64,000 nucleotides of DNA, taken from Virgisporangium aliadipatigenens (GTDB lineage Bacteria > Actinomycetota > Actinomycetes > Mycobacteriales > Micromonosporaceae). The position numbers and the translations under genes are program-made. This document shows, in pieces, positions 1 through 64,000 of this stretch; the first letter of the stretch is position 1; each line of letters begins with the position of its first letter. Location: assembly GCF_016863615.1 (NCBI RefSeq), contig NZ_BOPF01000007.1, positions 1 to 64,000 on the forward strand. Reading direction: 5' to 3'. Under the pieces are notes generated by a model, which was not told the origin of the DNA, did no database searches, and saw only the letters and a program-made list of their open reading frames with translations.

Positions 1-19
1 GCGCTCCATTCGCTGCGCG

Positions 20-946
20 TCATTCCGGCTCCGCTGCCGGGTCCGCGTCCCCCAGGGCGGCTGCCGCGCGCCGCAGTGCCCGCACCGCCGCGCGCGCGGC
101 CACCGACGGGGCCTGCGCGGTGAGCACCGTCGCGGTGCGGCCGTGCCATGCCGGGTCGTGCACCCGGACCGCGGTCACGCCGCGCGGCACCGAGTCGGCG
201 GCGATCCCGGGCAGCAGCGCCACGCCGAGGCCCGCGGCGACCATGCCGAGCCGGGTGGTCCAGCTTCTCGTGGTGTGCCCGATTCTCGGGTCCGCCAGGG
301 TCGGCCAGGCGCCGAACTGGGGCTCGCCGCGCGCGCCCCGGCCGACGATCCAGGTCTCCGCGCTCAGGTCGGCCGGCGTGACGCGGGCCTTGCGGGAGAG
401 GCGGTGCGTCGACGGGACCGCGACGCGCAGGTCGTCTGTGACGAGCGGGTGCTGACGCAGTTCCCCCAGATCGTAGTCGGGAAGGCCCTGGCCGGTGCCG
501 ATCACGATCACGTCGAGCCGCGCGGACCTCAGGCGGGACAGCAACGCGGGCGTCGCGCCCTCCTCGATGGTGACGGCCAGGCCCGGATGTGCGGCCCGCA
601 GCCGGGCCAGCGCGCGCGGCACCAGCACGGCCCCCGCCGCCGGGAACGCCCCCAGCCGCAACCGCCCCGCCAACCGGTCCCGCAGCCCGGCGAGGTCCCG
701 CTCGGCCGTGTCCACGGCGCCCAGCACGGTGGCCGCGTGCGCCGCGAGCACGGCCCCGGCGGCGGTCGGGCGCACCCCGCGGGCGAACCGCTCGAACAGC
801 GCCGTGCCGGCCGCGGCCTCCATGGCGGCCACCTGGCGCGAGATCGCCGACTGCGTGTAGCCCAACGCCTCCGCCGCCGCCGTGAACGACCCCGTGTCGG
901 CCACCTCGCGCACCACCCGCAACCCGACCAGCGTCACCTCCGCCAT
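20..946 (-). CDS. LysR-family transcriptional regulator
   Basis: A 308-residue LysR-type regulator. The N-terminal winged helix-turn-helix is clear (GSFTAAAEALGYTQSAISRQ, about residues 18-37), followed by an effector-binding domain of normal family length. An in-frame start lies 13 codons upstream, but the ATG at 946 puts the HTH at the usual distance from the N terminus and was chosen. It is divergent from the short-chain dehydrogenase at 1030, the classic LysR arrangement, so it probably controls that gene and itself through the T-N11-A dyad at 958-972. The inducer cannot be told from sequence. Confidence 0.9.
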   Translation of the reverse strand: MAEVTLVGLRVVREVADTGSFTAAAEALGYTQSAISRQVAAMEAAAGTALFERFARGVRPTAAGAVLAAHAATVLGAVDTAERDLAGLRDRLAGRLRLGAFPAAGAVLVPRALARLRAAHPGLAVTIEEGATPALLSRLRSARLDVIVIGTGQGLPDYDLGELRQHPLVTDDLRVAVPSTHRLSRKARVTPADLSAETWIVGRGARGEPQFGAWPTLADPRIGHTTRSWTTRLGMVAAGLGVALLPGIAADSVPRGVTAVRVHDPAWHGRTATVLTAQAPSVAARAAVRALRRAAAALGDADPAAEPE

Positions 947-957
947 GCCCACAGGGT

Positions 958-972
958 ATGCGAGAACCGCAT
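958..972. promoter_or_regulatory. LysR box (T-N11-A dyad)
   Basis: ATGCG-N5-CGCAT is a perfect 5+5 inverted repeat that also fits the T-N11-A rule for LysR binding sites. It lies 11 bases upstream of the lysR start and 57 upstream of the dehydrogenase start, so one site could serve both genes. The function is inferred from pattern and position. Confidence 0.5.
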
Positions 973-1029
973 GGCTGCTATGCACACTCCTCGTTGGTAC
1001 GCATGCCTCGGCGGACGCACGATGGGGCC

Positions 1030-1833
1030 ATGGCTAACAAGATCTGGTTCATCACCGGTGCGGCGAACGGCTTCGGCCGCCACTGGACCGAGGCGGCGCT
1101 GGAGCGCGGCGACCGGGTGGCGGCCACGGCCCGCGACCGCGACCGCCTCGCCGACCTGGCCGCGCGGCACGGCGACGCGATCCTCCCGCTCACCCTCGAC
1201 GTCACCGACCGGACGGCCGCGTTCGCGGCGGTGCGGCGCGCGGCGCAGACGTTCGGCGGGCTCGACGTGGTGGTCAACAACGCCGGCTACGGGCACTTCG
1301 GCATGGTGGAGGAGCTGACCGAGGAGGAGATCCGGGCCCAGCTGGAGACGAACTTCTTCGGTGCGCTCTGGGTCACCCAGGCCGCCCTGCCGGTGCTGCG
1401 GGCCCGGGGCGGCGGGCACATCGTGCAGGTGACGAGCGAGGGCGGGGTCGTGGCGTTCCCCGGGATCGGCGCCTACCACGCGTCGAAGTGGGCTCTGGAG
1501 GGGCTGAGCGAGTCGCTGCGGCAGGAGGTCGCCGGCCTCGGCATCCACGTGACCGCCCTGGAGCCCGGCCCCTACGCGACCGGCTTCGCGGACACGTCGC
1601 GGCACAGCGCCCCGCTCGCCGCCTACGACGCCGTCCGGGAGAACGACATGCCGGTCTGGGACGTCGGCGACCCGGTGGCCACCCGTGCGGCGATCCTCGA
1701 ACTCGTCGACGCAGCTCAGCCGCCGTCCAGGGTCCTCTTCGGACGGTCCCTGCCGGCCGTGACCGCCGATTACGAGCGCCGCCTGCGCACCTGGACCGAC
1801 TGGAACGCCCTGTCGCTCAAGGCTTTTCGGTAG
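1030..1833 (+). CDS. Short-chain dehydrogenase/reductase
   Basis: A 267-residue classical SDR. The N terminus carries the nucleotide-binding TGAANGFGRH glycine motif, then NNAGYG, and the active-site Tyr-Lys pair appears as YHASK. It therefore reduces or oxidises a carbonyl/alcohol with NAD(P). The substrate is unknown. The ATG at 1030 directly precedes the first beta strand (ANKIWFITG); an upstream in-frame ATG would add 24 residues of non-conserved sequence. The gene is divergent from a LysR regulator that probably controls it. Confidence 0.9.
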   Translation: MANKIWFITGAANGFGRHWTEAALERGDRVAATARDRDRLADLAARHGDAILPLTLDVTDRTAAFAAVRRAAQTFGGLDVVVNNAGYGHFGMVEELTEEEIRAQLETNFFGALWVTQAALPVLRARGGGHIVQVTSEGGVVAFPGIGAYHASKWALEGLSESLRQEVAGLGIHVTALEPGPYATGFADTSRHSAPLAAYDAVRENDMPVWDVGDPVATRAAILELVDAAQPPSRVLFGRSLPAVTADYERRLRTWTDWNALSLKAFR

Positions 1834-1878
1834 GACAGGGGTAGCGCTCCGGTGATCTAGCGTGCACGATGTCTCGAC

Positions 1879-3108
1879 GTGACCGCCTCCGTACAGCTCG
1901 CCTCCGCCGTGCACGCCGCCGAGGCCCGGGCGACCGGTGGTGATCCGTCGGGCGCCGCGGCCGCGTTGACCGAAGCCGTCGACGCCGCCAAGGCCGGGCT
2001 CGGTGCGGACCACCTCGACGTGCTCGCCGCCTCGTACCTGCTGGCCGGCCTGCACCGCCGCAGTGGCGCGCTGCTCGCGGCCCGCCGCGTGCTCGAACCG
2101 GCGCTGGAGGCCGGCCGCCGCATGCACGGCGACTCGCACCAGCTGCTGCTGTCGATGACCTACGAACTGGCCGTGGTCTCCCACGAGCTGGGCCACACCA
2201 CCGAGGCCGAACGCCACTTCGAGGTGCTGCGCCGGCTCGGCCCGGAGGCGCTCGGCGCCGAGCACGCCTACGTCGAGGCGGCCCGCGGCTACCGGGGCGC
2301 CGACAACGACCGGACCGTGGTGCTGTCCACAGTGGACGTCCTTCGGGTCGATCCCGCGCTGGAGCGCAGGCGCCGCATCGTCGCGGCCGCCGCGGTCTCC
2401 GGCGTGGCGGCGCTGGCGCTGATCGCCGTGACGTCCGCGGTCGTGCTGGTGCGCGGCGGGCCGGAGCGCGCGTCGCACGCGGGCGCGCCGGTCTTCAGCC
2501 CCACCGGTTCGGTGCGGCCGACCGCGAGCGTCCCCTCCGACCCGCCGTTGAGCCTCGCGGCCTCGGAGGGCGCGGTCGTCGCCGCCGAGCCGCCGGCCCC
2601 GTCGGCGGCGCGCACCCCGTCGGCCGCGGCGTCGCCGTCGGGCGGGCCGGCCGCGATCGGCGGCGTGTACCGGATCCGGACTGCGCACAGCGGCCTCTGC
2701 GTCGGCGAGGGGCCGGAGTCGGGGCGCCACAACGCCCGCACGGTTCTCGGGCAGCACCCGTGTGCCTCGGCGTCGCCGCCGCTGCGGGTGGAGCCCGTGG
2801 CGCAGGGCGGATACCGCATCCTGCTGGAACGTGGGGGCAACCGGACCGCGTGCGTGACCGTCGACTACGGCGGCGTCGCGCCCGGGCTGGCGTTCGCGGC
2901 GCGGGAGTGCGGGGACGGCCGGCCGGATCAGCGGTTCACGTTCGAGGCGGTGAACGCGCCGGCGGCCGGGTACCGGCTGCGTTCGGTGTCCGGGGCGCGG
3001 TACTGCGTCGGCGTGCGGGACGGCAGCGGCCAGAGCGGCGTGCCGCTGGTACAGGCGGACTGCAACCCGCGCGCCACCCACCAGGTGTTCGCCCTCGAGA
3101 AGCGGTAG
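1879..3108 (+). CDS. Membrane-anchored TPR-like protein with C-terminal ricin-type lectin domain
   Basis: 409 residues with three parts. Residues 1-140 are Ala-rich helices of TPR style. A single membrane segment (about 168-191) is flanked by an Arg cluster on the N-terminal side, predicting a cytoplasmic N terminus. A Pro/Ala/Ser linker then leads to a ricin-B beta-trefoil (about 264-409) with repeated hydrophobic and Cys positions. The lectin would lie outside the cell and bind carbohydrate, with the TPR part inside. I do not recognise a named family. The GTG start at 1879 follows closely on an in-frame stop, so it is well constrained. It runs tail-to-tail with the SGNH hydrolase. It contains one copy of the 13-bp palindrome at 2335. 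Confidence 0.75.
   Translation: MTASVQLASAVHAAEARATGGDPSGAAAALTEAVDAAKAGLGADHLDVLAASYLLAGLHRRSGALLAARRVLEPALEAGRRMHGDSHQLLLSMTYELAVVSHELGHTTEAERHFEVLRRLGPEALGAEHAYVEAARGYRGADNDRTVVLSTVDVLRVDPALERRRRIVAAAAVSGVAALALIAVTSAVVLVRGGPERASHAGAPVFSPTGSVRPTASVPSDPPLSLAASEGAVVAAEPPAPSAARTPSAAASPSGGPAAIGGVYRIRTAHSGLCVGEGPESGRHNARTVLGQHPCASASPPLRVEPVAQGGYRILLERGGNRTACVTVDYGGVAPGLAFAARECGDGRPDQRFTFEAVNAPAAGYRLRSVSGARYCVGVRDGSGQSGVPLVQADCNPRATHQVFALEKR
2335..2347. repeat. Iterated 13-bp palindrome GTCCACWGTGGAC
   Basis: Perfect copy inside the TPR-ricin gene, reading Ser-Thr-Val-Asp just before the membrane segment. One of seven perfect copies in the window. Confidence 0.6.
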
Positions 3109-3127
3109 GCGGCGCGGGCGCCCCGCG

Positions 3128-4207
3128 TCAGGGGCTGGTGCATCCCGTGACGGCCGGCGCGGTGGAACCGTCCCCGTTGGCGACGAAGCCGAAGGTGGTG
3201 CTGCCGTTCGGGGCGATGGTGCCGTTGTAGCCGGCGTTGCGGACGTTGACGGCGCCGGTGCTCGCGCTCGGGGTGCCGCCCCACAGGTTCGTGATGCTCT
3301 GCCCGTTCGCGAGGGTCAACCGCGCCGTCCAGGCGGTGATGGTGGCGCCGCCGGTGTTGCGCACGGTCGCCTCGGCCTGGAACCCGCCGCCCCAGCTGTT
3401 GACCACGCGCACGCTCGCCGTGCACGCGCCGCCGGTGCCGGGGCTCGACGACGGCGGCGGCGAGGACGCGGGGGCCGACGACGGCGGTCGGGAGGACGCC
3501 GGGGCGGAGGAGGGCGGTGCGGAGGCGCCCGGCGTCAGGCTGTCCGGGACGGCGCGCAGGGCGTTGTACCAGGCGGTCGCCATCTTCGCGTAGCCGCCCG
3601 CGTTGGGGTGGACGCCGTCGGCGAGGTCGTTCGCGCCCAGCGCACCGAACATGTCGACCAGGTACACGTGCTTGCCGGCGTTCGCCCGCGCCTGCACCAT
3701 GCCCGGGATCGTCGCGTTGTAGGCGCTGACCGCCGAGGCCGACGAGGGCAGCGGCACGATCGTCGCCACGAACACCCGCGCCTCCGGCGCCGTGGCGGTG
3801 ATCCGGTCGACCAGGTTCGCGAGGCGGGTCGAGGCGCCGCCGGCGTTCTGGATGATGTCGTTCGTGCCGATGTGCAGCAGCACGGTGCGGGGCGTGTACG
3901 TGCGGAGCCAGGAGACGATGTTGGCGTCGATCTGGTCGATGCGCCAGCCGGAGTGGCCCTCGTGCTCGCGGTCGGTCAGCGCGGCGGGCCCGTTCGACTG
4001 CGAGCCGACGAAGTCGACCTGGTACCCGGCGGCGGTCAGCTTCGGCAGCAGGTCGATCCGGTAGCCGCCCGGCACGTTGAACCCGTCGGTGATGGAGTCG
4101 CCGAGCGGCATGATCCGCACCCCGGCGGCAGCGGTCGCGGGGTTGGCCAGTGCCAGGCCGGTGAGGAGCAGCAGCCCGGTCGCCGCCGCGGCGAGCAGTC
4201 GCCTCAT
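3128..4207 (-). CDS. Secreted SGNH/GDSL hydrolase with C-terminal CBM2
   Basis: 359 residues. A Sec signal peptide (about 1-27, ending ATAAA) precedes an SGNH esterase domain: block I GDSITDG with nucleophile Ser38, block III GTND (Asn116), and block V DGVH with Asp197/His200. A Pro/Ser linker (about 228-258) leads to a family 2 cellulose-binding module with its paired Cys near the ends. This suggests an extracellular esterase, such as an acetyl-xylan or similar polysaccharide esterase, tethered to cellulose or chitin. Substrate choice is inference. A GAAAGTTTC element lies 78 bases upstream on the coding strand, as it does upstream of the GH5 gene at 30161. Confidence 0.9.
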   Translation of the reverse strand: MRRLLAAAATGLLLLTGLALANPATAAAGVRIMPLGDSITDGFNVPGGYRIDLLPKLTAAGYQVDFVGSQSNGPAALTDREHEGHSGWRIDQIDANIVSWLRTYTPRTVLLHIGTNDIIQNAGGASTRLANLVDRITATAPEARVFVATIVPLPSSASAVSAYNATIPGMVQARANAGKHVYLVDMFGALGANDLADGVHPNAGGYAKMATAWYNALRAVPDSLTPGASAPPSSAPASSRPPSSAPASSPPPSSSPGTGGACTASVRVVNSWGGGFQAEATVRNTGGATITAWTARLTLANGQSITNLWGGTPSASTGAVNVRNAGYNGTIAPNGSTTFGFVANGDGSTAPAVTGCTSP

Positions 4208-4284
4208 GCCGCCCGACGATAGTCAGATCTCGATGAAACGGAAGCTCACGCGGGCCCGCGCCCGGTCGGGGGCGGCGCGGGCGT

Positions 4285-4293
4285 GAAACTTTC
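4285..4293 (-). promoter_or_regulatory. GAAAGTTTC element upstream of the SGNH-CBM2 gene
   Basis: Reads GAAACTTTC on + and GAAAGTTTC in the direction of the hydrolase gene, within CCGGAAAGTTTCACG. It is a dyad with a single central base. The same 9-mer recurs at 30057, 32990 and 33477. Inverted repeats of GAAANTTTC type have been described upstream of xylanase genes in streptomycetes (from memory). The remainder of the 213-base gap 4208-4420 shows only scattered GC dyads. Confidence 0.45.
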
Positions 4294-4420
4294 CGGTCGT
4301 ACCCCGCCTCCGACGTGGCGATCGCCGTCACCGCCCCGGGTGCCGCACCGGCCCGGGGCCCCGATAGTTCGGGTCACGAATTACGGCAAAAAATCCGGCC
4401 GACGGGGCACCGATATCGGT

Positions 4421-5104
4421 TCACGCACCGCCGTCCACCAGCTTGTATCCCATCCCGTAGACGGTGAGCAGCCGGGTGGGGCGGCGCGGATTCGGTTCGA
4501 TCTTGCGGCGTAAGTGGAGAATATGCGTGTCGACCACGCGATCGGCCGCGTCGTGGTCGCGTCCGGGGTTACGCCGCAGTAACTGCGCCCGCGAGAAGAT
4601 CTGCTCGGGCCGGCGGGCCATCGCCTCCAGGATGGCGAATTCCGCGGGCGTGCAGTCGACCGGCCGGCCGTCCACGGTCACCGTGCGGCGGGTCGTGTCG
4701 ACGGTGATGTCGCCGACGCGCAGGCGCGCGGGATCGGCCCCCCGGCCGGCGCGCCGCAGCAGAGTGCGGACGCGTAACAGCAGCTCAGCGGGGGTGAAGG
4801 GGGTGGTGAGATAGTCGTCGGCGGATGCCAGGTCGAGTCCCGGATCGTCCGGCGCCGCGAGGTCGGTAAGGATCATCACCGGGACCGACGACTCGCGCAG
4901 CAGGGTACGAAACGCGTCGCGGCCGTTTACTGAGGAAAACGTCATGTCCAGCAGGACTAGGTCCGGGTCGATGCGTCGTACCTGGTCCGGAAGATCCCGG
5001 CCGTGCGGCGCGACGGTCGTGCGGTACCCGGCGGACTCGAGGTACTCGCGCACGATTTCGGCGTGCTCCTGATCGTCGTCGGCGACGAACACGTGTTCCC
5101 CCAC
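4421..5104 (-). CDS. OmpR-family response regulator lacking the conserved receiver Lys
   Basis: 227 residues: receiver domain (about 1-120) and OmpR/PhoB winged helix (about 128-225, ending in the usual TVYGMGYKL). The acidic pocket DDD (9-11), phospho-acceptor Asp53 (LLDM) and Thr80 (ILT) are present. The normally invariant Lys in YLTKPF is Thr101 (YLTTPF). That Lys contacts the phosphoryl group, so phosphorylation-driven switching may be altered or absent. The GTG at 5104 is the natural start just before HVFVADDD. No histidine kinase is adjacent. It is divergent from the adaptor gene at 5225, a plausible target. Confidence 0.85.
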   Translation of the reverse strand: MGEHVFVADDDQEHAEIVREYLESAGYRTTVAPHGRDLPDQVRRIDPDLVLLDMTFSSVNGRDAFRTLLRESSVPVMILTDLAAPDDPGLDLASADDYLTTPFTPAELLLRVRTLLRRAGRGADPARLRVGDITVDTTRRTVTVDGRPVDCTPAEFAILEAMARRPEQIFSRAQLLRRNPGRDHDAADRVVDTHILHLRRKIEPNPRRPTRLLTVYGMGYKLVDGGA

Positions 5105-5224
5105 GGCGCGAATATTAGGGTCAGTTCCGCGGGGTCGAAGAGTTGTTGCACTGAATGCCTCGGTATTCACTAAAGAAATTCGCGCCTCGACATTTCCTTG
5201 ACATTCCTCGGCCAGGATCGCGGG

Positions 5225-6379
5225 ATGCCCGTCGACCGTTTCTTCGCGCGGCGCGGACACGCCCGGCTGCCGGTGTACGCGTTCTCCGCCGTCGTCGTGG
5301 TCGTGGCGGCCGGCGCCGCCATGTACCCGCACCGGGACCCCGGCGGCCGCGCGAACGGTGGGCCGGCGTCGACGGTACCGACCGCCGTGGTCACCCGCGG
5401 GGACCTGTCGACCGGCCGCTCGATGAGTGGTACGTGGGGTGTCGGCGTTCCCCGGACAGTGGTGAACGGCCGCGCCGGCGTGGTGACGTGGCTGCCCCCG
5501 GCGGGCGCGACGATCGACCGCGGTCAGGTCCTGTACCGCCTCGACGGCGCGGCCGTGCCGCTCTTCTTCGGCAGCCCCACGCTGACGCGCACCCTGTCGG
5601 ACCCCGGCACCGTCGGGCGGGACGTCGCGCTGGTGGTCGACAACCTGCGCGCGCTCGGCTATCCCGTCGGCCCGCAGCCGGGGCCCGGTGCGGTGGTGGA
5701 CGGCGCCGACGCGCTGACCCAGGTCTCCACCGACGGCGAGACCCGCCGGGTGCGGGTGGCTGTGCGCGAGGGCGACGGCGTGCTCACCGCCGCGGTGATC
5801 GACGCCCTCCGGCAGTGGCAGCGCGACAACGGCCTCGACGCGGACGGGCGCCTCGAGGTCGGCGACATCGCCGTGGCACCCGGCGCGGTGCGGGTCGACG
5901 TGCCCCTGGCCCGGGCCGGCGACGCCGCGTCCGGTGCCCTGATGACCGTGGTCTCCGCCGCGCGGGTGGTGACCGTCCGGGCGCCGGCGATCGACGTCGA
6001 CGCGGTGCGCGACGGCGGCGGCGCGATCGTTCGCCTGCCGGGCGGCACCGAACTGCCCGGCCGCGTCGCCGCCGTCGAACCCCTCGGGCAGCACGGCGAC
6101 GGCCGGCGCACGGCCACCGTGACCGTCGTGGCGGACCGGCCCGACGCCGCGCAGCTGCCGGACGGCGTCGAGGTCACGGTCGACATCGCCGGCCGCAGCC
6201 GCCTCGGCGTGCTGACCGTCCCGGTGAACGCGGTGATCGACCTGCCCGACGGCAGCCACGCCGTGCAGCCGCCCGACGCCGCGCCGGTAGCCGTGACCGT
6301 CGGCCTCGTCAGCCGGGGCGTGGTCGAGATCTCCGGCGCCGGGGTGCGCGAGGGGATGCGGGTGGTGGCCGCACCCTGA
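5225..6379 (+). CDS. Peptidoglycan-binding/efflux-type periplasmic adaptor protein
   Basis: 384 residues. A single N-terminal membrane anchor (about 16-33) precedes an extracellular region with a PG_binding_1-like segment (VIDALRQWQRDNGLDADGRLEVGDIA) and beta-rich lipoyl/barrel parts typical of HlyD/MacA-like adaptors in actinobacteria (DRGQVLYRLDG; VTVPVNAVI). Relatives usually sit directly before a MacB-type ABC ATPase and permease. Here the next gene is an unrelated ion permease, so the adaptor is an orphan. The ATG at 5225 was preferred over a TTG at 5198 because it starts the basic segment before the anchor. The divergent OmpR regulator may control it. Confidence 0.75.
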   Translation: MPVDRFFARRGHARLPVYAFSAVVVVVAAGAAMYPHRDPGGRANGGPASTVPTAVVTRGDLSTGRSMSGTWGVGVPRTVVNGRAGVVTWLPPAGATIDRGQVLYRLDGAAVPLFFGSPTLTRTLSDPGTVGRDVALVVDNLRALGYPVGPQPGPGAVVDGADALTQVSTDGETRRVRVAVREGDGVLTAAVIDALRQWQRDNGLDADGRLEVGDIAVAPGAVRVDVPLARAGDAASGALMTVVSAARVVTVRAPAIDVDAVRDGGGAIVRLPGGTELPGRVAAVEPLGQHGDGRRTATVTVVADRPDAAQLPDGVEVTVDIAGRSRLGVLTVPVNAVIDLPDGSHAVQPPDAAPVAVTVGLVSRGVVEISGAGVREGMRVVAAP

Positions 6380-6447
6380 CGGTTCGGCCGACGGTCGGGT
6401 GGTAGGTCGCCGCGCGCGACCCGCGGACTCGCCCTACGCTGCCGTTC

Positions 6448-7689
6448 GTGCAGATCGTGATCGCCGTCGGGTTGCTGGTCGCGGTGCTCGGGTTCGCCGT
6501 GGCCCGCCCGGCCGGGCTGCCCGAGGCGGTCGCCGCCGTGCCGGCCGCCGCGCTCGCCGTCCTCGCGGGCCTCGTGCCGCTGGGCGCGGCGTGGCGGGAC
6601 GTGGTGGAACTAGCGCCGACCGTGGGCTTCCTCGCGGCGGTGCTGCTGCTCGCGCACCTCGCCGACGCGCACGGCGTGTTCCGGTACGCGGCGGCGGTGG
6701 CGGCCCGCGCGGGTGCCGGCCGGCCGGTGCGGCTGCTCGGCGCGGTGTTCGCCGTCGCGGCCTCCGTCACGGCCGTGCTGAGCCTCGACGCGACGGTGGT
6801 GCTGCTGACGCCGGTGGTGTTCGCGACGGCGGCCCGCCTCGAGGTGCGGGCGCGGCCGCACGTCTACGCCTGCACGCATCTGGCCAACTCCGCCTCGCTG
6901 CTGCTGCCCGTCTCCAACCTCACCAACCTGCTGGCGTTCGCGGCGAGCGGGTTGGGGTTCGCGGCGTTCGCGGGGCTGATGGCGCTGCCGTGGCTGGCCG
7001 TGCTCGCCGTCGAGTGGGTGGTGTTCCGGCTCTTCTTCGCCGCGGACCTGACCGTGCCGGCCGGACCCGCGCCGCCGCTGTCCGCGCGGCCGCCGCGCTA
7101 CGCGTTGGCCGTGCTGGGGTTGACGGTGCTCGGCTTCCCGTTCGCCGAGCCGCTCGGGGTGCATCCGGCGCTCGTCGCCGCCGCGGGGGCGCTGCTGCTC
7201 GCGGTGCCGCGCGTGCGGCGTGTGCCGAAGGAGGCGGTGTCGCTGCTGCGGGAGCTGGATCCGGCGTTCTGCGCGTTCGTGTTCGCGCTGTCCGTCGTGG
7301 TGCTGGCCGTGCGGCGGCACGGGCTCGACGCCCTCGCCGCGGCGTGGACACCGGCGCGCGCCACGTTCGCCGGCCTCCTGCTGACCGCGTTCCTCGCCGC
7401 GCTGCTGTCGAACGTCATCAACAACGTGCCCGCCACCCTCGTCCTGGTGCCCGCCGCGGCGCACAGCCCGGGGCTGCTGCTGGCCGTGCTCATCGGCGTC
7501 AACGTGGGGCCGAACCTCACCTACGTCGGCTCGCTCGCCACCCTGCTGTGGCGGCAGATCCTGCACCGGCACGACGCGGCGCCCTCCACGCGGGAGTTCC
7601 TGGCGCTCGGGGCGCTGTCGGTGCCGGCGTGTCTCCTCGCCGGGGTGGCGGCGCTGTGGGCCGTTCTGGAAATGTCGGGGGTCTCATGA
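6448..7689 (+). CDS. ArsB/NhaD-type (ion transporter superfamily) permease
   Basis: 413 residues, almost wholly hydrophobic with about ten to eleven predicted membrane spans. Conserved features of the ArsB/NhaD/SLC13 fold include the polar re-entrant motifs around HLANSASLLLPVSNLTNL and NVINNVPATLVLVP. It should export or exchange an ion across the plasma membrane (arsenite, Na+/H+ or a dicarboxylate). The sequence does not decide which, and no ars genes are nearby. The stop overlaps the ATG of the stress-protein gene (ATGA at 7686), implying translational coupling. Confidence 0.8.
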   Translation: MQIVIAVGLLVAVLGFAVARPAGLPEAVAAVPAAALAVLAGLVPLGAAWRDVVELAPTVGFLAAVLLLAHLADAHGVFRYAAAVAARAGAGRPVRLLGAVFAVAASVTAVLSLDATVVLLTPVVFATAARLEVRARPHVYACTHLANSASLLLPVSNLTNLLAFAASGLGFAAFAGLMALPWLAVLAVEWVVFRLFFAADLTVPAGPAPPLSARPPRYALAVLGLTVLGFPFAEPLGVHPALVAAAGALLLAVPRVRRVPKEAVSLLRELDPAFCAFVFALSVVVLAVRRHGLDALAAAWTPARATFAGLLLTAFLAALLSNVINNVPATLVLVPAAAHSPGLLLAVLIGVNVGPNLTYVGSLATLLWRQILHRHDAAPSTREFLALGALSVPACLLAGVAALWAVLEMSGVS

Positions 7690-8201
7690 AGGTCATGGTC
7701 TGGCTCGCCGAGGGCACCTGGCACGCGGCCGTCGACGCCGCCCGTTCGCACGCCCCGGCCGGCGCCGAGGTGGTGCTGCTGCACGTCGTCGACCCCGCGC
7801 TGGCGGCCGGGATCGGTGCGGCGCACGCCGGGCTGCTCGGTCGCGGGCGGCACCGGCCGGATCCCGTCGCGGCCGCCGGTGCCGCCGCCGAGACGGCCGA
7901 GCGGGAGCTGCTGGACGCGGCGGCCGCCCGCCTCGGCCGGCCCGCGGCGCGCCTGCTCCTGCGCGGCCGAGCCGAACGCGAGGTCACCGCGGCCTGCGCG
8001 GACGCCGATCTGCTCGTGGTCGTGCGGGACGGGGACCGCGCCCGGCTGGGGCCGAAGAGCCTCGCGCCGCCGACCCGGTTCGTGGTGGATCACGCCGCCT
8101 GCCCGGTCCTGCTGGTCTGGCCCGGGCAGGCGCCGGGGGTCGGCACCATCGCGCCCCCGCCGCCGCATCACCGGCCGGGGCCGCCTCCGCCGAAGGGGTG
8201 A
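7686..8201 (+). CDS. Universal stress protein (UspA) domain protein
   Basis: 171 residues. The Rossmann-like Usp fold is suggested by the opening beta strand, the LLHVVDP motif, the [10 protein letters not shown] strand and the closing [10 protein letters not shown], which is nearly diagnostic of UspA proteins. The ATP-binding glycine pattern is degenerate. The C terminus is a His/Pro-rich tail. It starts inside the stop codon of the permease gene, so the two products probably act together, with the Usp protein as a cytoplasmic regulatory partner. That role is inference. Confidence 0.8.
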
Positions 8202-8280
8202 TTCGGAGGATCCGCGCTCAAGTCGGCGCCGGGCGGGTCGATCCGCGGTGCATTCCCCGGACAGACGATGGAGGCCCCGC

Positions 8281-9861
8281 GTGGCCGGTTTGAGCATCAG
8301 GACCAGGTTCCTCCTGGTGGTCGTGGCCACCTGGGCGGTCGCCGCCGTCGTGGCGGGCGTCGCACTCGCGTCACCGGGCGCGACCGGCGCGCTGGTGGCC
8401 GTTCTCGTCGTGGGGCTCGGCGCGGCGCTCGCTCTCGGCGCCTACCTGGCCCGCCCGGTCTCGGACGGGTTGCGGGGCATCTCCGACGTGCTGACCGCCG
8501 TGGCCGACGGCGACCTGAGCCGGGCCACCGGGGTGCGCGGCGCGGGGGAGTTCGGCCGGGTCGCGGCACAACTCGACGACGTCGTCGCGATGCTGCGCGA
8601 GCGCCTCGGCCGGCTCAAGGCCAAGACGCACGTCGTGGCCAGTTCCTCCGCGTTGTTGTCGGCGACCAGCGACCGCATCGCGGAGATCGCCGGCCACTCC
8701 TCCTCCCGGGCCGGCGCCGTCTCGGCGGCGGCCGGCGACGTCACCGAGAACGTCCAGACCGTCTCGGCCGCGTCCGAGGAGATGGGCGTGTCGATCAACG
8801 AGATCGCCGGCTCGGCCGCCGAGGCGGCCCGGGTCGCCGGGGAGGCCACCACGCTGGTGCGCAGCGCCGACGAGGCGGTCGCCCAGCTGGGCGCCTCCAG
8901 CAGCGAGATCGGCACCGTCATCGGCCTGATCACCTCGATCGCCGGGCAGACCAACCTGCTCGCGCTCAACGCGACCATCGAGGCCGCCCGGGCGGGCGAC
9001 GCCGGCAAGGGCTTCGCCGTCGTGGCCAACGAGGTCAAGGACCTCTCCCAGGCCACCGCGAACGCCACCTCCGACATCTCGGCCCGTATCGACGGCATCC
9101 GGCGCGCGGCCGACTCGGCGGCCACCGCGATGCGCGAGATGGCCGACGTGATCAACGAGATCAACGGCCACTCGACCGCCATCGCCTCGGCCGTCGACGA
9201 GCAGACCGCCACCACCGGCGAGATCAACCGGAACGTCAACCTGGCGGCCCGCGGCGTCACCGACATCGCCGGCACCATCACCGCCGTGGCGGCCGACGCG
9301 CAGGCCACCACCGAGGGGGTCGCCCGGGCGCGGGCCGCCGCGACCGAGCTGGCCGAGGCGTCGGCCGAACTGTCGGCCATCGTGTCGGCGTTCACCACCG
9401 AGGACCACCGGGCCGAACGCTGGACCGAGACGCCCACCGGCGACCCGGACGTGATCAGCCTCTTCGACGTCCCCGGGATCGGCACCGCCGTCGCGAACCT
9501 GCGCGACAGCTACCTCCTGTCCACCTACCACGGCGACATGGGCGACCCGCGCCGGCGCAGGGCGGTGCAGGCCGGCGTCGAGGCGGTCGTCAGGTACCGG
9601 CTGCGCTACGCCGTCACCGACATCAGCGGCGCGGCCGGCGCGATGCGGGCGGAGGACCACGCGTGGCTCGCCGCGCAGTTCCCGCGCACGATGGCGGCGG
9701 GCTGCATGACGCAGGTGTTCGTGCCGCCGCCGAGCGCGATCGGGAGGATGGCGACCGACCGCATCGCGGCGACCGACGACGAGCACGGCGTGCGCACCGT
9801 CACGGTGCCGAACGTCGAGGCCGCCCTGCGCTTCGTGCGCGAGCAGCGGGTCACTGCCTAG
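8281..9861 (+). CDS. Methyl-accepting chemotaxis protein without extracellular sensor, with extra C-terminal domain
   Basis: 526 residues. Two membrane helices (about 8-32 and 36-56) are separated by only a few residues, so there is no periplasmic ligand domain. A HAMP linker and an MCP signalling coiled coil follow, with the conserved hairpin [21 protein letters not shown]. After the coiled coil (about residue 385) comes an unusual globular extension of roughly 130 residues ([20 protein letters not shown] onward), alpha/beta in pattern and somewhat STAS/SpoIIAA-like. The GTG at 8281 has GGAGG upstream. The last 11 bases overlap the convergent VOC gene. No che genes are near. Confidence 0.88.
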
Positions 9862-10246
9862 CGGCGGCCAGTTCGCCCTCGCTGCGCAGGATGCAGAACT
9901 CGTTGCCCGCCGGGTCGGCGAGCGTCACCCAGCCCGTGCCGTCCGGCTTGCGCGTGTCGTACAGCTCCTTCGCGCCGTGTGCGAGCAGCCGCGCCAGCTC
10001 CTCGTCGCGCGTGCCGTCGGCCGGGCGCAGGTCGAAGTGGATCCTGTTCTTGACCTGCTTGGTGTCGGGCACCTCGATGAACAGGATCCGGTGCGACCGG
10101 TCCGCGGAGTAGATCATGCACTCCTCGTGGCCCGGCAGGTTGGGGTCGTCGGGATCCTCGCTGTAGCCGAGCACGACCTCCCACCACTTCGAGAGGGTGT
10201 AGGCGTCGGCACAGTCCACTGTGGTGTGTGAGATGTAAGCGGTCAT
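9851..10246 (-). CDS. VOC (glyoxalase/bleomycin-resistance) family protein
   Basis: 131 residues. The two beta-alpha-beta-beta-beta halves of the vicinal-oxygen-chelate fold are visible, opening [19 protein letters not shown] and closing with the typical [12 protein letters not shown]. Members bind a metal and act as glyoxalases, dioxygenases or antibiotic-binding proteins. Nothing here specifies which. The ATG at 10246 is preferred to that at 10255 because a GAGG lies 9 bases before it. It is convergent with the chemoreceptor, overlapping by 11 bases. Confidence 0.85.
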
Positions 10247-10306
10247 CGCCCGCATCCTCGCAAACGACGCCGGTTCACGCTCGGAATAAACGCCGAGCCG
10301 GCAAAT

Positions 10307-10358
10307 AGTGGGGCCCTACGCAGGTGAAACGGCTCGAAAACCTGCGTAGGGCCCCACT
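10307..10358 (-). terminator. 19-bp perfect-stem hairpin
   Basis: Arms 10307-10325 and 10340-10358 are exact reverse complements (19 of 19) around a 14-base loop. It lies just downstream of the 50-aa minus-strand gene and upstream of the VOC gene, so it would end the former's transcript. There is no following U-tract, as is usual in actinomycetes. The perfect stem could work in either direction. Confidence 0.7.
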
Positions 10359-10413
10359 GCTTGTGAATCCGGAGGGCACACGTCACGTGCGCGGCCCTTG
10401 CCGCGTAACGGCG

Positions 10414-10566
10414 TCAGCGGCGGTCGTCGTCGTCCCGCGACGGCGTCTGGGACAGGGCGCTACCGGCCGCCTTCTTGTCCTCCTTCGTCGCCTGCGGGTC
10501 GTTGAGCACCTTGCCCGCTGCCGTCGCGGCGTCGGGGCTGGTCTGACGTTCGTTGCGCTCCGCCAT
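10414..10566 (-). CDS. Small hydrophilic protein, 50 aa
   Basis: A short gene starting MAERNERQTSPDAATAAGKV and ending SRDDDDRR, very rich in charged and Ala residues. An AAGGAG ribosome site lies 10 bases before the ATG. A strong hairpin sits about 55 bases beyond the stop, as expected for a small independent transcript. The pattern TSPDAATAAGKVL followed by KKAAGSALSQ resembles small conserved hypothetical proteins I recall from other actinomycetes. No function is known. It is probably a soluble, largely helical or disordered cytoplasmic protein. Confidence 0.6.
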   Translation of the reverse strand: MAERNERQTSPDAATAAGKVLNDPQATKEDKKAAGSALSQTPSRDDDDRR

Positions 10567-10653
10567 CGGTCACACGCTCCTTGTCCATCACAGCGGTTGT
10601 TCTCCGTCGATGGCGTACCCAGGGTGCGTGCGGGTCTAACCCGCGTTCGCCCG

Positions 10654-11028
10654 TTACCGTGACGCGGCGTCGTAGGTGGTGCGGGCCGCGTCGACGTGCG
10701 GGAGGTTGGTGACCGCCCACTGCGTCAGATGGTGGAACAGGGGAGCCAGGCTCAGACCCAGTTCGCTGATCTCGTACTCGACCCGGGGCGGCACCTCGGG
10801 ATGGTAGGTGCGGATGACGAGTCCGTCGCGTTCGAGCTGGCGCAGCCGTTGGGTCAGCACCTTCGGGGTGATGCCGGCGATGCGGCGTTCGAGCTCGACG
10901 AAGCGCTGGCGGCCGAACTCGTGGAGGCTCCACAGGATCGGCGTCGTCCACCGGCTGAACACGATGTCCACGACGGGTGCGATCGGGCAGGCCTGCTCGG
11001 GATCTGTCACGTCCCAGAGGATAGCCAC
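10654..11028 (-). CDS. HxlR-family winged-helix regulator
   Basis: 124 residues, the usual HxlR length. It has the conserved Cys14 (EQACPIAPVV), the RWTTPIL motif and the winged helix (GITPKVLTQRLRQLERDGLV). HxlR proteins such as HypR use this N-terminal Cys to sense electrophiles or oxidants. It is divergent from an NmrA-like NAD(P)-binding protein, a common pairing in which the regulator represses the oxidoreductase until stress. The GTG at 11028 is used; a second GTG six codons in (11010) is possible. Confidence 0.88.
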   Translation of the reverse strand: MAILWDVTDPEQACPIAPVVDIVFSRWTTPILWSLHEFGRQRFVELERRIAGITPKVLTQRLRQLERDGLVIRTYHPEVPPRVEYEISELGLSLAPLFHHLTQWAVTNLPHVDAARTTYDAASR

Positions 11029-11035
11029 TTTCCTC

Positions 11036-11045
11036 TAGGTACCTA
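11036..11045. promoter_or_regulatory. Palindromic operator candidate for the HxlR regulator
   Basis: TAGGTACCTA is a perfect 10-bp palindrome with the GTAC core often found in HxlR sites. It is flanked by GGATAG (11019) and CTATCC (11046), which also form an inverted repeat. It sits between the two divergent starts and would block both promoters. Function is inferred from position. Confidence 0.45.
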
Positions 11046-11073
11046 CTATCCCGGCGCTGTTAGCGTTCCGCGC

Positions 11074-11895
11074 ATGACGATCGTGGTGACGGGGGCGACC
11101 GGAAACGTCGGTGCCCCACTGGTGCGCGCACTGCTGGACGCGGGCGCGAAGGTCAGGACCGTGTCGCGGGGCGACGGCCCGCAGGGCGTGCCGCACGTGC
11201 GCGCCGACCTCTCCTCGCCGGACGGCCTGCGGGCGGCGTTCGACGGGGCGGAGGCCTTGTTCCTGTTGGTGAGCGGCGCGGGCGCGCACGTCGACGCGGG
11301 CGCGCTGCTCGCCGCCGGCGGGTTCGCACGCGTGGTGCTGCTCTCCTCGCAGGCGGCCGGTACGCGGCCGGAATCGGCGTCGCACGCGCCGCTGCGGGCC
11401 ATCGAGGCGGCCGTGCGGCAGCACGCTCCACAGTGGACGATCCTGCGGCCGGGCGGGTTCCACACCAACGCGTTCGCGTGGGCGGAGTCGGTGCGGACGA
11501 CCCGAACGGTGGCGGCGCCGTTCGGGGACGTGGGACTGCCGAGCGTGGACCCGGCCGACATCGCCGGGGTGGCCGCCGCGGCGCTGCTCGACGACGGGCA
11601 CGCCGGCCGGGTGTACGAACTGACCGGGCCGGCGGCGGTGACGCCACGGGAGCGGGCGGGCGCCATCGCCGAGGCGCTGGGGGAGCCGGTGCGCTTCGTC
11701 GAGCAGAGCGTGGACGAGGCGCGGGCGCAGCTGTCGCGCTTCATGCCGGAGGCGGTGGTCGAGGGGACGCTCGCCATCCTCGGCACACCCACCGCGGCCG
11801 AACGAAGGATCAGCCCCGACGTCGCCACGGTGCTCGGCCGCCCGGCCGGCAGCTTCGCCGACTGGGCGCGGCGGGCGGTGGAGGCGTTCCGCTAA
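11074..11895 (+). CDS. NmrA-like NAD(P)H-binding protein (atypical SDR)
   Basis: 273 residues. The N-terminal TGATGNVGAPLV motif is the dinucleotide-binding signature of NmrA/HSCARG-type atypical SDRs, and ILRPGGFHTN is their usual mid-region motif. The canonical YxxxK pair is not evident, which suits a redox sensor or a quinone/flavin reductase of the QOR2 type rather than a classical dehydrogenase. Its divergent HxlR partner suggests induction by redox or electrophile stress. It overlaps the convergent LysR gene by four bases. Confidence 0.85.
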   Translation: MTIVVTGATGNVGAPLVRALLDAGAKVRTVSRGDGPQGVPHVRADLSSPDGLRAAFDGAEALFLLVSGAGAHVDAGALLAAGGFARVVLLSSQAAGTRPESASHAPLRAIEAAVRQHAPQWTILRPGGFHTNAFAWAESVRTTRTVAAPFGDVGLPSVDPADIAGVAAAALLDDGHAGRVYELTGPAAVTPRERAGAIAEALGEPVRFVEQSVDEARAQLSRFMPEAVVEGTLAILGTPTAAERRISPDVATVLGRPAGSFADWARRAVEAFR

Positions 11896-12743
11896 CTGCT
11901 GGCGGCGGCGGCACAGCGCACGGCCGACGCGACGAACGCGGCCACCTGCCGCGACCGGCTTCCCGACGACCACGCCACCACCGTGGTCGTCGGCGGCGCG
12001 TCCGGCACCGGCCGGTACACCACCCCCTGGAACGGCCGCCGCGCCGCCGACTCCGTCACCAGCGCCACGGCGCGACCGACCGCCACCAGCTGCAGCAGTT
12101 GGCCGACGTCCTGCACGAGGGGGCCGTTCGCGGCGGTGCCGGGTGCGGCCTCCGGCCAGTGCGGCTGCGGCTCGCCGGCGAGATCGGCCAGGTACAGCAC
12201 GTCCTTCGCGGCGAGCGGGTGGTCCTCGGCGAGCGCCACGACGCGTTCCTCGGTGTGCAGCTGCTCGGCATCGAGGCCGCTCAGGTCGTTCTGGGGGTGG
12301 TGCAGCAGGCCCACGTCGGCGCGGCCGTCGCGGATCATCGCGGCGCGCTCGCCGATGCTGAACAGCAGCTCGACCTCCAGGGCGTCCGGGTCCGCGCCGT
12401 AGTCGGCGAGGATGCGCGGCAGCAGGCCGGCGTCGCCGCCGGGTTTGAGCACGAGCACGAGCCGCCCCCGCGCCGCGCCGGCCCGCCGGGTGCGCCGGGT
12501 GGCGGCCCCGACGGCGTCGAGCACGATGCGGGCCTCGCCGAGCAGCACCTCCCCGGCGACGGTGAGCCGCGCGCTGCGGCTCGTGCGTTCCAGCAGGGAA
12601 ACGCCGAGGCGGCGCTCCAACCGCAGGACGGTCCGCGACAGCGCGGGCTGGGCGATGCCGAGACGGTCGGCGGCCCGGCCGAAATGCAGCTCCTCGGCGA
12701 CGGCGACGAAGTAACGCAGCTCCCGGGTCTCGACGTCATCCAT
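11892..12743 (-). CDS. LysR-family transcriptional regulator
   Basis: 283 residues with a textbook LysR HTH (ELHFGRAADRLGIAQPALSR, about residues 18-37) and an effector domain of normal length. It is divergent from the short-chain dehydrogenase at 12814, with 70 bases between starts, so that gene is the likely target. The stop overlaps the end of the NmrA-like gene. The ligand is unknown. Confidence 0.9.
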   Translation of the reverse strand: MDDVETRELRYFVAVAEELHFGRAADRLGIAQPALSRTVLRLERRLGVSLLERTSRSARLTVAGEVLLGEARIVLDAVGAATRRTRRAGAARGRLVLVLKPGGDAGLLPRILADYGADPDALEVELLFSIGERAAMIRDGRADVGLLHHPQNDLSGLDAEQLHTEERVVALAEDHPLAAKDVLYLADLAGEPQPHWPEAAPGTAANGPLVQDVGQLLQLVAVGRAVALVTESAARRPFQGVVYRPVPDAPPTTTVVAWSSGSRSRQVAAFVASAVRCAAAASS

Positions 12744-12813
12744 GCCCCCAACGTATCGGTCCGTGCCGGATCGTTCTTGGTGCGCCGGCGGGCGTGGTGA
12801 TCGGATCGACAGC

Positions 12814-13539
12814 GTGTCCGAACAGAGAATCGCCCTGGTCACCGGGGCCAACAAGGGAATCGGGTTCGCGGCGGCCGAGGGGCTCGCCAGGCACGGGACG
12901 ACGGTGGTGGTCGCGGCCCGCGCCCACGACAAGGGCAAGATCGCGGCGGAACGGATCGGCGGCCGGCCGGTCGTCCTGGACGTCACCGACGCCGCTTCGG
13001 TGCGGGCCGCCGCGCGGACCGTCGAGGAGTGGTACGGGCGGCTGGACGTGCTCGTCAACAACGCCGGCATCTCCGGCGGGCGGGCCGGCCAGGGCGTCGG
13101 CGACGCCGCCGAGGACGTGCTGCGGCAGGTCTTCGAGACGAACCTCTTCGGCGTCGTGCGGGTCACCGAGGCGTTCCTGCCGCTGCTGCGCCGTTCGGCG
13201 GACGCGCGCATCGTCAACGTCTCCAGCGGCACCGGCTCACTCGGCTGGATGACCGACCCGGCGCACTACTTCGCGCGGATGCCCGGCGTGCTCGGCTACC
13301 CGGTGTCGAAGACCGCGCTGAACATGCTGACCGTCCAGTACGCCAAGTCGTTGGGCCCCGACGGCATCACCGTGAACGCCATCGCCCCCGGCCCCTGCGG
13401 CACCGACTTCGCGACGGCGCTGGGGATGGAGCTGCCCCGCACCGCGGCGGAGGGCGCGGCGATCATCGTCAAGCTCGCCACGCAGGCCGAACGCCCGACG
13501 GCCGGGTTCCACGACGACAACGGCCCGGTCCCGTGGTGA
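12814..13539 (+). CDS. Short-chain dehydrogenase/reductase
   Basis: A 241-residue classical SDR. The cofactor motif is TGANKGIGFA, followed by NNAGISGG, an Asn-Val-Ser-Ser strand, and the catalytic YPVSK (Tyr/Lys). TGANKGIG is typical of the carbonyl reductase-like subgroup. The GTG at 12814 is the only sensible start, immediately before EQRIALVTG. The last 303 bases lie opposite the unterminated reading frame of the CtaG-like gene. It is likely under control of the divergent LysR protein. Confidence 0.9.
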   Translation: MSEQRIALVTGANKGIGFAAAEGLARHGTTVVVAARAHDKGKIAAERIGGRPVVLDVTDAASVRAAARTVEEWYGRLDVLVNNAGISGGRAGQGVGDAAEDVLRQVFETNLFGVVRVTEAFLPLLRRSADARIVNVSSGTGSLGWMTDPAHYFARMPGVLGYPVSKTALNMLTVQYAKSLGPDGITVNAIAPGPCGTDFATALGMELPRTAAEGAAIIVKLATQAERPTAGFHDDNGPVPW

Positions 13540-14223
13540 GCGCGGCCGCCGCCAGCCGCTGAGCATCGCCACGGCGAGCAGGATCTCGACGAGATCGCCG
13601 CCGTAGTACATGAGTTCGCCGGCCGCCCGGCGCTCGGCCGCCGGCACGTCCGGGTACGGCAGCACGCCGGCGTAGAGCAGCTGCGCGACGGCCGAGTGCA
13701 CGGCCACGGCCACGCCGAGAACGACCAGCCGGGCCGGCACCCCGGGCCGGTGCGGCGCGGGATCCGGCCCGGCGATCGCCCAGGCGAAGAGGTAGCCCGA
13801 CGCCAGCAGGTGAACGTGCACCAGCGGCGCGGGCACCGTGCCGTACAGCGGGGTCAGGTACAGGACGGCGAGCCCGCCGGAGGTCAGCAGCAGCGCCGTC
13901 ACCGGGTGCGTGAGCAGCCGCGCGGGTCGGGTGCGCAGCAGCCGGTTGAACCGGCGGGCACGCCGCGGCGGCAGGGCCCGCAGCAGCAGCGTCACCGGCG
14001 CGCCGAGAACAAGGCCGAGCGGCGCGAGCATGCCGAGCAGCAGGTGTTCGACCATGTGCCCGTCGAGGCCGGGCCCGAACGGGGACGCCAGGGCGAGCGT
14101 CGTCACGGCGAGGCCGGCGAGGAAGGCGGCCGTCCGCCACCGCGGCCAGGGTTGCCGCACCAGGACGAGATAGGCGACCCCGACGGCGGCCGGGAGGAAG
14201 AAGACCGGCCCGGCGTGGCTCAC
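13237..14223 (-). CDS. Cytochrome c oxidase assembly (CtaG/caa3-type) membrane protein with abnormal C terminus
   Basis: The first about 225 residues are a clear CtaG-like polytopic protein: about seven membrane spans with the conserved GHMVEHLLLGMLAPL, THPVTALLL and HSAVAQLLYAG motifs. It would help copper delivery or assembly of terminal oxidase. After MLSGWRRPRSPRDR the frame continues for about 100 polar, Arg-rich residues lying antisense to the dehydrogenase, stopping only at 13237. The native C terminus has probably been lost or joined to foreign sequence. The functional end may be near 13540. The GTG start at 14223 lies 34 bases after the DUF2243 gene, indicating an operon. Confidence 0.75.
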   Translation of the reverse strand: MSHAGPVFFLPAAVGVAYLVLVRQPWPRWRTAAFLAGLAVTTLALASPFGPGLDGHMVEHLLLGMLAPLGLVLGAPVTLLLRALPPRRARRFNRLLRTRPARLLTHPVTALLLTSGGLAVLYLTPLYGTVPAPLVHVHLLASGYLFAWAIAGPDPAPHRPGVPARLVVLGVAVAVHSAVAQLLYAGVLPYPDVPAAERRAAGELMYYGGDLVEILLAVAMLSGWRRPRSPRDRAVVVVEPGRRAFGLRGELDDDRRALRRGAGQLHPQRRREVGAAGAGGDGVHGDAVGAQRLGVLDGQHVQRGLRHRVAEHAGHPREVVRRVGHPAE

Positions 14224-14257
14224 CCGCGCGGCCCGCGCCGGACCGGCCGGGCGGCGG

Positions 14258-14761
14258 TCACGCCGGATCCCCGTCCGCGCCGCGCGCGATCAGCCACCCG
14301 GCGGCGACCAGCAGCGCGCCCAGAGCCAGGAAACCGAGGTCCCACCAGAGCCGGTCCGGCCCCTCGCGCACGTGGTGGATGCCGAGCACCTGGTGATCGA
14401 CCAGCCCTTCGACCAGGTTGAACAGTCCCCAGCCGGCCACCACCCGCCCCCACAGCGCCCGGGAGGAGAACACCCGCCCGCGGTCCCTGCCCACCCGGGC
14501 GTAGAGCAGCCCGAGCCCGGCCAGCACGAGCAGCCACGTCAGCGTGTGGAACAGCCCGTCCCACAGGGTGTTCATCCGCAGGCCGTGCACCGTGTCGGGC
14601 GGGTAGTGGGCGATGCCGACGCGGTCGTCGGCGGTGCCGGTGAGCAGGTGGTGCCACTGCAGGATCTGGTGCAACAGGATCCCGTCCACGAACCCGCCGA
14701 GCCCGGCGCCGAGCAGCAGCCCGGGAAGGGTGAGAATCGACCGTTTCGCCCGCACGTCCAC
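14258..14761 (-). CDS. DUF2243 membrane protein
   Basis: 167 residues with four predicted membrane helices and the conserved DUF2243 pattern GGFVDGILLHQILQWHH, WDGLFHT and GLFNLVEGLVDHQVLGIHHV. The His-rich helices suggest metal or haem contact. DUF2243 genes commonly neighbour CtaG-type oxidase-assembly genes, as here, where CtaG follows on the same strand. A role in respiratory copper or oxidase maturation is inferred from this context only. The GTG at 14761 is used; another two codons in is possible. Confidence 0.8.
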   Translation of the reverse strand: MDVRAKRSILTLPGLLLGAGLGGFVDGILLHQILQWHHLLTGTADDRVGIAHYPPDTVHGLRMNTLWDGLFHTLTWLLVLAGLGLLYARVGRDRGRVFSSRALWGRVVAGWGLFNLVEGLVDHQVLGIHHVREGPDRLWWDLGFLALGALLVAAGWLIARGADGDPA

Positions 14762-14860
14762 GCGTCGCGTGCTACCCCGTTCAGCGGAACTATTCGTGTT
14801 TGGCGCGGGCGGAACGGGGAAACTCTGGGGTCCGCGATTTCGATCATGACTGGGGTTCGG

Positions 14861-16963
14861 ATGTCGATGTGGCCGGGTTCGCCCTATCCGCTGGGTGCGA
14901 CCTACGACGGGGGCGGCACCAACTTCGCGCTCTTCTCCGAGGTGGCCGAACGGGTCGAGCTGTGCCTGTTCGACGACGCCGGTAACGAGACCCGGATGGA
15001 CCTGCCCGAACGCGAGGCGCTGACCTGGCACGGCTACCTGCCGCGGGTCGGTCCCGGGCAGCGCTACGGGTTCCGGGTGCACGGGCCGTTCGACCCCGGT
15101 GCCGGGCTGCGCTGCAATCCGCACAAGCTGCTGCTGGATCCCTACGCGAAGGCCGTCGACGGCGGGATCGAGTGGAACGAGGCGCTCTTCTCGTACCGGT
15201 TCGACGACCCGGACTCGTTCAACGACCTCGACTCCGCGCCGTACGCGATGAAATCGGTCGTGGTGAACCCGTTCTTCGACTGGGCGAACGACACGCCGCT
15301 GCGCATCCCGTTCCACCAGACGGTGATCTACGAGGCGCACGTGAAGGGGACGACGAACGCGCACCCGAAGATCCCCGAGGACGTGCGCGGCACCTACTCG
15401 GGACTGGCCCACCCGGTGATGCTCGAACACTTCAAGCGGCTGGGCGTCACCGCCGTGGAGCTGATGCCGGTGCACCAGTTCGTGCACGACGGGGGACTGG
15501 TGGAGAAGGGGCTGTCTAACTACTGGGGCTACAACACGATCGGCTTCTTCGCCCCGCACAACGGGTACGCGTCGTTCCGGCACCAGGGCGGTCAGGTGCA
15601 GGAGTTCAAGACGATGGTGAAGGCGTTGCACCGGGCCGGTATCGAGGTGATTCTCGACGTGGTCTACAACCACACGGCCGAGGGCAACCATCTCGGGCCC
15701 ACGCTGTCGTTCCGGGGCATCGACAACGCCGCCTACTACCGCCTCGTCGACGACGACAAGCGCTACTACTACGACACCACCGGCACCGGTAACTCGTTCA
15801 ATGTGCGGCATCACGAGTCGCTGCGCCTCATCATGGACTCGTTGCGGTACTGGGTCACCGAGATGCACGTGGACGGGTTCCGCTTCGACCTGGCCGCGAC
15901 GCTGGCGCGGGAGTTCCACGAGGTGGACCGGCTGGCGGCGTTCTTCGACCTGGTCAATCAGGATCCGATCGTGAGCCAGGTGAAGCTGATCGCCGAACCG
16001 TGGGACGTCGGCGACGGCGGCTACCAGGTGGGCGGCTTCCCTCCACTGTGGACGGAGTGGAACGGCCGCTACCGCGACACCGTGCGCGACGTGTGGCGCG
16101 GCGAGCCGGGTGTGCTCGGCGAACTGGCGACGCGCTTCACCGGTTCGCCCGACCTGTACGAGATCGACGGGCGGCGGCCGATCGCCAGCATCAACTTCGT
16201 CACCGCGCACGACGGCTTCACGCTGCAGGACCTGGTGTCGTTCAATCACAAACACAACGAGGCGAACGGCGAGGACGGCAACGACGGCGAGAGCCACAAC
16301 CGCTCCTGGAACACCGGCGCGGAGGGGGCGAGCGACGACCCGGAGATCGTGGCGATGCGCGCCCGGCGGGTGCGCGGCATGCTCACCACCCTGCTGCTCT
16401 CGCAGGGCGTGCCGATGCTCTCCCACGGCGACGAACTCGGCCGCACCCAGCGCGGCAACAACAACGTGTACGCCCAGGACAACGAGCTGAGCTGGATCGA
16501 CTGGACGGGTGGCCGGGAACACGAGTCGCTGACCAACTTCGTCGCCCAGCTCACCCGCCTGCGCGCCGAACATCCGGTGTTCCGCCGGCGGCGCTTCTTC
16601 GACGGCCACGAGGTCGGCGGGGTCACCGACATCGCGTGGCTGCGCGCCTCCGACGGCGGCCCGATGAACGACGACGACTGGAAGGGCGACACCGTCGCCG
16701 TGTACCTCAACGGGCGCGGCATCCCGGAGCCGGACGCGCTCGGCGAGGAGATCGTCGACGACTCGTTCCTGCTGCTGTTCAACCCGGGCGCGTCGGACGT
16801 CGCGTTCACGCTGCCGGGCGAGGAGTACGGCAGTTCGTGGGAGTTCGTGGTGGACACGGCGGATCCGCTGCTGGCCTCGCCCGAGCGCGGCAGCAACGCC
16901 AAGGCCGGCGAGCGGGTCGACGTGCCGGAACGCACCGTCGTGGTGCTGCGCTGCCTGTACTGA
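14861..16963 (+). CDS. glgX: Glycogen debranching enzyme GlgX (GH13)
   Basis: 700 residues, the usual GlgX length. An N-terminal CBM48-type domain (opening WPGSPYPLGATYDGGGTNFA) precedes a GH13 barrel with catalytic Asp343 (GFRFDLA), Glu379 (IAEPWD) and Asp451 (TAHDGF). It hydrolyses alpha-1,6 branches of phosphorylase-limited glycogen in the cytoplasm. The ATG at 14861 has GGGG six bases before it and matches the family N terminus; ATG 14846 would add five residues. No other glycogen genes are adjacent. Confidence 0.93.
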   Translation: MSMWPGSPYPLGATYDGGGTNFALFSEVAERVELCLFDDAGNETRMDLPEREALTWHGYLPRVGPGQRYGFRVHGPFDPGAGLRCNPHKLLLDPYAKAVDGGIEWNEALFSYRFDDPDSFNDLDSAPYAMKSVVVNPFFDWANDTPLRIPFHQTVIYEAHVKGTTNAHPKIPEDVRGTYSGLAHPVMLEHFKRLGVTAVELMPVHQFVHDGGLVEKGLSNYWGYNTIGFFAPHNGYASFRHQGGQVQEFKTMVKALHRAGIEVILDVVYNHTAEGNHLGPTLSFRGIDNAAYYRLVDDDKRYYYDTTGTGNSFNVRHHESLRLIMDSLRYWVTEMHVDGFRFDLAATLAREFHEVDRLAAFFDLVNQDPIVSQVKLIAEPWDVGDGGYQVGGFPPLWTEWNGRYRDTVRDVWRGEPGVLGELATRFTGSPDLYEIDGRRPIASINFVTAHDGFTLQDLVSFNHKHNEANGEDGNDGESHNRSWNTGAEGASDDPEIVAMRARRVRGMLTTLLLSQGVPMLSHGDELGRTQRGNNNVYAQDNELSWIDWTGGREHESLTNFVAQLTRLRAEHPVFRRRRFFDGHEVGGVTDIAWLRASDGGPMNDDDWKGDTVAVYLNGRGIPEPDALGEEIVDDSFLLLFNPGASDVAFTLPGEEYGSSWEFVVDTADPLLASPERGSNAKAGERVDVPERTVVVLRCLY
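16042..16052. repeat. Core TCCACTGTGGA of the iterated palindrome
   Basis: An 11-bp core copy inside glgX, flanked by C and C rather than G and C, in a different reading frame (Pro-Leu-Trp-Thr). Another core-only copy is at 11427-11437 in the NmrA-like gene. Confidence 0.4.
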
Positions 16964-17000
16964 GCGCGTAGATCGACGCCACCCGGGTAGTGGGTGCTCC

Positions 17001-17963
17001 GTGCGATGGGGTGTGCTGGACCTCGGTTCCCAGTCGGTGAACCTGTGGGTGGTCGACGCGGGCCCGGGGGCGCCACCGCTTCCGGTGTACCGGGAGAAGG
17101 CGCCGACCGGCCTCGCGAAGGCGACCGGACCCGACGGGGTGGTGAGCGCCGCGGGGATCAGGCACGCCGTCGCGGCGGTGTGCGCGATGCTGGACGTCGC
17201 GCGCGAGCGCGGGGTGGCCGAACTGGTGCCGTTCGCCACGGCCGCCGTGCGCGACGCGGCGAACCGGAAGGAGATCGTCGACGCGCTGCGCGCCGGGGCC
17301 GGCATCGAGGTCGGCTTCCTCAGCGGCGAGGACGAGGGCCGGCTGACCTACCTCGCGGCGCACCGGTGGTACGGATGGTCGACGGACGGGCTGCTGGTGC
17401 TGGACATCGGCGGCGGTTCGATGGAGATCGTGCGCGGCAGCGACGAGAACCCGGCGGTGTCGGTCTCGCTGCCGGTCGGCGCCGGCCGGTTGACCCGCAG
17501 CCACCTGCGCGAACATCCGGCCGGCCGGCGGCAGGTCGAGCGGCTGCGCCGCCTCGTGCGGGAGATCGTCCAACCGGCGGCGCGGCACCTCGCCCGGGGC
17601 CGCCGGCCGTCCCGGGCGGTGGCGACGTCGAAGACGTTCACCCAGCTGGCCCGCTTCGCCGGGGAGCCCGGGCGTGGCGGGTTCGCCGGGGCGCGGGTGC
17701 TGCGCCGGCGCGAACTGCGCCGGTGGATCCCGAAGCTGGCCGCGATGAGCCCGGCCGAACGCGCCCGCCTGCCCGGGGTCAGCCGTAAACGGGCCCGGCA
17801 ACTGCTCGCCGGGGCCGTCGTCGCCGAGACCGCGATGGACGCGTTGGGTGTCGAGACGGTGGAGATCTGCCCGTGGGCGTTGCGTGAGGGCGTGCTGCTG
17901 CACCGGATCGGCCGCACGAGCGGCCCGGAACTGCTGCGCCCGGTGCGCCTGTCGGACGTTTGA
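17001..17963 (+). CDS. Ppx/GppA-type exopolyphosphatase/pppGpp phosphatase
   Basis: 320 residues of the short actinobacterial Ppx/GppA type. The actin-like ATPase fold shows phosphate 1 (LDLGSQSVNLWVVDAG) and phosphate 2 (LVLDIGGGSMEIVRG) motifs and the FATAAVRDA strand. It hydrolyses polyphosphate or pppGpp in the cytoplasm; the sequence does not separate the two. The N-terminal motif has Gln where many members have Asn (LGSQS rather than LGSNS). The GTG at 17001 puts the phosphate-1 motif at residue 5. Confidence 0.85.
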   Translation: MRWGVLDLGSQSVNLWVVDAGPGAPPLPVYREKAPTGLAKATGPDGVVSAAGIRHAVAAVCAMLDVARERGVAELVPFATAAVRDAANRKEIVDALRAGAGIEVGFLSGEDEGRLTYLAAHRWYGWSTDGLLVLDIGGGSMEIVRGSDENPAVSVSLPVGAGRLTRSHLREHPAGRRQVERLRRLVREIVQPAARHLARGRRPSRAVATSKTFTQLARFAGEPGRGGFAGARVLRRRELRRWIPKLAAMSPAERARLPGVSRKRARQLLAGAVVAETAMDALGVETVEICPWALREGVLLHRIGRTSGPELLRPVRLSDV

Positions 17964-18032
17964 GGCGCGTCGCGGCGGGCAGAGCATCGGCCCGAACCGC
18001 ACTAATCAACAAAAATACGAATGGTTGGCGCA

Positions 18033-19175
18033 ATGACCAGTCTTCTGCGCACGGTCGGGGACGACGCCGACACCGGTGATCCGGACCGGCTGACGATCGG
18101 GGTCGAGGAGGAGTTCCTGCTCCTGGATCCGGAGACCGGGATCAACCTGCCGGTGGCCGAGGAGGTGACGGACGCGCTCCCGGTGGCCGTGCGGGACCGC
18201 AGCCGCCTGGAGGTCCGGCGCAGCATGATCGAGATGTTCACCGGCCTCGGCACCGACCTGACGGAGCTGCGCCACGAACTGCTCGGTTTGCGCCGCGCGG
18301 CCGCCGCCGCGGCGGCCGCCACCGGTGCCAGCCTGGTGGCCGTCGGGGCGACGCCGATCGGCGAGCCCGACCTGACGACGCCGTCCGAGCCGCGCTACCG
18401 CGCCATGACCGAACGGTACGGGCCGGTCGCCCGCGACCCCGCCGTGTGCGGGCTGCAGGTCCACATCGGGGTCGCCGACCGCGACCTCGCCGTGCGGGTC
18501 TGCAACCACCTGCAGGTGTGGCTGCCGGTCGTCCGGGCGATGACGGCCAACTCGCCGTTCTGGGAGGGCGCGGACACCGGGCACGCCAGCTGGCGCTCCG
18601 TGCAGCTGCAGCGGTGGCCGGCGCTGGGGCCCACGCCGTACTTCGAGTCGGCCGGCGAGTACGACGAGACCGTCACCGGACTGATCACCGCCGGCGTGCT
18701 GCTGGACGCGTCGATGGTCTACTGGTACGCCCGGCTGTCCCCGACCTACCCGGCCGTCGAGGTGCGCATCGGCGACGTGTGTCCGACCGTCGACGACACG
18801 GTGCTCACCGTCGCGCTCGTCCGGGCGGCCGTCGCGAGCGCCGTCACCGAGATCCGGGCCGGGCTCCCGGCGTCGATGCCACGCGAGTGCGTCACCACGG
18901 CGGCACACTGGCACGCGGCCCGCCACGGGCTGTCCCGCAATCTCATCGACCTGCGGCTGGGGAAGGCGCGCCCGGCGTGGGACATGGTCAACGAGTTCTT
19001 CGCGACGATCAGCCCCGCCCTGCTGCACAACGGCGACCTCGAACTCGTCGTCGACCGGCTGGCCCACCTGCGCGCCGAGGGCACCGGCGCGGACCGGCAG
19101 CGGCAGGCCTACGAGCGTTCCGGTGACCTCCGGCAGGTGCTCGTGGAGTTGGCCGAGCTGACCGTGCGCGACTGA
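18033..19175 (+). CDS. Carboxylate-amine ligase, YbdK/GCS2 family
   Basis: 380 residues of the glutamate-cysteine ligase type 2 family. LTIGVEEEFLLLDPETG near the N terminus, LQVHIGV (ATP/metal-binding His) and the Arg-rich VEVRIGDVCPT motif are characteristic. Members join Glu to an amine; close actinobacterial relatives are annotated as YbdK-like carboxylate-amine ligases or as EgtA. No egtBCD genes are nearby, so an ergothioneine role is not supported. The start is uncertain: ATG 18033 is used, and ATG 18021 lies four codons upstream. Confidence 0.85.
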   Translation: MTSLLRTVGDDADTGDPDRLTIGVEEEFLLLDPETGINLPVAEEVTDALPVAVRDRSRLEVRRSMIEMFTGLGTDLTELRHELLGLRRAAAAAAAATGASLVAVGATPIGEPDLTTPSEPRYRAMTERYGPVARDPAVCGLQVHIGVADRDLAVRVCNHLQVWLPVVRAMTANSPFWEGADTGHASWRSVQLQRWPALGPTPYFESAGEYDETVTGLITAGVLLDASMVYWYARLSPTYPAVEVRIGDVCPTVDDTVLTVALVRAAVASAVTEIRAGLPASMPRECVTTAAHWHAARHGLSRNLIDLRLGKARPAWDMVNEFFATISPALLHNGDLELVVDRLAHLRAEGTGADRQRQAYERSGDLRQVLVELAELTVRD

Positions 19176-19181
19176 CAGGCC

Positions 19182-19457
19182 TCACGGCCGGCGGAACGTC
19201 CGGTCGCGCCGTGGCCGCGCACGCGTCGCCGCGACGCACCGCGGGCAGATCCGCCCGATCGGGTCGCCGGCGCCTACCACGTCCGACGCCCGGTACCCGA
19301 ACGCCTCGTGCGGGAAGCGCCGCAACGCGGAACGGCTCAACGCCAGGCCGCACAGCGTCTGGTTGGTGCCCGGGTGCCAGGCGTGCACGTCGCCGCCGGG
19401 CCGGCGCACGCCGCTGCCGTCGACCCACTCGCTCGACGCGGCGACGGCGGCCGTCAC
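19182..19457 (-). CDS. Small protein with paired Cys motif, 91 aa
   Basis: Not recognised. A short polar protein with HAWHPGTNQTLCGLAL in the middle and a CPRC pair near the C terminus, followed by an Arg-rich tail. The single Cys plus CPRC suggest an incomplete zinc-ribbon. His and Cys placement (HPG...CG...CPRC) resembles small actinobacterial hypothetical proteins. The GTG start overlaps the TGA of the 51-aa gene upstream (GTGA), so the two are translationally coupled. It ends seven bases past the YbdK stop, tail-to-tail. Confidence 0.6.
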   Translation of the reverse strand: MTAAVAASSEWVDGSGVRRPGGDVHAWHPGTNQTLCGLALSRSALRRFPHEAFGYRASDVVGAGDPIGRICPRCVAATRARPRRDRTFRRP

Positions 19458-19609
19458 CGCGCGCCGGGCGGCGGGGTGGTGACCGGCCGTCCCGTCTCGT
19501 CCACCAGGCCGGGGGCCATGCTGCCGCCGTGCGCCTCCTGGGCCTCCCGCGTGCGGTCCCGTTCCTCGCGCTCGGCCTCGTCGGGGCGCTCGTCCGTGCG
19601 TTCGTCCAT
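19454..19609 (-). CDS. Small acidic protein, 51 aa
   Basis: A short gene starting MDERTDERPDEAEREERDRT, passing through REAQEAHGGSMAPGLVDETG and ending in a Pro-rich tail. The strongly charged helix followed by a Gly/Pro tail is unlike chance reading frame. AGGGGAA lies 6-7 bases before the ATG. Its stop overlaps the start of the 91-aa gene, so they form a two-gene operon. Function unknown. Confidence 0.6.
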   Translation of the reverse strand: MDERTDERPDEAEREERDRTREAQEAHGGSMAPGLVDETGRPVTTPPPGAR

Positions 19610-19739
19610 GGCGTTCCCCTACCCGCGGGCGGGCGGAGTAGTCAGCGGACGGCGCGCTCGGCGAGGGCGACCCCGACCGCGTGGACCGTTCACGTCGCCG
19701 CCGTCCGGCGGCCACCCGCCGGCGACTATGGTCACCTGC

Positions 19740-20960
19740 GTGAGACTGGAGCGGCGGCTGGGCCTGACCGATGCGGCCTTCGTCGGCCTGAGCGCGATGG
19801 TCGGCGCCGGCATCTTCACCGCCCTCGCGCCCGCCGCCGGGGCGGCCGGCCCCGGACTGCTGCCGGCGCTGCTGCTCGCCGCCGTGGTCGCGTACTGCAA
19901 CGCCTCCTCCTCCGGCCGGCTCGCCGCGCTGTATCCCGAGTCCGGCGGCACCTACGTGTACGGGCGGGAGCGGCTGGGGCCGTTCTGGGGGTACCTCGCG
20001 GGCTGGGGCTTCGTGGTCGGGAAGACGGCCTCCTGCGCGGCGATGGCGTTGACGGTCGGGCTGTACGTGTGGCCGGCGCAGGCGCATCTGATCGCGGTCG
20101 TCGCGGTGGCGGCGCTGACCGGGGTGAACTACGTGGGGGTGCAGCGTTCGGCCGCGGTGGCGCGCGTGCTCGTGCTGGCGGTGCTGGCCGTCCTGCTGCT
20201 CGTGGTGGCCGTGTGCGTCTTCGCCGGGACCGCCGACGCCGGGCGGCTCTCCGTCGCCGGCGCGGACGCGGGTGTGCTGCAGGCCGCCGGGCTGCTCTTC
20301 TTCGCGTTCGCCGGGTACGCGCGCGTGGCCACGCTCGGCGAGGAGGTGCGCGAGCCGGAGCGGACCATCCCGCGCGCGATCCTGCTCTCCCTGGCCGTCG
20401 CACTCGCCGTCTACGCCGCCGTCGCGGTGGCGGTGCTGGTCGTGCTCGGTCCCGCTCTCGCGCAGGCGCGGGCGCCGCTGGCCGAGGCCGTCCGGGTGGC
20501 CGGCGCCGACTGGCTGGTGCCCGTCGTGCGGGTCGGGGCGGCGGTCGCGGCGCTCGGTTCGCTGCTGGCGCTGATCCTCGGGGTGTCGCGCACCGTGCTC
20601 GCGATGTCACGCGACCGGTTTCTGCCGCGCGGGCTCGCGGCCGTGCATCCCCGGTTCGCCGTGCCGCACCGCGCGGAACTGGCCGTCGGGGCCGTCGTCG
20701 CGGTCATCGCGGCCACCGCCGACGTCCGGGCCGCGATCGGGTTCAGCTCGTTCGGGGTGCTGGTCTATTACGCCGTCGCGAACGCCTCGGCGTGGACGCT
20801 CGGCCGCCGGATCGTGCCCGCCCTCGGGCTGGTCGGCTGCCTGGTGCTGGCCCTGGCGCTGCCGTGGCGTTCGGTGGCGGCGGGTGCGCTGGTCCTGGCG
20901 GTCGGCGCGGTCGCCTACCTGTTTCACGATCGTGTCGGACGCGTTGTGGGTCGGCCGTAA
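19740..20960 (+). CDS. APC-family amino acid permease
   Basis: 406 residues, about 12 membrane spans. The first helix carries the APC signature AMVGAGIFTAL, and FFAFAGYARVATLGEEVREPERTIPRAI is the conserved helix 6 to loop region found in amino acid/polyamine/organocation permeases. It probably takes up an amino acid with protons. Substrate is not evident. The GTG at 19740 (RLERRLGLTDA) is preferred to the ATG at 19728. It is transcribed just ahead of the nitrate reductase gene but separated by 75 bases. Confidence 0.85.
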   Translation: MRLERRLGLTDAAFVGLSAMVGAGIFTALAPAAGAAGPGLLPALLLAAVVAYCNASSSGRLAALYPESGGTYVYGRERLGPFWGYLAGWGFVVGKTASCAAMALTVGLYVWPAQAHLIAVVAVAALTGVNYVGVQRSAAVARVLVLAVLAVLLLVVAVCVFAGTADAGRLSVAGADAGVLQAAGLLFFAFAGYARVATLGEEVREPERTIPRAILLSLAVALAVYAAVAVAVLVVLGPALAQARAPLAEAVRVAGADWLVPVVRVGAAVAALGSLLALILGVSRTVLAMSRDRFLPRGLAAVHPRFAVPHRAELAVGAVVAVIAATADVRAAIGFSSFGVLVYYAVANASAWTLGRRIVPALGLVGCLVLALALPWRSVAAGALVLAVGAVAYLFHDRVGRVVGRP

Positions 20961-21035
20961 CGCCGCCGTCGCGCCGGGAGTCACGCCCGCGTAACCGCCC
21001 GTTCCTAGTTTCCGGGGGAACGGAGAGGAGCACGG

Positions 21036-24000
21036 GTGGAGCGCGTCCGTACGGTGTGTTCGTACTGCGGCGTCGGCTGCGGAATCGTCCTCGACGTCAA
21101 CCGGCGCACCGTCACCGGCGACCGGGACCATCCGGCCAACGCCGGACGCCTGTGCACGAAGGGCGCCACCAGCGGCGAACTGCTCACCGCCCCCGGCCGC
21201 CTCGACCGCGCCCTCGTCGACCGCGAACCCACCGACCTCGACGTCGCGGTCTCGCTCACCGCGCGGCGGCTGCGCGAGACGCTCGACGCGCACGGCCCCG
21301 ACTCCGTCGCCCTGTACGTCTCCGGGCAGATGGGTCTGGAGGCGCAGTACCTGGCGAACAAGCTGGCCAAGGGCTTCATCCGCACCACCCGGATCGAGTC
21401 GAACTCGCGGCTGTGCATGGCCAGCGCCGGCACCGGCTACAAGCTCTCGCTCGGTGCCGACGGGCCGCCCGGCTCCTACGACGACCTCGACCGCGCCGAC
21501 CTGTTCCTGGTCATCGGCTCGAACATGGCCGACTGTCACCCGATCCTGTTCCTGCGCATGATGGACCGGGTCAAGGCCGGTGCGCGGCTCATCGTGGTGG
21601 ACCCGCGCCGCACGGCCACCGCCGCCAAGGCCGACCTGTACCTGCCGGTGCGCCCCGGCACCGACCTCGCCCTGCTCAACGGCCTGTTGCACCTGCTCGT
21701 GGCGAACGGCCGCACGGACCGGGAGTTCATCGCCGCGCACACCGAGGGCTGGGAGGCGATGACCGGCTTCCTCGACGACTACACGCCGGAGGCGGTGGCC
21801 GCGCTCACGGGCGTTCCCGAGAACGACCTGAGGACCGCGGCCGAGTGGATCGGGACGGCCGGGGAATGGACGAGCCTCTGGACCATGGGTCTCAACCAGA
21901 GCACCCACGGCACCTGGAACACCAACGCCCTGATCAACCTGCACCTGGCGACCGGCGCGATCTGCCGGCCGGGCAGCGGCCCCTTCTCGCTGACCGGCCA
22001 GCCCAACGCGATGGGCGGCCGCGAGATGGGCTACATGGGGCCGGGCCTGCCCGGGCAGCGCTCGGTGCTCGACGCCGGCGAACGCGCGTTCACCGAGGAG
22101 GTCTGGGGGCTGCCGGCCGGGACGCTGCGCAGCGAGGTCGGGCGCGGCACGGTCGACATGTTCCGCCGGATGGCCGACGGGGAGATCAAGGCCTGCTGGA
22201 TCATCTGCACCAACCCGGTCGCGTCGGTCGGCAACCGGCGCACCGTCGTCGAGGGCCTGGAACGCTGCGACTTCGTGGTGACCCAGGACGCCTTCGCCGA
22301 CACCGAGACGAACGCCCACGCCGACGTGGTGCTGCCGGCGGCGATGTGGTCCGAGGCCGACGGCGTGATGATCAACTCGGAACGGAACCTGACCCTGGTG
22401 CCCGGCGCCGTCACGCCGCCCGGACAGGCCCTGCCCGACTGGCAGCTGATCGCCCGGATCGCCTGCGAGATGGGCTACGCGGACGCCTTCACGTACGGCT
22501 CGGCCGCCGAGGTCTACGCCGAGATCCAGCGCTTCGCCAACGAGAAGACCGGCTACGACCTGCGCGGCGCCTCCTACGAACGGCTCCGCACCGGCCCCGT
22601 CCAGTGGCCCGCCCCGCCCGGCTGCGGCCCGCGCAACCCGATCCGCTACCTGACCCCGGACGGGCCGCGCTTCCCCACGCCCAGCGGGCGCGCGATCTTC
22701 CACGCCCGCCCGCACGTGCCGCCGGCCGAGCTGCCCGACGACGACCACCCGTTCGTGCTGAACACCGGCCGGGTGCAGCACCAGTGGCACACGCTCACCA
22801 AGACCGGCAAGATCACCGCGCTGAACAAGCTCAACCCCGGGCCGTTCCTCGAGATCCACCCCGACGACGCCTTCGTGCTCGGTATCGGGGCGGGCGACGA
22901 GGTCGAGGTCGCCTCGCGGCGCGGACGGGCCGTGCTCCCGGCCGTCCTGACGGACCGGGTCCGTCCCGGGTCGCTCTTCGCGCCGTTCCACTGGAACGAC
23001 CTCTTCGGCGCGAACCGCAGCGTCAACGCGGTCACCAACGACGCGGTGGACCCGCTGTCGTTCCAACCGGAGCTGAAGGTCTGCGCGGTCGCGCTGACCC
23101 GGGTGGCGGCCGCCCCCGTCCCGGCCGGCACGCCCGGCGCGGCGCACGGCATCTCGGCGTCCGGCCTCGCCGGTATCGGCATCTCGGCCGACGGCCTTTC
23201 GCCGGCGGGCGTTTCCGCGGGCGCCGGCCGGCCGGGCGGAGTCTCGGCGGTGGCCTCGGGGCTGCTCGGGATCGACCCCGCGCCGCCAGTCCTGACCGAC
23301 CCGCAGCGGCGGTACCTGGCCGGGTTCCTCGCCGGGGCCGCGACCGCCGACGCGCCGCCGGTGCTGCCGGCCGGGGCGCCGTTCGACGCCCTGACGGCGG
23401 CGTGGATCGACGGGTTCGTCGCCGGCGGGTGGCGCGCCCCCACCGCCGCCGCGGATGCACTGTCCACTGCGGACAGTCAGGCGGTGCGGGTGCTGTGGGC
23501 GTCGCAGACCGGCACGGCGGAGGAGTTCGCGGCGACCGTCCACAGGAGACTGTCGGACAGCGGGCTGGCGGCACACCTGCGCAGCATGTCCGATCCGGCC
23601 GCCGAACTGCTGGACGGCTCCGGGGACCTGCTGGTCATCACGAGCACGTTCGGGGACGGGGACGCGCCGGACAACGGGGCCACGTTCTGGGAGTCGCTGC
23701 GCGACGCGCCACGGCTGGACGGGCGGCGGTACGCGGTGCTGGCGTTCGGGGACTCGTCGTATCACGACTTCTGCGGGCACGGGCGGCGGATCGACGACCG
23801 GCTGGCCGAGCTGGGGGCGGTGCGGATCGCGCCCCGCGTCGACTGCGAACCGGACTACGAGGACGCCGCGCAGGGCTGGCTCGACGCGGTGGTGCAGGCG
23901 CTGACCGCACCCGAACCGGCCGCCGCACTCGCCGCGCCCGCCGGTGACGTGGCCCGGGGCGTCAACGGGTCGGCGACGCGGGTGGCGCGGGTGGCGCCGC

Positions 24001-25229
24001 GGCCGGGTTCGCCGGACGGGGCAACGGTTGTCGGTGCGCCCGTGCCGGTGCTGAGGCCGGCGGGTGGTGCGGGGGCGGTGCTCGCTCCGGTCGGTGGTGC
24101 GAAGGCGGTGCGGAAGGTCGTTCCGGGGTCGAAGGGTGCGCCGGTCGGGTCCGCGCTCATCGGCAACGAACTGCTCTCCGGCGCGGGTTCGGCGAAGGAG
24201 GTGCGGCGGTTCACGTTCGACACCGGCGACGCCGACCTCGGCTACGCCGCCGGTGACGCGCTCGGCGTCCTGCCCACCAACTGCGCGGAACTCGTCGCGG
24301 AGTGGCTCGACGTCACTGGGCTCGACGCCGACGCGGAGGTGGCGCTCGGCGGCGAGCCGATCGGGTTCGCCGAGGCGCTGCGGACCCGCCTGGACATCAC
24401 CGGACTCGCACCGGCGCTGCTGCGCTTCGTGGCCGACCGCACCCAGTCCGCGCCGCTGAAGACGCTGCTGCGGCCCGACAACAAGGGCGAACTGGCGAAG
24501 TGGACCTGGGGCCGCCAGGCGATCGACGTGGTCGCCGAGCACGGGGTGCGCGCCTCGGCCGCGGAGTGGGCCGGAGTGCTCAGGCCGTTGCAGCCGCGCC
24601 TGTACTCGATCTCGTCCACGCCGGTCGACGACCCGCGCCGGGTGAGCCTGACCGTGTCGGTGGTGCGCTTCGCCAACCCGGGTGGGCGTTCGCGCAAGGG
24701 GGTGTGCTCGACGTATCTGGCCGACGCCGCCCCGGAGCAGCCGGTGCCGGTGTACCTGAGGCGCAACCCGTCGTTCCGCCTCCCGGCCGACGACGCACCG
24801 GTGATCATGATCGGGCCGGGGACGGGCGTGGCGCCGTTCGTGGCGTTCCTGCGCGAACGCCGTGCGCGTGGCGCGCGCGGGCCGTCCTGGCTCTTCTTCG
24901 GGGAGCAGCGGCGTTCCACCGACTTCTACTACGCCGACGAACTCGACGCGATGCGCAACGAGGGCACGCTCACCCGGCTCGATGTGGCGTTCTCCCGGGA
25001 TCAGCGCAACAAGGTCTACGTCCAGGACCGGATGCGCGAACACGGCGCCCACCTGTGGCGGTGGCTCTGCGACGGCGGGCACCTCTACGTCTGCGGGGAC
25101 GCCAGCCGGATGGCCAAGGACGTGGACCGGGCGCTGCGCGAGATCGTCGCCACGCACGGCGGCGTCGACCCGGAACCGTGGATCAAGGCGCTGGTCGCCG
25201 AGCGCCGCTATCTTCGCGACGTGTACTGA
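21036..25229 (+). CDS. Assimilatory nitrate reductase fused to flavodoxin/FAD/NADPH reductase
   Basis: 1397 residues in one chain. The N-terminal molybdopterin oxidoreductase has a 4Fe-4S site (Cys8, Cys11, Cys15, Cys40) and the C-terminal dinucleotide-binding domain ([18 protein letters not shown]). A low-complexity Gly/Ala/Ser linker (about 690-760) leads to a flavodoxin domain (about 816-960, [10 protein letters not shown] and [12 protein letters not shown]), a second linker, then an FAD/NADPH module ([18 protein letters not shown]; ending YLRDVY) as in sulfite reductase flavoprotein. It would reduce nitrate to nitrite with NADPH in the cytoplasm, carrying its own electron donor. GGAGAGGAG precedes the GTG. 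No nitrite reductase or nitrate transporter is nearby. Confidence 0.92.
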
Positions 25230-25339
25230 TCTCCACGCTGCGGGCCGCCGACCACCGGCCACTCATGCACGCGACACCCGACGACACCGACGCGACGGCC
25301 GTCGTCGCCGAGCGCACCAGCACCGACCCGGAACGCCGG

Positions 25340-26158
25340 TCAGGAGGCCGTGGCGGGCTTCCCGGCCGGAGCGGCCGACGCGTCGCCCGGCGTGGGGCGC
25401 AGCGTCAGCACCCGGGCGCCCGCCGGCGTGATGGCGACCGTGTGCTCGGAGTGTGCGGTGCGGGAGCCGTCGGCCGAACGGATCGTCCAGCCGTCCGCGT
25501 CGTACTTGATCTTGTCGGTCGTGCGGCACAGCCAGGGCTCGACGGCGATCGTGAGGCCGGGATCGAGCTTCATGCCGCGGCCGGCGCGGCCGTTGTTGGC
25601 CACGTGCGGCGCCTCGTGCATGGTGCGCCCGATGCCGTGGCCGCCGAACTCGTTGTTGACGCTGTACCCGTAGGAGTGGGCGACCGCGCCGATCGCGGCG
25701 GAGATGTCACCGAGACGGCCACCGGGCTTGGCGGCGGCGATGGCGGCCTCCAGGGCGACCTCGGTCGCCTCGATCAGCTTCACGTCGGCGGGGTCCGGGG
25801 TGCCGACGATGAACGAGAGCGCGGAGTCGGCGGACCAGCCGTCGATGGTGACCGCCATGTCGATGCTGACCAGGTCGCCGTCGCGCAGCACGTAGTCGTG
25901 CGGCAGCCCGTGCAGGACGGCGTCGTTGACCGACAGGCACAGCACGTTACGGAACGGGCCGCGGCCGAACGAGGGGGAGTAGTCCCAGTAGCAGGAGACG
26001 GCGCCGCGTTCCTTGATCCGGCGGCGGGCGTGGTGCTCGATGTCCATCAGGTTGACGCCGACCGCGGCGACACCGCTCAGCTCGGCGAGCAGTTCGCCGA
26101 CGAACCGGCCGGTCACCGCCATCCGGTCGATCTCCTCGGCGGACTTGAGCTCGATCAC
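25340..26158 (-). CDS. map: Type I methionine aminopeptidase
   Basis: 272 residues. All five metal ligands are present: Asp100, Asp111, His174, Glu207 and Glu238, plus the substrate His83. It removes the initiator Met from new proteins in the cytoplasm. The C terminus has a short Ala/Pro extension. The GTG at 26158 has GGGAGG upstream. It is divergent from a small XRE protein, a pairing seen with a second map copy in some actinomycetes, and is away from the usual ribosomal/adk operon. That suggests an accessory paralogue. Confidence 0.93.
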   Translation of the reverse strand: MIELKSAEEIDRMAVTGRFVGELLAELSGVAAVGVNLMDIEHHARRRIKERGAVSCYWDYSPSFGRGPFRNVLCLSVNDAVLHGLPHDYVLRDGDLVSIDMAVTIDGWSADSALSFIVGTPDPADVKLIEATEVALEAAIAAAKPGGRLGDISAAIGAVAHSYGYSVNNEFGGHGIGRTMHEAPHVANNGRAGRGMKLDPGLTIAVEPWLCRTTDKIKYDADGWTIRSADGSRTAHSEHTVAITPAGARVLTLRPTPGDASAAPAGKPATAS

Positions 26159-26180
26159 GACAGCCTCCCTCTCCGTATGC

Positions 26181-26194
26181 GGTATTTTTATACC
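26181..26194. promoter_or_regulatory. Inverted repeat GGTAT-TTTT-ATACC
   Basis: A 5+5 dyad with a 4-base AT spacer in the 77-base gap between map and the XRE gene. It is an AT-rich island in GC-rich DNA and could be a promoter -10/operator region recognised by the XRE protein. Inference only. Confidence 0.4.
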
Positions 26195-26235
26195 ACGCCG
26201 GTTCTGGGTGGCGGGGTAGGGCTTATCCTGCTCTC

Positions 26236-26502
26236 ATGGTTCGCCACCCACTCACCGCCGAACAGATCGCCGCTGGTCAGCGCCTCGGGGTGGCCCTGCG
26301 GGCCGCGCGCGCCGGCCGCAGCCTCGTCGAGGTGGCCGTGGCGGCCGGGATCTCCCCGGAGACGCTGCGCAAGATCGAGGCGGGCCGGCTGCCCGCGCCG
26401 GCGTTCGGCACGGTGGTCTGCCTCAGCCAGGCGCTCGACGTGCCGCTGGGGGAGCTGGCCGACGTGTGGCTGGCCGACATGCCCGTCCGCCAGGCCTCCT
26501 GA
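26236..26502 (+). CDS. Small XRE-family helix-turn-helix protein
   Basis: 88 residues, essentially one XRE HTH: GVALRAARAGRSLVEVAVAA, then GISPETLRKIEAGRLPAPAFGTV and SQALDVPLGELADVW. It is likely a DNA-binding regulator. It is divergent from map and may control it. No antitoxin-type partner is adjacent. Confidence 0.85.
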   Translation: MVRHPLTAEQIAAGQRLGVALRAARAGRSLVEVAVAAGISPETLRKIEAGRLPAPAFGTVVCLSQALDVPLGELADVWLADMPVRQAS

Positions 26503-26552
26503 CGCCGGCACCGCACCCGCGCCGATGCCTCGGTGGTGACCGCGCTGCTGCG

Positions 26553-26879
26553 CTACGCGCAGGTGATGCAGCGGCGGGCGAACGGCCGCGCGGCGAGCCG
26601 CTCCGGCGCGATCGGCCGGCCGCACCGTTCGCAGACGCCGTAGGTGCCGGCGTCGACCCGTCCCAGCGCCTCGTCGATCTCGACGATCCGCTCCCGCGCG
26701 GCGGCGAGCAGCGCGGTCAACTGGGCGCGTTCGAAGCCGACGGTGGCGCCCTCCGGGTCGTGCTCGTCGTCGGCGTTGGAGTCGCGCGACGCGGCGAACA
26801 GCGCCCGCAGGTCCCGGCTCAGCGTCGCGGCCTCCGACTCCGCGCTCGCGCGCAGCCGCAGCAACTCGTCCCGGACCAT
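26553..26879 (-). CDS. DksA/TraR-type C4 zinc-finger protein
   Basis: 108 residues. An N-terminal coiled coil (about 1-70, with an Asp/Glu-rich turn NADDEHDPEG) is followed by a C4 zinc finger CERC-x17-CITC. It belongs to the DksA/TraR family, whose members bind in the RNA polymerase secondary channel. Actinobacterial versions are often called RNA polymerase-binding protein. The ATG at 26879 is the only sensible start. It is an isolated gene. Confidence 0.88.
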   Translation of the reverse strand: MVRDELLRLRASAESEAATLSRDLRALFAASRDSNADDEHDPEGATVGFERAQLTALLAAARERIVEIDEALGRVDAGTYGVCERCGRPIAPERLAARPFARRCITCA

Positions 26880-27099
26880 CTGCGCAGCTTAGCGATCCCG
26901 GCGGCCGGTCACCGGTGGAAGCGACCGGCCGCCGGGCCGTGCCTCAGCGCGGGACGTCGACGCGGTCGGCGGTGACGACCGTGCCGGTGGACGCGGCGTT
27001 GCGGGTGCCGGTGACGCGCACCCGTACGGTGTGGCTGCCGGCGGGGAGTTCCGCCGAGGTGTACAGCGCCTGCTGCTCGGCCCTGGTGGCGCGGTACAG

Positions 27100-27112
27100 G
27101 TCCACAGTGGAC
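27100..27112. repeat. Iterated 13-bp palindrome GTCCACWGTGGAC
   Basis: Perfect copy in the lectin-like part of the GH5 pseudogene. It reads Ser-Thr-Val-Asp on the minus strand. Confidence 0.6.
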
Positions 27113-27550
27113 TCCGGCCCGCCGTCGACGCTCACGGCGGCGATGCCGTGGTGCGCGGCGACGGTGAAGTACACCTTCGCGCGGGTGCCGGTGAACGTGA
27201 GGCTGTAGGTCGCGCCCGCCGCGTCGGAGTAGTGGTCGTCGTCGCGGTACTTGCCGGCGCCGTCGGCGGTGAGCCACGTTCCCGCGTAGGTGAACGCCGT
27301 GTCGTTGACCGCCTCCGGAGACGACGTCGGCGTGGGCGTGGCCGAACGGCTCGGCGAAGGCGAAGGCGACGGCGCGATCGACGGCGACGGTGACGGCGGG
27401 ACCGACGGGGTGATGCCGTCGGTGGGCTCGTGTACATGGGCTTGTCGATGCTGTTCATCGCGCGGATCGTCGGGCCGAAGTGGCCGGAGACGATCTGCCC
27501 GTTGCTGGTGTGGTAGTCGTACTCGTGCAGGGAGCCGACGTCGATGTCCG

Positions 27551-27563
27551 GTCCACTGTGGAC
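27551..27563. repeat. Iterated 13-bp palindrome GTCCACWGTGGAC
   Basis: Perfect copy in the catalytic part of the GH5 pseudogene. Here it reads Val-His-Ser-Gly on the minus strand, a different frame from the other copies, which argues that DNA and not protein is conserved. Confidence 0.6.
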
Positions 27564-27946
27564 ATACGCGTAGTCCTGGGTGCCGGGGATGTACTCGCCG
27601 AGCGTGCCGGTGGAGACCAGGGTGTCGGGCGCCAGGGACTTCAGCAGCGCCGCGGTCTCGTCGAAGAACGTCTTCATCACGGTGTCGTTCGCCGCGCCGC
27701 GCGGCTCGTTCATGATCTCCCACATGGCGATCGCCGGCGAGGAGCGGTACGGCGTCACCACCTCACGCACCCAGTTGAGGTATTCGCCGCGGAACCGCCG
27801 ACGAACCGGTACGGCTGCCCGTCGAGCATCAGTCGGCTACCGCTGCGCGTGAGGAACCCGTGCGTCGTGCCGGTCGCCGCGGCCCGCACGGGTGCGGTGG
27901 GCTCGGCGGGATCCGCATCATCGATGTCGAGGTGCACCTTAGTGCG

Positions 27947-28591
27947 TCAGGACGGTTCGTGATCGCCGCGGTTCGCCGAGCGGGTTCCGAGCTGTGCGCG
28001 CAGCCCTGCGATGAGGGTCTCCAGGGCGAACGCCCAGACGTCCTCCGGCGTGGCGGTGGCGGCGATCGAGCGCACCAGGGGGAACGCGTCGACGGGCAGT
28101 TCGTCCAGGCGGGTCTCCAGCACCTCGCCCCGGGCGGCCTTGCTGCGTTCGAGGCCGACCTCGACGGCGAGCAGCGCGACCGTCTTCACCGCCGAGTAGG
28201 CGTCGACTGCGGAGAAGCCGGCCTGCACGAAGGCGGCGAGCGCGATCTCGAACGACGCCGTCGCCCGGCTGCCCTGCGCGGGCCGCTGTTGCAGGGCGTG
28301 GAAGGCGCCGGGATGGGTGGTGGCGATCGTGCCCATCGCGGCGAAGAAGTGGCGGGTCCACTCCTCCCACGGCACCGGGGTGACGGGCAGCTTCGCCTCG
28401 GTGAGCAGGACCTCGACGATGCCGTCGGTGATCGCGTCCCGGGTGGGCACGTGGTTGTACAGGGAGGTCACGTGCACGCCCAGCTCCGTGCTGATGCGGC
28501 GCAGGGTGACGGCTTCGGGGCCCTCGTGGTCGGCGATGCGGATCGCGGTCCGCAGGATCTGATCACGCGTCAACGGGGCCATGCCGGCCAT
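27947..28591 (-). CDS. TetR-family transcriptional regulator
   Basis: 214 residues. The N-terminal TetR HTH is clear (VTLRRISTELGVHVTSLYNH, about residues 29-48). A helical ligand-binding domain follows, of the TetR_C type with a TrpAlaPheAla helix near the end. It is divergent from a serine hydrolase, and the gap carries two matching inverted repeats. It therefore probably represses itself and the hydrolase. ATG 28591 is used; ATG 28582, three codons in, is also possible. Confidence 0.88.
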   Translation of the reverse strand: MAGMAPLTRDQILRTAIRIADHEGPEAVTLRRISTELGVHVTSLYNHVPTRDAITDGIVEVLLTEAKLPVTPVPWEEWTRHFFAAMGTIATTHPGAFHALQQRPAQGSRATASFEIALAAFVQAGFSAVDAYSAVKTVALLAVEVGLERSKAARGEVLETRLDELPVDAFPLVRSIAATATPEDVWAFALETLIAGLRAQLGTRSANRGDHEPS

Positions 28592-28613
28592 TATCTACGG
28601 CCCTTGCCTCGGG

Positions 28614-28648
28614 CCTACAGTGTAGGTAAGAATCACCAACACTGTAGG
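28614..28648. promoter_or_regulatory. Twin TetR operators
   Basis: CCTACA-G-TGTAGG (28614-28626, perfect dyad) and CCAACA-C-TGTAGG (28636-28648, one mismatch) are centred 22 bp apart, about two helical turns on the same DNA face. They lie between the divergent tetR and serine hydrolase starts. Two-dimer binding of the kind seen with QacR-like TetR proteins is a reasonable inference. Confidence 0.65.
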
Positions 28649-28669
28649 TTTGAACGACCGGAGGCGGAC

Positions 28670-30058
28670 ATGGGGTTCCAGCGGAGCGACCTCGAGAAGA
28701 AGCTGACCGAACTGATCGACCGGCACGGTGTGCCCGGTGCGCAACTCGCGGTCCTCGACGGCGACACCGTCACCGAGGTCGCCGCCGGCGTGCTGAGCCT
28801 GCGCACCGGCACCCGGGTCACCACCGACGCGCTGTTCCTGCCCGGGTCGATCGGCAAGCTGTACACGGCCACCCTGGTGCTGATGCTGGTCGACGAGGGT
28901 CTGGTCGAGCTGGACGCGCCGGTCCGCCGCTACCTGACCGACTTCGAGGTCGCCGACACCCGGGCGCGGGACAGCGTGACCGTGCGCGACCTGCTCCGCC
29001 ACAGCAGCGGCTTCGACGGGGACGTCTTCCTCGACACCGGCCGCGGCGACGACGCGCTCAGCCGCTACGTGGAGCGGATCGCCGACCTGCCGCAGATCTG
29101 CCCGCCCGGCCGGATCTGGAGCTACAGCAACAGCGGTTACGCCCTCCTCGGCCGGCTGATCGAGGTGGTCGTCGGGAGTACCTACGAGGAGGCGCTGCGG
29201 ACCCGGCTGTTCGAGCCGCTCGGGCTGCGGCACACCGTGTCGTTCCCCGAGGACGTGATCCCGCACCCGCACGCCGTCGGGCACGTCGCGGACCCGGAGC
29301 ACCCGGAAACGCTCGTGGTCAGCCCGAGCTGGGGGCTGTGGCGGTCGTGCGGCCCGATGGGGGCGTCGGTCGTCGCGAGCGCCGGCGACGTCCTCAACTT
29401 CGTCGTCCCGCACGTCAACGGCGGTCTCGCGGCCGACGGCACCCGCCTGCTGTCCGAGGCGGCGGTCGCGGCGATGCAGGACCGGCAGATCGACCTCGTC
29501 GACGACAGCATCCTGGGTGACGGCTGGGGCCTCGGCTGGATCCTGGACCACTGGGGCGAGCTGGCGGTCATCGGCCACGACGGCAACTCCATCGGGCAGA
29601 ACGCGTTCATGCGGGTCGCGCCCGGGCACCGGTTCGGCTTCTGCCTGCAGACCAATGTCGAGAGCGCCCTGGCGGTGTACCGCGAACTGGCCGACTGGCT
29701 GTTCGGCGAGCGGTTCGGGGTCGGCCCGCGGCCCGATCCCGAGGAGCTGGACTCCCCGGTCGCCGACCCGTCCCGCTACGTCGGCACCTACGCGCGTGCG
29801 GGCGTGCGCATGGAGGTGACGGCGAACGGCCCGGGCGGCCTGGCCGCCACGATGACCGTGTCGCGGGAGGGTCCCGACGTGGAGAACATGCCACCGATGG
29901 TCGACCTGCCGTTGCGGCCGACCGCGCGCGAGGACGGGTTCCTGCTCAAGCTGCCGATCTCGGACAGCGATCTCCTCGCGGTGTTCTTCAACCCCGACGA
30001 GCCGGACGGCCGGCCCACCTATCTGCACTTCGGCGGACGGGCCCACCGGCGCGCCTGA
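28670..30058 (+). CDS. Serine hydrolase of the beta-lactamase/class C (PBP4*/EstB) family
   Basis: 462 residues without an obvious signal peptide. Catalytic motifs: Ser60-Ile-Gly-Lys63 (PGSIGKLYTA), the Tyr motif SYSNSGY, and a late HDG in place of KTG (GHDGNS), typical of the esterase/peptidase members rather than true beta-lactamases. About 100 C-terminal residues form the usual lipocalin-like extra domain. It probably cleaves an ester or D-amino peptide. GGAGG lies 6-10 bases before the ATG. The divergent TetR regulator and twin operators indicate inducible expression. The stop codon lies within the GAAAGTTTC region of the next gene. Confidence 0.88.
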   Translation: MGFQRSDLEKKLTELIDRHGVPGAQLAVLDGDTVTEVAAGVLSLRTGTRVTTDALFLPGSIGKLYTATLVLMLVDEGLVELDAPVRRYLTDFEVADTRARDSVTVRDLLRHSSGFDGDVFLDTGRGDDALSRYVERIADLPQICPPGRIWSYSNSGYALLGRLIEVVVGSTYEEALRTRLFEPLGLRHTVSFPEDVIPHPHAVGHVADPEHPETLVVSPSWGLWRSCGPMGASVVASAGDVLNFVVPHVNGGLAADGTRLLSEAAVAAMQDRQIDLVDDSILGDGWGLGWILDHWGELAVIGHDGNSIGQNAFMRVAPGHRFGFCLQTNVESALAVYRELADWLFGERFGVGPRPDPEELDSPVADPSRYVGTYARAGVRMEVTANGPGGLAATMTVSREGPDVENMPPMVDLPLRPTAREDGFLLKLPISDSDLLAVFFNPDEPDGRPTYLHFGGRAHRRA

Positions 30059-30065
30059 AAGTTTC
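30057..30065 (+). promoter_or_regulatory. GAAAGTTTC element upstream of the GH5 gene
   Basis: The site reads CCTGAAAGTTTCACC, overlapping the stop codon of the serine hydrolase and lying just upstream of the -35 box at 30084. TGAAA-G-TTTCA is a perfect 11-bp dyad. Confidence 0.5.
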
Positions 30066-30083
30066 ACCAGACATCGACATCCG

Positions 30084-30113
30084 TTGACGTCCGGGGCGCC
30101 GGCTGGTTAGGTC
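30084..30113 (+). promoter_or_regulatory. Promoter of the GH5-ricin gene
   Basis: TTGACG (30084-30089), an 18-base spacer and TAGGTC (30108-30113) fit actinomycete housekeeping promoters. The start site would fall at about 30120, inside the palindrome described next. Predicted from sequence only. Confidence 0.5.
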
Positions 30114-30119
30114 GCCATG

Positions 30120-30139
30120 CCAGGAAAACGTTTGCCTGG
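30120..30139. promoter_or_regulatory. LacI-type operator overlapping the GH5 start site
   Basis: CCAGGAAAACGTTTGCCTGG is a 20-bp palindrome with one mismatched pair and the central CG typical of LacI-family operators. Placed on the predicted transcription start, it would repress the gene until a sugar inducer appears. Its half-sites match the element at 33073 in the NRPS promoter region (shared pattern GGAAANCGNTTGCC). Confidence 0.55.
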
Positions 30140-30160
30140 GCGGATCGGAGGCGGAGTCCC

Positions 30161-31639
30161 GTGATCGGATACCTCACGGCCCGGAGCGGGGTGTGGCGGC
30201 CGGCGCTGATCGCCCTGGCCACCGCGCTGGCGGCGGCGGGCGGCGTCGTGGTCCTCTCCGCGCCGGCCGCCGCCGCGACGCGCCCGTTCCGCGGCATGAA
30301 CTGGGCGGTGCTGGGTGACAACTTCAGCACCGGCCCGCTCGTGGTGCAGGGGCTCAGCACGTCCGACAGCAATGCCACCGTGCGGGCCAAGGCGAACGCC
30401 CTGTACGACGACATGGCCGCCACCATGGGCGTCAACACCGTCCGGCTGCCGATCAACACGCACACCGTCGGCACCACCTGGTGGAACGCCTACCGGGGCG
30501 CGATCGACGCGGCCACCGCGCGCGGGTTCAAGGTGATCCTGGCCTACTGGGAGGACGGCGCCGCCTCCGGCGGACGGATCACCGACCTCGCCGCCTGGAA
30601 CGCGATGTGGTCCACGGTGACGAACACGTACGGCGCGAACGCCAACGTCTACTTCGAGCCGATGAACGAGCCGCACGGCTACAGTTCGGCGCAGTGGCGC
30701 GACGTGGCGGCCAACTGGCTCGCCTACCACTACTCCGCGGTGCCGGCCCGCGTGCTCATCGGCGGCACCGGCTACAGCCAGGATCTGCGGGACGTGTGCA
30801 ACGACAGCCGGTTCAGCGGCACGCTGCTCTCGTTCCACCACTACGCGTTCTTCTACGAGCCGATGACGTACGACGCGTTCCGCACCCACATCCAGACCCG
30901 GCTCGGCAACTGCGCCTCCCGCGCGGTGGCGACCGAGTTCGGCGCGACGATGGACAACGGGCTCAACTACGCCGACCCGAACAGCACCGACAACTTCGTG
31001 CGCCACATCCGCGCCATGGCCCAGGTCATGCGGGACAACCAGATGGGCGGCACCTACTGGCCCGGCGTCGGCGGCAAGGTGGGCGGCAACGGCTACGACG
31101 CGTACTCGATGTTCGCGCTCAGCGGCAGCGGCACCGACCTGAACCTGAGCATCCGCAACGCTTCCGGCGCCGACCGGATCCGGTATGCCTGGGGCGACAA
31201 CGTCGGCAGCGATCCGGTGACGCCGTTCTACCGGATCGACGTGCGGCACAGCGGCAAGGCGATGGACGTCCAGCAGCCGAACACCGCCAACGGCGCACGC
31301 GTCGGCCAGTACACCTACGGCGGCAGCGCCTGGCAGCAGTGGCAGTTCCAGGACGCCGGCTCCGGCTACTGGCGCATCGTTAGCCGGCACAGCGGCAAGT
31401 GCCTCGACGTGGTGAGCGCCTCCACCGCCGACGGCGCCGAACTCGTGCAGTACACCTGCGGCTCCGGCACCAACCAGCAGTTCCAGATGGTGGCCGGCGG
31501 GAGCTGGTTCCAGCTCAGGGCGCGGCACAGCGGCAAGTGCGTGGACGTGCCGGCCGCCTCGACGGCCGACGGCGTGGTGCTGAAGCAGTACCCGTGCAAC
31601 AGCGGCACCAACCAGCAGTGGTCCCGCACGGCGGCCTGA
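30161..31639 (+). CDS. Secreted GH5-type glycoside hydrolase with C-terminal ricin-type lectin domain
   Basis: 492 residues. A signal peptide (about 1-39, ending APAAAA) precedes a clan A (beta/alpha)8 barrel with acid/base Glu170 (YFEPMNEPHG) and nucleophile Glu259 (VATEFGATM). A ricin-B beta-trefoil follows (about 350-492) made of repeated RHSGKxxDV and QQWxF/W units. It is an extracellular endo-glucanase, mannanase or related enzyme bound to polysaccharide through the lectin. The GTG at 30161 is preceded by GGAGGCGGAG. The upstream region carries GAAAGTTTC, a promoter and a LacI-type operator. The next gene runs tail-to-tail and begins the NRPS cluster. Confidence 0.9.
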   Translation: MIGYLTARSGVWRPALIALATALAAAGGVVVLSAPAAAATRPFRGMNWAVLGDNFSTGPLVVQGLSTSDSNATVRAKANALYDDMAATMGVNTVRLPINTHTVGTTWWNAYRGAIDAATARGFKVILAYWEDGAASGGRITDLAAWNAMWSTVTNTYGANANVYFEPMNEPHGYSSAQWRDVAANWLAYHYSAVPARVLIGGTGYSQDLRDVCNDSRFSGTLLSFHHYAFFYEPMTYDAFRTHIQTRLGNCASRAVATEFGATMDNGLNYADPNSTDNFVRHIRAMAQVMRDNQMGGTYWPGVGGKVGGNGYDAYSMFALSGSGTDLNLSIRNASGADRIRYAWGDNVGSDPVTPFYRIDVRHSGKAMDVQQPNTANGARVGQYTYGGSAWQQWQFQDAGSGYWRIVSRHSGKCLDVVSASTADGAELVQYTCGSGTNQQFQMVAGGSWFQLRARHSGKCVDVPAASTADGVVLKQYPCNSGTNQQWSRTAA

Positions 31640-32962
31640 TCAGCGCGGCCGGGTCGTCGCGGCGCACAGCACCGACTCCGCCAGTTCCCGCAGAAAAGCC
31701 CGCATCGACGGCGGCGGCAGGTACCGGGTGTCCGCGGTGAGCAGAACGCCGAGTCCGTCCGGGGTGTCGTGCAGCTCGACGCAGAACCGGCAGTGCATCA
31801 CGGCGGGATGCTCCTGGGCCCGGATCCGCGGCGCCGGCGGGCCGGCGGGCAGCGGGGCGTCGTCGGCGGAGAGCCGGACGTCGTTGAAGCAGCAGTGCGG
31901 GTCGACGACGGCGCCGCGCAGGCGGGACAGCTCGGCGGTGGCCGCGTCGCGCTCGCGCGGGTCGTAGTAGGCGCAGCGGTAGGCGCGCAGCGCGGCGTGC
32001 CGGGTGCGCGGCACCAGCTCCTCGAGATCGGCCTCCCCGGCCGTGTCCAGGACGAGCAGTCCCTGCATCACCAGCGTGCCGACGACGTCGGCGTACCCGG
32101 GCCGGAACCGGTTGTGGACCAGCGTGTGCATGGCGACCCGGCGATGCCCGGTCCACCGGCCGACGAGCGCCGCCGTGGCGGCCATCAGCACGGTGGCGGT
32201 GCCGGTCCGGTGCCGGCGGGCCAGGCTCAGCGCGGCCTCGGCGAGCGGGCGGCAGGTCAACAGGTGGCGCTGGTAGGGCGGATCGGCCGGCGCGCCGACG
32301 GCGGCGAACATCGTGACCGGGGCGGCGCGCAGCTGATCGGTCCAGTACCGGACGGCGCGGGCGCTGGTGGCCGTTCCGGCCGCCTCGGCGGGTGCGAGGT
32401 CGACCGGTTGCAGCCCGGTGAAGCGGGGCAGCCGGCCGCGCAGCAGGGCGAGGCGCAGGTCGCGCAGCAGCGTGTCGGCGGCGTAGCCGTCGACGGACAG
32501 GTGGCTCGCGACGAGTGCGATCCGGCGCACCCGGCCGTCGACGGTCACGAAGCCGACCCGCAGCGGGAGTTCCGCCGCGTGATCGAACGACCGGCGCCAC
32601 AGCCGGTCGCGCAGCTCGACGCCGGCGCGCTCCAGGGTCCCCGGGACGGCGTCGACGATCTCGATGTCGAGCCGTCCGCTCGGTTGCACGATCTGGCGCA
32701 ATCGGCCGTCGGGCGTCTCGTAGCGGGTCCGCAGCGCCTCGTACCGTTCGATGACCGTGCCGACGGCGGAGGCGGCCGAGGCCGGGGTCGCACCGGCCCG
32801 TTCCGACAGCGATATCAGGCGGCGCATGTTCAGGAAATGGTCGTTCGGTGCGAGCTGCCCGAGCGCCTTCCAAATGGAGCGCTGTCCCCAGGTCGGTGCG
32901 GTTTCCATTGCCCGGCCCCCGATGAATTCCGCGACCGCGTGCGCGGACTCCTGCGCAATCAT
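31640..32962 (-). CDS. Free-standing condensation-domain-like protein (paralogue 1)
   Basis: 440 residues, the size of one NRPS condensation domain. The N-terminal TWGQRSIWKALG and the active-site region SHLSVDG (153-159) show the fold. The canonical HHxxxDG keeps its second (catalytic) His154 and Asp158, but the first His is Ser153. The C-terminal part has AYRCAYYD and CCFNDVR motifs shared with the protein at 50882, its paralogue. No carrier or A domain is attached. It could make an amide or ester with a tethered intermediate, or recruit a partner. It is divergent from the biosynthetic operon and tail-to-tail with the GH5 gene. ATG 32962 starts the conserved region; the open frame continues upstream without support. 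Confidence 0.8.
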   Translation of the reverse strand: MIAQESAHAVAEFIGGRAMETAPTWGQRSIWKALGQLAPNDHFLNMRRLISLSERAGATPASAASAVGTVIERYEALRTRYETPDGRLRQIVQPSGRLDIEIVDAVPGTLERAGVELRDRLWRRSFDHAAELPLRVGFVTVDGRVRRIALVASHLSVDGYAADTLLRDLRLALLRGRLPRFTGLQPVDLAPAEAAGTATSARAVRYWTDQLRAAPVTMFAAVGAPADPPYQRHLLTCRPLAEAALSLARRHRTGTATVLMAATAALVGRWTGHRRVAMHTLVHNRFRPGYADVVGTLVMQGLLVLDTAGEADLEELVPRTRHAALRAYRCAYYDPRERDAATAELSRLRGAVVDPHCCFNDVRLSADDAPLPAGPPAPRIRAQEHPAVMHCRFCVELHDTPDGLGVLLTADTRYLPPPSMRAFLRELAESVLCAATTRPR

Positions 32963-32989
32963 GTCGGCACCGTAGCGCCTCGGAGGCCG

Positions 32990-32998
32990 GAAAGTTTC
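32990..32998 (-). promoter_or_regulatory. GAAAGTTTC element, condensation-like gene side
   Basis: Reads CCGGAAAGTTTCGGCGG, 28 bases upstream of the start of the minus-strand condensation-like gene. Exact match to the sites at 4285, 30057 and 33477. Confidence 0.5.
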
Positions 32999-33033
32999 GG
33001 CGGCTGTCAATTGGACCGGTGTGTGCCGTCGCG

Positions 33034-33051
33034 CCGTGAAAGTTTTCACGG
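33034..33051. promoter_or_regulatory. 18-bp perfect palindrome CCGTGAAA-GT-TTTCACGG
   Basis: Arms of eight bases are exact reverse complements around GT. It contains GAAAGTTTTC, a one-base-longer variant of the GAAAGTTTC element, and is probably bound by the same or a related dimeric regulator. Confidence 0.5.
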
Positions 33052-33072
33052 GCGGCTCGAATTCACCTGGGC

Positions 33073-33086
33073 GGAAAGCGCTTGCC
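33073..33086. promoter_or_regulatory. LacI-like operator
   Basis: GGAAAGCGCTTGCC has the LacI-family central CG and an AAGCGCTT core. It matches the operator over the GH5 start site at 30120 in 12 of 14 positions (GGAAAACGTTTGCC there). This suggests a shared sugar-responsive repressor. Confidence 0.5.
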
Positions 33087-33141
33087 CCGGGGCCATTGGG
33101 GATAAATCGAACCGTTCGGGACGCACGGTGAAAGGCCATTC

Positions 33142-33186
33142 ATGACCGAACTGTCGCGGTCCAAGGAGCGGCGGTATCGCCGCTGA
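33142..33186 (+). CDS. Very short frame, 14 aa (possible leader)
   Basis: ATG after AAAGG, reading MTELSRSKERRYRR then TGA. It lies upstream of the promoter at 33321, so it would need another promoter. It may be chance. Listed because both short frames in this region encode basic peptides. Confidence 0.15.
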   Translation: MTELSRSKERRYRR

Positions 33187-33320
33187 TGGGCGCGTTGAGG
33201 CCGGTGACCAACCCCGACGACCCGGGCCGTACCGGTGGCGATCGGCATAAGGCGTCGAAGCCCGTCATATAGCCGACAATGTGGCGCCACGACAATGGAT
33301 CCCGAAAACGATTCACAGTC

Positions 33321-33350
33321 TTGACACCTATCGTTGTCGGTGGCCAGAAT
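33321..33350 (+). promoter_or_regulatory. Promoter of the biosynthetic operon
   Basis: TTGACA (33321-33326), an 18-base spacer and CAGAAT (33345-33350). The -35 is a perfect consensus match in an AT-rich island. It would give a leader of about 230 bases before the KMO-like gene, containing a GAAAGTTTC element at 33477. Confidence 0.5.
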
Positions 33351-33476
33351 TTGCATCCATCCGAAACGGTTCATCATCCGAATGGTGGGCCGCCCGGGCA
33401 TTTCCCGTTGCGGATCTTTCTCTTCCGCGTGCGGGCACACCAATTGCCGAACGGTGATTTCGCCTGCCCGTATTCC

Positions 33477-33485
33477 GAAAGTTTC
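33477..33485 (+). promoter_or_regulatory. GAAAGTTTC element in the operon leader
   Basis: Reads TTCCGAAAGTTTCCTG, downstream of the predicted start site and upstream of the coupled short frame. A bound repressor here would act as a roadblock. Confidence 0.45.
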
Positions 33486-33541
33486 CTGACGCTCCCCGAC
33501 GGCGCGGAGCGGCGCATTCTCACCATGCCGGAGGCTCACGC

Positions 33542-33592
33542 GTGTCCAGGTATCCAAGCCACTGCCCGAGACGGCGACGGGCGCACCGGTGA
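33542..33592 (+). CDS. Short upstream frame (16 aa) coupled to the KMO-like gene
   Basis: GTG with an ideal GGAGG seven bases before it, encoding MSRYPSHCPRRRRAHR. Its TGA overlaps the GTG of the KMO-like gene (GTGA). The hydroxylase gene itself has no recognisable ribosome site, so ribosomes terminating here would start it. This is most likely a translational coupler or leader peptide and not a functional product. Confidence 0.4.
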   Translation: MSRYPSHCPRRRRAHR

Positions 33593-34953
33593 GCCGCCCG
33601 GGCTTACGCGCCCTGATCGCGGGCGCGGGTCTCTCCGGTTCCCTGCTGGCCGTCTACCTGGCCCGACGGGGCTACGACGTCGAGGTGTTCGAAGGCCGCG
33701 CGGACCCGCGCGCCGTCGCCGGCGGCGACGACCGCTCCATCAACCTCGGCATGTCGGCGCGGGGAATCCGTGCCCTGCGACGGGTCGAACTGTGGGACGC
33801 GCTCGCCCCGCGGCTCGTGCCGATGCGCGGCCGCATGATCCACCGGCCGGACGGCACGCTCGTGTTCCAGGCGTACGGCTCGCGTCCGGACGAGATCCTG
33901 CATTCGATCCGGCGCAACGAGCTCAACGCCTTCCTCGTCGACCGGGCCGAGAAGCACGCCGGGGTGCGGTTCCACTTCGGCCGGCGCTGCGTGTCGCTCG
34001 ACCGGGACACCGCCGCGCTGACCGTCGCCGACGTCCTGACCGGTGAACGGCGCACGCACCGGGGGGATTTCGTCGTCGGCGCCGACGGGGCCTTCTCCAC
34101 GGTCCGCCGGCGGATGCACCACGGGCTGCCGGTCGACTTCCAGCAGACGTTCATCGACTGGGGCTACAAGGAACTGACCATCCCGCCGCACGCCGACGGG
34201 TCGGCCCGCACGCCGATCGAGGCGCTGCACCTGTGGCCCAGTGACAACGGGCTCGTGGTCGGCCACCCGAACATCGACAACTCGATCACGTGCACCCTGC
34301 TGCTGCCGCTGGCCGCCGAACGGGGCACACCCAGCTTCGCCACCCTGCCGGACTCCGCCGCCGCGACGGCGTACGCGCGCGCCACGTTCCCGGACCTGCC
34401 GGGCCTGATCCCGGACTTCGCGGCGCAGTACGACGCGCATCCGGTCGCGCACCTGGTGACCGTTCGCACCGGCGCGTGGCACCACCGCGACCGGGTCGTC
34501 CTCGTCGGCGACGCCTGCCACGCCGTCACGCCGTTCTACGGCCAGGGGATGAATTCCGCCTTCGAGGACTGCCTGGTGCTGGACGAGTGCCTGAGCCGCC
34601 ACCCCGACGACCGGGCCGCCGCGTTCGCGCTGTTCCAGGCGCTGCGCCGGCCGCACACCGACGTGCTGGCCGACCTGTCCATGCGCAACTTCGTCGAGCT
34701 GCGCGACCGGGTCCGTTCGCCGCTGCATCTCGCCCGCGCCCGGGCCGACCTGCTGCTCAACCGGATGTTCCCGCGGCTGTGGCGGCCGCTGTACGCGATG
34801 GTGTCGCACAGCACCGTGCCCTACGGCGACGCGTTGCGCCGGGCCCGACGCCAGGACGCCGTGCTCGCGGTGACCGCGACCGCCGCGCTCACCGGCGCCG
34901 CGTGGGCGACCGCCGGGTTCGCGCGCCGCCGGAGTTTCCGGGGGAACCGATGA
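33589..34953 (+). CDS. FAD-dependent monooxygenase, kynurenine 3-monooxygenase-like
   Basis: 454 residues of group A flavin hydroxylase type. The Rossmann motif is GAGLSGSLLAVYLARRGY. The middle matches KMO: DRSINLGMSARG, MRGRMIH, EILHSIRRNELNAFL and the second FAD motif GDACHAVTPFYGQGMNSAFEDC. The C terminus has a hydrophobic helix (about 425-445) followed by Arg, reminiscent of the membrane anchor of eukaryotic KMO. Expected reaction: 3-hydroxylation of L-kynurenine or a halogenated analogue with NADPH and O2. No tryptophan dioxygenase, formamidase or kynureninase gene is in the window. The start at 33589 is imposed by the GTGA overlap with the short upstream frame. Confidence 0.88.
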   Translation: MSRPGLRALIAGAGLSGSLLAVYLARRGYDVEVFEGRADPRAVAGGDDRSINLGMSARGIRALRRVELWDALAPRLVPMRGRMIHRPDGTLVFQAYGSRPDEILHSIRRNELNAFLVDRAEKHAGVRFHFGRRCVSLDRDTAALTVADVLTGERRTHRGDFVVGADGAFSTVRRRMHHGLPVDFQQTFIDWGYKELTIPPHADGSARTPIEALHLWPSDNGLVVGHPNIDNSITCTLLLPLAAERGTPSFATLPDSAAATAYARATFPDLPGLIPDFAAQYDAHPVAHLVTVRTGAWHHRDRVVLVGDACHAVTPFYGQGMNSAFEDCLVLDECLSRHPDDRAAAFALFQALRRPHTDVLADLSMRNFVELRDRVRSPLHLARARADLLLNRMFPRLWRPLYAMVSHSTVPYGDALRRARRQDAVLAVTATAALTGAAWATAGFARRRSFRGNR

Positions 34954-37900
34954 ATGGGCGCGGGATTCCGGCGCGCGCACCGGGTGCGGCGGTGCCGCTC
35001 ACCCCGGCCCAGGAACGGCTGTGGTTCCTCGAGCGGGCCGGCTTCGACGGCGCGACGTACCACAACTGGTTCGCCCACCGGCTGCGTGGCCCGCTCGACG
35101 CCGCCGCGCTCTCCGACGCGATGGCCCTCGTGCTGCACCGCCACGACGCGATGCGCACCGCGATCGTCGACGTCGGCGGGCGGGCCCGGCAGGTGGTGCA
35201 CGATCGGGTCCCCGGTGCGTTGGAGCTGGTGGAGCTGCCGGCCGCCGGGGGCGAGTCGCGGCTGCGGGAGTTCGCCGCGGCGTTCGTGCGCCGGCCGTTC
35301 GACCTCGCGCGGCCGCCGCTGCTGCGCGCCGCGCTGGTGCGCCGCGCCGACGACGACCACGTTCTCGTGGTGTGCGTGCACCACATCGTGGCCGACGGCA
35401 CCGGCATCGGGATCCTGATGGCGGAACTGTTCACCGCCTACGGGGCGGCGGTCGAGGGGAACGCGCCGCGGCTGCCGGCGCCGGGCGTGCCGTTCGCCGA
35501 CTACGCCGCCTGGCTGGCCGGCTCCGGAGCGGACCGGCGCGCGGAGGATCGGGAGTACTGGCGAACGCACCTGGCCGGCGCCCTGCCGCTGAGCACCCTG
35601 CCCGCCGACCGGCCGCGCCCGGCGAGCCCGAGCCTGCGTTCCGGCCGGCACAGCGTGACGCTCGACGCCGACCTGGTCGCGAACGTGCGGACCCTCGCGC
35701 GCGCGGAACGCTGCACGCCGTTCGCGCTGTACCTCGCCGCGCTGTCGGCGGTGCTCGCCCGGCACACCGGCGAGGAGGACCTCGTCATCGGCACCCCGGC
35801 GGACAACCGGCACACGCCGGAGCTGGAACGCACCGTCGGCATGTTCGCCAACACCCTGGCGCTGCGGACCCGGCTCGAGGACAACCCGACGCTGCGCGAC
35901 GTGCTGCGCACGGCTCGCCGCACCGCGTTCGGCGGGGTCGGCCACCGGATGCTGCCCTTCGACGTGGTCGTCGACCTGGCCCGGGTGCACCGCGGGCTCA
36001 GCCACAACCCGCTGTTCCAGGTCATGCTCGTCGTCGAGCCCGACGGCTACGGCGACCTGCCGCTGCCGCCGGGGCTCCACGCGCGGGAGTGGGAACTCGG
36101 CGCGCCGCCGGCCCGCTTCGACCTGACGCTGATCGTCGTCAACGGCCCGCGGGTGACGTTCGTGGTGGACTACGCCGCCGAGCTGTACGAACCGGAGACG
36201 ATCGCGCGCTTCACCGACCACCTGATCCGGCTGCTGGCCGCGTTCGCGAGCGAGCCGGGGCAACGGCTCTGGGACGTCGACCTCGCCGGCGATGCGCACG
36301 CGGCGGCGCCGCCCCTCGCGCCGCCGGCGCCGTTCGTCACCGACCTGATCGCGGAGAGCGTCTCGGCCCATCCGGACAGCGTCGCGGTGCGCGGCGACGA
36401 CGCCTCCCTCACCTACGCGGAACTGGGCCGGCGCAGCACCGCGCTCGCCGCCCGGCTGCGTGAGCTCGGCACCGGCCCGGAAGACGTCGTGGCGGTCGTC
36501 GCACCGTCCACAGTGGACAGCATCGTGGCGCTGCTCGCCGTGCTGCGCACCGGCGGCGCCTACCTGCCGGTCGACCCGACGCACCCGCCGGGCCGGGTGG
36601 CGCGGCTGCTGGCCGACGCCGGGGTGCGCGTCGCGATCGCCGCGCCGCAACGGGCGGCGGTCCTCGCCGGGTTCACCGGTACCACGCTGTCTGCGGCGGA
36701 GTGCACCGCACCGGCCGACCTGCCCGCCGGATCCGTCGCCGGAGCGGAACAGCTGGCGTACCTGATCTACACGTCGGGTTCGACCGGCCGGCCGAAGGGC
36801 GTGCAGATCACGCACGGCACGCTGGCCCGGCTGACCCGGTCCTTTGTGGACATTCACCGGCTGCGGGCGGGCGACGTGCTGTTCATGGTGCCGCCGTTGA
36901 CGTTCGACGCCTCGGTGGGGGACGTCTTTCCGGCCCTGGCCGTCGGTGCCACGCTCGTCCTGCACCCGGAGCCGGCCCGGCTCGACGGGCCCGCGCTGCT
37001 GGAGTTCACCGCGCGACACGCGATCACCGCGATCGACGTGCCGGTGTCGTTGTGGCGCCGCTGGATCGGCGACTTCGCCACCGGCGCACCACCGCCGCCG
37101 GACTGGAGCGTGTCGACGGTGATGGTCGGCGGCGAACGGGTGCCGAACGCCGCGGTGCGCGCCTGGATCGAGGTCACCGGTGGGCGGGTCGCGCTGTTCA
37201 ACCACTACGGGCCGACCGAGGCGACGGTCTGCGCCACCACCCATCACGTGCCGGCCGGCGCGGCGCCGGAACCGGGCACCCATCTGCCGATCGGCCGGCC
37301 GCTGCCGCACGTGCGCGCCTACGTCCTCGGCCGGTACGGCAGCCACGCGCCGATTGGGGCGCCCGGGGAACTGCACCTCGGCGGCGACTGCCTGGCGCGC
37401 GGCTACCTGCACCAGCCGGAGCTGACCGCCGAGCGGTTCCCGCCGGATCCCTTCGCACCACAGGGAAACGGGCGGATGTACCGCACCGGCGACCTGGTCC
37501 GCCGGCGTGCGGACGGCGTCCTGGAGTTCCTCGGCCGGGTCGACCGCCAGGTGAAGATCAACGGCCATCGGATCGAACCGGCGGAGGTCGAGGCGTCCGT
37601 CGCGGCCCATCCGGAGGTCACCGACGCGGCCGTGATCGCCGGGACCGACCCGGCCGGCCGGGACCGGCTGCTCGCCTACGTGGTGACCGGCGACGGGCGG
37701 GTGCCGCACGGGCTGCGCCGGTTCCTGCGCGCGCACCTGCCGGATCCGCTGATCCCGTCGGTCTTCACGGCGGTGCCCGCCATCCGCCGCACCGCGCACG
37801 GCAAGCTCGACGAGGCGGCACTCCCGCCCGTGGTCGACCCGGCCGCCGCGCCGGTCGTCGACCGTCCACAGGGGACGGTGGAGACCGCGGTGGCCGATGC

Positions 37901-39299
37901 GTGGGAACGGGTTCTCGGCGTCAGCCCCGGCCGGCACGACAACTTCTTCGCCCTCGGCGGGCATTCGCTCCTCGTCGCCGGTGTGCTCGCCGAGGTGCAC
38001 CGCGTGCTCGGCGTGGAGCTGCCGCTGCGGGTGATGTTCGAGACGGCCGACCTCGCCGAGTTCGCCCGGACGATCGCCGGCGGACCCGCCACCGACGACG
38101 AACCGGACCTGCGCGCGGAGGCGGTCCTGCCGGAGGACATCGTCCCGGCCCCGGCGCGGATCCCGGCCGCGACGGGCGCCCCGACGATCCTCCTGACCGG
38201 CGCCACCGGCTTCCTCGGCGCGTACCTCGTGGCCGAACTGATCGCCCGCACCGACGCGACCCTCGTCTGCCTGACCCGCGCCGACGAACCCGCGCACGCC
38301 GTCGAGCGGGTACAGCGCAACCTGCGCCGCTACGGCCTCGAACCGGTCGATCCGGGGCGGCTCGTCGGACTGCCCGGCGACCTCGGCGCACCCGGACTCG
38401 GGCTGGCCGCCGCCGACCTCGCCGACCTGGCCGCCCGGGTGGACGTCGTCTGTCACAACGGCGGCCTGGTCCACTTCGGCGAGCCCTACCACCGGCTCCG
38501 GCCGGTCAACGTCGACAGCACCGTCGAACTGCTGCGCCTGGCCGCCCGCGCCGGCGGCGTGCCGGTGCACCTGGTCTCCACGCTCGGCGTCTACCTCGGC
38601 AAGGCCTACCTCGACGAACGGGTCCGGGAACAGGACCCGCCCGAGGACCCGACCGGCGTCACCGGCGGCTACAACCGGAGCAAGTGGGTCGCCGACGCGC
38701 TGGCCCGGCAGGCCCGGCAACGCTGGCTGCCGGTGTCGGTGCACCGCCCGGCCCGGGTCAGCGGGCACAGCCGCACCGGCGCGGCCAACCCGGACGACCA
38801 CTTCAGCCGCACGCTCGCCACCTGCGTCCGACTCGGGATGGTGCCCGACCTTCCCTACGAGGAGGACCTCGCACCCGTCGACTACGTGGCCGCCGGCATC
38901 GCCCGGGCCGTCGAGACGTCGTTCGTCGAACCGGACGCCGCCGACCACCACTACTTCAACCCGGCCACCATCAGCTACGCCGAGATCGCCGCCGCCCTGC
39001 GCGAGCACGGCCACCCGGTCGCACTCGTGCCGTGGAAACGTTGGCGCGCAACGCTTCTCGACGCCCGCGCGCGCGGCGAGGCGGTGCCGCTGGACCCGTT
39101 CGTCGCGGTGCTGCCCGAGGAGACGCCGCAGCACCGGCGGCCGCGCTTCGACTGTTCGGGGACCGAACGCGCGCTCGCGGCCGCCGGCATCACCTGCCCG
39201 CCGGCCGACCGGGCACTGCTGCGCCGCCAACTCGACGCGCTGACCGCCGCCGGACTCGTCCCGCCCGCAGCCGCGGCGGCCTCAGGAGGAACGCCATGA
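34950..39299 (+). CDS. NRPS: condensation-adenylation-carrier-reductase (C-A-T-R)
   Basis: 1449 residues. C domain (about 12-445) has intact HHIVADG (144-150). A domain (about 463-960) has [31 protein letters not shown] and the A10 Lys in AHGKLDE. Reading the specificity pocket by eye against PheA gives D-A-G-D-M-G-H-V-C-K. Asp235 is present, so an alpha-amino acid is expected, but I cannot match the code. The carrier Ser is about 1006 (GGHSLL). The R domain (about 1077-1440) has the NADPH motif [11 protein letters not shown] and catalytic Tyr1241/Lys1245 (YNRSK). It is the terminal module, releasing aldehyde or alcohol. Its start overlaps the KMO-like stop, and its stop overlaps the MFS start. 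Confidence 0.93.
36507..36519. repeat. Iterated 13-bp palindrome GTCCACWGTGGAC
   Basis: Perfect copy in the A domain of the C-A-T-R NRPS, reading Ser-Thr-Val-Asp with the rare Thr codon ACA. Confidence 0.6.
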
Positions 39300-40654
39300 C
39301 GATCGCGACCGAACGCGGTGACGTGCTCCGCTTCGTCGGCATCTGGCTCACCTCCGTCGTCTCCGGGGTCGGCTCGGCGCTCACCGGGTTCGTCTTCGGC
39401 GTGTGGGTGTACCGGACGACCGGCTCGGTGACCGGCTTCGCGCTGATGATGCTCGCCTCGGTGCTGCCGAGCGTCCTCGTGGGCCCGTTCGCCGGCGTGG
39501 CCGTGGACCGCTTCGACCGGCGCCGGGTCCTCGTGCTCACCGACACCGTCGCCGCCGTGTCGACCGCCGCGGTCGGCCTCCTGTACCTCTCCGGCGACCT
39601 GCGGGTGTGGCACCTGTACGCGGCCGGTGCGGTCGGCGCGACGTGCGGGACGTTCCACCTCACCGCGTACCAGGCGATGACGCCGCTGCTGATCCCCAAG
39701 CGGCACCTCGGCCGGGCGAACGGCTTCATGCAGGCCTCCTGGGCGGCCCAGATCGCCGCGCCGCTGGTCGCCGGCACGCTGCTCGCCACGATCGGCATGG
39801 GCGGGGTGATCGTCGTCGACCTGGTCACCTTCGCCGTCGCGGTCGCCGCCCTGCTCGTGGTGCGGCTGCCGGCCGGCGTGCTGCGGCCCGAACGGCCGGC
39901 CGAGGCGCCGACGCTGCGCGGCGACCTGTCGTTCGGGCTGCGGTTCCTGCGCCGCCACGGCGCGCTGCTCGGGCTGGTGTCGGTGCTGACCGGGTTCAAC
40001 TTCGCGTTCGCCGCCGCCGGGATGCTGGTGCAGCCGCTGATTCTCTCCTTCACCGGCGTCGCCACCCTGGGTGTGCTGATGTTCGCCGGGGGCAGTGGGC
40101 TCTTCGCCGGGGCGATGACGATGAGCGCCTGGGGCGGGCCGCGCCGCAAGACCTTCGGGGTCGCCGCGTTCACCCTCGTCGGCGGGCTGGCCATGGCGGC
40201 GCACTCGCTGCGGCCCTCCGCGCTGCTGATCGGGGTGCTGGCGCCGGCGTTCCTGTTCACGCTGCCGGTCGTCAACGGCTGCGCGAACACGGTGCTGCAG
40301 CTCAAGGTGCCGACCGAGGCGCTGGGGCGGGTGCTGGGCACCGCGCACATGCTGAGCCAGGGCGCCACGCCGATCGCCTACCTGCTGGCCGCGCCGGTGG
40401 CGCAGTTCGTGGCCGAACCGGCGCTGCGTCCCGGCGGTGCGCTGGCCGGCAGCGTCGGGCGGCTGGTCGGTGTCGGGCCCGGGCGGGGCATCGCGGCGAT
40501 GTTCCTGGTGACGGGTGCGCTGCTGGTGATCCTGGCGGCCGTGGTCGCGTTCGTGCCCGCGCTGCGGCGGGTCGAGGTCGACCTGCCAGACGCCGGCACC
40601 GACGCCGACCCGGTGCGCGTCTCGCCGAGTGCCGAGGCTGCGGGCGTTCCCTGA
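39296..40654 (+). CDS. MFS exporter (MFS_3/EntS-like)
   Basis: 452 residues with about 12 membrane spans. The loop motif after helix 2-3 (GPFAGVAVDRFDRRRVLVLTD) is characteristic of the MFS_3 group that includes the enterobactin exporter EntS and many macrolide or siderophore exporters. It probably exports the cluster product. The start overlaps the NRPS stop (ATGA) with AGGAGG upstream, so it is co-translated. Confidence 0.9.
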   Translation: MTIATERGDVLRFVGIWLTSVVSGVGSALTGFVFGVWVYRTTGSVTGFALMMLASVLPSVLVGPFAGVAVDRFDRRRVLVLTDTVAAVSTAAVGLLYLSGDLRVWHLYAAGAVGATCGTFHLTAYQAMTPLLIPKRHLGRANGFMQASWAAQIAAPLVAGTLLATIGMGGVIVVDLVTFAVAVAALLVVRLPAGVLRPERPAEAPTLRGDLSFGLRFLRRHGALLGLVSVLTGFNFAFAAAGMLVQPLILSFTGVATLGVLMFAGGSGLFAGAMTMSAWGGPRRKTFGVAAFTLVGGLAMAAHSLRPSALLIGVLAPAFLFTLPVVNGCANTVLQLKVPTEALGRVLGTAHMLSQGATPIAYLLAAPVAQFVAEPALRPGGALAGSVGRLVGVGPGRGIAAMFLVTGALLVILAAVVAFVPALRRVEVDLPDAGTDADPVRVSPSAEAAGVP

Positions 40655-40701
40655 GAAAGAGATCCGGACCGAGCCGCGACGAACGTACGGAGGCGATCGC
40701 A

Positions 40702-41802
40702 GTGCCGTTGGACCTTTCCCCGGACGAGGCGCACGCGTACCTGCGGGCCGGGGACGCGCCCACGCCGATGCTGGACCTGATCGGCCTGATGGCCGCGCGG
40801 GCGGCGGCGGTCGGGACGGAACTGGGCGTCTTCGACGCGCTCGGCGCGGGACCGCGCGGCGCCGCGGAACTCGCCGCCGAACTGGCGGCCGATCCGGTCG
40901 GGCTGCCCGCCCTGCTCGACGTGCTGGTCGCGGTCGGCTACCTGAGCCACGACGGGCACTCCTACGCCAACCGGCCGGCCGCCGATCGGTGGCTGCGCGG
41001 CGACTTCGCGAACGTGCTGACGCTGTGGGTGTCGATCGTCGGCGACCTGTGGGGCGACCTGGCGACGACGCTGCGCGGCGGCACCCCGCACGTCGACTTC
41101 TACACCTGGCTCGCCAAGGAACCCGACCGGCTCGAACGCTTCCAGCGGCTGCAACGCGGCCTCGCCGGACAACTGGCGGCGGAGGTGGTCGAGCGCGCGC
41201 CGCTGCCGCCGAACGCCACCCGCCTGCTCGACCTCGGTGGCGGGCACGGCGGCTACAGCGTCGCGTTCTGCCGGCGGCATCCCGGGTTGGCGGCCACGGT
41301 GCTGGACCTGCCGGCGGCCCTGCCGGTCGGCGCCTCGAGCGTCGCCGCGCAGGGGCTGGCCGAACGGATAACGTTCCGCGCCGGCGATCTGGCCCACCGC
41401 GTGGACGAGCGCGACCACGACGTCGTGCTGCTCTTCAACGTGGTGCACGGATTCGCCGAGGAACGGGCCCGGGCCCTGGTGTGCGCCGCCGTGGCGGCGG
41501 TCCGGCCGGGCGGCACGGTCCTGGTGCTCGAGACGGCGCCGCTGCCGAATGCGTCCACTGTGGACGATGCCTTCACCCGCTGCTTCTCGCTCAACCTGTG
41601 GCATACCCAGGGCGGGCGGGTGTATCCACCGGCGACGCTGGCCCGCTGGCTGGTCGAGGCGGGCTGCGAACCGCCGGAAACCGTTGCGCTGCAACGCTCT
41701 CCGTCACACGTCCTGCTGACGGCCCACCGGGCCGCGGCCGGAATCGGCGGCGGTGCCGCGGTTGAGGGAGGTCGCACGCTGATGGAGGGAAGCGCGTCAT
41801 GA
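40702..41802 (+). CDS. SAM-dependent O-methyltransferase
   Basis: 366 residues of the class I small-molecule O-methyltransferase family (Methyltransf_2 type). An N-terminal helical dimerisation/winged-helix part (about 1-110, ELGVFDALGAG) precedes a Rossmann domain with the SAM motif LLDLGGGHGGYS. The acidic/polar strand LFNVVHGF stands where plant-type OMTs have a catalytic His: NVVHG supplies that His. It may methylate the phenolic OH created by the KMO-like enzyme, which is inference from context. GGAGG precedes the GTG at 40702. Its stop overlaps the flavin reductase ATG. Confidence 0.88.
   Translation: MPLDLSPDEAHAYLRAGDAPTPMLDLIGLMAARAAAVGTELGVFDALGAGPRGAAELAAELAADPVGLPALLDVLVAVGYLSHDGHSYANRPAADRWLRGDFANVLTLWVSIVGDLWGDLATTLRGGTPHVDFYTWLAKEPDRLERFQRLQRGLAGQLAAEVVERAPLPPNATRLLDLGGGHGGYSVAFCRRHPGLAATVLDLPAALPVGASSVAAQGLAERITFRAGDLAHRVDERDHDVVLLFNVVHGFAEERARALVCAAVAAVRPGGTVLVLETAPLPNASTVDDAFTRCFSLNLWHTQGGRVYPPATLARWLVEAGCEPPETVALQRSPSHVLLTAHRAAAGIGGGAAVEGGRTLMEGSAS
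41553..41565. repeat. Iterated 13-bp palindrome GTCCACWGTGGAC
   Basis: Perfect copy in the methyltransferase gene, reading Ser-Thr-Val-Asp with the rare codon ACT. Confidence 0.6.
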
Positions 41803-42329
41803 ACGGCGTCACGGGGGCCGAGTACCGGGCGCTGATGAGCGCGTTCCCGACCGGGGTCGCGGTCGTCACCGCGCTCGACGCGGCCGGGCAGCCGCACGGC
41901 ATGACCTGCACGTCACTGAGCAGCGTGACGGTCGACCCGCCGACCCTGCTCGTCTGCCTCGACGTGCGCAGCGGCACCCTCGCCGCGATCCGCGCCGGCG
42001 GCTGGTTCGCCGTCAACCTGCTGCACGAGGACGCCCGCGACGTCGCGGAACTGTTCGCGGCACCGGTGCCCGACCGGTTCCGCCGCACCGCGTCCCGGCC
42101 GTCGCCGACCGCCGGCGTCCCCTGGCTGACCGGCGCCGCGATGGCCGTGGCCGAGTGCCGGGTCAGCCGCCGGATCGGCGCCGGCGACCACGACGTCGTC
42201 TTCGGCGAGGTCGTGACGACGGCACACACCGGCGATCCGCCGCTGCTCTACGGCCACCGCCGCTTCTGCGCCTGGCCGGGCGGCGGGTCCGCCCCGGCGG
42301 CGGCGCTCGCCACGGAGCCGGGCCGATGA
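41799..42329 (+). CDS. Flavin reductase (HpaC/RebF-like)
   Basis: 176 residues of the short-chain flavin reductase family. Motifs: FPTGVAVVTA, GMTCTSLSSVTVDPPTLLVCL and the closing YGHRRF. It makes free FADH2 from NAD(P)H and FAD for two-component flavoenzymes. The tryptophan halogenase at 44541 needs exactly this partner, so that pairing is likely. The gene is coupled by 4-base overlaps to both neighbours. Confidence 0.9.
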   Translation: MNGVTGAEYRALMSAFPTGVAVVTALDAAGQPHGMTCTSLSSVTVDPPTLLVCLDVRSGTLAAIRAGGWFAVNLLHEDARDVAELFAAPVPDRFRRTASRPSPTAGVPWLTGAAMAVAECRVSRRIGAGDHDVVFGEVVTTAHTGDPPLLYGHRRFCAWPGGGSAPAAALATEPGR

Positions 42330-43807
42330 CGGCGCCGGGCGCCCGATGGCGGCTCTTTCCCGCCCGCGGCGTCGAGGCCGGGCGTGGTGCCGGCGCCCGG
42401 AGGCGGGGCGGGCGGCTCCCCAGGGCCGTGGTCGCGCTGGTCGCCGTCGCGGCGCTCGTCGCGCTGACCCCGCGCCTGGTGGCCGGCACCGGGGACGGCA
42501 CCGGACCCGGCGGCCTCGACCCGCTGGCCCGGTTCCTGCTGGCGGCCGCGGTCGTCGTCTTCGTCTGTCACGCGTGCGGCGCGCTGCTGCGCCGGTTCCA
42601 TCAGCCGGCCGTGGTCGGCGAGGTGCTCGGCGGCATCGTCCTCGGCCCGTCGGTCCTCGGTGCGCTCTGGCCGAACGGCACGGCGGCGCTGTTCACCGCC
42701 GAGGTGCGCTCGGCGCTGGGCCTGGCCGCCCAGCTCGGCCTGGTGACGTTCATGTTCCTGCTCGGCTGCGAACTGCGGCTCACCGGCCTGGCGGCACGGC
42801 GGCGCACCGTGGCCGTCGTCGTCACCGGCGCGATGGGCCTGACCCTCGTCGCCGGGGTCGTGGTGGCGCTGCTCGGCCACCGGCTCATCGGCGGTTCGGC
42901 GCAGCGGCCGGTGACGGTGCTGTTCTTCGGGCTGGCGCTGTCGATCACCGCGCTGCCGGTGCTGGCGCGGATCCTGGCGGACCTCGGCCTGACCCGCACG
43001 CCCCTCGGCGGGCTGGCGATCAGCTGCGCGGCCGCCGGTGACGTGGTGCTGTGGCTCGGGCTGACCGCGTTGCTGGGCGTGGCCGGGGTGGGCGGCTCGG
43101 GTGCGTTCGCCGCGACGGCCGGCGCCGTCGCTGCGCTGCTGCTCGTCACCGTGCTCTGGATCCGGCCGGCGCTCGCCGCGCTCGTGCGGTGGGCCCAGCG
43201 CCGCCCGGACGCCACCCAGCTCCTGCTGCCGGTGCTCGTCGGCGGGGCCATCGCGTACGCGGCCGCCACCCAGGTCGTCGGGCTGCACCCGGTGCTCGGG
43301 GCGTTCGTGTTCGGCCTCGCCGTACCCCGCGACTCGGCCGCCGTCGAACACGTCAACGACCGGCTGCGCGGGTTCACCATGGCGGTGCTGCTGCCGCTGT
43401 TCTTCGCCGGCATCGGGCTGGCCACCTCGGTGGCCCTGCTGGGCGGCGAACCCGCGCGCTGGCTCTTCTTCGCCGGCGTGATCCTGGCCGCTTCGGGCGG
43501 CAAGTTCCTCGGCGCCGGCGTCGGCGCGCGGCTGGCCGGCCTGCCCCGGCGGGACACCCTGCGGCTGGGTGTGCTGCTCAACTGCCGGGGCGTGACCGAG
43601 ATCGTGGTCGCGGCGATCGGCTGGCAGTACCACCTCGTCAACGACTTCGGCCTGACCGTACTGGTGCTCGTCGCACTCGTCACGACGGCGATGACCGGGC
43701 CGCTGATGAACGTCCTCGGCGACCCGGCCCCGGCGCCTACGGAACGGAAACCGCCCGACGGGCGGACTCCTCGGCCGCGGACAGCCGCTGCGCCCAGTGG
43801 GCGTTGA
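42326..43807 (+). CDS. Cation/H+ antiporter (CPA2, KefB-like)
   Basis: 493 residues with about 13 membrane spans. The CPA2 motifs are clear: HQPAVVGEVLGGIVLGPSVLG, FMFLLGCELRL, ALSITALPVLARIL and GLHPVLGAFVFGLAVPR. The N-terminal tail is Arg-rich. Such antiporters occur in some NRPS/PKS clusters and may drive export or balance ions for self-protection. Its role here is uncertain. It begins inside the flavin reductase stop and its last 71 bases run opposite the end of the unknown gene at 43737. Confidence 0.87.
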   Translation: MTAPGARWRLFPARGVEAGRGAGARRRGGRLPRAVVALVAVAALVALTPRLVAGTGDGTGPGGLDPLARFLLAAAVVVFVCHACGALLRRFHQPAVVGEVLGGIVLGPSVLGALWPNGTAALFTAEVRSALGLAAQLGLVTFMFLLGCELRLTGLAARRRTVAVVVTGAMGLTLVAGVVVALLGHRLIGGSAQRPVTVLFFGLALSITALPVLARILADLGLTRTPLGGLAISCAAAGDVVLWLGLTALLGVAGVGGSGAFAATAGAVAALLLVTVLWIRPALAALVRWAQRRPDATQLLLPVLVGGAIAYAAATQVVGLHPVLGAFVFGLAVPRDSAAVEHVNDRLRGFTMAVLLPLFFAGIGLATSVALLGGEPARWLFFAGVILAASGGKFLGAGVGARLAGLPRRDTLRLGVLLNCRGVTEIVVAAIGWQYHLVNDFGLTVLVLVALVTTAMTGPLMNVLGDPAPAPTERKPPDGRTPRPRTAAAPSGR

Positions 43808-44363
43808 GTCCGGCGCCGAAGACCTGACGGTAGCGGGCCAGGTAGTCCAACCGGACCCCCGGCGGGATGTCGGGCATGCAGAAGAAGGCGAGGTCGGCGA
43901 CCACCATGTGGCGCACCCCGAACAAGGGCAGCGGGCTGTCGAACGGCCGGAATTGCCTGCTGTGCAAACCGACCGCCTCGTGCGCCGGCCAGAAGTCGCC
44001 GGCCATGAAACCCCCGGAGACGAACTCGGCCCGCACCGTGGCGTGCACCCGGCCCACCATCGCCCGCAGCAGCGGATCGGGCAGGCCGTACGGCACCGCG
44101 ACGCGCACCAGGTACACGCGGTCGGCGCCCACCCGCGCCGCGGTGTCGGCCACGTCGTCGCGCAGCCGCCGCACGAACGCCACCATCGCCCCGTCACCGC
44201 TGCGCGCGTCGAACGGGTGGCAGGTCAGGTGTTCGCGGCGAAGCGCCCGGGTGGTGTACGGGCAGACCACCCCGTCGCGCCCCAGATCCGGATGCGGATT
44301 GGTCGTGAACTCGGCGATCCACCGCTTCGCCCGTTCGATTCTTTCCGACGCTTCGCTGGACAT
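43737..44363 (-). CDS. Unknown cluster protein (DUF6875-like)
   Basis: 208 residues, soluble. Motifs I associate with DUF6875 proteins found in NRPS/PKS clusters include NPHPDLGRDGVVCPYTT near the N terminus and FWPAHEAVGLHSRQFRP in the middle, with a Cys-Pro that could be catalytic or metal-binding. The family name is from memory and unchecked, and no activity is known to me. The ATG at 44363 has AAAGGG eight bases upstream; a TTG two codons earlier is less likely. It is divergent from the halogenase and overlaps the antiporter 3' end by 71 bases. Confidence 0.65.
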   Translation of the reverse strand: MSSEASERIERAKRWIAEFTTNPHPDLGRDGVVCPYTTRALRREHLTCHPFDARSGDGAMVAFVRRLRDDVADTAARVGADRVYLVRVAVPYGLPDPLLRAMVGRVHATVRAEFVSGGFMAGDFWPAHEAVGLHSRQFRPFDSPLPLFGVRHMVVADLAFFCMPDIPPGVRLDYLARYRQVFGAGLNAHWAQRLSAAEESARRAVSVP

Positions 44364-44534
44364 CGGCAACCCTTTCCGGAAGTCGTGGGAGGTGTGTCGG
44401 CTGTCATCGTAATCAATTACTCATGCCGTTTGAACAGCCAAAACGTGCGTCTCGAAAGGGCGTACGACGAATAGACGTGCCTAATTGGAAAAGCGGAAAC
44501 GCCCGCTCGGCCGTCGAGAAAGAAAGGTGTGTAG

Positions 44535-46111
<1,577 letters not shown>

Positions 46112-46112
<1 letters not shown>

Positions 46113-47626
46113 TGTCCACAGTAGACGGTGCCGGTGCGCGGACCGTGCCGGCACAGCTCGCCACCCGGGCCGCGCAGGAGCCGGACCGGGTGGCGGTCCG
46201 CACGCACGGGGTCGACGAGCTGACGTTCGCGCGGTGGCACGGGCGCGCGCTGGCGGTGGCCGCCGGCCTGCGGGCCCGTGGCGTCCGGCGCGGCGACCGG
46301 ATCGTGCTGCACTTCGGGGCCCGGCACTGGGTCGACTTCGCCGTGGCCTACTGCGGCGTGCAGGCGGCCGGCGCCGTCGCGGTGCCGTGCGCGGACCGGC
46401 TCGCCCCGGCCGGGCTGCGGCACGTCGCGGCCGACTGCGCACCGGTCGGCTTGCTGCACGCCGCCGGTGCGGCGCCGCCGGCGTTCCCGGCCGGTTGGGT
46501 GTCCACTGTGGACGATGCGGCGGCGCTCGCCGGTGCGCCGGTCGACATCGGCGCCGTGCGGCCGGGCGACCCGGCGCAGATCCTGTACACCTCCGGCACC
46601 ACCGGCCGGCCGAAGGGCGTCGTCGCCAGCCACGCCAACCTCATGGCCGGCGTCGCCACGGATCCGCGCCGGCGGCCGCTGGCCCACTCGACGCACTTCC
46701 TGCACGCGTTCCCGATCGGCACCAACGCCGCGCAGACCATGCTGCGCAACGCGCTCGACGCCCGCCCGACCGCGCTGACCCTGCCGCAGTTCACGCCGGT
46801 GCGCTTCGCCCGGCTGATCGAGCACTACCGCGTGGGCACGGTCTTCGTGGTGCCGTCGACGGCCGTCGAACTTCTCGGTTCCGGCGCCCTCGACCGCCAT
46901 GACACGTCGAGCGTGCTGCTGCTCGGTTCGACCGCGGCCGCCCTGCCGCCGGCGGTCGCGGCCGCGCTGGCAAAGGCGTTCCCGGCGGCGACGATCGTCA
47001 ACTACTACACCTCGACCGAGGCGGCGCCGGCACAGACCAGCATGGTCTTCGACCCGGCCCGGCCGGACTCGGTGGGGTGGGCGCCGGCCGGCTCGCTGCG
47101 CGTCACCGACCCGGCGGGGCGCCCCGTCCCGCCCGGCACCGCCGGCGAGGTCTGGCTGCGTTCGCCGTACCCGCGCGGCTATCACGCCGACGCCGGCGCC
47201 ACCCGCGAGGTGTTCCGGGACGGCTGGGTGCGGATGGGCGACGTGGGCCGGCTCGACCCGGACGGCTACCTGTACCTGCTGGACCGCCGGCAGGACGTCG
47301 TGAAATCGGGCGCGTACAAGGTTTCCACGCTTCAGGTGGAGGCGGCGATCCACGAGCACCCGGCCGTCCGCGACGTCGCCGTGTTCGGTGTGCCGCATCC
47401 CGTTCTGGGCCACGAGGTGGCGGCCGCGCTGGTCTGCGCCGGGCCGCTCACCCTCGCCGAGCTGCGGGCATTTCTGGTCGAACGACTCAGCGCCCACGAG
47501 GTTCCGACAAAGATTCTGACGCTCGAGCACCTCCCGCGAAACGCCGGCGGCAAGGTGCTCAAGCGGGAGCTGGCCGCCCTGCTCGGGACGGCCGCCGACC
47601 ACGCGCACCCGGAGGTAGGCCGATGA
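46112..47626 (+). CDS. Stand-alone AMP-forming ligase (adenylation enzyme)
   Basis: 504 residues of the ANL superfamily. Core motifs: ILYTSGTTGRPKGVVASH, NYYTSTEAAP (in place of YGxTE), MGDVGRLDPDGYLYLLDRRQDVVKSGAYKVS and the C-terminal catalytic Lys in GGKVLKREL. It lacks the NRPS-type Asp235 context, resembling acyl- or aryl-acid CoA ligases. With the discrete carrier protein at 50628 it could load a carboxylic-acid starter unit; that role is inferred. It overlaps the halogenase by one base and the NRPS by four. Confidence 0.85.
46501..46513. repeat. Iterated 13-bp palindrome GTCCACWGTGGAC
   Basis: Perfect copy in the ligase gene, again Ser-Thr-Val-Asp. A one-mismatch copy lies at the very start of the same gene (46114-46126). 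Confidence 0.6.
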
Positions 47627-50600
47627 CGCAGGCAACGCCCGCCCAGCACGGGATCTGGCTCACCGAGCGCTCCGGCGACGCCGGCACGGCCTACCACCTG
47701 GCGCTGACCGTCCGGCTCGACGGGCCGCTCGACGAGCCCGCGCTGCGCGCCGCGTGTGCCGCCGTGCTGGCCCGGCACGAGCCGTTGCGCAGCGCCGTCG
47801 CCGAGACGAACGGCGTGGCGCACCTCGTGCCGGCGCCGGTGCCGCCCACGCTCGCCCGCACCGCCCTGGACGACCCGCTCGTCGCCGAGGCGCTCACCCG
47901 GCCGTTCGACCTGGAGCGCGGTCCGTTGGCCCGCTTCGTTCTCGCCGGCGAGGGCGAACGGCACCTGCTGCTGTTCGTGGCGCACCATCTCGTCTTCGAC
48001 GGCATGTCCAAGGACATCCTGGTGCGCGAACTGGCCCGGTCCTACGCCGGCGCCACGGATCCGGCGCCGCCGCCGCGCCCGCACCCGCCGGCGGTGGACC
48101 CGGGGGAGGCCCGCGCCTTCTGGCGCACGCGGTGGCGCGACACCACCGAGGTGCTGCTGCCGCACCTGGGCCGCCCGCCGGCGGGCCCGCGACCCGGCGC
48201 CACCGTGCGGTTCACGCTCGACGCGCCGCTTTCCGAGGCGATCGACCGCGGCGCCCGCAAGCTCGGCGTGACCCGGTTCGAACTGCTGCTCACCGCCGTG
48301 CACGCCGTGCTGCGCCGCTACGGCAACACCGACGTCCCGGTCGCGGTCGACGTCTCCACCCGCACCCCCGAGGTCGCGGAGCACATCGGGCTGTTCGTCA
48401 ACGAACTGCCGATCGCCGTGGCCGCGCCGGAGGACGTCACGTTCGCCGACCTCGCGACGGCGGTGCGCGCCGAACTGCGGGCCGCGTACCGGTTCCGGGC
48501 GGTGCCGGTGGCGCACGCCGTCGGCGGGATGCGTCCCCGGACGGCGCTCGCGCCCGTGTCGGTCAGCTATCGGCGGCGCGCGCCGCAGCCGCAGTTCGTC
48601 GGAGTGCGCGCCGAGGTCGACTGGGCCGTCTTCGCCGGCACCGCGCGCAACGCGCTGCACCTGCAGTTCGTCGACGCGGCGGAGGGGCTGGACGTGAGCC
48701 TGCGGTTCGCCCCGGACAGCCTCCCGGTCGAGGCGGCCGAACGGATCGCCGGGCACCTGCGCACGTTCCTGGCGGCGGCGGTGCGCGAACCCGACGTGGC
48801 CGTGCGCGACCTGCTGCTGCTGCCGGCCGACGAGGAGGCGCTGCTGCTGCGGGAGTGGAACGACACCCGGCGCGACTACCCCGACACCACGCTGCCGGCG
48901 CTGTTCCGCGCGCAGGCCCGCCGGACCCCGCGGGCGGCGGCGGCCGTGTGCGGCGACCGGACGGTGACCTACGCCGAGCTGGACGCCGCCGGCGGTGCGC
49001 TCGCCGCCCGCCTCCGGGCCCGTGGCGTCGGCCCCGGCGCCCTGGTCGCGATCTGTGTCGAACGCTCGCTCGACCTGCTCGTCGCGCTGCTCGCCGTGAC
49101 GCGCGGCGGCGCCGGTTACGTGCCGGTCGACCCGGCCTATCCGGCCGCCCGGCGGGCCCTGATCCTCGACGACGCCCGCCCCGCGGTGGTCCTCACGACG
49201 CGTGCGCACGCCGCCGACCTGCCGCCCGGACACGACGTGCTCCTCCTCGACGCGCCCGCCGACGGGCCCACCGCCGCCGGCTCCTGCGCCGGCCCGAACG
49301 GCGACGACACCGCCTACGTGCTGTACACCTCCGGTTCGACCGGGCGGCCGAAGGGCGTGGACGTGCCGCACAGCCGGCTGACCAACTTCCTGCTGGCGTT
49401 CCGCGACGCGCTGGCGGCCGGCCCGGGTGACACCTGGCTGGCGCTGACCTCGCCGTCGTTCGACATCTGCGCGCTGGAGCTGTACCTGCCGCTGATCACC
49501 GGCGGCCGCGTGGTGATCGTCCCGGAACGCGACGCGCGGGATCCGGCCGCCCTCGTGCGACTCGTCCGCGAGCGCGGGGTGACGCACGTGCAGGCGACCC
49601 CGTCGGGCTGGCGCGTGCTGCTCGACGGCGGCTTCGGCGCCGCCGGCCGCGAACCGGTGGTGGCCGTGTGCGGCGGCGAGGCGCTGCCGGCACCGCTCGC
49701 GCGGACGCTGCGCGCGCGGGTGGGTCGGCTGTTCCACGCCTACGGGCCCACGGAGACCACGGTCTGGTCCACCCTCGACGAGATCCCGGAACCGGTCGGC
49801 GAGGTCACCATCGGGCGGCCGGTGGCCAACACCCGGGTGTACCTGCTGGACGGGCGGCAGCGGCCGGTCCCGATCGGGACGGCGGGGGAGGTGTGCGTCG
49901 GCGGCGCCGGCGTCGCCCGCGGGTACGTCGGCCGCCCGGAGCTGACCGCCGAGCGGTTCGTCCCCGACCCGTGGGCGCCGGGCGGCCACCTGTACCGCAC
50001 CGGTGATCTCGCCCGGTACCTGCCCGACGGGCGGCTGGTCTTCCTCGGCCGTTCCGACAGTCAGGTCAAGATCCGCGGACATCGGGTCGAGTGCGGCGAG
50101 ATAGAGGCGCGGCTGCTGGAACATCCGCGGGTCGCCCAGGCGGCGGTGATCCTGCGCGACGACCCCGACGACGACGGACCCCGGCTGGTCGGCTACGTCG
50201 TCCCGCGCGGCGACCCACCCACCCCGGCGGCGCTGCGGGAGCACCTGGCCGACACCCTGCCCGCCGCGGTGATCCCGACCGGATGGCTCTTCCCGCAACG
50301 GTTCCCGCTCACGCCCAACGGCAAGCTCGACCGCTCCGCGCTGCCGGCCCCGGCCCGCGAGCCGGCATCGCAGGCCCCGCGAGCGACCGGCGGCGACGAC
50401 GCGGTGATCGAGACGATCCGGATGGTCTGGCGCGAGGTCCTGCAGCTCGACGAGGTCGGCGACGACGAGGACCTGTTCGACCTCGGCGGGCACTCGCTGT
50501 CCATCACCCGCATGATGACCCGCATCCAGCAGCAGCTCGGGGTGGCCCTGCCGCTTGAGGTCTTCTACGACACGCCGACCGTCGCCGAGATCGCGGTCGA

Positions 50601-50631
50601 GGTGCGGCGGCGCAAGGAGGTGCACCGATGA
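47623..50631 (+). CDS. NRPS: condensation-adenylation-carrier (C-A-T), glycine-like code
   Basis: 1002 residues. C domain (about 4-420) with intact HHLVFDG (121-127). A domain (about 425-910) with [36 protein letters not shown] and NGKLDR. The pocket read by eye is D-I-L-Q-V-G-A-V-W-K, starting at Asp614. This differs from the published glycine code DILQLGLIWK at three conservative positions, so glycine is the likely substrate. The carrier Ser is 958 (GGHSLS). There is no release domain, so the chain passes to another module, presumably C-A-T-R. GGAGG precedes the ATG, which overlaps the ligase stop. Confidence 0.92.
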   Translation: MTQATPAQHGIWLTERSGDAGTAYHLALTVRLDGPLDEPALRAACAAVLARHEPLRSAVAETNGVAHLVPAPVPPTLARTALDDPLVAEALTRPFDLERGPLARFVLAGEGERHLLLFVAHHLVFDGMSKDILVRELARSYAGATDPAPPPRPHPPAVDPGEARAFWRTRWRDTTEVLLPHLGRPPAGPRPGATVRFTLDAPLSEAIDRGARKLGVTRFELLLTAVHAVLRRYGNTDVPVAVDVSTRTPEVAEHIGLFVNELPIAVAAPEDVTFADLATAVRAELRAAYRFRAVPVAHAVGGMRPRTALAPVSVSYRRRAPQPQFVGVRAEVDWAVFAGTARNALHLQFVDAAEGLDVSLRFAPDSLPVEAAERIAGHLRTFLAAAVREPDVAVRDLLLLPADEEALLLREWNDTRRDYPDTTLPALFRAQARRTPRAAAAVCGDRTVTYAELDAAGGALAARLRARGVGPGALVAICVERSLDLLVALLAVTRGGAGYVPVDPAYPAARRALILDDARPAVVLTTRAHAADLPPGHDVLLLDAPADGPTAAGSCAGPNGDDTAYVLYTSGSTGRPKGVDVPHSRLTNFLLAFRDALAAGPGDTWLALTSPSFDICALELYLPLITGGRVVIVPERDARDPAALVRLVRERGVTHVQATPSGWRVLLDGGFGAAGREPVVAVCGGEALPAPLARTLRARVGRLFHAYGPTETTVWSTLDEIPEPVGEVTIGRPVANTRVYLLDGRQRPVPIGTAGEVCVGGAGVARGYVGRPELTAERFVPDPWAPGGHLYRTGDLARYLPDGRLVFLGRSDSQVKIRGHRVECGEIEARLLEHPRVAQAAVILRDDPDDDGPRLVGYVVPRGDPPTPAALREHLADTLPAAVIPTGWLFPQRFPLTPNGKLDRSALPAPAREPASQAPRATGGDDAVIETIRMVWREVLQLDEVGDDEDLFDLGGHSLSITRMMTRIQQQLGVALPLEVFYDTPTVAEIAVEVRRRKEVHR

Positions 50632-50885
50632 GCCCGTCGCGCGTGCGGGAACGCCTCGCCGAACTGGTCGCGGTCGCCAGTGACGGCGCGGTCCCGGCCA
50701 CGGCCGCGTCGGCGCCGGACGCGTCGCTGGGCGCGCTCGGGCTGACGTCACTGGGCTACCTGCGCCTCGCCGACGCCGTCGAGCAGGAGTACGGCGTCGA
50801 ACTGGACCTGGGGCTCGTCGCCGCGCTGGACACCCTCGACGGGTTGGTGGAGCAGATCGCGGCGCTCGATCCCGGCCGGCCGTGA
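50628..50885 (+). CDS. Discrete peptidyl/acyl carrier protein
   Basis: 85 residues, a single carrier domain. The phosphopantetheine site is Ser41 in LGLTSLGYLRL, with the usual amphipathic helices on either side (ending VAALDTLDGLVEQIA). It needs activation by a PPTase encoded elsewhere. As a free carrier it is the natural partner of the stand-alone ligase and one of the free-standing condensation-like proteins. It overlaps both neighbours by four bases. Confidence 0.88.
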   Translation: MSPSRVRERLAELVAVASDGAVPATAASAPDASLGALGLTSLGYLRLADAVEQEYGVELDLGLVAALDTLDGLVEQIAALDPGRP

Positions 50886-52213
50886 CGGCGCCGTCGACCG
50901 CCACCGTCGAGGTGCCGGTGCGCGGGCCGGTGGTCCGGGGCGGGCCGCTCAGCTGGGGCCAGCTCGCCATCTGGAAGGCGATCGTGGCGCTCGCGCCGCA
51001 CGACCACCTGGTCAACATCCCGCGGGTGCTGGTGGTCCCGGAGAGCCGGCAGTGCGACGTGTCCGCCGTCGTCGCCGCGATCGCCGAACTGGTGACCCGG
51101 CACGAATCGCTGCGCACGGTCGTCGTCGCGCACGGGGAGACGGTCCGGCAGGAGGTTCGCGCCGACGGCCGGCTCCCGCTGACGGTGCGCCGCTCGACGC
51201 CCGGGAACGTGGCGGACGACGCGGCGGCCCTGGTGCGGGAGCTGGCCGCGACGTCGTTCGACCACGCGAGCGAACTGCCGCTGCGGGGCGGGCTCGTCGT
51301 GGTGGACGGTCGGGTGCGCCGCGTCTGCCTGGTGTTCGACCACTGCGCGACGGACGCGCAGGGCGCCGAGGTCGTCCTGCGCGAACTGCGCCACCTGCTG
51401 ACCCGGGGCGTGCTCGCGACACCCCCCGGCGACCAGCCGCTCGACCTGGTCCGGCAACAGTCCACAGTGGACGCCGGGCGCAGCGCGCGGGCGGTGGCGC
51501 ACTGGCTGGCCGGCTTCGCACGGGTGCCGCCGGTGCAGCTCGCCGCGGGGGAGCCGGCCGACCCGCCGTTCGCCCGCGTGCACCTCGCGTCCGGTGCGGC
51601 CGAACGCGCCCTGGACGTGCTCGCCGGGCGGCTCGGCGTCACCGGTTCCACGATCGCGCTGGCCGCCGCCGCACGCCTGTTCGCCCGGTGCGCCGGCCGT
51701 CCCGTCGTCGCCCTGAACGTCTTCGTCGGCAACCGGGTCGGCGACGGGCACCGCACGGCGGTGTGCCCGATGAACCAGCTCGGCCTCTTCGTGGTGGAGC
51801 CCGGCGCCGGCCCGTTCGCCGACACGGTGCGCGCGAGTTGGCGCGCCGCGCTCTCGGCCTACCAGCACGCCTACTACGACCAGGCGGCCCTGGACCGGGA
51901 ACTGGCGGCGTTCGAGCGCGACACCGGCATCGAAACGGCGCCGCTGTACGGCTTCAACGACATGCGCCCGGCCCGACCGGCCCGCCGGGGGAAGGCCCCG
52001 CCGCCGGTCGGCGCACCCGACGGCGTGCTGTACCGGTGCCCGCCGCCCGGGTCGGTCAACTGGCGCTTCATCCTCGAACTGCGCGACGTCGAGCGCGGGG
52101 TGGAGTTCATGCTGCGGGTCGACACGCGGTACCTGTCGGCGGCCGCGGCGGAGCGGTTCCTCGTCGACCTGGAGGCGCTGCTGGTGCGGGAGGCCGCGCG
52201 GGTCAGCCCATGA
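50882..52213 (+). CDS. Free-standing condensation-domain-like protein (paralogue 2)
   Basis: 443 residues, paralogous to the protein at 31640. Shared landmarks include WGQLAIWKAIVALAPHDHLVN near the N terminus, SFDHASELPLR, AYQHAYYD and GFNDMRP. The HHxxxDG site reads DHCATDA (153-159): His154 and Asp158 are kept but the first His and the Gly are lost. It may be a modified condensation or acyl-transfer catalyst acting on the adjacent carrier, or a dead recruitment partner. The GTG start overlaps the carrier-protein stop, and its end overlaps the convergent amine oxidase by 11 bases. Confidence 0.8.
   Translation: MTAPSTATVEVPVRGPVVRGGPLSWGQLAIWKAIVALAPHDHLVNIPRVLVVPESRQCDVSAVVAAIAELVTRHESLRTVVVAHGETVRQEVRADGRLPLTVRRSTPGNVADDAAALVRELAATSFDHASELPLRGGLVVVDGRVRRVCLVFDHCATDAQGAEVVLRELRHLLTRGVLATPPGDQPLDLVRQQSTVDAGRSARAVAHWLAGFARVPPVQLAAGEPADPPFARVHLASGAAERALDVLAGRLGVTGSTIALAAAARLFARCAGRPVVALNVFVGNRVGDGHRTAVCPMNQLGLFVVEPGAGPFADTVRASWRAALSAYQHAYYDQAALDRELAAFERDTGIETAPLYGFNDMRPARPARRGKAPPPVGAPDGVLYRCPPPGSVNWRFILELRDVERGVEFMLRVDTRYLSAAAAERFLVDLEALLVREAARVSP
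51460..51472. repeat. Iterated 13-bp palindrome GTCCACWGTGGAC
   Basis: Perfect copy in condensation-like paralogue 2, Ser-Thr-Val-Asp with ACA. It is absent from paralogue 1. Confidence 0.6.
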
Positions 52214-53498
52214 CGGTTCCGGAGGAGGCGGTGTTGACCGGCCGCCTGCGGGAGAACGCGCCCAGGTCGACCTCGTGGCCGGTGTGCGCGCAGGTGTAGC
52301 GCACCGGCTCGGCGTCGTGGTCGTGGCCGTTCTCGACGGCGTCGATGATCGCGTCCAGGAGCGAGCCGATGACGGGCGCGTTCTTGAACTGGTTGCCGCT
52401 GGTGCCGATCGCCACGTAGAAGCCGGGCCGGGCGGTCCGGTCGTAGATCGGCGTCCAGTCCCGCGCCACGTCGTACACGCCGGCGATTCCCCGGGGGCGG
52501 TTCGGCACCGTCAGGTCGGGCAGCCGGCGGGCGGCCCTGGTCAGCTGGGCCTCGAAGAGCGGGACGGTGGCGTTGAGGTCGACGGTGTCGGGGTCGTCTA
52601 TCCACTGCAGCGGGTCGCACTCGGGTTCGGTGCCGCCGACCAGCAGGTTGCCGCCGGTGTCGGGACGGAAGTAGACGCCCAGGTCCAGGTCGGCGATCAC
52701 GGGGAACCGGTGCCGCAGGGCCGGCGGCGCCGCGGTGTGGTGCACCTCCTGGCGCATCGGCCGGACGTCGACGGTGAAGTCGTGCGCGGCGCCGGCCAGC
52801 TCGTTCACCCTGCTCGACCAGGGGCCGGCGGCGTTGACGAGAACCGGCGCCTCGACGGTGTCGCGGCCGTCGAGCCCCGTTCGCCAGACATCGCCCGTCC
52901 GGTCGATCGACGTGACCCGGCGGCGGAACGCGAAGCGCGCCCCACGACGGACGGCCGCCGCGGCGAGATTGGCGGCGGCCAGGCGGGGGTCGTCGACGAA
53001 GCCGCCGTCCGGGGTGAAGACGGCGCCGAGACGCCCGCGCGGCTCGTCGAAGAACGCGTCGGAACCGACCGGCTTGGGCGGGTAGTAGGCGCCGGTGTCG
53101 ATGCCGGGCACCCGGGCGGCGAGGGTGTCGGCGTCCCAGACCTCGTAAGGGATTCCGGCCTGGTCGAACAGCGCCGCCATCCGCTGCCGGGGGATGAGCG
53201 GGACGTCGAGCAGCAGCTTGCCGGTGCGGTGGAAGCGGGCGAGGCCGTTCGGGTCGCGATGGCCGAGGTGCTCCTCCCAGCGCTCCCAGCGGAACTTCGA
53301 CTCCCACGCGATGGCGACCCCGGCCCAGGTCGAGTAGTTGAACCGGATGATGGCGCTGGACGCGCTGGTGGAACCCATGCCGGGCGCGCCGGCCTTGTCG
53401 AGCACCAGCACGTCGAGGCCGCGCCGGGACAGCTCCAGCGCGGTGGAACAGCCGACGATCCCGGCGCCGATGACGAGCACGTCGGCGGTGGCGGTCAC
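52203..53498 (-). CDS. FAD-dependent amine oxidase (DAO/sarcosine oxidase-like)
   Basis: 431 residues. The N-terminal FAD motif GAGIVGCSTALELSRRG and the C-terminal Gly-rich return (AIGTSGNQFKNAPVIGSLLD) are typical of the D-amino acid/sarcosine/glycine oxidase group. GSTSASSAIIRFNYS matches sites of covalent or tight flavin contact in that family. It oxidises a secondary or primary amine to an imine with O2. In this cluster it may act on an amino acid precursor or the peptide. The GTG at 53498 overlaps the aminotransferase stop, so the two are co-translated. Confidence 0.87.
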   Translation of the reverse strand: MTATADVLVIGAGIVGCSTALELSRRGLDVLVLDKAGAPGMGSTSASSAIIRFNYSTWAGVAIAWESKFRWERWEEHLGHRDPNGLARFHRTGKLLLDVPLIPRQRMAALFDQAGIPYEVWDADTLAARVPGIDTGAYYPPKPVGSDAFFDEPRGRLGAVFTPDGGFVDDPRLAAANLAAAAVRRGARFAFRRRVTSIDRTGDVWRTGLDGRDTVEAPVLVNAAGPWSSRVNELAGAAHDFTVDVRPMRQEVHHTAAPPALRHRFPVIADLDLGVYFRPDTGGNLLVGGTEPECDPLQWIDDPDTVDLNATVPLFEAQLTRAARRLPDLTVPNRPRGIAGVYDVARDWTPIYDRTARPGFYVAIGTSGNQFKNAPVIGSLLDAIIDAVENGHDHDAEPVRYTCAHTGHEVDLGAFSRRRPVNTASSGTVMG

Positions 53499-54622
53499 GA
53501 CAGCGCGTCCAACTCGGCGACCAGGTGGCCGAGGCCCGCGCGCAGCTGGTGCGGTTCGCCGCCGAACCCGACCCGGAAGTAGCGGCCGGGCAGCTCGAAC
53601 CCGGACGCGGGAACCACGAAGGTGCCGCGATTCTCGGCGAGGTTGCGGTAGACCTGTTCGGCCTGTTCGTCGGTGGCGTCCACGATCCACGGCAGCGCCA
53701 CCACACCCGCGCTCGGCGGCACCCAGCCCAGGCGCGGATGCCGCCGCACGACGTCGGCGACGACGGTCCGGTTCCCGGCGACCCGCGCCCGGGCCCGCGC
53801 GACGAACGGCCCCGGGTCGCGTTGCACCTGGAGCGCGATGTACTCGCCGAGAACGTTGTTGGTGATCGTGATGTGCTCCCGGCAGGCGACCAGGCGCCGG
53901 ACGAGTTCGCGGTCCCGGCAGGCGATCCAGCCGATCCGGATGCCCGGCAGCCCGAACGTCTTCGACATCGTGGAGATGCTCACCGCCCGTTCGTCGAGGC
54001 ACGCGGCCGGCGGCAGCGGCTCGCCCTCGGTCATCAGGCCGTAGGTCTCGTCGCTGACCAGGCGCACCCCGGCATCGCGCGCGATCGCGACGACGGAACG
54101 CAGTTCGGCCTCGCTGATCATCGAACCGGTCGGGTTGTTCGGATGCGTGATCGCGAAGAACTCCGCCCCGCCGGCCAGCGACGCGCGCACCTCCTCCAGG
54201 TCCGGCCGCCACTGCCGGTCCGGCCGCAGCCGCAGCAGCTCCACGCTCGCCCCCCGCGAACGGGGCACCAGGTAAAGCGTCGGGTAGGTGGGGTGTTCGA
54301 CCACCGCGCGCGAGCGACCGTTCAGCAGCACCGTGGCGAGAACGACGATCGCCTCGCCGGCGCCGGCCGTCACGACGATGTCCTCGGCGGTGAGGCCGGG
54401 ATAGTGCGCCGCGATGGCCGCACGTAGTTCGGGCAGGCCCTGGTGGTGCCCGTAGCGCAGCGGCAGCTTCCACAGCTCCTCGGCCGACAGCGGCAGGTCG
54501 GCCAGGCTGAGACTGGTCACCGCGCTCTCGCCGATGTTGGACGTCACCGCGTACTGGTAGCGGTCGAACCACTCCTCGAGCGGCATGCGGACGGACATCG
54601 AGTCCGGAGCGTCAAAGGCCAT
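53495..54622 (-). CDS. PLP-dependent aminotransferase, class I/II fold
   Basis: 375 residues of fold-type I. PLP Lys221 (STMSKTFGLPGIRIGW), Asp191/Tyr194 (SDETYG) and Asn162 or Asn163 (HPNNPTG) are present. The N-terminal MPLEEWFDRYQY recalls capreomycidine-synthase-like members, so beta/gamma elimination-cyclisation chemistry is possible. Alternatively it could transaminate (hydroxy)kynurenine, which cyclises spontaneously to a quinoline acid such as xanthurenate. Neither is proved. It is coupled to the amine oxidase downstream and lies 12 bases after the SUKH gene on the same strand. Confidence 0.88.
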   Translation of the reverse strand: MAFDAPDSMSVRMPLEEWFDRYQYAVTSNIGESAVTSLSLADLPLSAEELWKLPLRYGHHQGLPELRAAIAAHYPGLTAEDIVVTAGAGEAIVVLATVLLNGRSRAVVEHPTYPTLYLVPRSRGASVELLRLRPDRQWRPDLEEVRASLAGGAEFFAITHPNNPTGSMISEAELRSVVAIARDAGVRLVSDETYGLMTEGEPLPPAACLDERAVSISTMSKTFGLPGIRIGWIACRDRELVRRLVACREHITITNNVLGEYIALQVQRDPGPFVARARARVAGNRTVVADVVRRHPRLGWVPPSAGVVALPWIVDATDEQAEQVYRNLAENRGTFVVPASGFELPGRYFRVGFGGEPHQLRAGLGHLVAELDALS

Positions 54623-54634
54623 GCGGCCAGTAGA

Positions 54635-55489
54635 TCAGTAGTCGTAGGAGTGCGGGCCGCTCAGCCAGCGGCTGAGGTACCGACTCTGTACGTCGCCGGT
54701 GAGCAGGCCGGCTACGGTGTCGGCGAAGCCGCCCGCGAAGCGTTCCCAGTAGGGCCCTCGCTCTTTCAGCACCGCCGTCCACTCCTCGGCGGGGACGCCC
54801 GGCCGCGCGTGCCAGAACAGGATGTGGCCGTTGACGCTGGAGCCCCACGCGATGAGGTCGTCGCCGGGGGAGAACCACTCCGGGACCTCGTCCCGGTCGG
54901 GTGCCCAGTGCGCGGCGTCGCCGAGGCGCCAGGTGGCGTCCTCGCGCCAGGCGTCCGGGCCGGCGAAGTCGAGGCGCACCGCGGACCAGGCGTAGAGGTT
55001 CTCCTCCACGAGGTCGAAGCGGCCGCCGATGCCGTTCACCGCCAGATGGTCGTCGATGACGCCCGACCCGTGCGCGTCGACGAACCGCTTGTAGTCGCCG
55101 GGCAGGGTGACGCCCAGGGCCGCCTCGGTGTCCGACCAGTCGAGCCGGGTCTTCGACGGGGTCAGTCCCAGGATCTCGGCGGGGTCGTGCCGGCCGGTGC
55201 CCGGTGCGGCGGGGCGTTCGCCGAACAGGTAGTCGTCGGGACGCAGCAGGTCGCCGCCGACCCCGGTGACGACGGCGTGCGTCGCCGTGAGTTCGACGAC
55301 GGTGAGGTCGACCGCCCGCGCGTGCCGGCCGTGCTCGCGGGTCACGACGTCGAACCGGTCGCCGGGCCGGGGCCATTGCCGCACGTGGAAATCCGGCTCG
55401 CCGTCCAGGTGCCAGCCGTTGTCGACGGGTGCGACGTCAGCGATCGCGAAACTGAGACGGATGAGCGGCACGTCGACATCATGCCGCAC
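54635..55489 (-). CDS. SMI1/KNR4 (SUKH) domain protein, putative immunity protein
   Basis: 284 residues. An N-terminal beta-rich part (about 1-95) precedes a SUKH-1-like region: DWSDTEAALGVTLPGDYKRFVDAHGSGVID is the typical opening, followed by WGSSVNGHILFW. SUKH proteins are immunity proteins that neutralise polymorphic toxins. It faces an EspC-like/toxin pair 41 bases away, so it may protect against that toxin. It could equally be an orphan SUKH gene. The start is uncertain: GTG 55489 or 55471. Confidence 0.75.
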   Translation of the reverse strand: MRHDVDVPLIRLSFAIADVAPVDNGWHLDGEPDFHVRQWPRPGDRFDVVTREHGRHARAVDLTVVELTATHAVVTGVGGDLLRPDDYLFGERPAAPGTGRHDPAEILGLTPSKTRLDWSDTEAALGVTLPGDYKRFVDAHGSGVIDDHLAVNGIGGRFDLVEENLYAWSAVRLDFAGPDAWREDATWRLGDAAHWAPDRDEVPEWFSPGDDLIAWGSSVNGHILFWHARPGVPAEEWTAVLKERGPYWERFAGGFADTVAGLLTGDVQSRYLSRWLSGPHSYDY

Positions 55490-55530
55490 CGACCGGACGA
55501 TACTTTGACCGCCGCCGATACGATGCGGCG

Positions 55531-55857
55531 ATGCCGAGCATCGATCTGCCGTCGGTGAACAGATCCGCCAACATCCTGTTGGAACTGGCCGGGACCCTGC
55601 AGGCCGGGCGGCCGGAGCCGGCGCTCACCGCCCGGGCCGGGAGACCCTACGCGCACGGCGACGTCGAGGCGACGATGCGCGAGTTCGCCGGGTTCGCCGC
55701 CGATCAGTACCAGGACGCGGTCGCACTCCTCGCCGCGCTGTCGATGCGCCTGCAGGAGACGGCCGCCGCGTACGCCGCGACGGATGAGGGGGTGCGGCAG
55801 ACCCTGGACGGCTTCCTCGCCGGCACCGAGTACCACCCGGCGCCCGGGACGGAGTGA
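55531..55857 (+). CDS. Small EspC/WXG100-like type VII secretion partner
   Basis: 108 residues, predicted as two long amphipathic helices with no Cys. The pattern (hydrophobic heptads, FAADQYQDAVALLAALSMRLQETAAAYAATDE near the C-terminal half) fits the excreted EspC/DUF2580 and WXG100-like helical hairpins found just before type VII polymorphic toxins. The YxxxD/E-like tail (YAATDE) is consistent with a secretion signal. It is followed after one base by the putative toxin gene. Its assignment is moderately secure. Confidence 0.6.
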   Translation: MPSIDLPSVNRSANILLELAGTLQAGRPEPALTARAGRPYAHGDVEATMREFAGFAADQYQDAVALLAALSMRLQETAAAYAATDEGVRQTLDGFLAGTEYHPAPGTE

Positions 55858-55858
55858 C

Positions 55859-57136
55859 GTGGCTGTTCGACGGCAGGTGAAGTACATCGAGGAGATGAGC
55901 CCGGATCGGGTGACGATCGCGGAGCGGGAGTGTCAGCGCGTGGTGCGGCTGATCGGTTCCACCCAGGGAACGCTGGACCGGGCGAGGTCGACGGTCGTGT
56001 GGGCGGATCGCAGCAGCGAGCTGTTCGACCGGCGGCTGCGGCAGGCGGACCGGACGTTCGAACAACTGATGGAGGGCTATACCAAGGCGGCCAGGGCGCT
56101 GAACGAGTACATCGCCGCGCAGCGCGAGGCGCAGCGGCTGGTCGCGGAGGGCGTGCGGGTGGAGGACGAACTGCGCGAGATACTCGCGTACCTGGCGCGG
56201 ACGCACCCCCCGCTCCACCGGCTGGACCCGATGGAACAGTGGGCCTTCTGGGCCGGTCGCGCCGATCCGGACCTGCAGGAGGAGATCGATCGGGTGCGCG
56301 CCGACGCCGATCTGCTGTACCACCGGGCGGCGCAGTGGTACGACCGCGCGCGGCGGACCGAGGCCGACGCCAGAGGTGTGGCGGTGACCGCGCTGCGGGC
56401 GGCCCGGCGGCTGCTGCCCGAACTGCGGGGCGACAGCGCCGCCGCGAAGGCGGTCATCGCGGGCACACCCGGGCTGCGGGCCGAGATCGAGGAGTCCGCG
56501 CGCCTCGACCCGGACCCCAGACGACCCGGCGAAGCCGTGCTCACCCAGTATCAGGTGCGCGACGACGCGCGCCGGGAGCAGTTCCCCGCCGAGGGCAACC
56601 CGCTGGCCCGGCTCGCGCACGAAACCGTGCAGCACAACGAGGCCCGCATGCTGGAGGAGCTGTACTCCCGGTCCCCGGTGGACGGCTGGCTGCCCCGCTT
56701 CAACGACATCCGCAACGAGGCGAACGCCGAGGCGCTGCGCCGATACCCCACTCCGGATCAGAACGACGACCACTTCGACGCCTTCCGGCACACCTACTGG
56801 AGCGCGCTGCTCACCAGCCAGTACGGCGAGGACTGGGCCCGGCGGTACACGAGCGCGCACGAGGAACTGCTCGGCAACCCCGCGCCCCGCGAGGCGATGG
56901 ACCTGTACAACAACGAGGTCGGGCGCGCGATCGCGCTGGCGAACCCGGGCGCGTCGGAGCGCGAACTCGCCGACCTGGCCCAAGCGGCGGTGCGGGAGGG
57001 CCGGAGCGTGGTCGTCGGGCGCGACGGGCGCACGCTCGAGTTCAGCGATCAGATCGACTCGGCCGACACCGGCACGCCGCGACCGAACCACATCCTGCCG
57101 GGACGGCCCCAACCGGGCCCACCGGCGCCGCCGTGA
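55859..57136 (+). CDS. Putative polymorphic toxin with DUF6973-like C-terminal domain
   Basis: 425 residues. The first about 200 are long helices/coiled coil (ADRSSELFDRRLRQADRTFE), suiting an LXG/WXG-like delivery region. The C-terminal about 200 hold the motifs HFDAFRHTYWSALLT, TSAHEELLGNP and MDLYNNEVGRAIA, rich in conserved His/Asp/Asn, which I associate with DUF6973, a presumed toxin or metallo-hydrolase domain. The activity is unknown. GGAG precedes the GTG at 55859. The tail is Pro-rich. It is paired with an EspC-like gene and a divergent SUKH gene. No T7SS core genes are in the window. Confidence 0.65.
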   Translation: MAVRRQVKYIEEMSPDRVTIAERECQRVVRLIGSTQGTLDRARSTVVWADRSSELFDRRLRQADRTFEQLMEGYTKAARALNEYIAAQREAQRLVAEGVRVEDELREILAYLARTHPPLHRLDPMEQWAFWAGRADPDLQEEIDRVRADADLLYHRAAQWYDRARRTEADARGVAVTALRAARRLLPELRGDSAAAKAVIAGTPGLRAEIEESARLDPDPRRPGEAVLTQYQVRDDARREQFPAEGNPLARLAHETVQHNEARMLEELYSRSPVDGWLPRFNDIRNEANAEALRRYPTPDQNDDHFDAFRHTYWSALLTSQYGEDWARRYTSAHEELLGNPAPREAMDLYNNEVGRAIALANPGASERELADLAQAAVREGRSVVVGRDGRTLEFSDQIDSADTGTPRPNHILPGRPQPGPPAPP

Positions 57137-57139
57137 GCC

Positions 57140-58762
57140 TCAGCGTGCCGCCGCATCGGCTCCGTCGGGGTCGTCCAGACGGAACCGCGCGACGACCTGC
57201 ATCAGGTCGGCGGACATCCGGGCCAGGTCGTTCGCGGCGAGTTGGTTGGCCTCGGCGCCGATCATCGTCTGCTGCGCGCCGTCGGCGACGGCCGAGATGC
57301 TGGAGGCGATCTCGCCGCTGCCGTCGGAGGCGAACTCGATGCTGCGGCTCATCTCCTTGGTCGTGGCGGTCTGCTCCTCCAGGGCCACGGCGATCGTGGT
57401 CTGCGACTCGTCGATCCGGCCGATGATCTCGGTGATGGTGGCGATGGCGGCCAACGCGGCGCGGCTGTCGGTCTGAATCGTCTCGACCTGCCGGGTGATG
57501 TCCTCGGTGGCCCGGGCGGTCTCCTGGGACAGGTCCTTCACCTCGCCGGCGACGACCGCGAAGCCCCGACCGGCGTCGCCGGCGCGGGCGGCCTCGATGG
57601 TGGCGTTGAGCGCCAGCAGGTTGGTCTGCTCGGCGATCGCCGAGATGACCTTGACGATCGTGCCGATCTCGTTCGACGAGGTGTTCAGCTTGGACATGAT
57701 GTCGTTGGTGGTCTGCGCCGCCGTGACCGCCTGTTCGGCCACGTCGCTGCCGTCGCGGGTGCTGCGCGCGATCTCCTGGATCGAGGAGCCCATCTCGGTG
57801 GCGCCGGCGGCCACCGTCTGCACGTTCTGCGAGACCTGGCCGGCGGCGCTGGTCACCGTCTGGGCGCGCTGGGAGACCGACGTGGCGACCGCCGCGATCT
57901 GGTCCGAGGTGCGGGTCAGCTCGTCCGCGCTGGAGGAGAGCGTGACCGCGTTGTCGGCGAGGGTGTGCATGGCCGAACGCATCTCGTCGGCGGCCCGGTT
58001 CACCGCGGCGGCCATCTTGCCGAGTTCGTCGCGGCTGCGCACGCGGGCGCGCCGGGTCAGGTCACCACCGGCGACGGCCTCCATCACCCGCTGCACCTCG
58101 CCGAGCGGCCGCACGATCGCCCGCGCGGCGGCCTGGGTCAGCACGAGCGCCAGCACCATGCCGACCAGCAGCACGGTGCCGATGGTCCAACGCGCGCGGT
58201 CGACCGTCGCCTGCGCCGCCGTCGCCATGAGGCCGGCCGCGTTGTTCTCGTACTCGGTCAGGTCGGCGGTGGCCCAGTCGACCCGGGCCAGCGACGGGGT
58301 GTAGTCGCCGGCCGCGGAGGTGTATCCGACGCTGGCCGGGTCCGCGCTCTCCAGCGTCTTGGCTGCTTCCTTGAACATCGTCCAGAAGGCGTCGAAGTTC
58401 TGGACCAGGCCCTGCCACTCGGCGTCCTCGACCTCGCGGCCGGCGTAGGTCTTGAACAGTTCGTCGGTGTTGCCGATGGCCGTGTTCAGCTTGGCGATCA
58501 GCGGCGGGCGGGACTGTTCGTCGGCGACCCGGCTCTGCATCCCGTAGAGCACCACCTCGCCGAACGCCTGACGGATGCCGGTGATCTGGCTCAGCCCGGC
58601 CACGTTGCGCTCGTTGATGGTGGTGATGGCGGTGTTCAGGTTGCCGGTCTGGGTGAAACCGGCCCCGGCCACCGCCAACGTGCTGAGCACCGTCACGCCG
58701 ACCGCGATGGAGATCTTGCTGCGCACGGTCAGGTCGGCCAGCCAGTTCCGCCGTTTGCTCAT
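57140..58762 (-). CDS. Methyl-accepting chemotaxis protein with 4-helix-bundle sensor
   Basis: 540 residues. TM1 (about 19-41), an extracellular four-helix-bundle sensor (about 42-190), TM2 (about 192-214), HAMP, then the signalling coiled coil with the conserved hairpin [21 protein letters not shown]. It ends shortly after the coiled coil. It lies 67 bases downstream of a sugar-type solute-binding lipoprotein on the same strand, suggesting that the binding protein presents its ligand to this receptor. No che genes are nearby. Confidence 0.92.
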
Positions 58763-58829
58763 AGGTGCGCATCCCCTGGGTCGTCGTGACGGTGCGTCGT
58801 TTCAAAGGTGAGATCGGAAAAGGCGGGGG

Positions 58830-60158
58830 TCATTTCCCGGGTTGGGCGCTGTCCACCTTCGTCGCGTCGGCGATGGCCTTCTGCCACGCCGCGTCGCTCG
58901 TCGACTTGCCGAGTTCGACGTCGCGCAGGGCGGCCTCGACCGCGTCGCGCACGGCCTGGTTCTTCGGCCCGAAGTACACCGGCTTCAGGCTTAGCGCGCC
59001 GGCACCGAAGATGGCACCGGTGGCCGCGCCGCTGAAGTACTCGTTCTTGGCGCCCGTGATCGCGGGGTCCTTCAGCGCGTTGAGGTTCGAGGGCAGCCCG
59101 CCGGTCTTCTTGAACGCCGCGATCTGGCCCTGGGCGCTGGTCAGGAACCGCACCAGTTCGGCGGCCTCCTTCGGATGCTTGGCCTGCTTCGGCACGGCCA
59201 GGAACGAACCGCCCCAGTTGCCGCCGCTGCCGGGCGCGCGGGCGATGTCCCACTGACCCGCCGCGGATTCACCGGCGTTGCCCTTGATGACGCCGGTCAT
59301 CCACGACGGGCAGGCGATCGTGGCGAACTGCGCCTGCTTGAAGCCGTTGACCCAGCCCTCGGACCACGACGCCAACTTCGCCGAGAGCCTGCTGTCGATC
59401 ATCGTGACCGTGAAGTCCCAGGCCGAGCGGACGGCCGGATTGCTGCTCACCACCAGCTTGTCGCTCTTGTCGTAGAACGTGTAGCCGCTGGTCTCGGCGG
59501 CGGTCTGCATCATCATGATCGTGAAGACGTTCACCGAGGAGTCGAGGAAACCGACGCCGGGGCTCGCGGCCACGAAGCGCCGGCCGGTGGCGAGGTAGCC
59601 GTTCCAGTCCGGCCACAGCGCCCCGACGGCCTCGCGATCGGTCGGCAGCCCGGCCCGGGCGAACAGGTCCTTGCGGTAGCAGATCGCCATCGAACCGACG
59701 TCGGTGCCGAGGCCGAGCAGCTGTTTGCCGTCCGCGGACAGGCCCTGCTGCCACTTCCAGTCGATGAACTCGCTCTTGGCCGCACCGAGGCCGTGGTCGA
59801 ACAGGTTGTGGAACCGGTCGGCCTGCGCCTTGAACTGCACGATCGTGCCCTCTTCCAGGGCGACGACGTCACCGGCACCCGCGCCGGACTTCATCCACTG
59901 GGCCAGCCGAACGTTGTAGCCGCTCAGGCCGTCGCCCTTGCCGCGCTCCTTGATGCGGATGTTCGGGTGCGACCGCTGGTACTCCTCGTACAGTGCCTCG
60001 TAGCCGAAGCCCTGGTCCGAGAAGATGTCGACCTTCAGCGTGATGACGTCGTCGTCGGGCACCGACACGGCGGTCGTACAGCCGGTGGCGGCCAGGAGAA
60101 CGAGGCTCAGGCCGGCGCACGCCGCGGCCGCACGCCGTCCGATCATGCCGAGACGCAT
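58830..60158 (-). CDS. Extracellular solute-binding lipoprotein (sugar ABC type)
   Basis: 442 residues. Lipoprotein signal with lipobox LAATGC (lipidated Cys27), then an SBP_bac_1 fold: ITLKVDIFSDQGFG, GDVVALEEGTIVQF, WPDWNGYLATGRRF and SFLAVPKQAKHPKEAAELV. It should bind an oligosaccharide at the outer membrane face. No permease or ATPase gene is beside it; the downstream neighbour is a chemoreceptor. ATG 60158 was chosen because GGAGG then lies nine bases upstream; the GTG at 60164 would sit directly on the ribosome site. Confidence 0.9.
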   Translation of the reverse strand: MRLGMIGRRAAAACAGLSLVLLAATGCTTAVSVPDDDVITLKVDIFSDQGFGYEALYEEYQRSHPNIRIKERGKGDGLSGYNVRLAQWMKSGAGAGDVVALEEGTIVQFKAQADRFHNLFDHGLGAAKSEFIDWKWQQGLSADGKQLLGLGTDVGSMAICYRKDLFARAGLPTDREAVGALWPDWNGYLATGRRFVAASPGVGFLDSSVNVFTIMMMQTAAETSGYTFYDKSDKLVVSSNPAVRSAWDFTVTMIDSRLSAKLASWSEGWVNGFKQAQFATIACPSWMTGVIKGNAGESAAGQWDIARAPGSGGNWGGSFLAVPKQAKHPKEAAELVRFLTSAQGQIAAFKKTGGLPSNLNALKDPAITGAKNEYFSGAATGAIFGAGALSLKPVYFGPKNQAVRDAVEAALRDVELGKSTSDAAWQKAIADATKVDSAQPGK

Positions 60159-60323
60159 CGTCACGCTCCTCCCGTTCGTCCCCGCCCGTCCGGGTTCCCG
60201 GCACGGCTACGGCGCGGACCCGCCGCACTTCTAACGGCACGACGACCGGGAGTTGTAGAGATCTCCGACACCATTTCCGCGCCGGAGTTCGGCCGTGCGT
60301 TTCCGGCCGATCCAGCGCGGCGG

Positions 60324-60563
60324 TCAGGCGGACGCCTCGGTGCGCCAGTAGCCGTTGGCCGCGGCCACGGTCTGGAAGTTGGTGGCCACGACGTGCGAGA
60401 TGGAGATCAGCGCGTCGAAGTCCTCGGCGTAGGCCGGGCGCAGCCGGGCCCGGACCGCGTCGTCGGGCTGGGTCTTCTTCACCGCCACGCGGGACAGCTT
60501 GATCGCCAGGTCGAACCCCTCCTCGGCGGTGGCGGTGATCAGCGACGGCAGCCAGGTGCTCAT
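60324..60563 (-). CDS. Small protein divergent from the OhrR-like regulator, 79 aa
   Basis: Not recognised. Helical, with WLPSLITATAEEGFDLAIKL at the start and DALISISHVVATNFQTVAAANGYWRT at the end. The latter faintly resembles the last helices of carboxymuconolactone decarboxylase/AhpD-type proteins but lacks their Cys pair. It may be a remnant or a small stress protein. AAGGGG lies close upstream of the ATG. A dyad at 60586 sits in the shared promoter, so it is probably controlled by the OhrR-like protein in place of the usual ohr gene. Confidence 0.55.
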   Translation of the reverse strand: MSTWLPSLITATAEEGFDLAIKLSRVAVKKTQPDDAVRARLRPAYAEDFDALISISHVVATNFQTVAAANGYWRTEASA

Positions 60564-60585
60564 GTCGTTCCCCTTGTGTCGAGCA

Positions 60586-60611
60586 CGATTAAGTCGTACG
60601 CGACATTATCG
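60586..60611. promoter_or_regulatory. Inverted repeat, probable OhrR-like operator
   Basis: CGATTAAGTCG-TACG-CGACATTATCG has 9 of 11 paired positions and is AT-rich, unlike its surroundings. It lies midway between the divergent 79-aa gene and the MarR-type regulator, the expected place for an autoregulatory site. Confidence 0.5.
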
Positions 60612-60631
60612 CACCGGGCTATGATGCGGCA

Positions 60632-61087
60632 ATGGAGATCGTTCGTGAGGACCGGCACGCCGCGCTCGCCGATCAACTGTGCTTCGCCCTCTACGCGGCC
60701 TCCAAGACCGTGGGCAACGCCTACCGGACCCTCCTCGAGCCGCTCGGCCTCACCTACCCGCAGTACCTCGTCATGCTGGGGGTCTGGGCCCAGGACGGCC
60801 TCACCGTCGCGGAGGTGAGCGCGGCCGTCGGCCTGGAGACCTCGACCCTCTCGCCGCTGCTCAAACGCCTGGAGCAGGCGGGATTCCTGACCCGTCGCCG
60901 GGACACCGCCGACGAACGGGTGGTCCGGCTGCACCTGACCGCCGCCGGCGCGGAACTGGAACGCAGTGTCGCCCCGGTGCGCGAACGGGTCGAGAACGCC
61001 ACCGGCCTGACGGCTGCCGAGTTCGCGCAGCTGCGGGGTGCGCTGCTGCGGCTCCAGCGCACCGTCAGCGGTGCCGACCTGAGCTGA
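60632..61087 (+). CDS. OhrR-like MarR-family redox regulator
   Basis: 151 residues. The N-terminal DQLCFALYAASK carries the peroxide-sensing Cys17 of OhrR, and GLTYPQYLVMLGVWAQDGLTV plus the winged helix (LETSTLSPLLKRLEQAGFLTRRRD) complete the match. OhrR represses organic hydroperoxide resistance genes until its Cys is oxidised. No ohr gene is adjacent. The divergent partner is an unrecognised 79-aa protein. Extra Cys residues near the C terminus are absent, suggesting the 1-Cys type. Confidence 0.88.
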   Translation: MEIVREDRHAALADQLCFALYAASKTVGNAYRTLLEPLGLTYPQYLVMLGVWAQDGLTVAEVSAAVGLETSTLSPLLKRLEQAGFLTRRRDTADERVVRLHLTAAGAELERSVAPVRERVENATGLTAAEFAQLRGALLRLQRTVSGADLS

Positions 61088-61126
61088 CGTGGCGCGGCCG
61101 TCTTCGTGGAGAGGGAGGTTTCACCC

Positions 61127-61585
61127 GTGACCGAGGTGTCGTTGGGCGAGGCGGCGCGGAGCAGGTTCGAGGGTCTCGCGGCGGAACTCTCCGCCACCGG
61201 CGACGTCGCCTCCTGGGACGTGCGCGGCGACGGTGGCGGGCTGGTCCTGACGCTGCGCCGCGACGACGGCGCGACGGCCGTGGTGGAGCTGGCCGCCGAC
61301 ACGCGGACGTGTCTCGTCCGGCTCGCCGACACCTACGAGGACCGGGAGATCGCCGACGGGGAACCGGACAGGCTCGAGGCGCTCGAGGACAAGGTGGCGA
61401 TCGCGCGGCTGTACCTGCGGCGCCGGTATCACGAGGAGGTGAGCCGGCGATGGGGACGGGTCGTGGCGCGCACCATCCACCTGGCGGGCAAGGAGGAGAC
61501 GTTCTCGCTGTCGGCCTCGCCCGGGGGAGTGCCGGGGCTGGTGGGCCGGCTGCTCGGCGGCCGGACCTCGATCGTCCGGCCCTGA
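61127..61585 (+). CDS. Conserved-looking hypothetical protein, 152 aa
   Basis: Not recognised. It has an N-terminal helix, then a beta-meander rich in charged residues (SWDVRGDGGGLVLTLRRDDG; LVRLADTYEDREI) and a helix ALEDKVAIARLYLRRRYHEEV, ending in a Gly-rich tail. It is soluble and has no Cys-based motif. GGGAGG lies eight bases before the GTG at 61127, which makes this start better than the in-frame GTG at 61106. It follows the OhrR-like gene by 39 bases and may share its transcript. It is convergent with the VOC protein. Confidence 0.65.
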   Translation: MTEVSLGEAARSRFEGLAAELSATGDVASWDVRGDGGGLVLTLRRDDGATAVVELAADTRTCLVRLADTYEDREIADGEPDRLEALEDKVAIARLYLRRRYHEEVSRRWGRVVARTIHLAGKEETFSLSASPGGVPGLVGRLLGGRTSIVRP

Positions 61586-61597
61586 TCGCCGAACCGG

Positions 61598-62830
61598 TTA
61601 CGCCCGGCCGTACGAGACGAGGCCCAGCTCGTTGCCTTCCGGGTCGACGAGGGTGTGCCGCTGCGGATCGCTCCCGGCGACGACCCGTCCCCCGGCGGCC
61701 ACGGCCGCGTCGACGCGCGCCCGCGCCTGGTCGTGCGGCACGCGGAGATCGATGCGGACGCGGTTGCGATGCTGCCGCCGTTCCGTGTCCGACGCCTCCA
61801 TCGGCTGGAAGAACAGGACCGGATCGAGCCGACGCGGATCGAAGATGTCGGTCACGAACGCCCGCGGGTCGGGCCGGTAGCCGAGTACGGAGGCCCAGAA
61901 CGCGCGCACCGCGGGCACGTCGACGGCGTCGATGCCGAACTGGACGAAACGCGGGCGGGTGGGGTCGGCGGCGAGCCCCAGGTCGCGGGCGGCGTTCTGG
62001 ATCCGGCCGGCCAGCTCCCCGAACCCGTCCTCCCACCGGTCCTTTCCGCTGTCGATCGTGACGCCGTCGGGCCTGACGTCCACCGCCAACGGCAGCCCCG
62101 CGTCGTCGGCCAGGGCGGCGACAGCCGTCGCGAGTGCGGCCGCCGGCTCCGGCGCGTCGACCGGGTAGTGCGCCATCGCGGCGAAGAGCACCTGCCAGTC
62201 CGCGGTCTCCGGCCCCTTCGGCAGCCCGTCGCCGGGGACCAGGTCGACCACGTTCCCGTCGGCGTCGGCGAGCGCGACCCCGTACGCGCCGAACGGCTCC
62301 TGCCCGACCGCCGCCCGGACCGCCCGCACCGCGTCCGGCGCGCGCACCACGTCGACGTGGAACCGGTCGCGCAGCGGCCGGGGCCGGCCCGGTGCGAACG
62401 ACAGCACCGGATCCCGCCGCGACGGATCGCCGAGCGCGTCGGGGCCGGCGGGCTCGTAGGCGAGCACGTTTCGCCAGAACGGCACCAGCGCCGGCCGGTC
62501 CGCGGTGTCGATCACGAGCTGGACGGTCTGCAGCACGGCCGGGTCCGCGCCGAGGCCCAGCTCCCGGGCCGCCGTCGAGATCGACCGCGCGAGCTGCACG
62601 TCGGCGCGGGTGAGGTCCCGCGTCGGGCCGATCCGCACGCGCACCCCGCCCGGTCGCAGGTCGACGTCCGGCAGCCCGGTGGCGGCCGCCAGGCCGGCGA
62701 TGCGGCGGACGAGGGCGGCGCCGGCGGTCATCGACGGCGCGTCGAACCAGGCGCTCGCACCGGTGTCCAGGACGCGCCAGTCCCGGACACCGTCCGCTCG
62801 CGGGAACTCCGTCGAAGCGTCCCGATCCAT
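61598..62830 (-). CDS. Tandem pterin-dehydratase-like/VOC (Glyoxalase_6) protein
   Basis: 410 residues built as an internal duplication. Each half has a pterin-4a-carbinolamine-dehydratase-like segment (first: WRVLDTGASAWFDAPSMTAG and VDLRPGGVRVRIG; second: WQVLFAAMAHYPVDAPEPAA and VDVRPDGVTIDSG) followed by a VOC domain (VQLVIDTADRPALVPFWRNV; VQFGIDAVDVPAVRAFWASV). The final half ends PEGNELGLV, as Glyoxalase_6 proteins do. Typical dehydratase catalytic His residues are not evident, so activity is doubtful. ATG 62830 has AAAGGGG before it and is preferred to an in-frame start 6 codons upstream. Confidence 0.8.
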   Translation of the reverse strand: MDRDASTEFPRADGVRDWRVLDTGASAWFDAPSMTAGAALVRRIAGLAAATGLPDVDLRPGGVRVRIGPTRDLTRADVQLARSISTAARELGLGADPAVLQTVQLVIDTADRPALVPFWRNVLAYEPAGPDALGDPSRRDPVLSFAPGRPRPLRDRFHVDVVRAPDAVRAVRAAVGQEPFGAYGVALADADGNVVDLVPGDGLPKGPETADWQVLFAAMAHYPVDAPEPAAALATAVAALADDAGLPLAVDVRPDGVTIDSGKDRWEDGFGELAGRIQNAARDLGLAADPTRPRFVQFGIDAVDVPAVRAFWASVLGYRPDPRAFVTDIFDPRRLDPVLFFQPMEASDTERRQHRNRVRIDLRVPHDQARARVDAAVAAGGRVVAGSDPQRHTLVDPEGNELGLVSYGRA

Positions 62831-62896
62831 CAGCGTCCCCTTTGGCATCGTCGCGGAACCCGCCTCACGATATCCGCGGGGATGAACGCTCGAGCC

Positions 62897-63979
62897 TCAC
62901 TGCCGGATGCGGCGACGCCCCGCCCACCAGCCGGCCACCGCCAGGAGCACCGCGGCGGCGGGCGCGGCGAGGGCCGTCATCAGCAGGCCGGACGACGGCG
63001 TCGCCTCGGGGTCGAACTGGGCCACCAACTCGACCAGGGCCGGCAGCCGGGCACCGGCGATACCGAGCCCGATGCCGAGCGGGATGCGCGGATCGACGAA
63101 CGCGAAGGCGATCGCCAGCAGCGGCGCGGCCTGCAGCACGACGAACGCCCGATCGGTCGCGGCGGACGCCAGGACCGTCACCCCGACGACGGCCAGGCCG
63201 AGCGCGAGGGCGCCCGCGGCGGCCCGATACCCGGTGCGCACCGCGCGGGAGGGCCGGCGGAGCAGCGCGACCAGCAGCACCAGCAACAGCGGTCCGGCCA
63301 GCAGCAGCCAGGGCCCGACGCCCATGCGCAGGCCCGCGACCCGCAGCAGAACGCTCGCGGCCGCCACCGGCGCCACGCAGAGCGCGAGCAGCCACCACGG
63401 CACCCCGTCGGGTCGCACCAGCGCCTGCCGGGCGAGCACGGCCAACGCCGCGAGCGCCGGCAGGTAGGCGGAGTTCTCCATGTCCAGCAACGCGAACGGG
63501 TCGTAGGTGAACGCGCCCAGGAAGGTGTTGACCACCAGCGCGGCCGACGCCAGGGCCAGGCCGGTCCGGAAGCGGTTCGTCGCGGTGGCGATCAGTGCGC
63601 CGGCGGCGAGGAGCAGCTGGAACAGCTCGGGGGCGAAGGCCCATTGCAGCGCGGATTCGCCCGGCGGGACCCACGAGCGGAGGAACCCGATCCGGACGGT
63701 GATCAGATGGGTCAACGACACGATCGCGGCCAGCCGGAGCGCGCCGAGCCACAGGCGTTCGGCGGTGAGCAGGTGGGTACCGGCTCTGGTGCGCAGGCCG
63801 GCCATCACCAGCCGCGCCGCCTGCCGCGGATCGGGTCGGCGTTGACCCGGGGCGGCGGCGTCGAGCAGGGTGCCGACGATCTCGTCGCCGCGTTCGTGCC
63901 GGTAGCCGGCCGGGTAGGCGCGCAGCAGCCGGCGGTAGCGCCGTTCCAACGCCCGGTCGTCCCGCTGTGTCGCGCTCAT
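62897..63979 (-). CDS. Actinobacterial polytopic membrane protein
   Basis: 360 residues. The N-terminal cytoplasmic segment LERRYRRLLRAYPAGYRHERGDEIVGTLLDAA is a motif shared by many actinobacterial membrane proteins that follow PadR-family regulator genes. About eight to nine membrane spans follow, ending in an Arg-rich tail. Function unknown. The gene starts 21 bases from the window end, so the expected upstream regulator would lie just outside. Confidence 0.7.
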   Translation of the reverse strand: MSATQRDDRALERRYRRLLRAYPAGYRHERGDEIVGTLLDAAAPGQRRPDPRQAARLVMAGLRTRAGTHLLTAERLWLGALRLAAIVSLTHLITVRIGFLRSWVPPGESALQWAFAPELFQLLLAAGALIATATNRFRTGLALASAALVVNTFLGAFTYDPFALLDMENSAYLPALAALAVLARQALVRPDGVPWWLLALCVAPVAAASVLLRVAGLRMGVGPWLLLAGPLLLVLLVALLRRPSRAVRTGYRAAAGALALGLAVVGVTVLASAATDRAFVVLQAAPLLAIAFAFVDPRIPLGIGLGIAGARLPALVELVAQFDPEATPSSGLLMTALAAPAAAVLLAVAGWWAGRRRIRQ

Positions 63980-64000
63980 GCCGTCTCCGCTCCCGCGTCC

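Follow-up and report, generated by a model that had tools for sequence, protein, structure and literature searches.

Condensation (C) proteins that stand free of a modular synthetase are known from several pathways. VibH of vibriobactin biosynthesis is a free-standing C protein with a soluble amine as acceptor. Bamb_5915 of the enacyloxin system, which we take to be the free-standing protein in PDB 6cgo, has the C fold, and the entry title names condensation-mediated chain release. In the X and interface domains of other NRPSs the catalytic motif has been lost and a partner protein is bound. SgcC5 of the C-1027 enediyne pathway (PDB 4znm) forms both ester and amide bonds, according to the accessible text of PMC10212144, a paper that, like PMC12304814, also covers ester-forming C domains of the SgcC5 and other types. 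OaaC, an FAA condensation domain (C_FAA) of gut bacteria, is described in the accessible portion of PMC13142362 as a homodimer, with a small free carrier and a stand-alone adenylation enzyme encoded alongside it; C_FAA domains keep the second His and the Asp of the active-site motif, the first His is often Asp, and the Gly after the Asp is often Ser or Ala.

Here we analysed a 64,000-nt stretch of contig NZ_BOPF01000007.1 of Virgisporangium aliadipatigenens (the window; genome 10.3 Mb), in which two free-standing condensation-like proteins, CF1 and CF2, flank a biosynthetic gene cluster (Table 1). Both are real and had been correctly described by a first-pass annotation of this DNA, and both belong to a broad clade of free-standing condensation-like proteins, hereafter Cfree. 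By analogy, OaaC-type enzymes are their closest working analogue, and the C_FAA-type gene set recurs here as the ligase, the small carrier and CF2, linked in relatives as well. Compared by described motif, DHCATDA of CF2 fits the (D/H)HxxxDS pattern with its Asp and Ala variants, whereas SHLSVDG of CF1 departs from it and carries the Ser that is usual at this position in Cfree; the OAA cluster is described as comprising three free-standing proteins (PMC13142362, accessible text), to which Cfree clusters add a C-A-PCP module and often a second. SgcC5 is free-standing like CF1 and CF2 but keeps the first His (HHTAADA) and lies outside the clade; Bamb_5915 likewise keeps both histidines (HHIIVDA) and serves a polyketide system. 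The fungal LCL-A subtype (SHxxxDxx) shows the same His-to-Ser swap, a likeness by motif description (PMC10212144, accessible text). Judged from sequence, we lean towards CF1 and CF2 being catalytically active condensation enzymes of a distinct clade that would act in trans, by the mechanism outlined below.

Table 1 Features around CF1 and CF2, in window positions (active-site bases derived by hand; residue numbers from alignment A2 for CF1 and A3 for CF2)
Feature	Position	Strand	Basis
CF1, free-standing condensation-like protein, 440 aa, SHLSVDG	31640..32962	-	Pfam Condensation and motifs
CF1 active-site codons S-H-L-S-V-D-G (His154, Asp158)	32486..32506	-	motif and alignment A2
FAD monooxygenase, divergent from CF1	33589..34953	+	NCBIfam VioC 201.6 bits, under cut-off 760
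M2, C-A-PCP-R NRPS, in-line C HHIVADG, terminal thioester reductase-like NAD_binding_4	34992..39299	+	Pfam and motif
MFS transporter	39296..40654	+	domain match, longer frame
Methyltransferase (Methyltransf_2)	40702..41802	+	domain match, longer frame
Flavin reductase	41799..42329	+	domain match
Na+/H+ exchanger-like membrane protein	42428..43807	+	domain match, longer frame
DUF6875 protein	43737..44369	-	domain match
Flavin-dependent tryptophan halogenase	44535..46112	+	Trp_halogenase 468 bits
Stand-alone AMP ligase, acyl/aryl-acid type, 493 aa	46145..47626	+	AMP-binding (longer frame)
M1, C-A-PCP module, in-line C HHLVFDG	47623..50631	+	Pfam and motif
Free-standing carrier, 85 aa, ...LGLTSLG... 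serine motif	50628..50885	+	PP-binding 35.2 bits
CF2, free-standing condensation-like protein, 443 aa, GTG start, DHCATDA	50882..52213	+	Pfam Condensation and motifs
CF2 active-site codons D-H-C-A-T-D-A (His154, Asp158)	51338..51358	+	motif and alignment A3
FAD-dependent DAO-family oxidoreductase, convergent with CF2	52203..53498	-	domain match
Aminotransferase-fold PLP enzyme; nearest NCBIfam PRK07324, GntC, VioD, all below cut-off	53495..54622	-	

With third-position GC of 0.89 (CF1) and 0.95 (CF2), both look like genuine coding genes. CF1 starts at the ATG at 32962, and its longest open frame extends to 33139. The two proteins are paralogous, as had been proposed: BLASTP aligns them at 148/409 identical residues (36%, E 2e-54), and both exceed the gathering cut-off of 30.6 bits for Pfam Condensation (PF00668), CF1 with 82.4 bits in its longer frame and CF2 with 45.4 bits. 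A CF2 query against its own genome, which holds 11 Condensation matches in all, returned CF1 at 209 bits, followed by in-line NRPS domains alone (33.7 and 25.3 bits). The motifs that had been singled out as common to the pair stood up to a six-frame check of the window: WGQxxIWKA, SFDHAxELPLR and AYxxAYYD each match twice, once per protein, and CF1 and CF2 hold two of the three FNDxR matches. None of the four was found in the window's two in-line C domains or in six-frame translations of seven other C-domain loci checked in the same genome. With some variation, they characterise a whole family rather than the CF1/CF2 pair. The active sites read as quoted in the first-pass annotation: the second His and the Asp are present in both proteins, the first His is gone from both and the Gly from CF2, so that neither carries the HHxxxDG of canonical in-line LCL-type C domains found in both modules of the window. 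A Pfam LSDAT_prok match of CF2 lies below its cut-off and was set aside as chance, as were matches to the design protein 'Cake'.

Beyond CF1, the cluster runs from the divergent VioC-like FAD monooxygenase, which we take to be kynurenine 3-monooxygenase-like, through M2, the MFS transporter, methyltransferase, flavin reductase, antiporter, DUF6875 protein, halogenase, ligase, M1 and carrier to CF2. Four-base overlaps join ligase to M1 (ATGA), M1 to carrier (ATGA) and carrier to CF2 (GTGA), and thereby tie CF2 to the ligase and the carrier. The PDB chains nearest the ligase are fatty-acyl-CoA and feruloyl-CoA synthetases. Read by eye against the usual A-domain motifs, it lacks the Asp that holds an amino group; it probably activates a plain acid and is the probable loader of the free carrier. 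The A-domain motifs of M1 and M2, also read by eye, gave no safe substrate, and for this reason we propose no product. Two condensations suffice for three carriers, and both can come from the in-line C domains, which would leave the free C proteins surplus. The DAO-family oxidoreductase and the GntC/VioD-like PLP enzyme downstream may supply an extra group handled by CF2. There are hints that DUF6875 is linked with this type of ligase: it adjoins the halogenase here, and DUF6875-like stretches (36% and 33%) lie beside the ligases of two multimodular clusters (L138:10795-11310, L141:11084-11572).

Phylogenetic analysis placed the family apart from the in-line domains. In a FastTree tree of 155 rows, a branch with support 100 separates all 99 Cfree sequences from the other rows, and IQ-TREE gathers the free-standing rows on one branch at 100/100 in both a 65-row and a 50-row set. 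In-line domains of the own genome and of relatives, SgcC5, Txo1 and fuscachelin were included in all three trees, TycC, DhbF and Bamb_5915 in the 50-row tree; none contained Starter, Cyc, PapA or FAA references. Against these in-line domains and references, the separate clade that had been predicted is thus recovered at support 100 three times, and Cfree does not fall inside the in-line C-domain clade. The C-domain phylogeny suggested as a check accordingly sets CF1 and CF2 outside the in-line LCL domains used, in a comparison without Starter references. SgcC5 lies on the in-line side, where it groups with similar-sized proteins of L058 and L062 (support 98); a Cfree plus SgcC5 clade was not rejected as an alternative (p-AU 0.493), the SgcC5 sequence being partial. 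Bamb_5915 is sister to Cfree at 97/95 in the 50-row tree and at 98/99 after removal of eight long rows, a placement drawn from a stretch of 298 residues and involving long branches. Among PDB entries, profile A1 scored Txo1 at 111.5, SgcC5 at 102.7, EpoB at 59.0, the RzmA starter domain (7c1h) at 26.5 and CDA synthetase I (4jn3) at 22.1 bits. SgcC5 is the top phmmer match of CF1; for CF2, a sequence search ranked TycC best among PDB C domains (31.2 bits), with SgcC5 behind (27.2 bits). The predicted models are of low confidence (pLDDT 63.7 for CF1, 63.2 for CF2). Foldseek returned only C, E or X domains of the C fold among the best 50 matches per model, headed by 6cgo (Bamb_5915) for CF1 and 4znm (SgcC5) for CF2; with TM scores of about 0.4 on such models, the ranking is weak evidence and tells little beyond the C fold.

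A sequence entered the Cfree set when a Cfree profile scored it above an in-line profile and the piece was longer than 300 residues, which makes the set a selected sample; its rows lean towards ligase clusters. Its alignment comprises 100 rows (99 non-redundant sequences). The first position of HHxxxDG is Ser in 72/100 aligned rows, Asp in 3/100 and His in 1/100, which makes SHLSVDG normal for the family and DHCATDA a rarer variant. The second His is kept in 97/100 and the Asp in 99/100; the three rows without the second His have one Gln, one Arg and one gap, and the Gly after the Asp is lost in many members. Among 54 in-line rows, His occupies the first position in 53 and the second in 50. 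Given the conserved second His and Asp, SHxxxD is unlikely to mark an inactive enzyme. The same conservation bears on the idea that Cfree is a non-catalytic recruitment domain holding a halogenase, monooxygenase or methyltransferase near the carrier: the missing first His, the Gly lost in many members and the tailoring flavoenzymes of the window cluster would suit such a role, but the two retained residues do not, nor does the distribution of the putative clients, since among the relatives' loci compared a KMO match was seen at G595 only and a halogenase match nowhere (the G595 halogenase was found separately). We regard recruitment as the least probable of the readings considered.

Relatives are widespread. 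At E 1e-40 or better, CF1 has relatives in at least 81 of 354 genomes of the taxonomic family, and at E 1e-20 CF2 has them in 28 of 298 genomes of the order (own genome counted in both). A single-sequence scan of genome contigs had led to one locus, in Kitasatospora phosalacinea (L034); whole-genome searches gave far more. The most family-rich genomes, G401 and G399, hold 20 and 12 matches (CF1 query, E 1e-20). Members in annotated plasmid records are unannotated or named just 'condensation domain-containing protein' or 'condensation protein', and a literature search, with subscription journals mostly outside its reach, found no title or abstract describing the clade.

The relatives opened combine Cfree with a C-A-PCP module, a small carrier and a ligase of about 52-70% identity across its main piece; Embleya sp. 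NBC_00896 is a named relative with similar gene order. Cfree lies within 25 kb of the ligase in 45 of 47 places for ligases scoring at least 550 bits (at least 44 before a re-search) and in 70 of 88 places for those of at least 450 bits (at least 66 before). The re-search, confined to the 22 genomes holding unlinked ligases, added G582, G363, G569 and G401, each with one Cfree within 25 kb; in L134 (G363) and L135 (G582) the distance is 12-14 kb. For 18 of the 88 ligases no Cfree was found within 25 kb, and the unlinked ones opened (L136, L137, L138, L141) belong to multimodular NRPSs in which a single protein carries ligase, PCP and C. Conversely, 104 of 150 Cfree places are linked to a ligase, among the matches listed. 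A genome of the same genus, G595, carries a counterpart of the CF1-to-carrier part of the cluster (identities: CF1 55-57%, halogenase 86%, ligase 70%), with its CF1 orthologue at the same place. A TGA inside the G595 CF1 match proved to be the terminal stop. The genes next to the carrier of G595 encode a protein of 518 aa that has no Pfam match and one that is glycosyltransferase/O-antigen-ligase-like; the DAO oxidoreductase and PLP enzyme were not found beside it.

The release domain of the NRPS has been swapped between clusters that are otherwise alike, with TE and a fused MFS in relatives and a reductase with a separate MFS in the window and G595 (L035-L045, L109-L119 and L132 compared; TE and MFS scanned in two NRPSs, the others by tblastn). 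NRPSs of about 1850 aa with a C-terminal MFS fusion occur in L035, L038, L041, L042 and L043, the size in L041 being over-called. In L039 and L041 the NRPS seems to be extended at its N-terminus, but these extensions are gene-caller artefacts antisense to the didomain. The Cfree gene on the carrier side is adjoined by a DMFA2_C (dimethylformamidase beta-like) gene in three loci (L129:14001-15953, L133:5545-7392, L045:7234-9174); L128, L130, L131 and Embleya L142 have genes at this position that are similar, as judged by size.

CF1 and CF2 had been suggested to act as a pair. Fused or adjacent Cfree pairs occur in at least 35 cases among the matches listed, including fused didomains of about 930-960 aa (e.g., L035, L038), which favours the suggestion; against it, G595 has no CF2, and among the matches listed, at the threshold on which such counts depend, 34 of the 66 linked ligases scoring 450 bits or more have a single Cfree, with 29 having two and 3 having three. 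Pairing is thus common and not obligatory. For the dimerisation or cyclisation also entertained in the first-pass annotation we found no specific support. A stricter form of the idea, an obligate heterodimer in which CF1 and CF2, or the two didomain halves, make up one enzyme with one catalytic and one structural partner, could draw on these pairs, on the didomain halves forming two subclades of nearly matching membership, and on the homodimeric state of OaaC (PMC13142362, accessible text). It appears improbable in view of CF1 standing alone in G595, the 34 ligase-linked loci with one Cfree, and the His and Asp present in both didomain halves. CF1 and CF2 also lie outside both subclades, and the idea that they correspond to the two didomain halves of relatives was rejected on this ground.

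The two copies seem to have different histories. CF1 groups with its G595 orthologue (100/99), and its branch is short beside that of CF2 (0.44 versus 1.31), whose highest identity is 41%. A whole-genome search of G595 gave CF1 at 197.5 bits and nothing further above 50 bits. Carrier-adjacent Cfree proteins fall in separate branches of the tree (CF2; L005 and L006; L113 and L013; L090), which suggests that such copies arose by repeated duplication. The long branch, the DHxxxDA motif and the lack of a copy in G595 could also mean that CF2 is a decaying or neofunctionalising duplicate without current role, leaving CF1 as the one that matters. We consider this rather unlikely, as CF2 has an intact open frame with third-position GC of 0.95, retains the active-site His and Asp, and begins in overlap with the carrier gene. 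On the preferred reading, CF1 would be the conserved pathway member and CF2 a fast-evolving extra copy, probably serving a second, lineage-specific acylation.

Nine minimal clusters (L104, L107, L114, L122-L125, L139, L140) contain ligase, C-A-PCP, carrier and Cfree, with no TE or R match by tblastn. On the same contig in these genomes, PF00975 matches are absent up to 100 kb away and PF07993 matches up to 80 kb away (the G586 contig being 27 kb); as only these two models were checked, another kind of hydrolase may have been missed. As a control, G381, G383, G384 and G388 each hold another copy of the ligase with a TE 2-4 kb off. With neither TE nor reductase near these nine ligase-carrier clusters, product release may fall to a condensation enzyme. 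Eight of the nine also encode a canonical free C protein, which could take this role instead of Cfree; in L114, no further C protein was seen within the 20 kb examined. In L122-L125, L139 and L140, a 391-aa gene adjoins the canonical free C protein, and a glycosyltransferase was identified in the one scanned; its proximity makes a sugar hydroxyl one possible acceptor.

These clusters also weigh on ordinary chain elongation in trans, in which Cfree would join two carrier-bound substrates, one on the free carrier and one on a module PCP, as a separate polypeptide. In its favour, the Condensation model recognises the members scanned, and the ligase clusters opened have carriers and C-A-PCP modules nearby. 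Yet the amide bonds between the three carriers are already accounted for by the in-line C domains, the clade is separate and without the first His, and the minimal clusters would be left without a release step, so that we hold elongation in trans to be unlikely.

Most likely, by analogy with OaaC, SgcC5 or Bamb_5915, CF1 and CF2 are active, carrier-dependent acyl-transfer enzymes working in trans. The ligase would activate a carboxylic acid and load it onto the free carrier; Cfree would then use His154 and Asp158 to pass an acyl or acyl-peptidyl group from the carrier to an acceptor that is probably not presented by the in-line module, possibly a free amine or hydroxyl; the bond formed would be an amide or an ester. 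In the smallest relatives, this transfer may also release the product. Catalysis, the carrier as donor, a soluble acceptor and ester or amide as product are points that we infer. Of the proposed ester or amide transfer with a chemistry of its own, what stands is its plausibility, which derives from the conserved His and Asp, the linkage to ligase and carrier, and the surplus of free C proteins.

A broader reading is tentative and, in our estimate, doubtful: Cfree could be a large uncharacterised class that transfers from a carrier to a soluble acceptor, with loss of the first His marking an off-carrier acceptor. In minimal clusters Cfree would replace release by TE or reductase, the fused didomains would be two-reaction release machines bis-acylating one acceptor, and CF1 and CF2 would have arisen independently as an unfused form. 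If Cfree is indeed a release and acylation enzyme, clusters that seem incomplete for want of a TE or R become readable, and product prediction for them changes. Ligase, carrier and Cfree would, if the proposal is true, form a small soluble acyl-transfer kit for engineering. The role of the first His is testable in parallel lineages, namely the Cfree clade, the gut C_FAA enzymes and fungal LCL-A domains.

The family also occurs in other settings. Of 30 further loci scanned (L034, L046-L074, including L051, a ligase cluster), 12 have a small carrier near Cfree, several of the matches being weak, and 18 have none in view. Nine hold two or more Cfree, not counting L058 and L062, in which the second protein groups with SgcC5. 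Pfam scans of chosen neighbour genes revealed discrete activating enzymes and tailoring genes in three of these cluster types, and in Streptomyces anulatus a discrete adenylation enzyme and a carrier lie near the family member. Six of the 30 loci (L046-L050, L054) encode a class-II tRNA-synthetase-like protein, which we take to be a probable amino acid:carrier ligase. Loci of this type combine it with two or more Cfree, and a small carrier is present in L048-L050; tailoring genes in the two scanned include AurF-like, radical SAM, E1/transketolase and glycosyltransferase genes. Tandem, overlapping Cfree-like genes occur in another context (L074:7862-11385, L071:7188-10690), about 4 kb from weak small-carrier matches.
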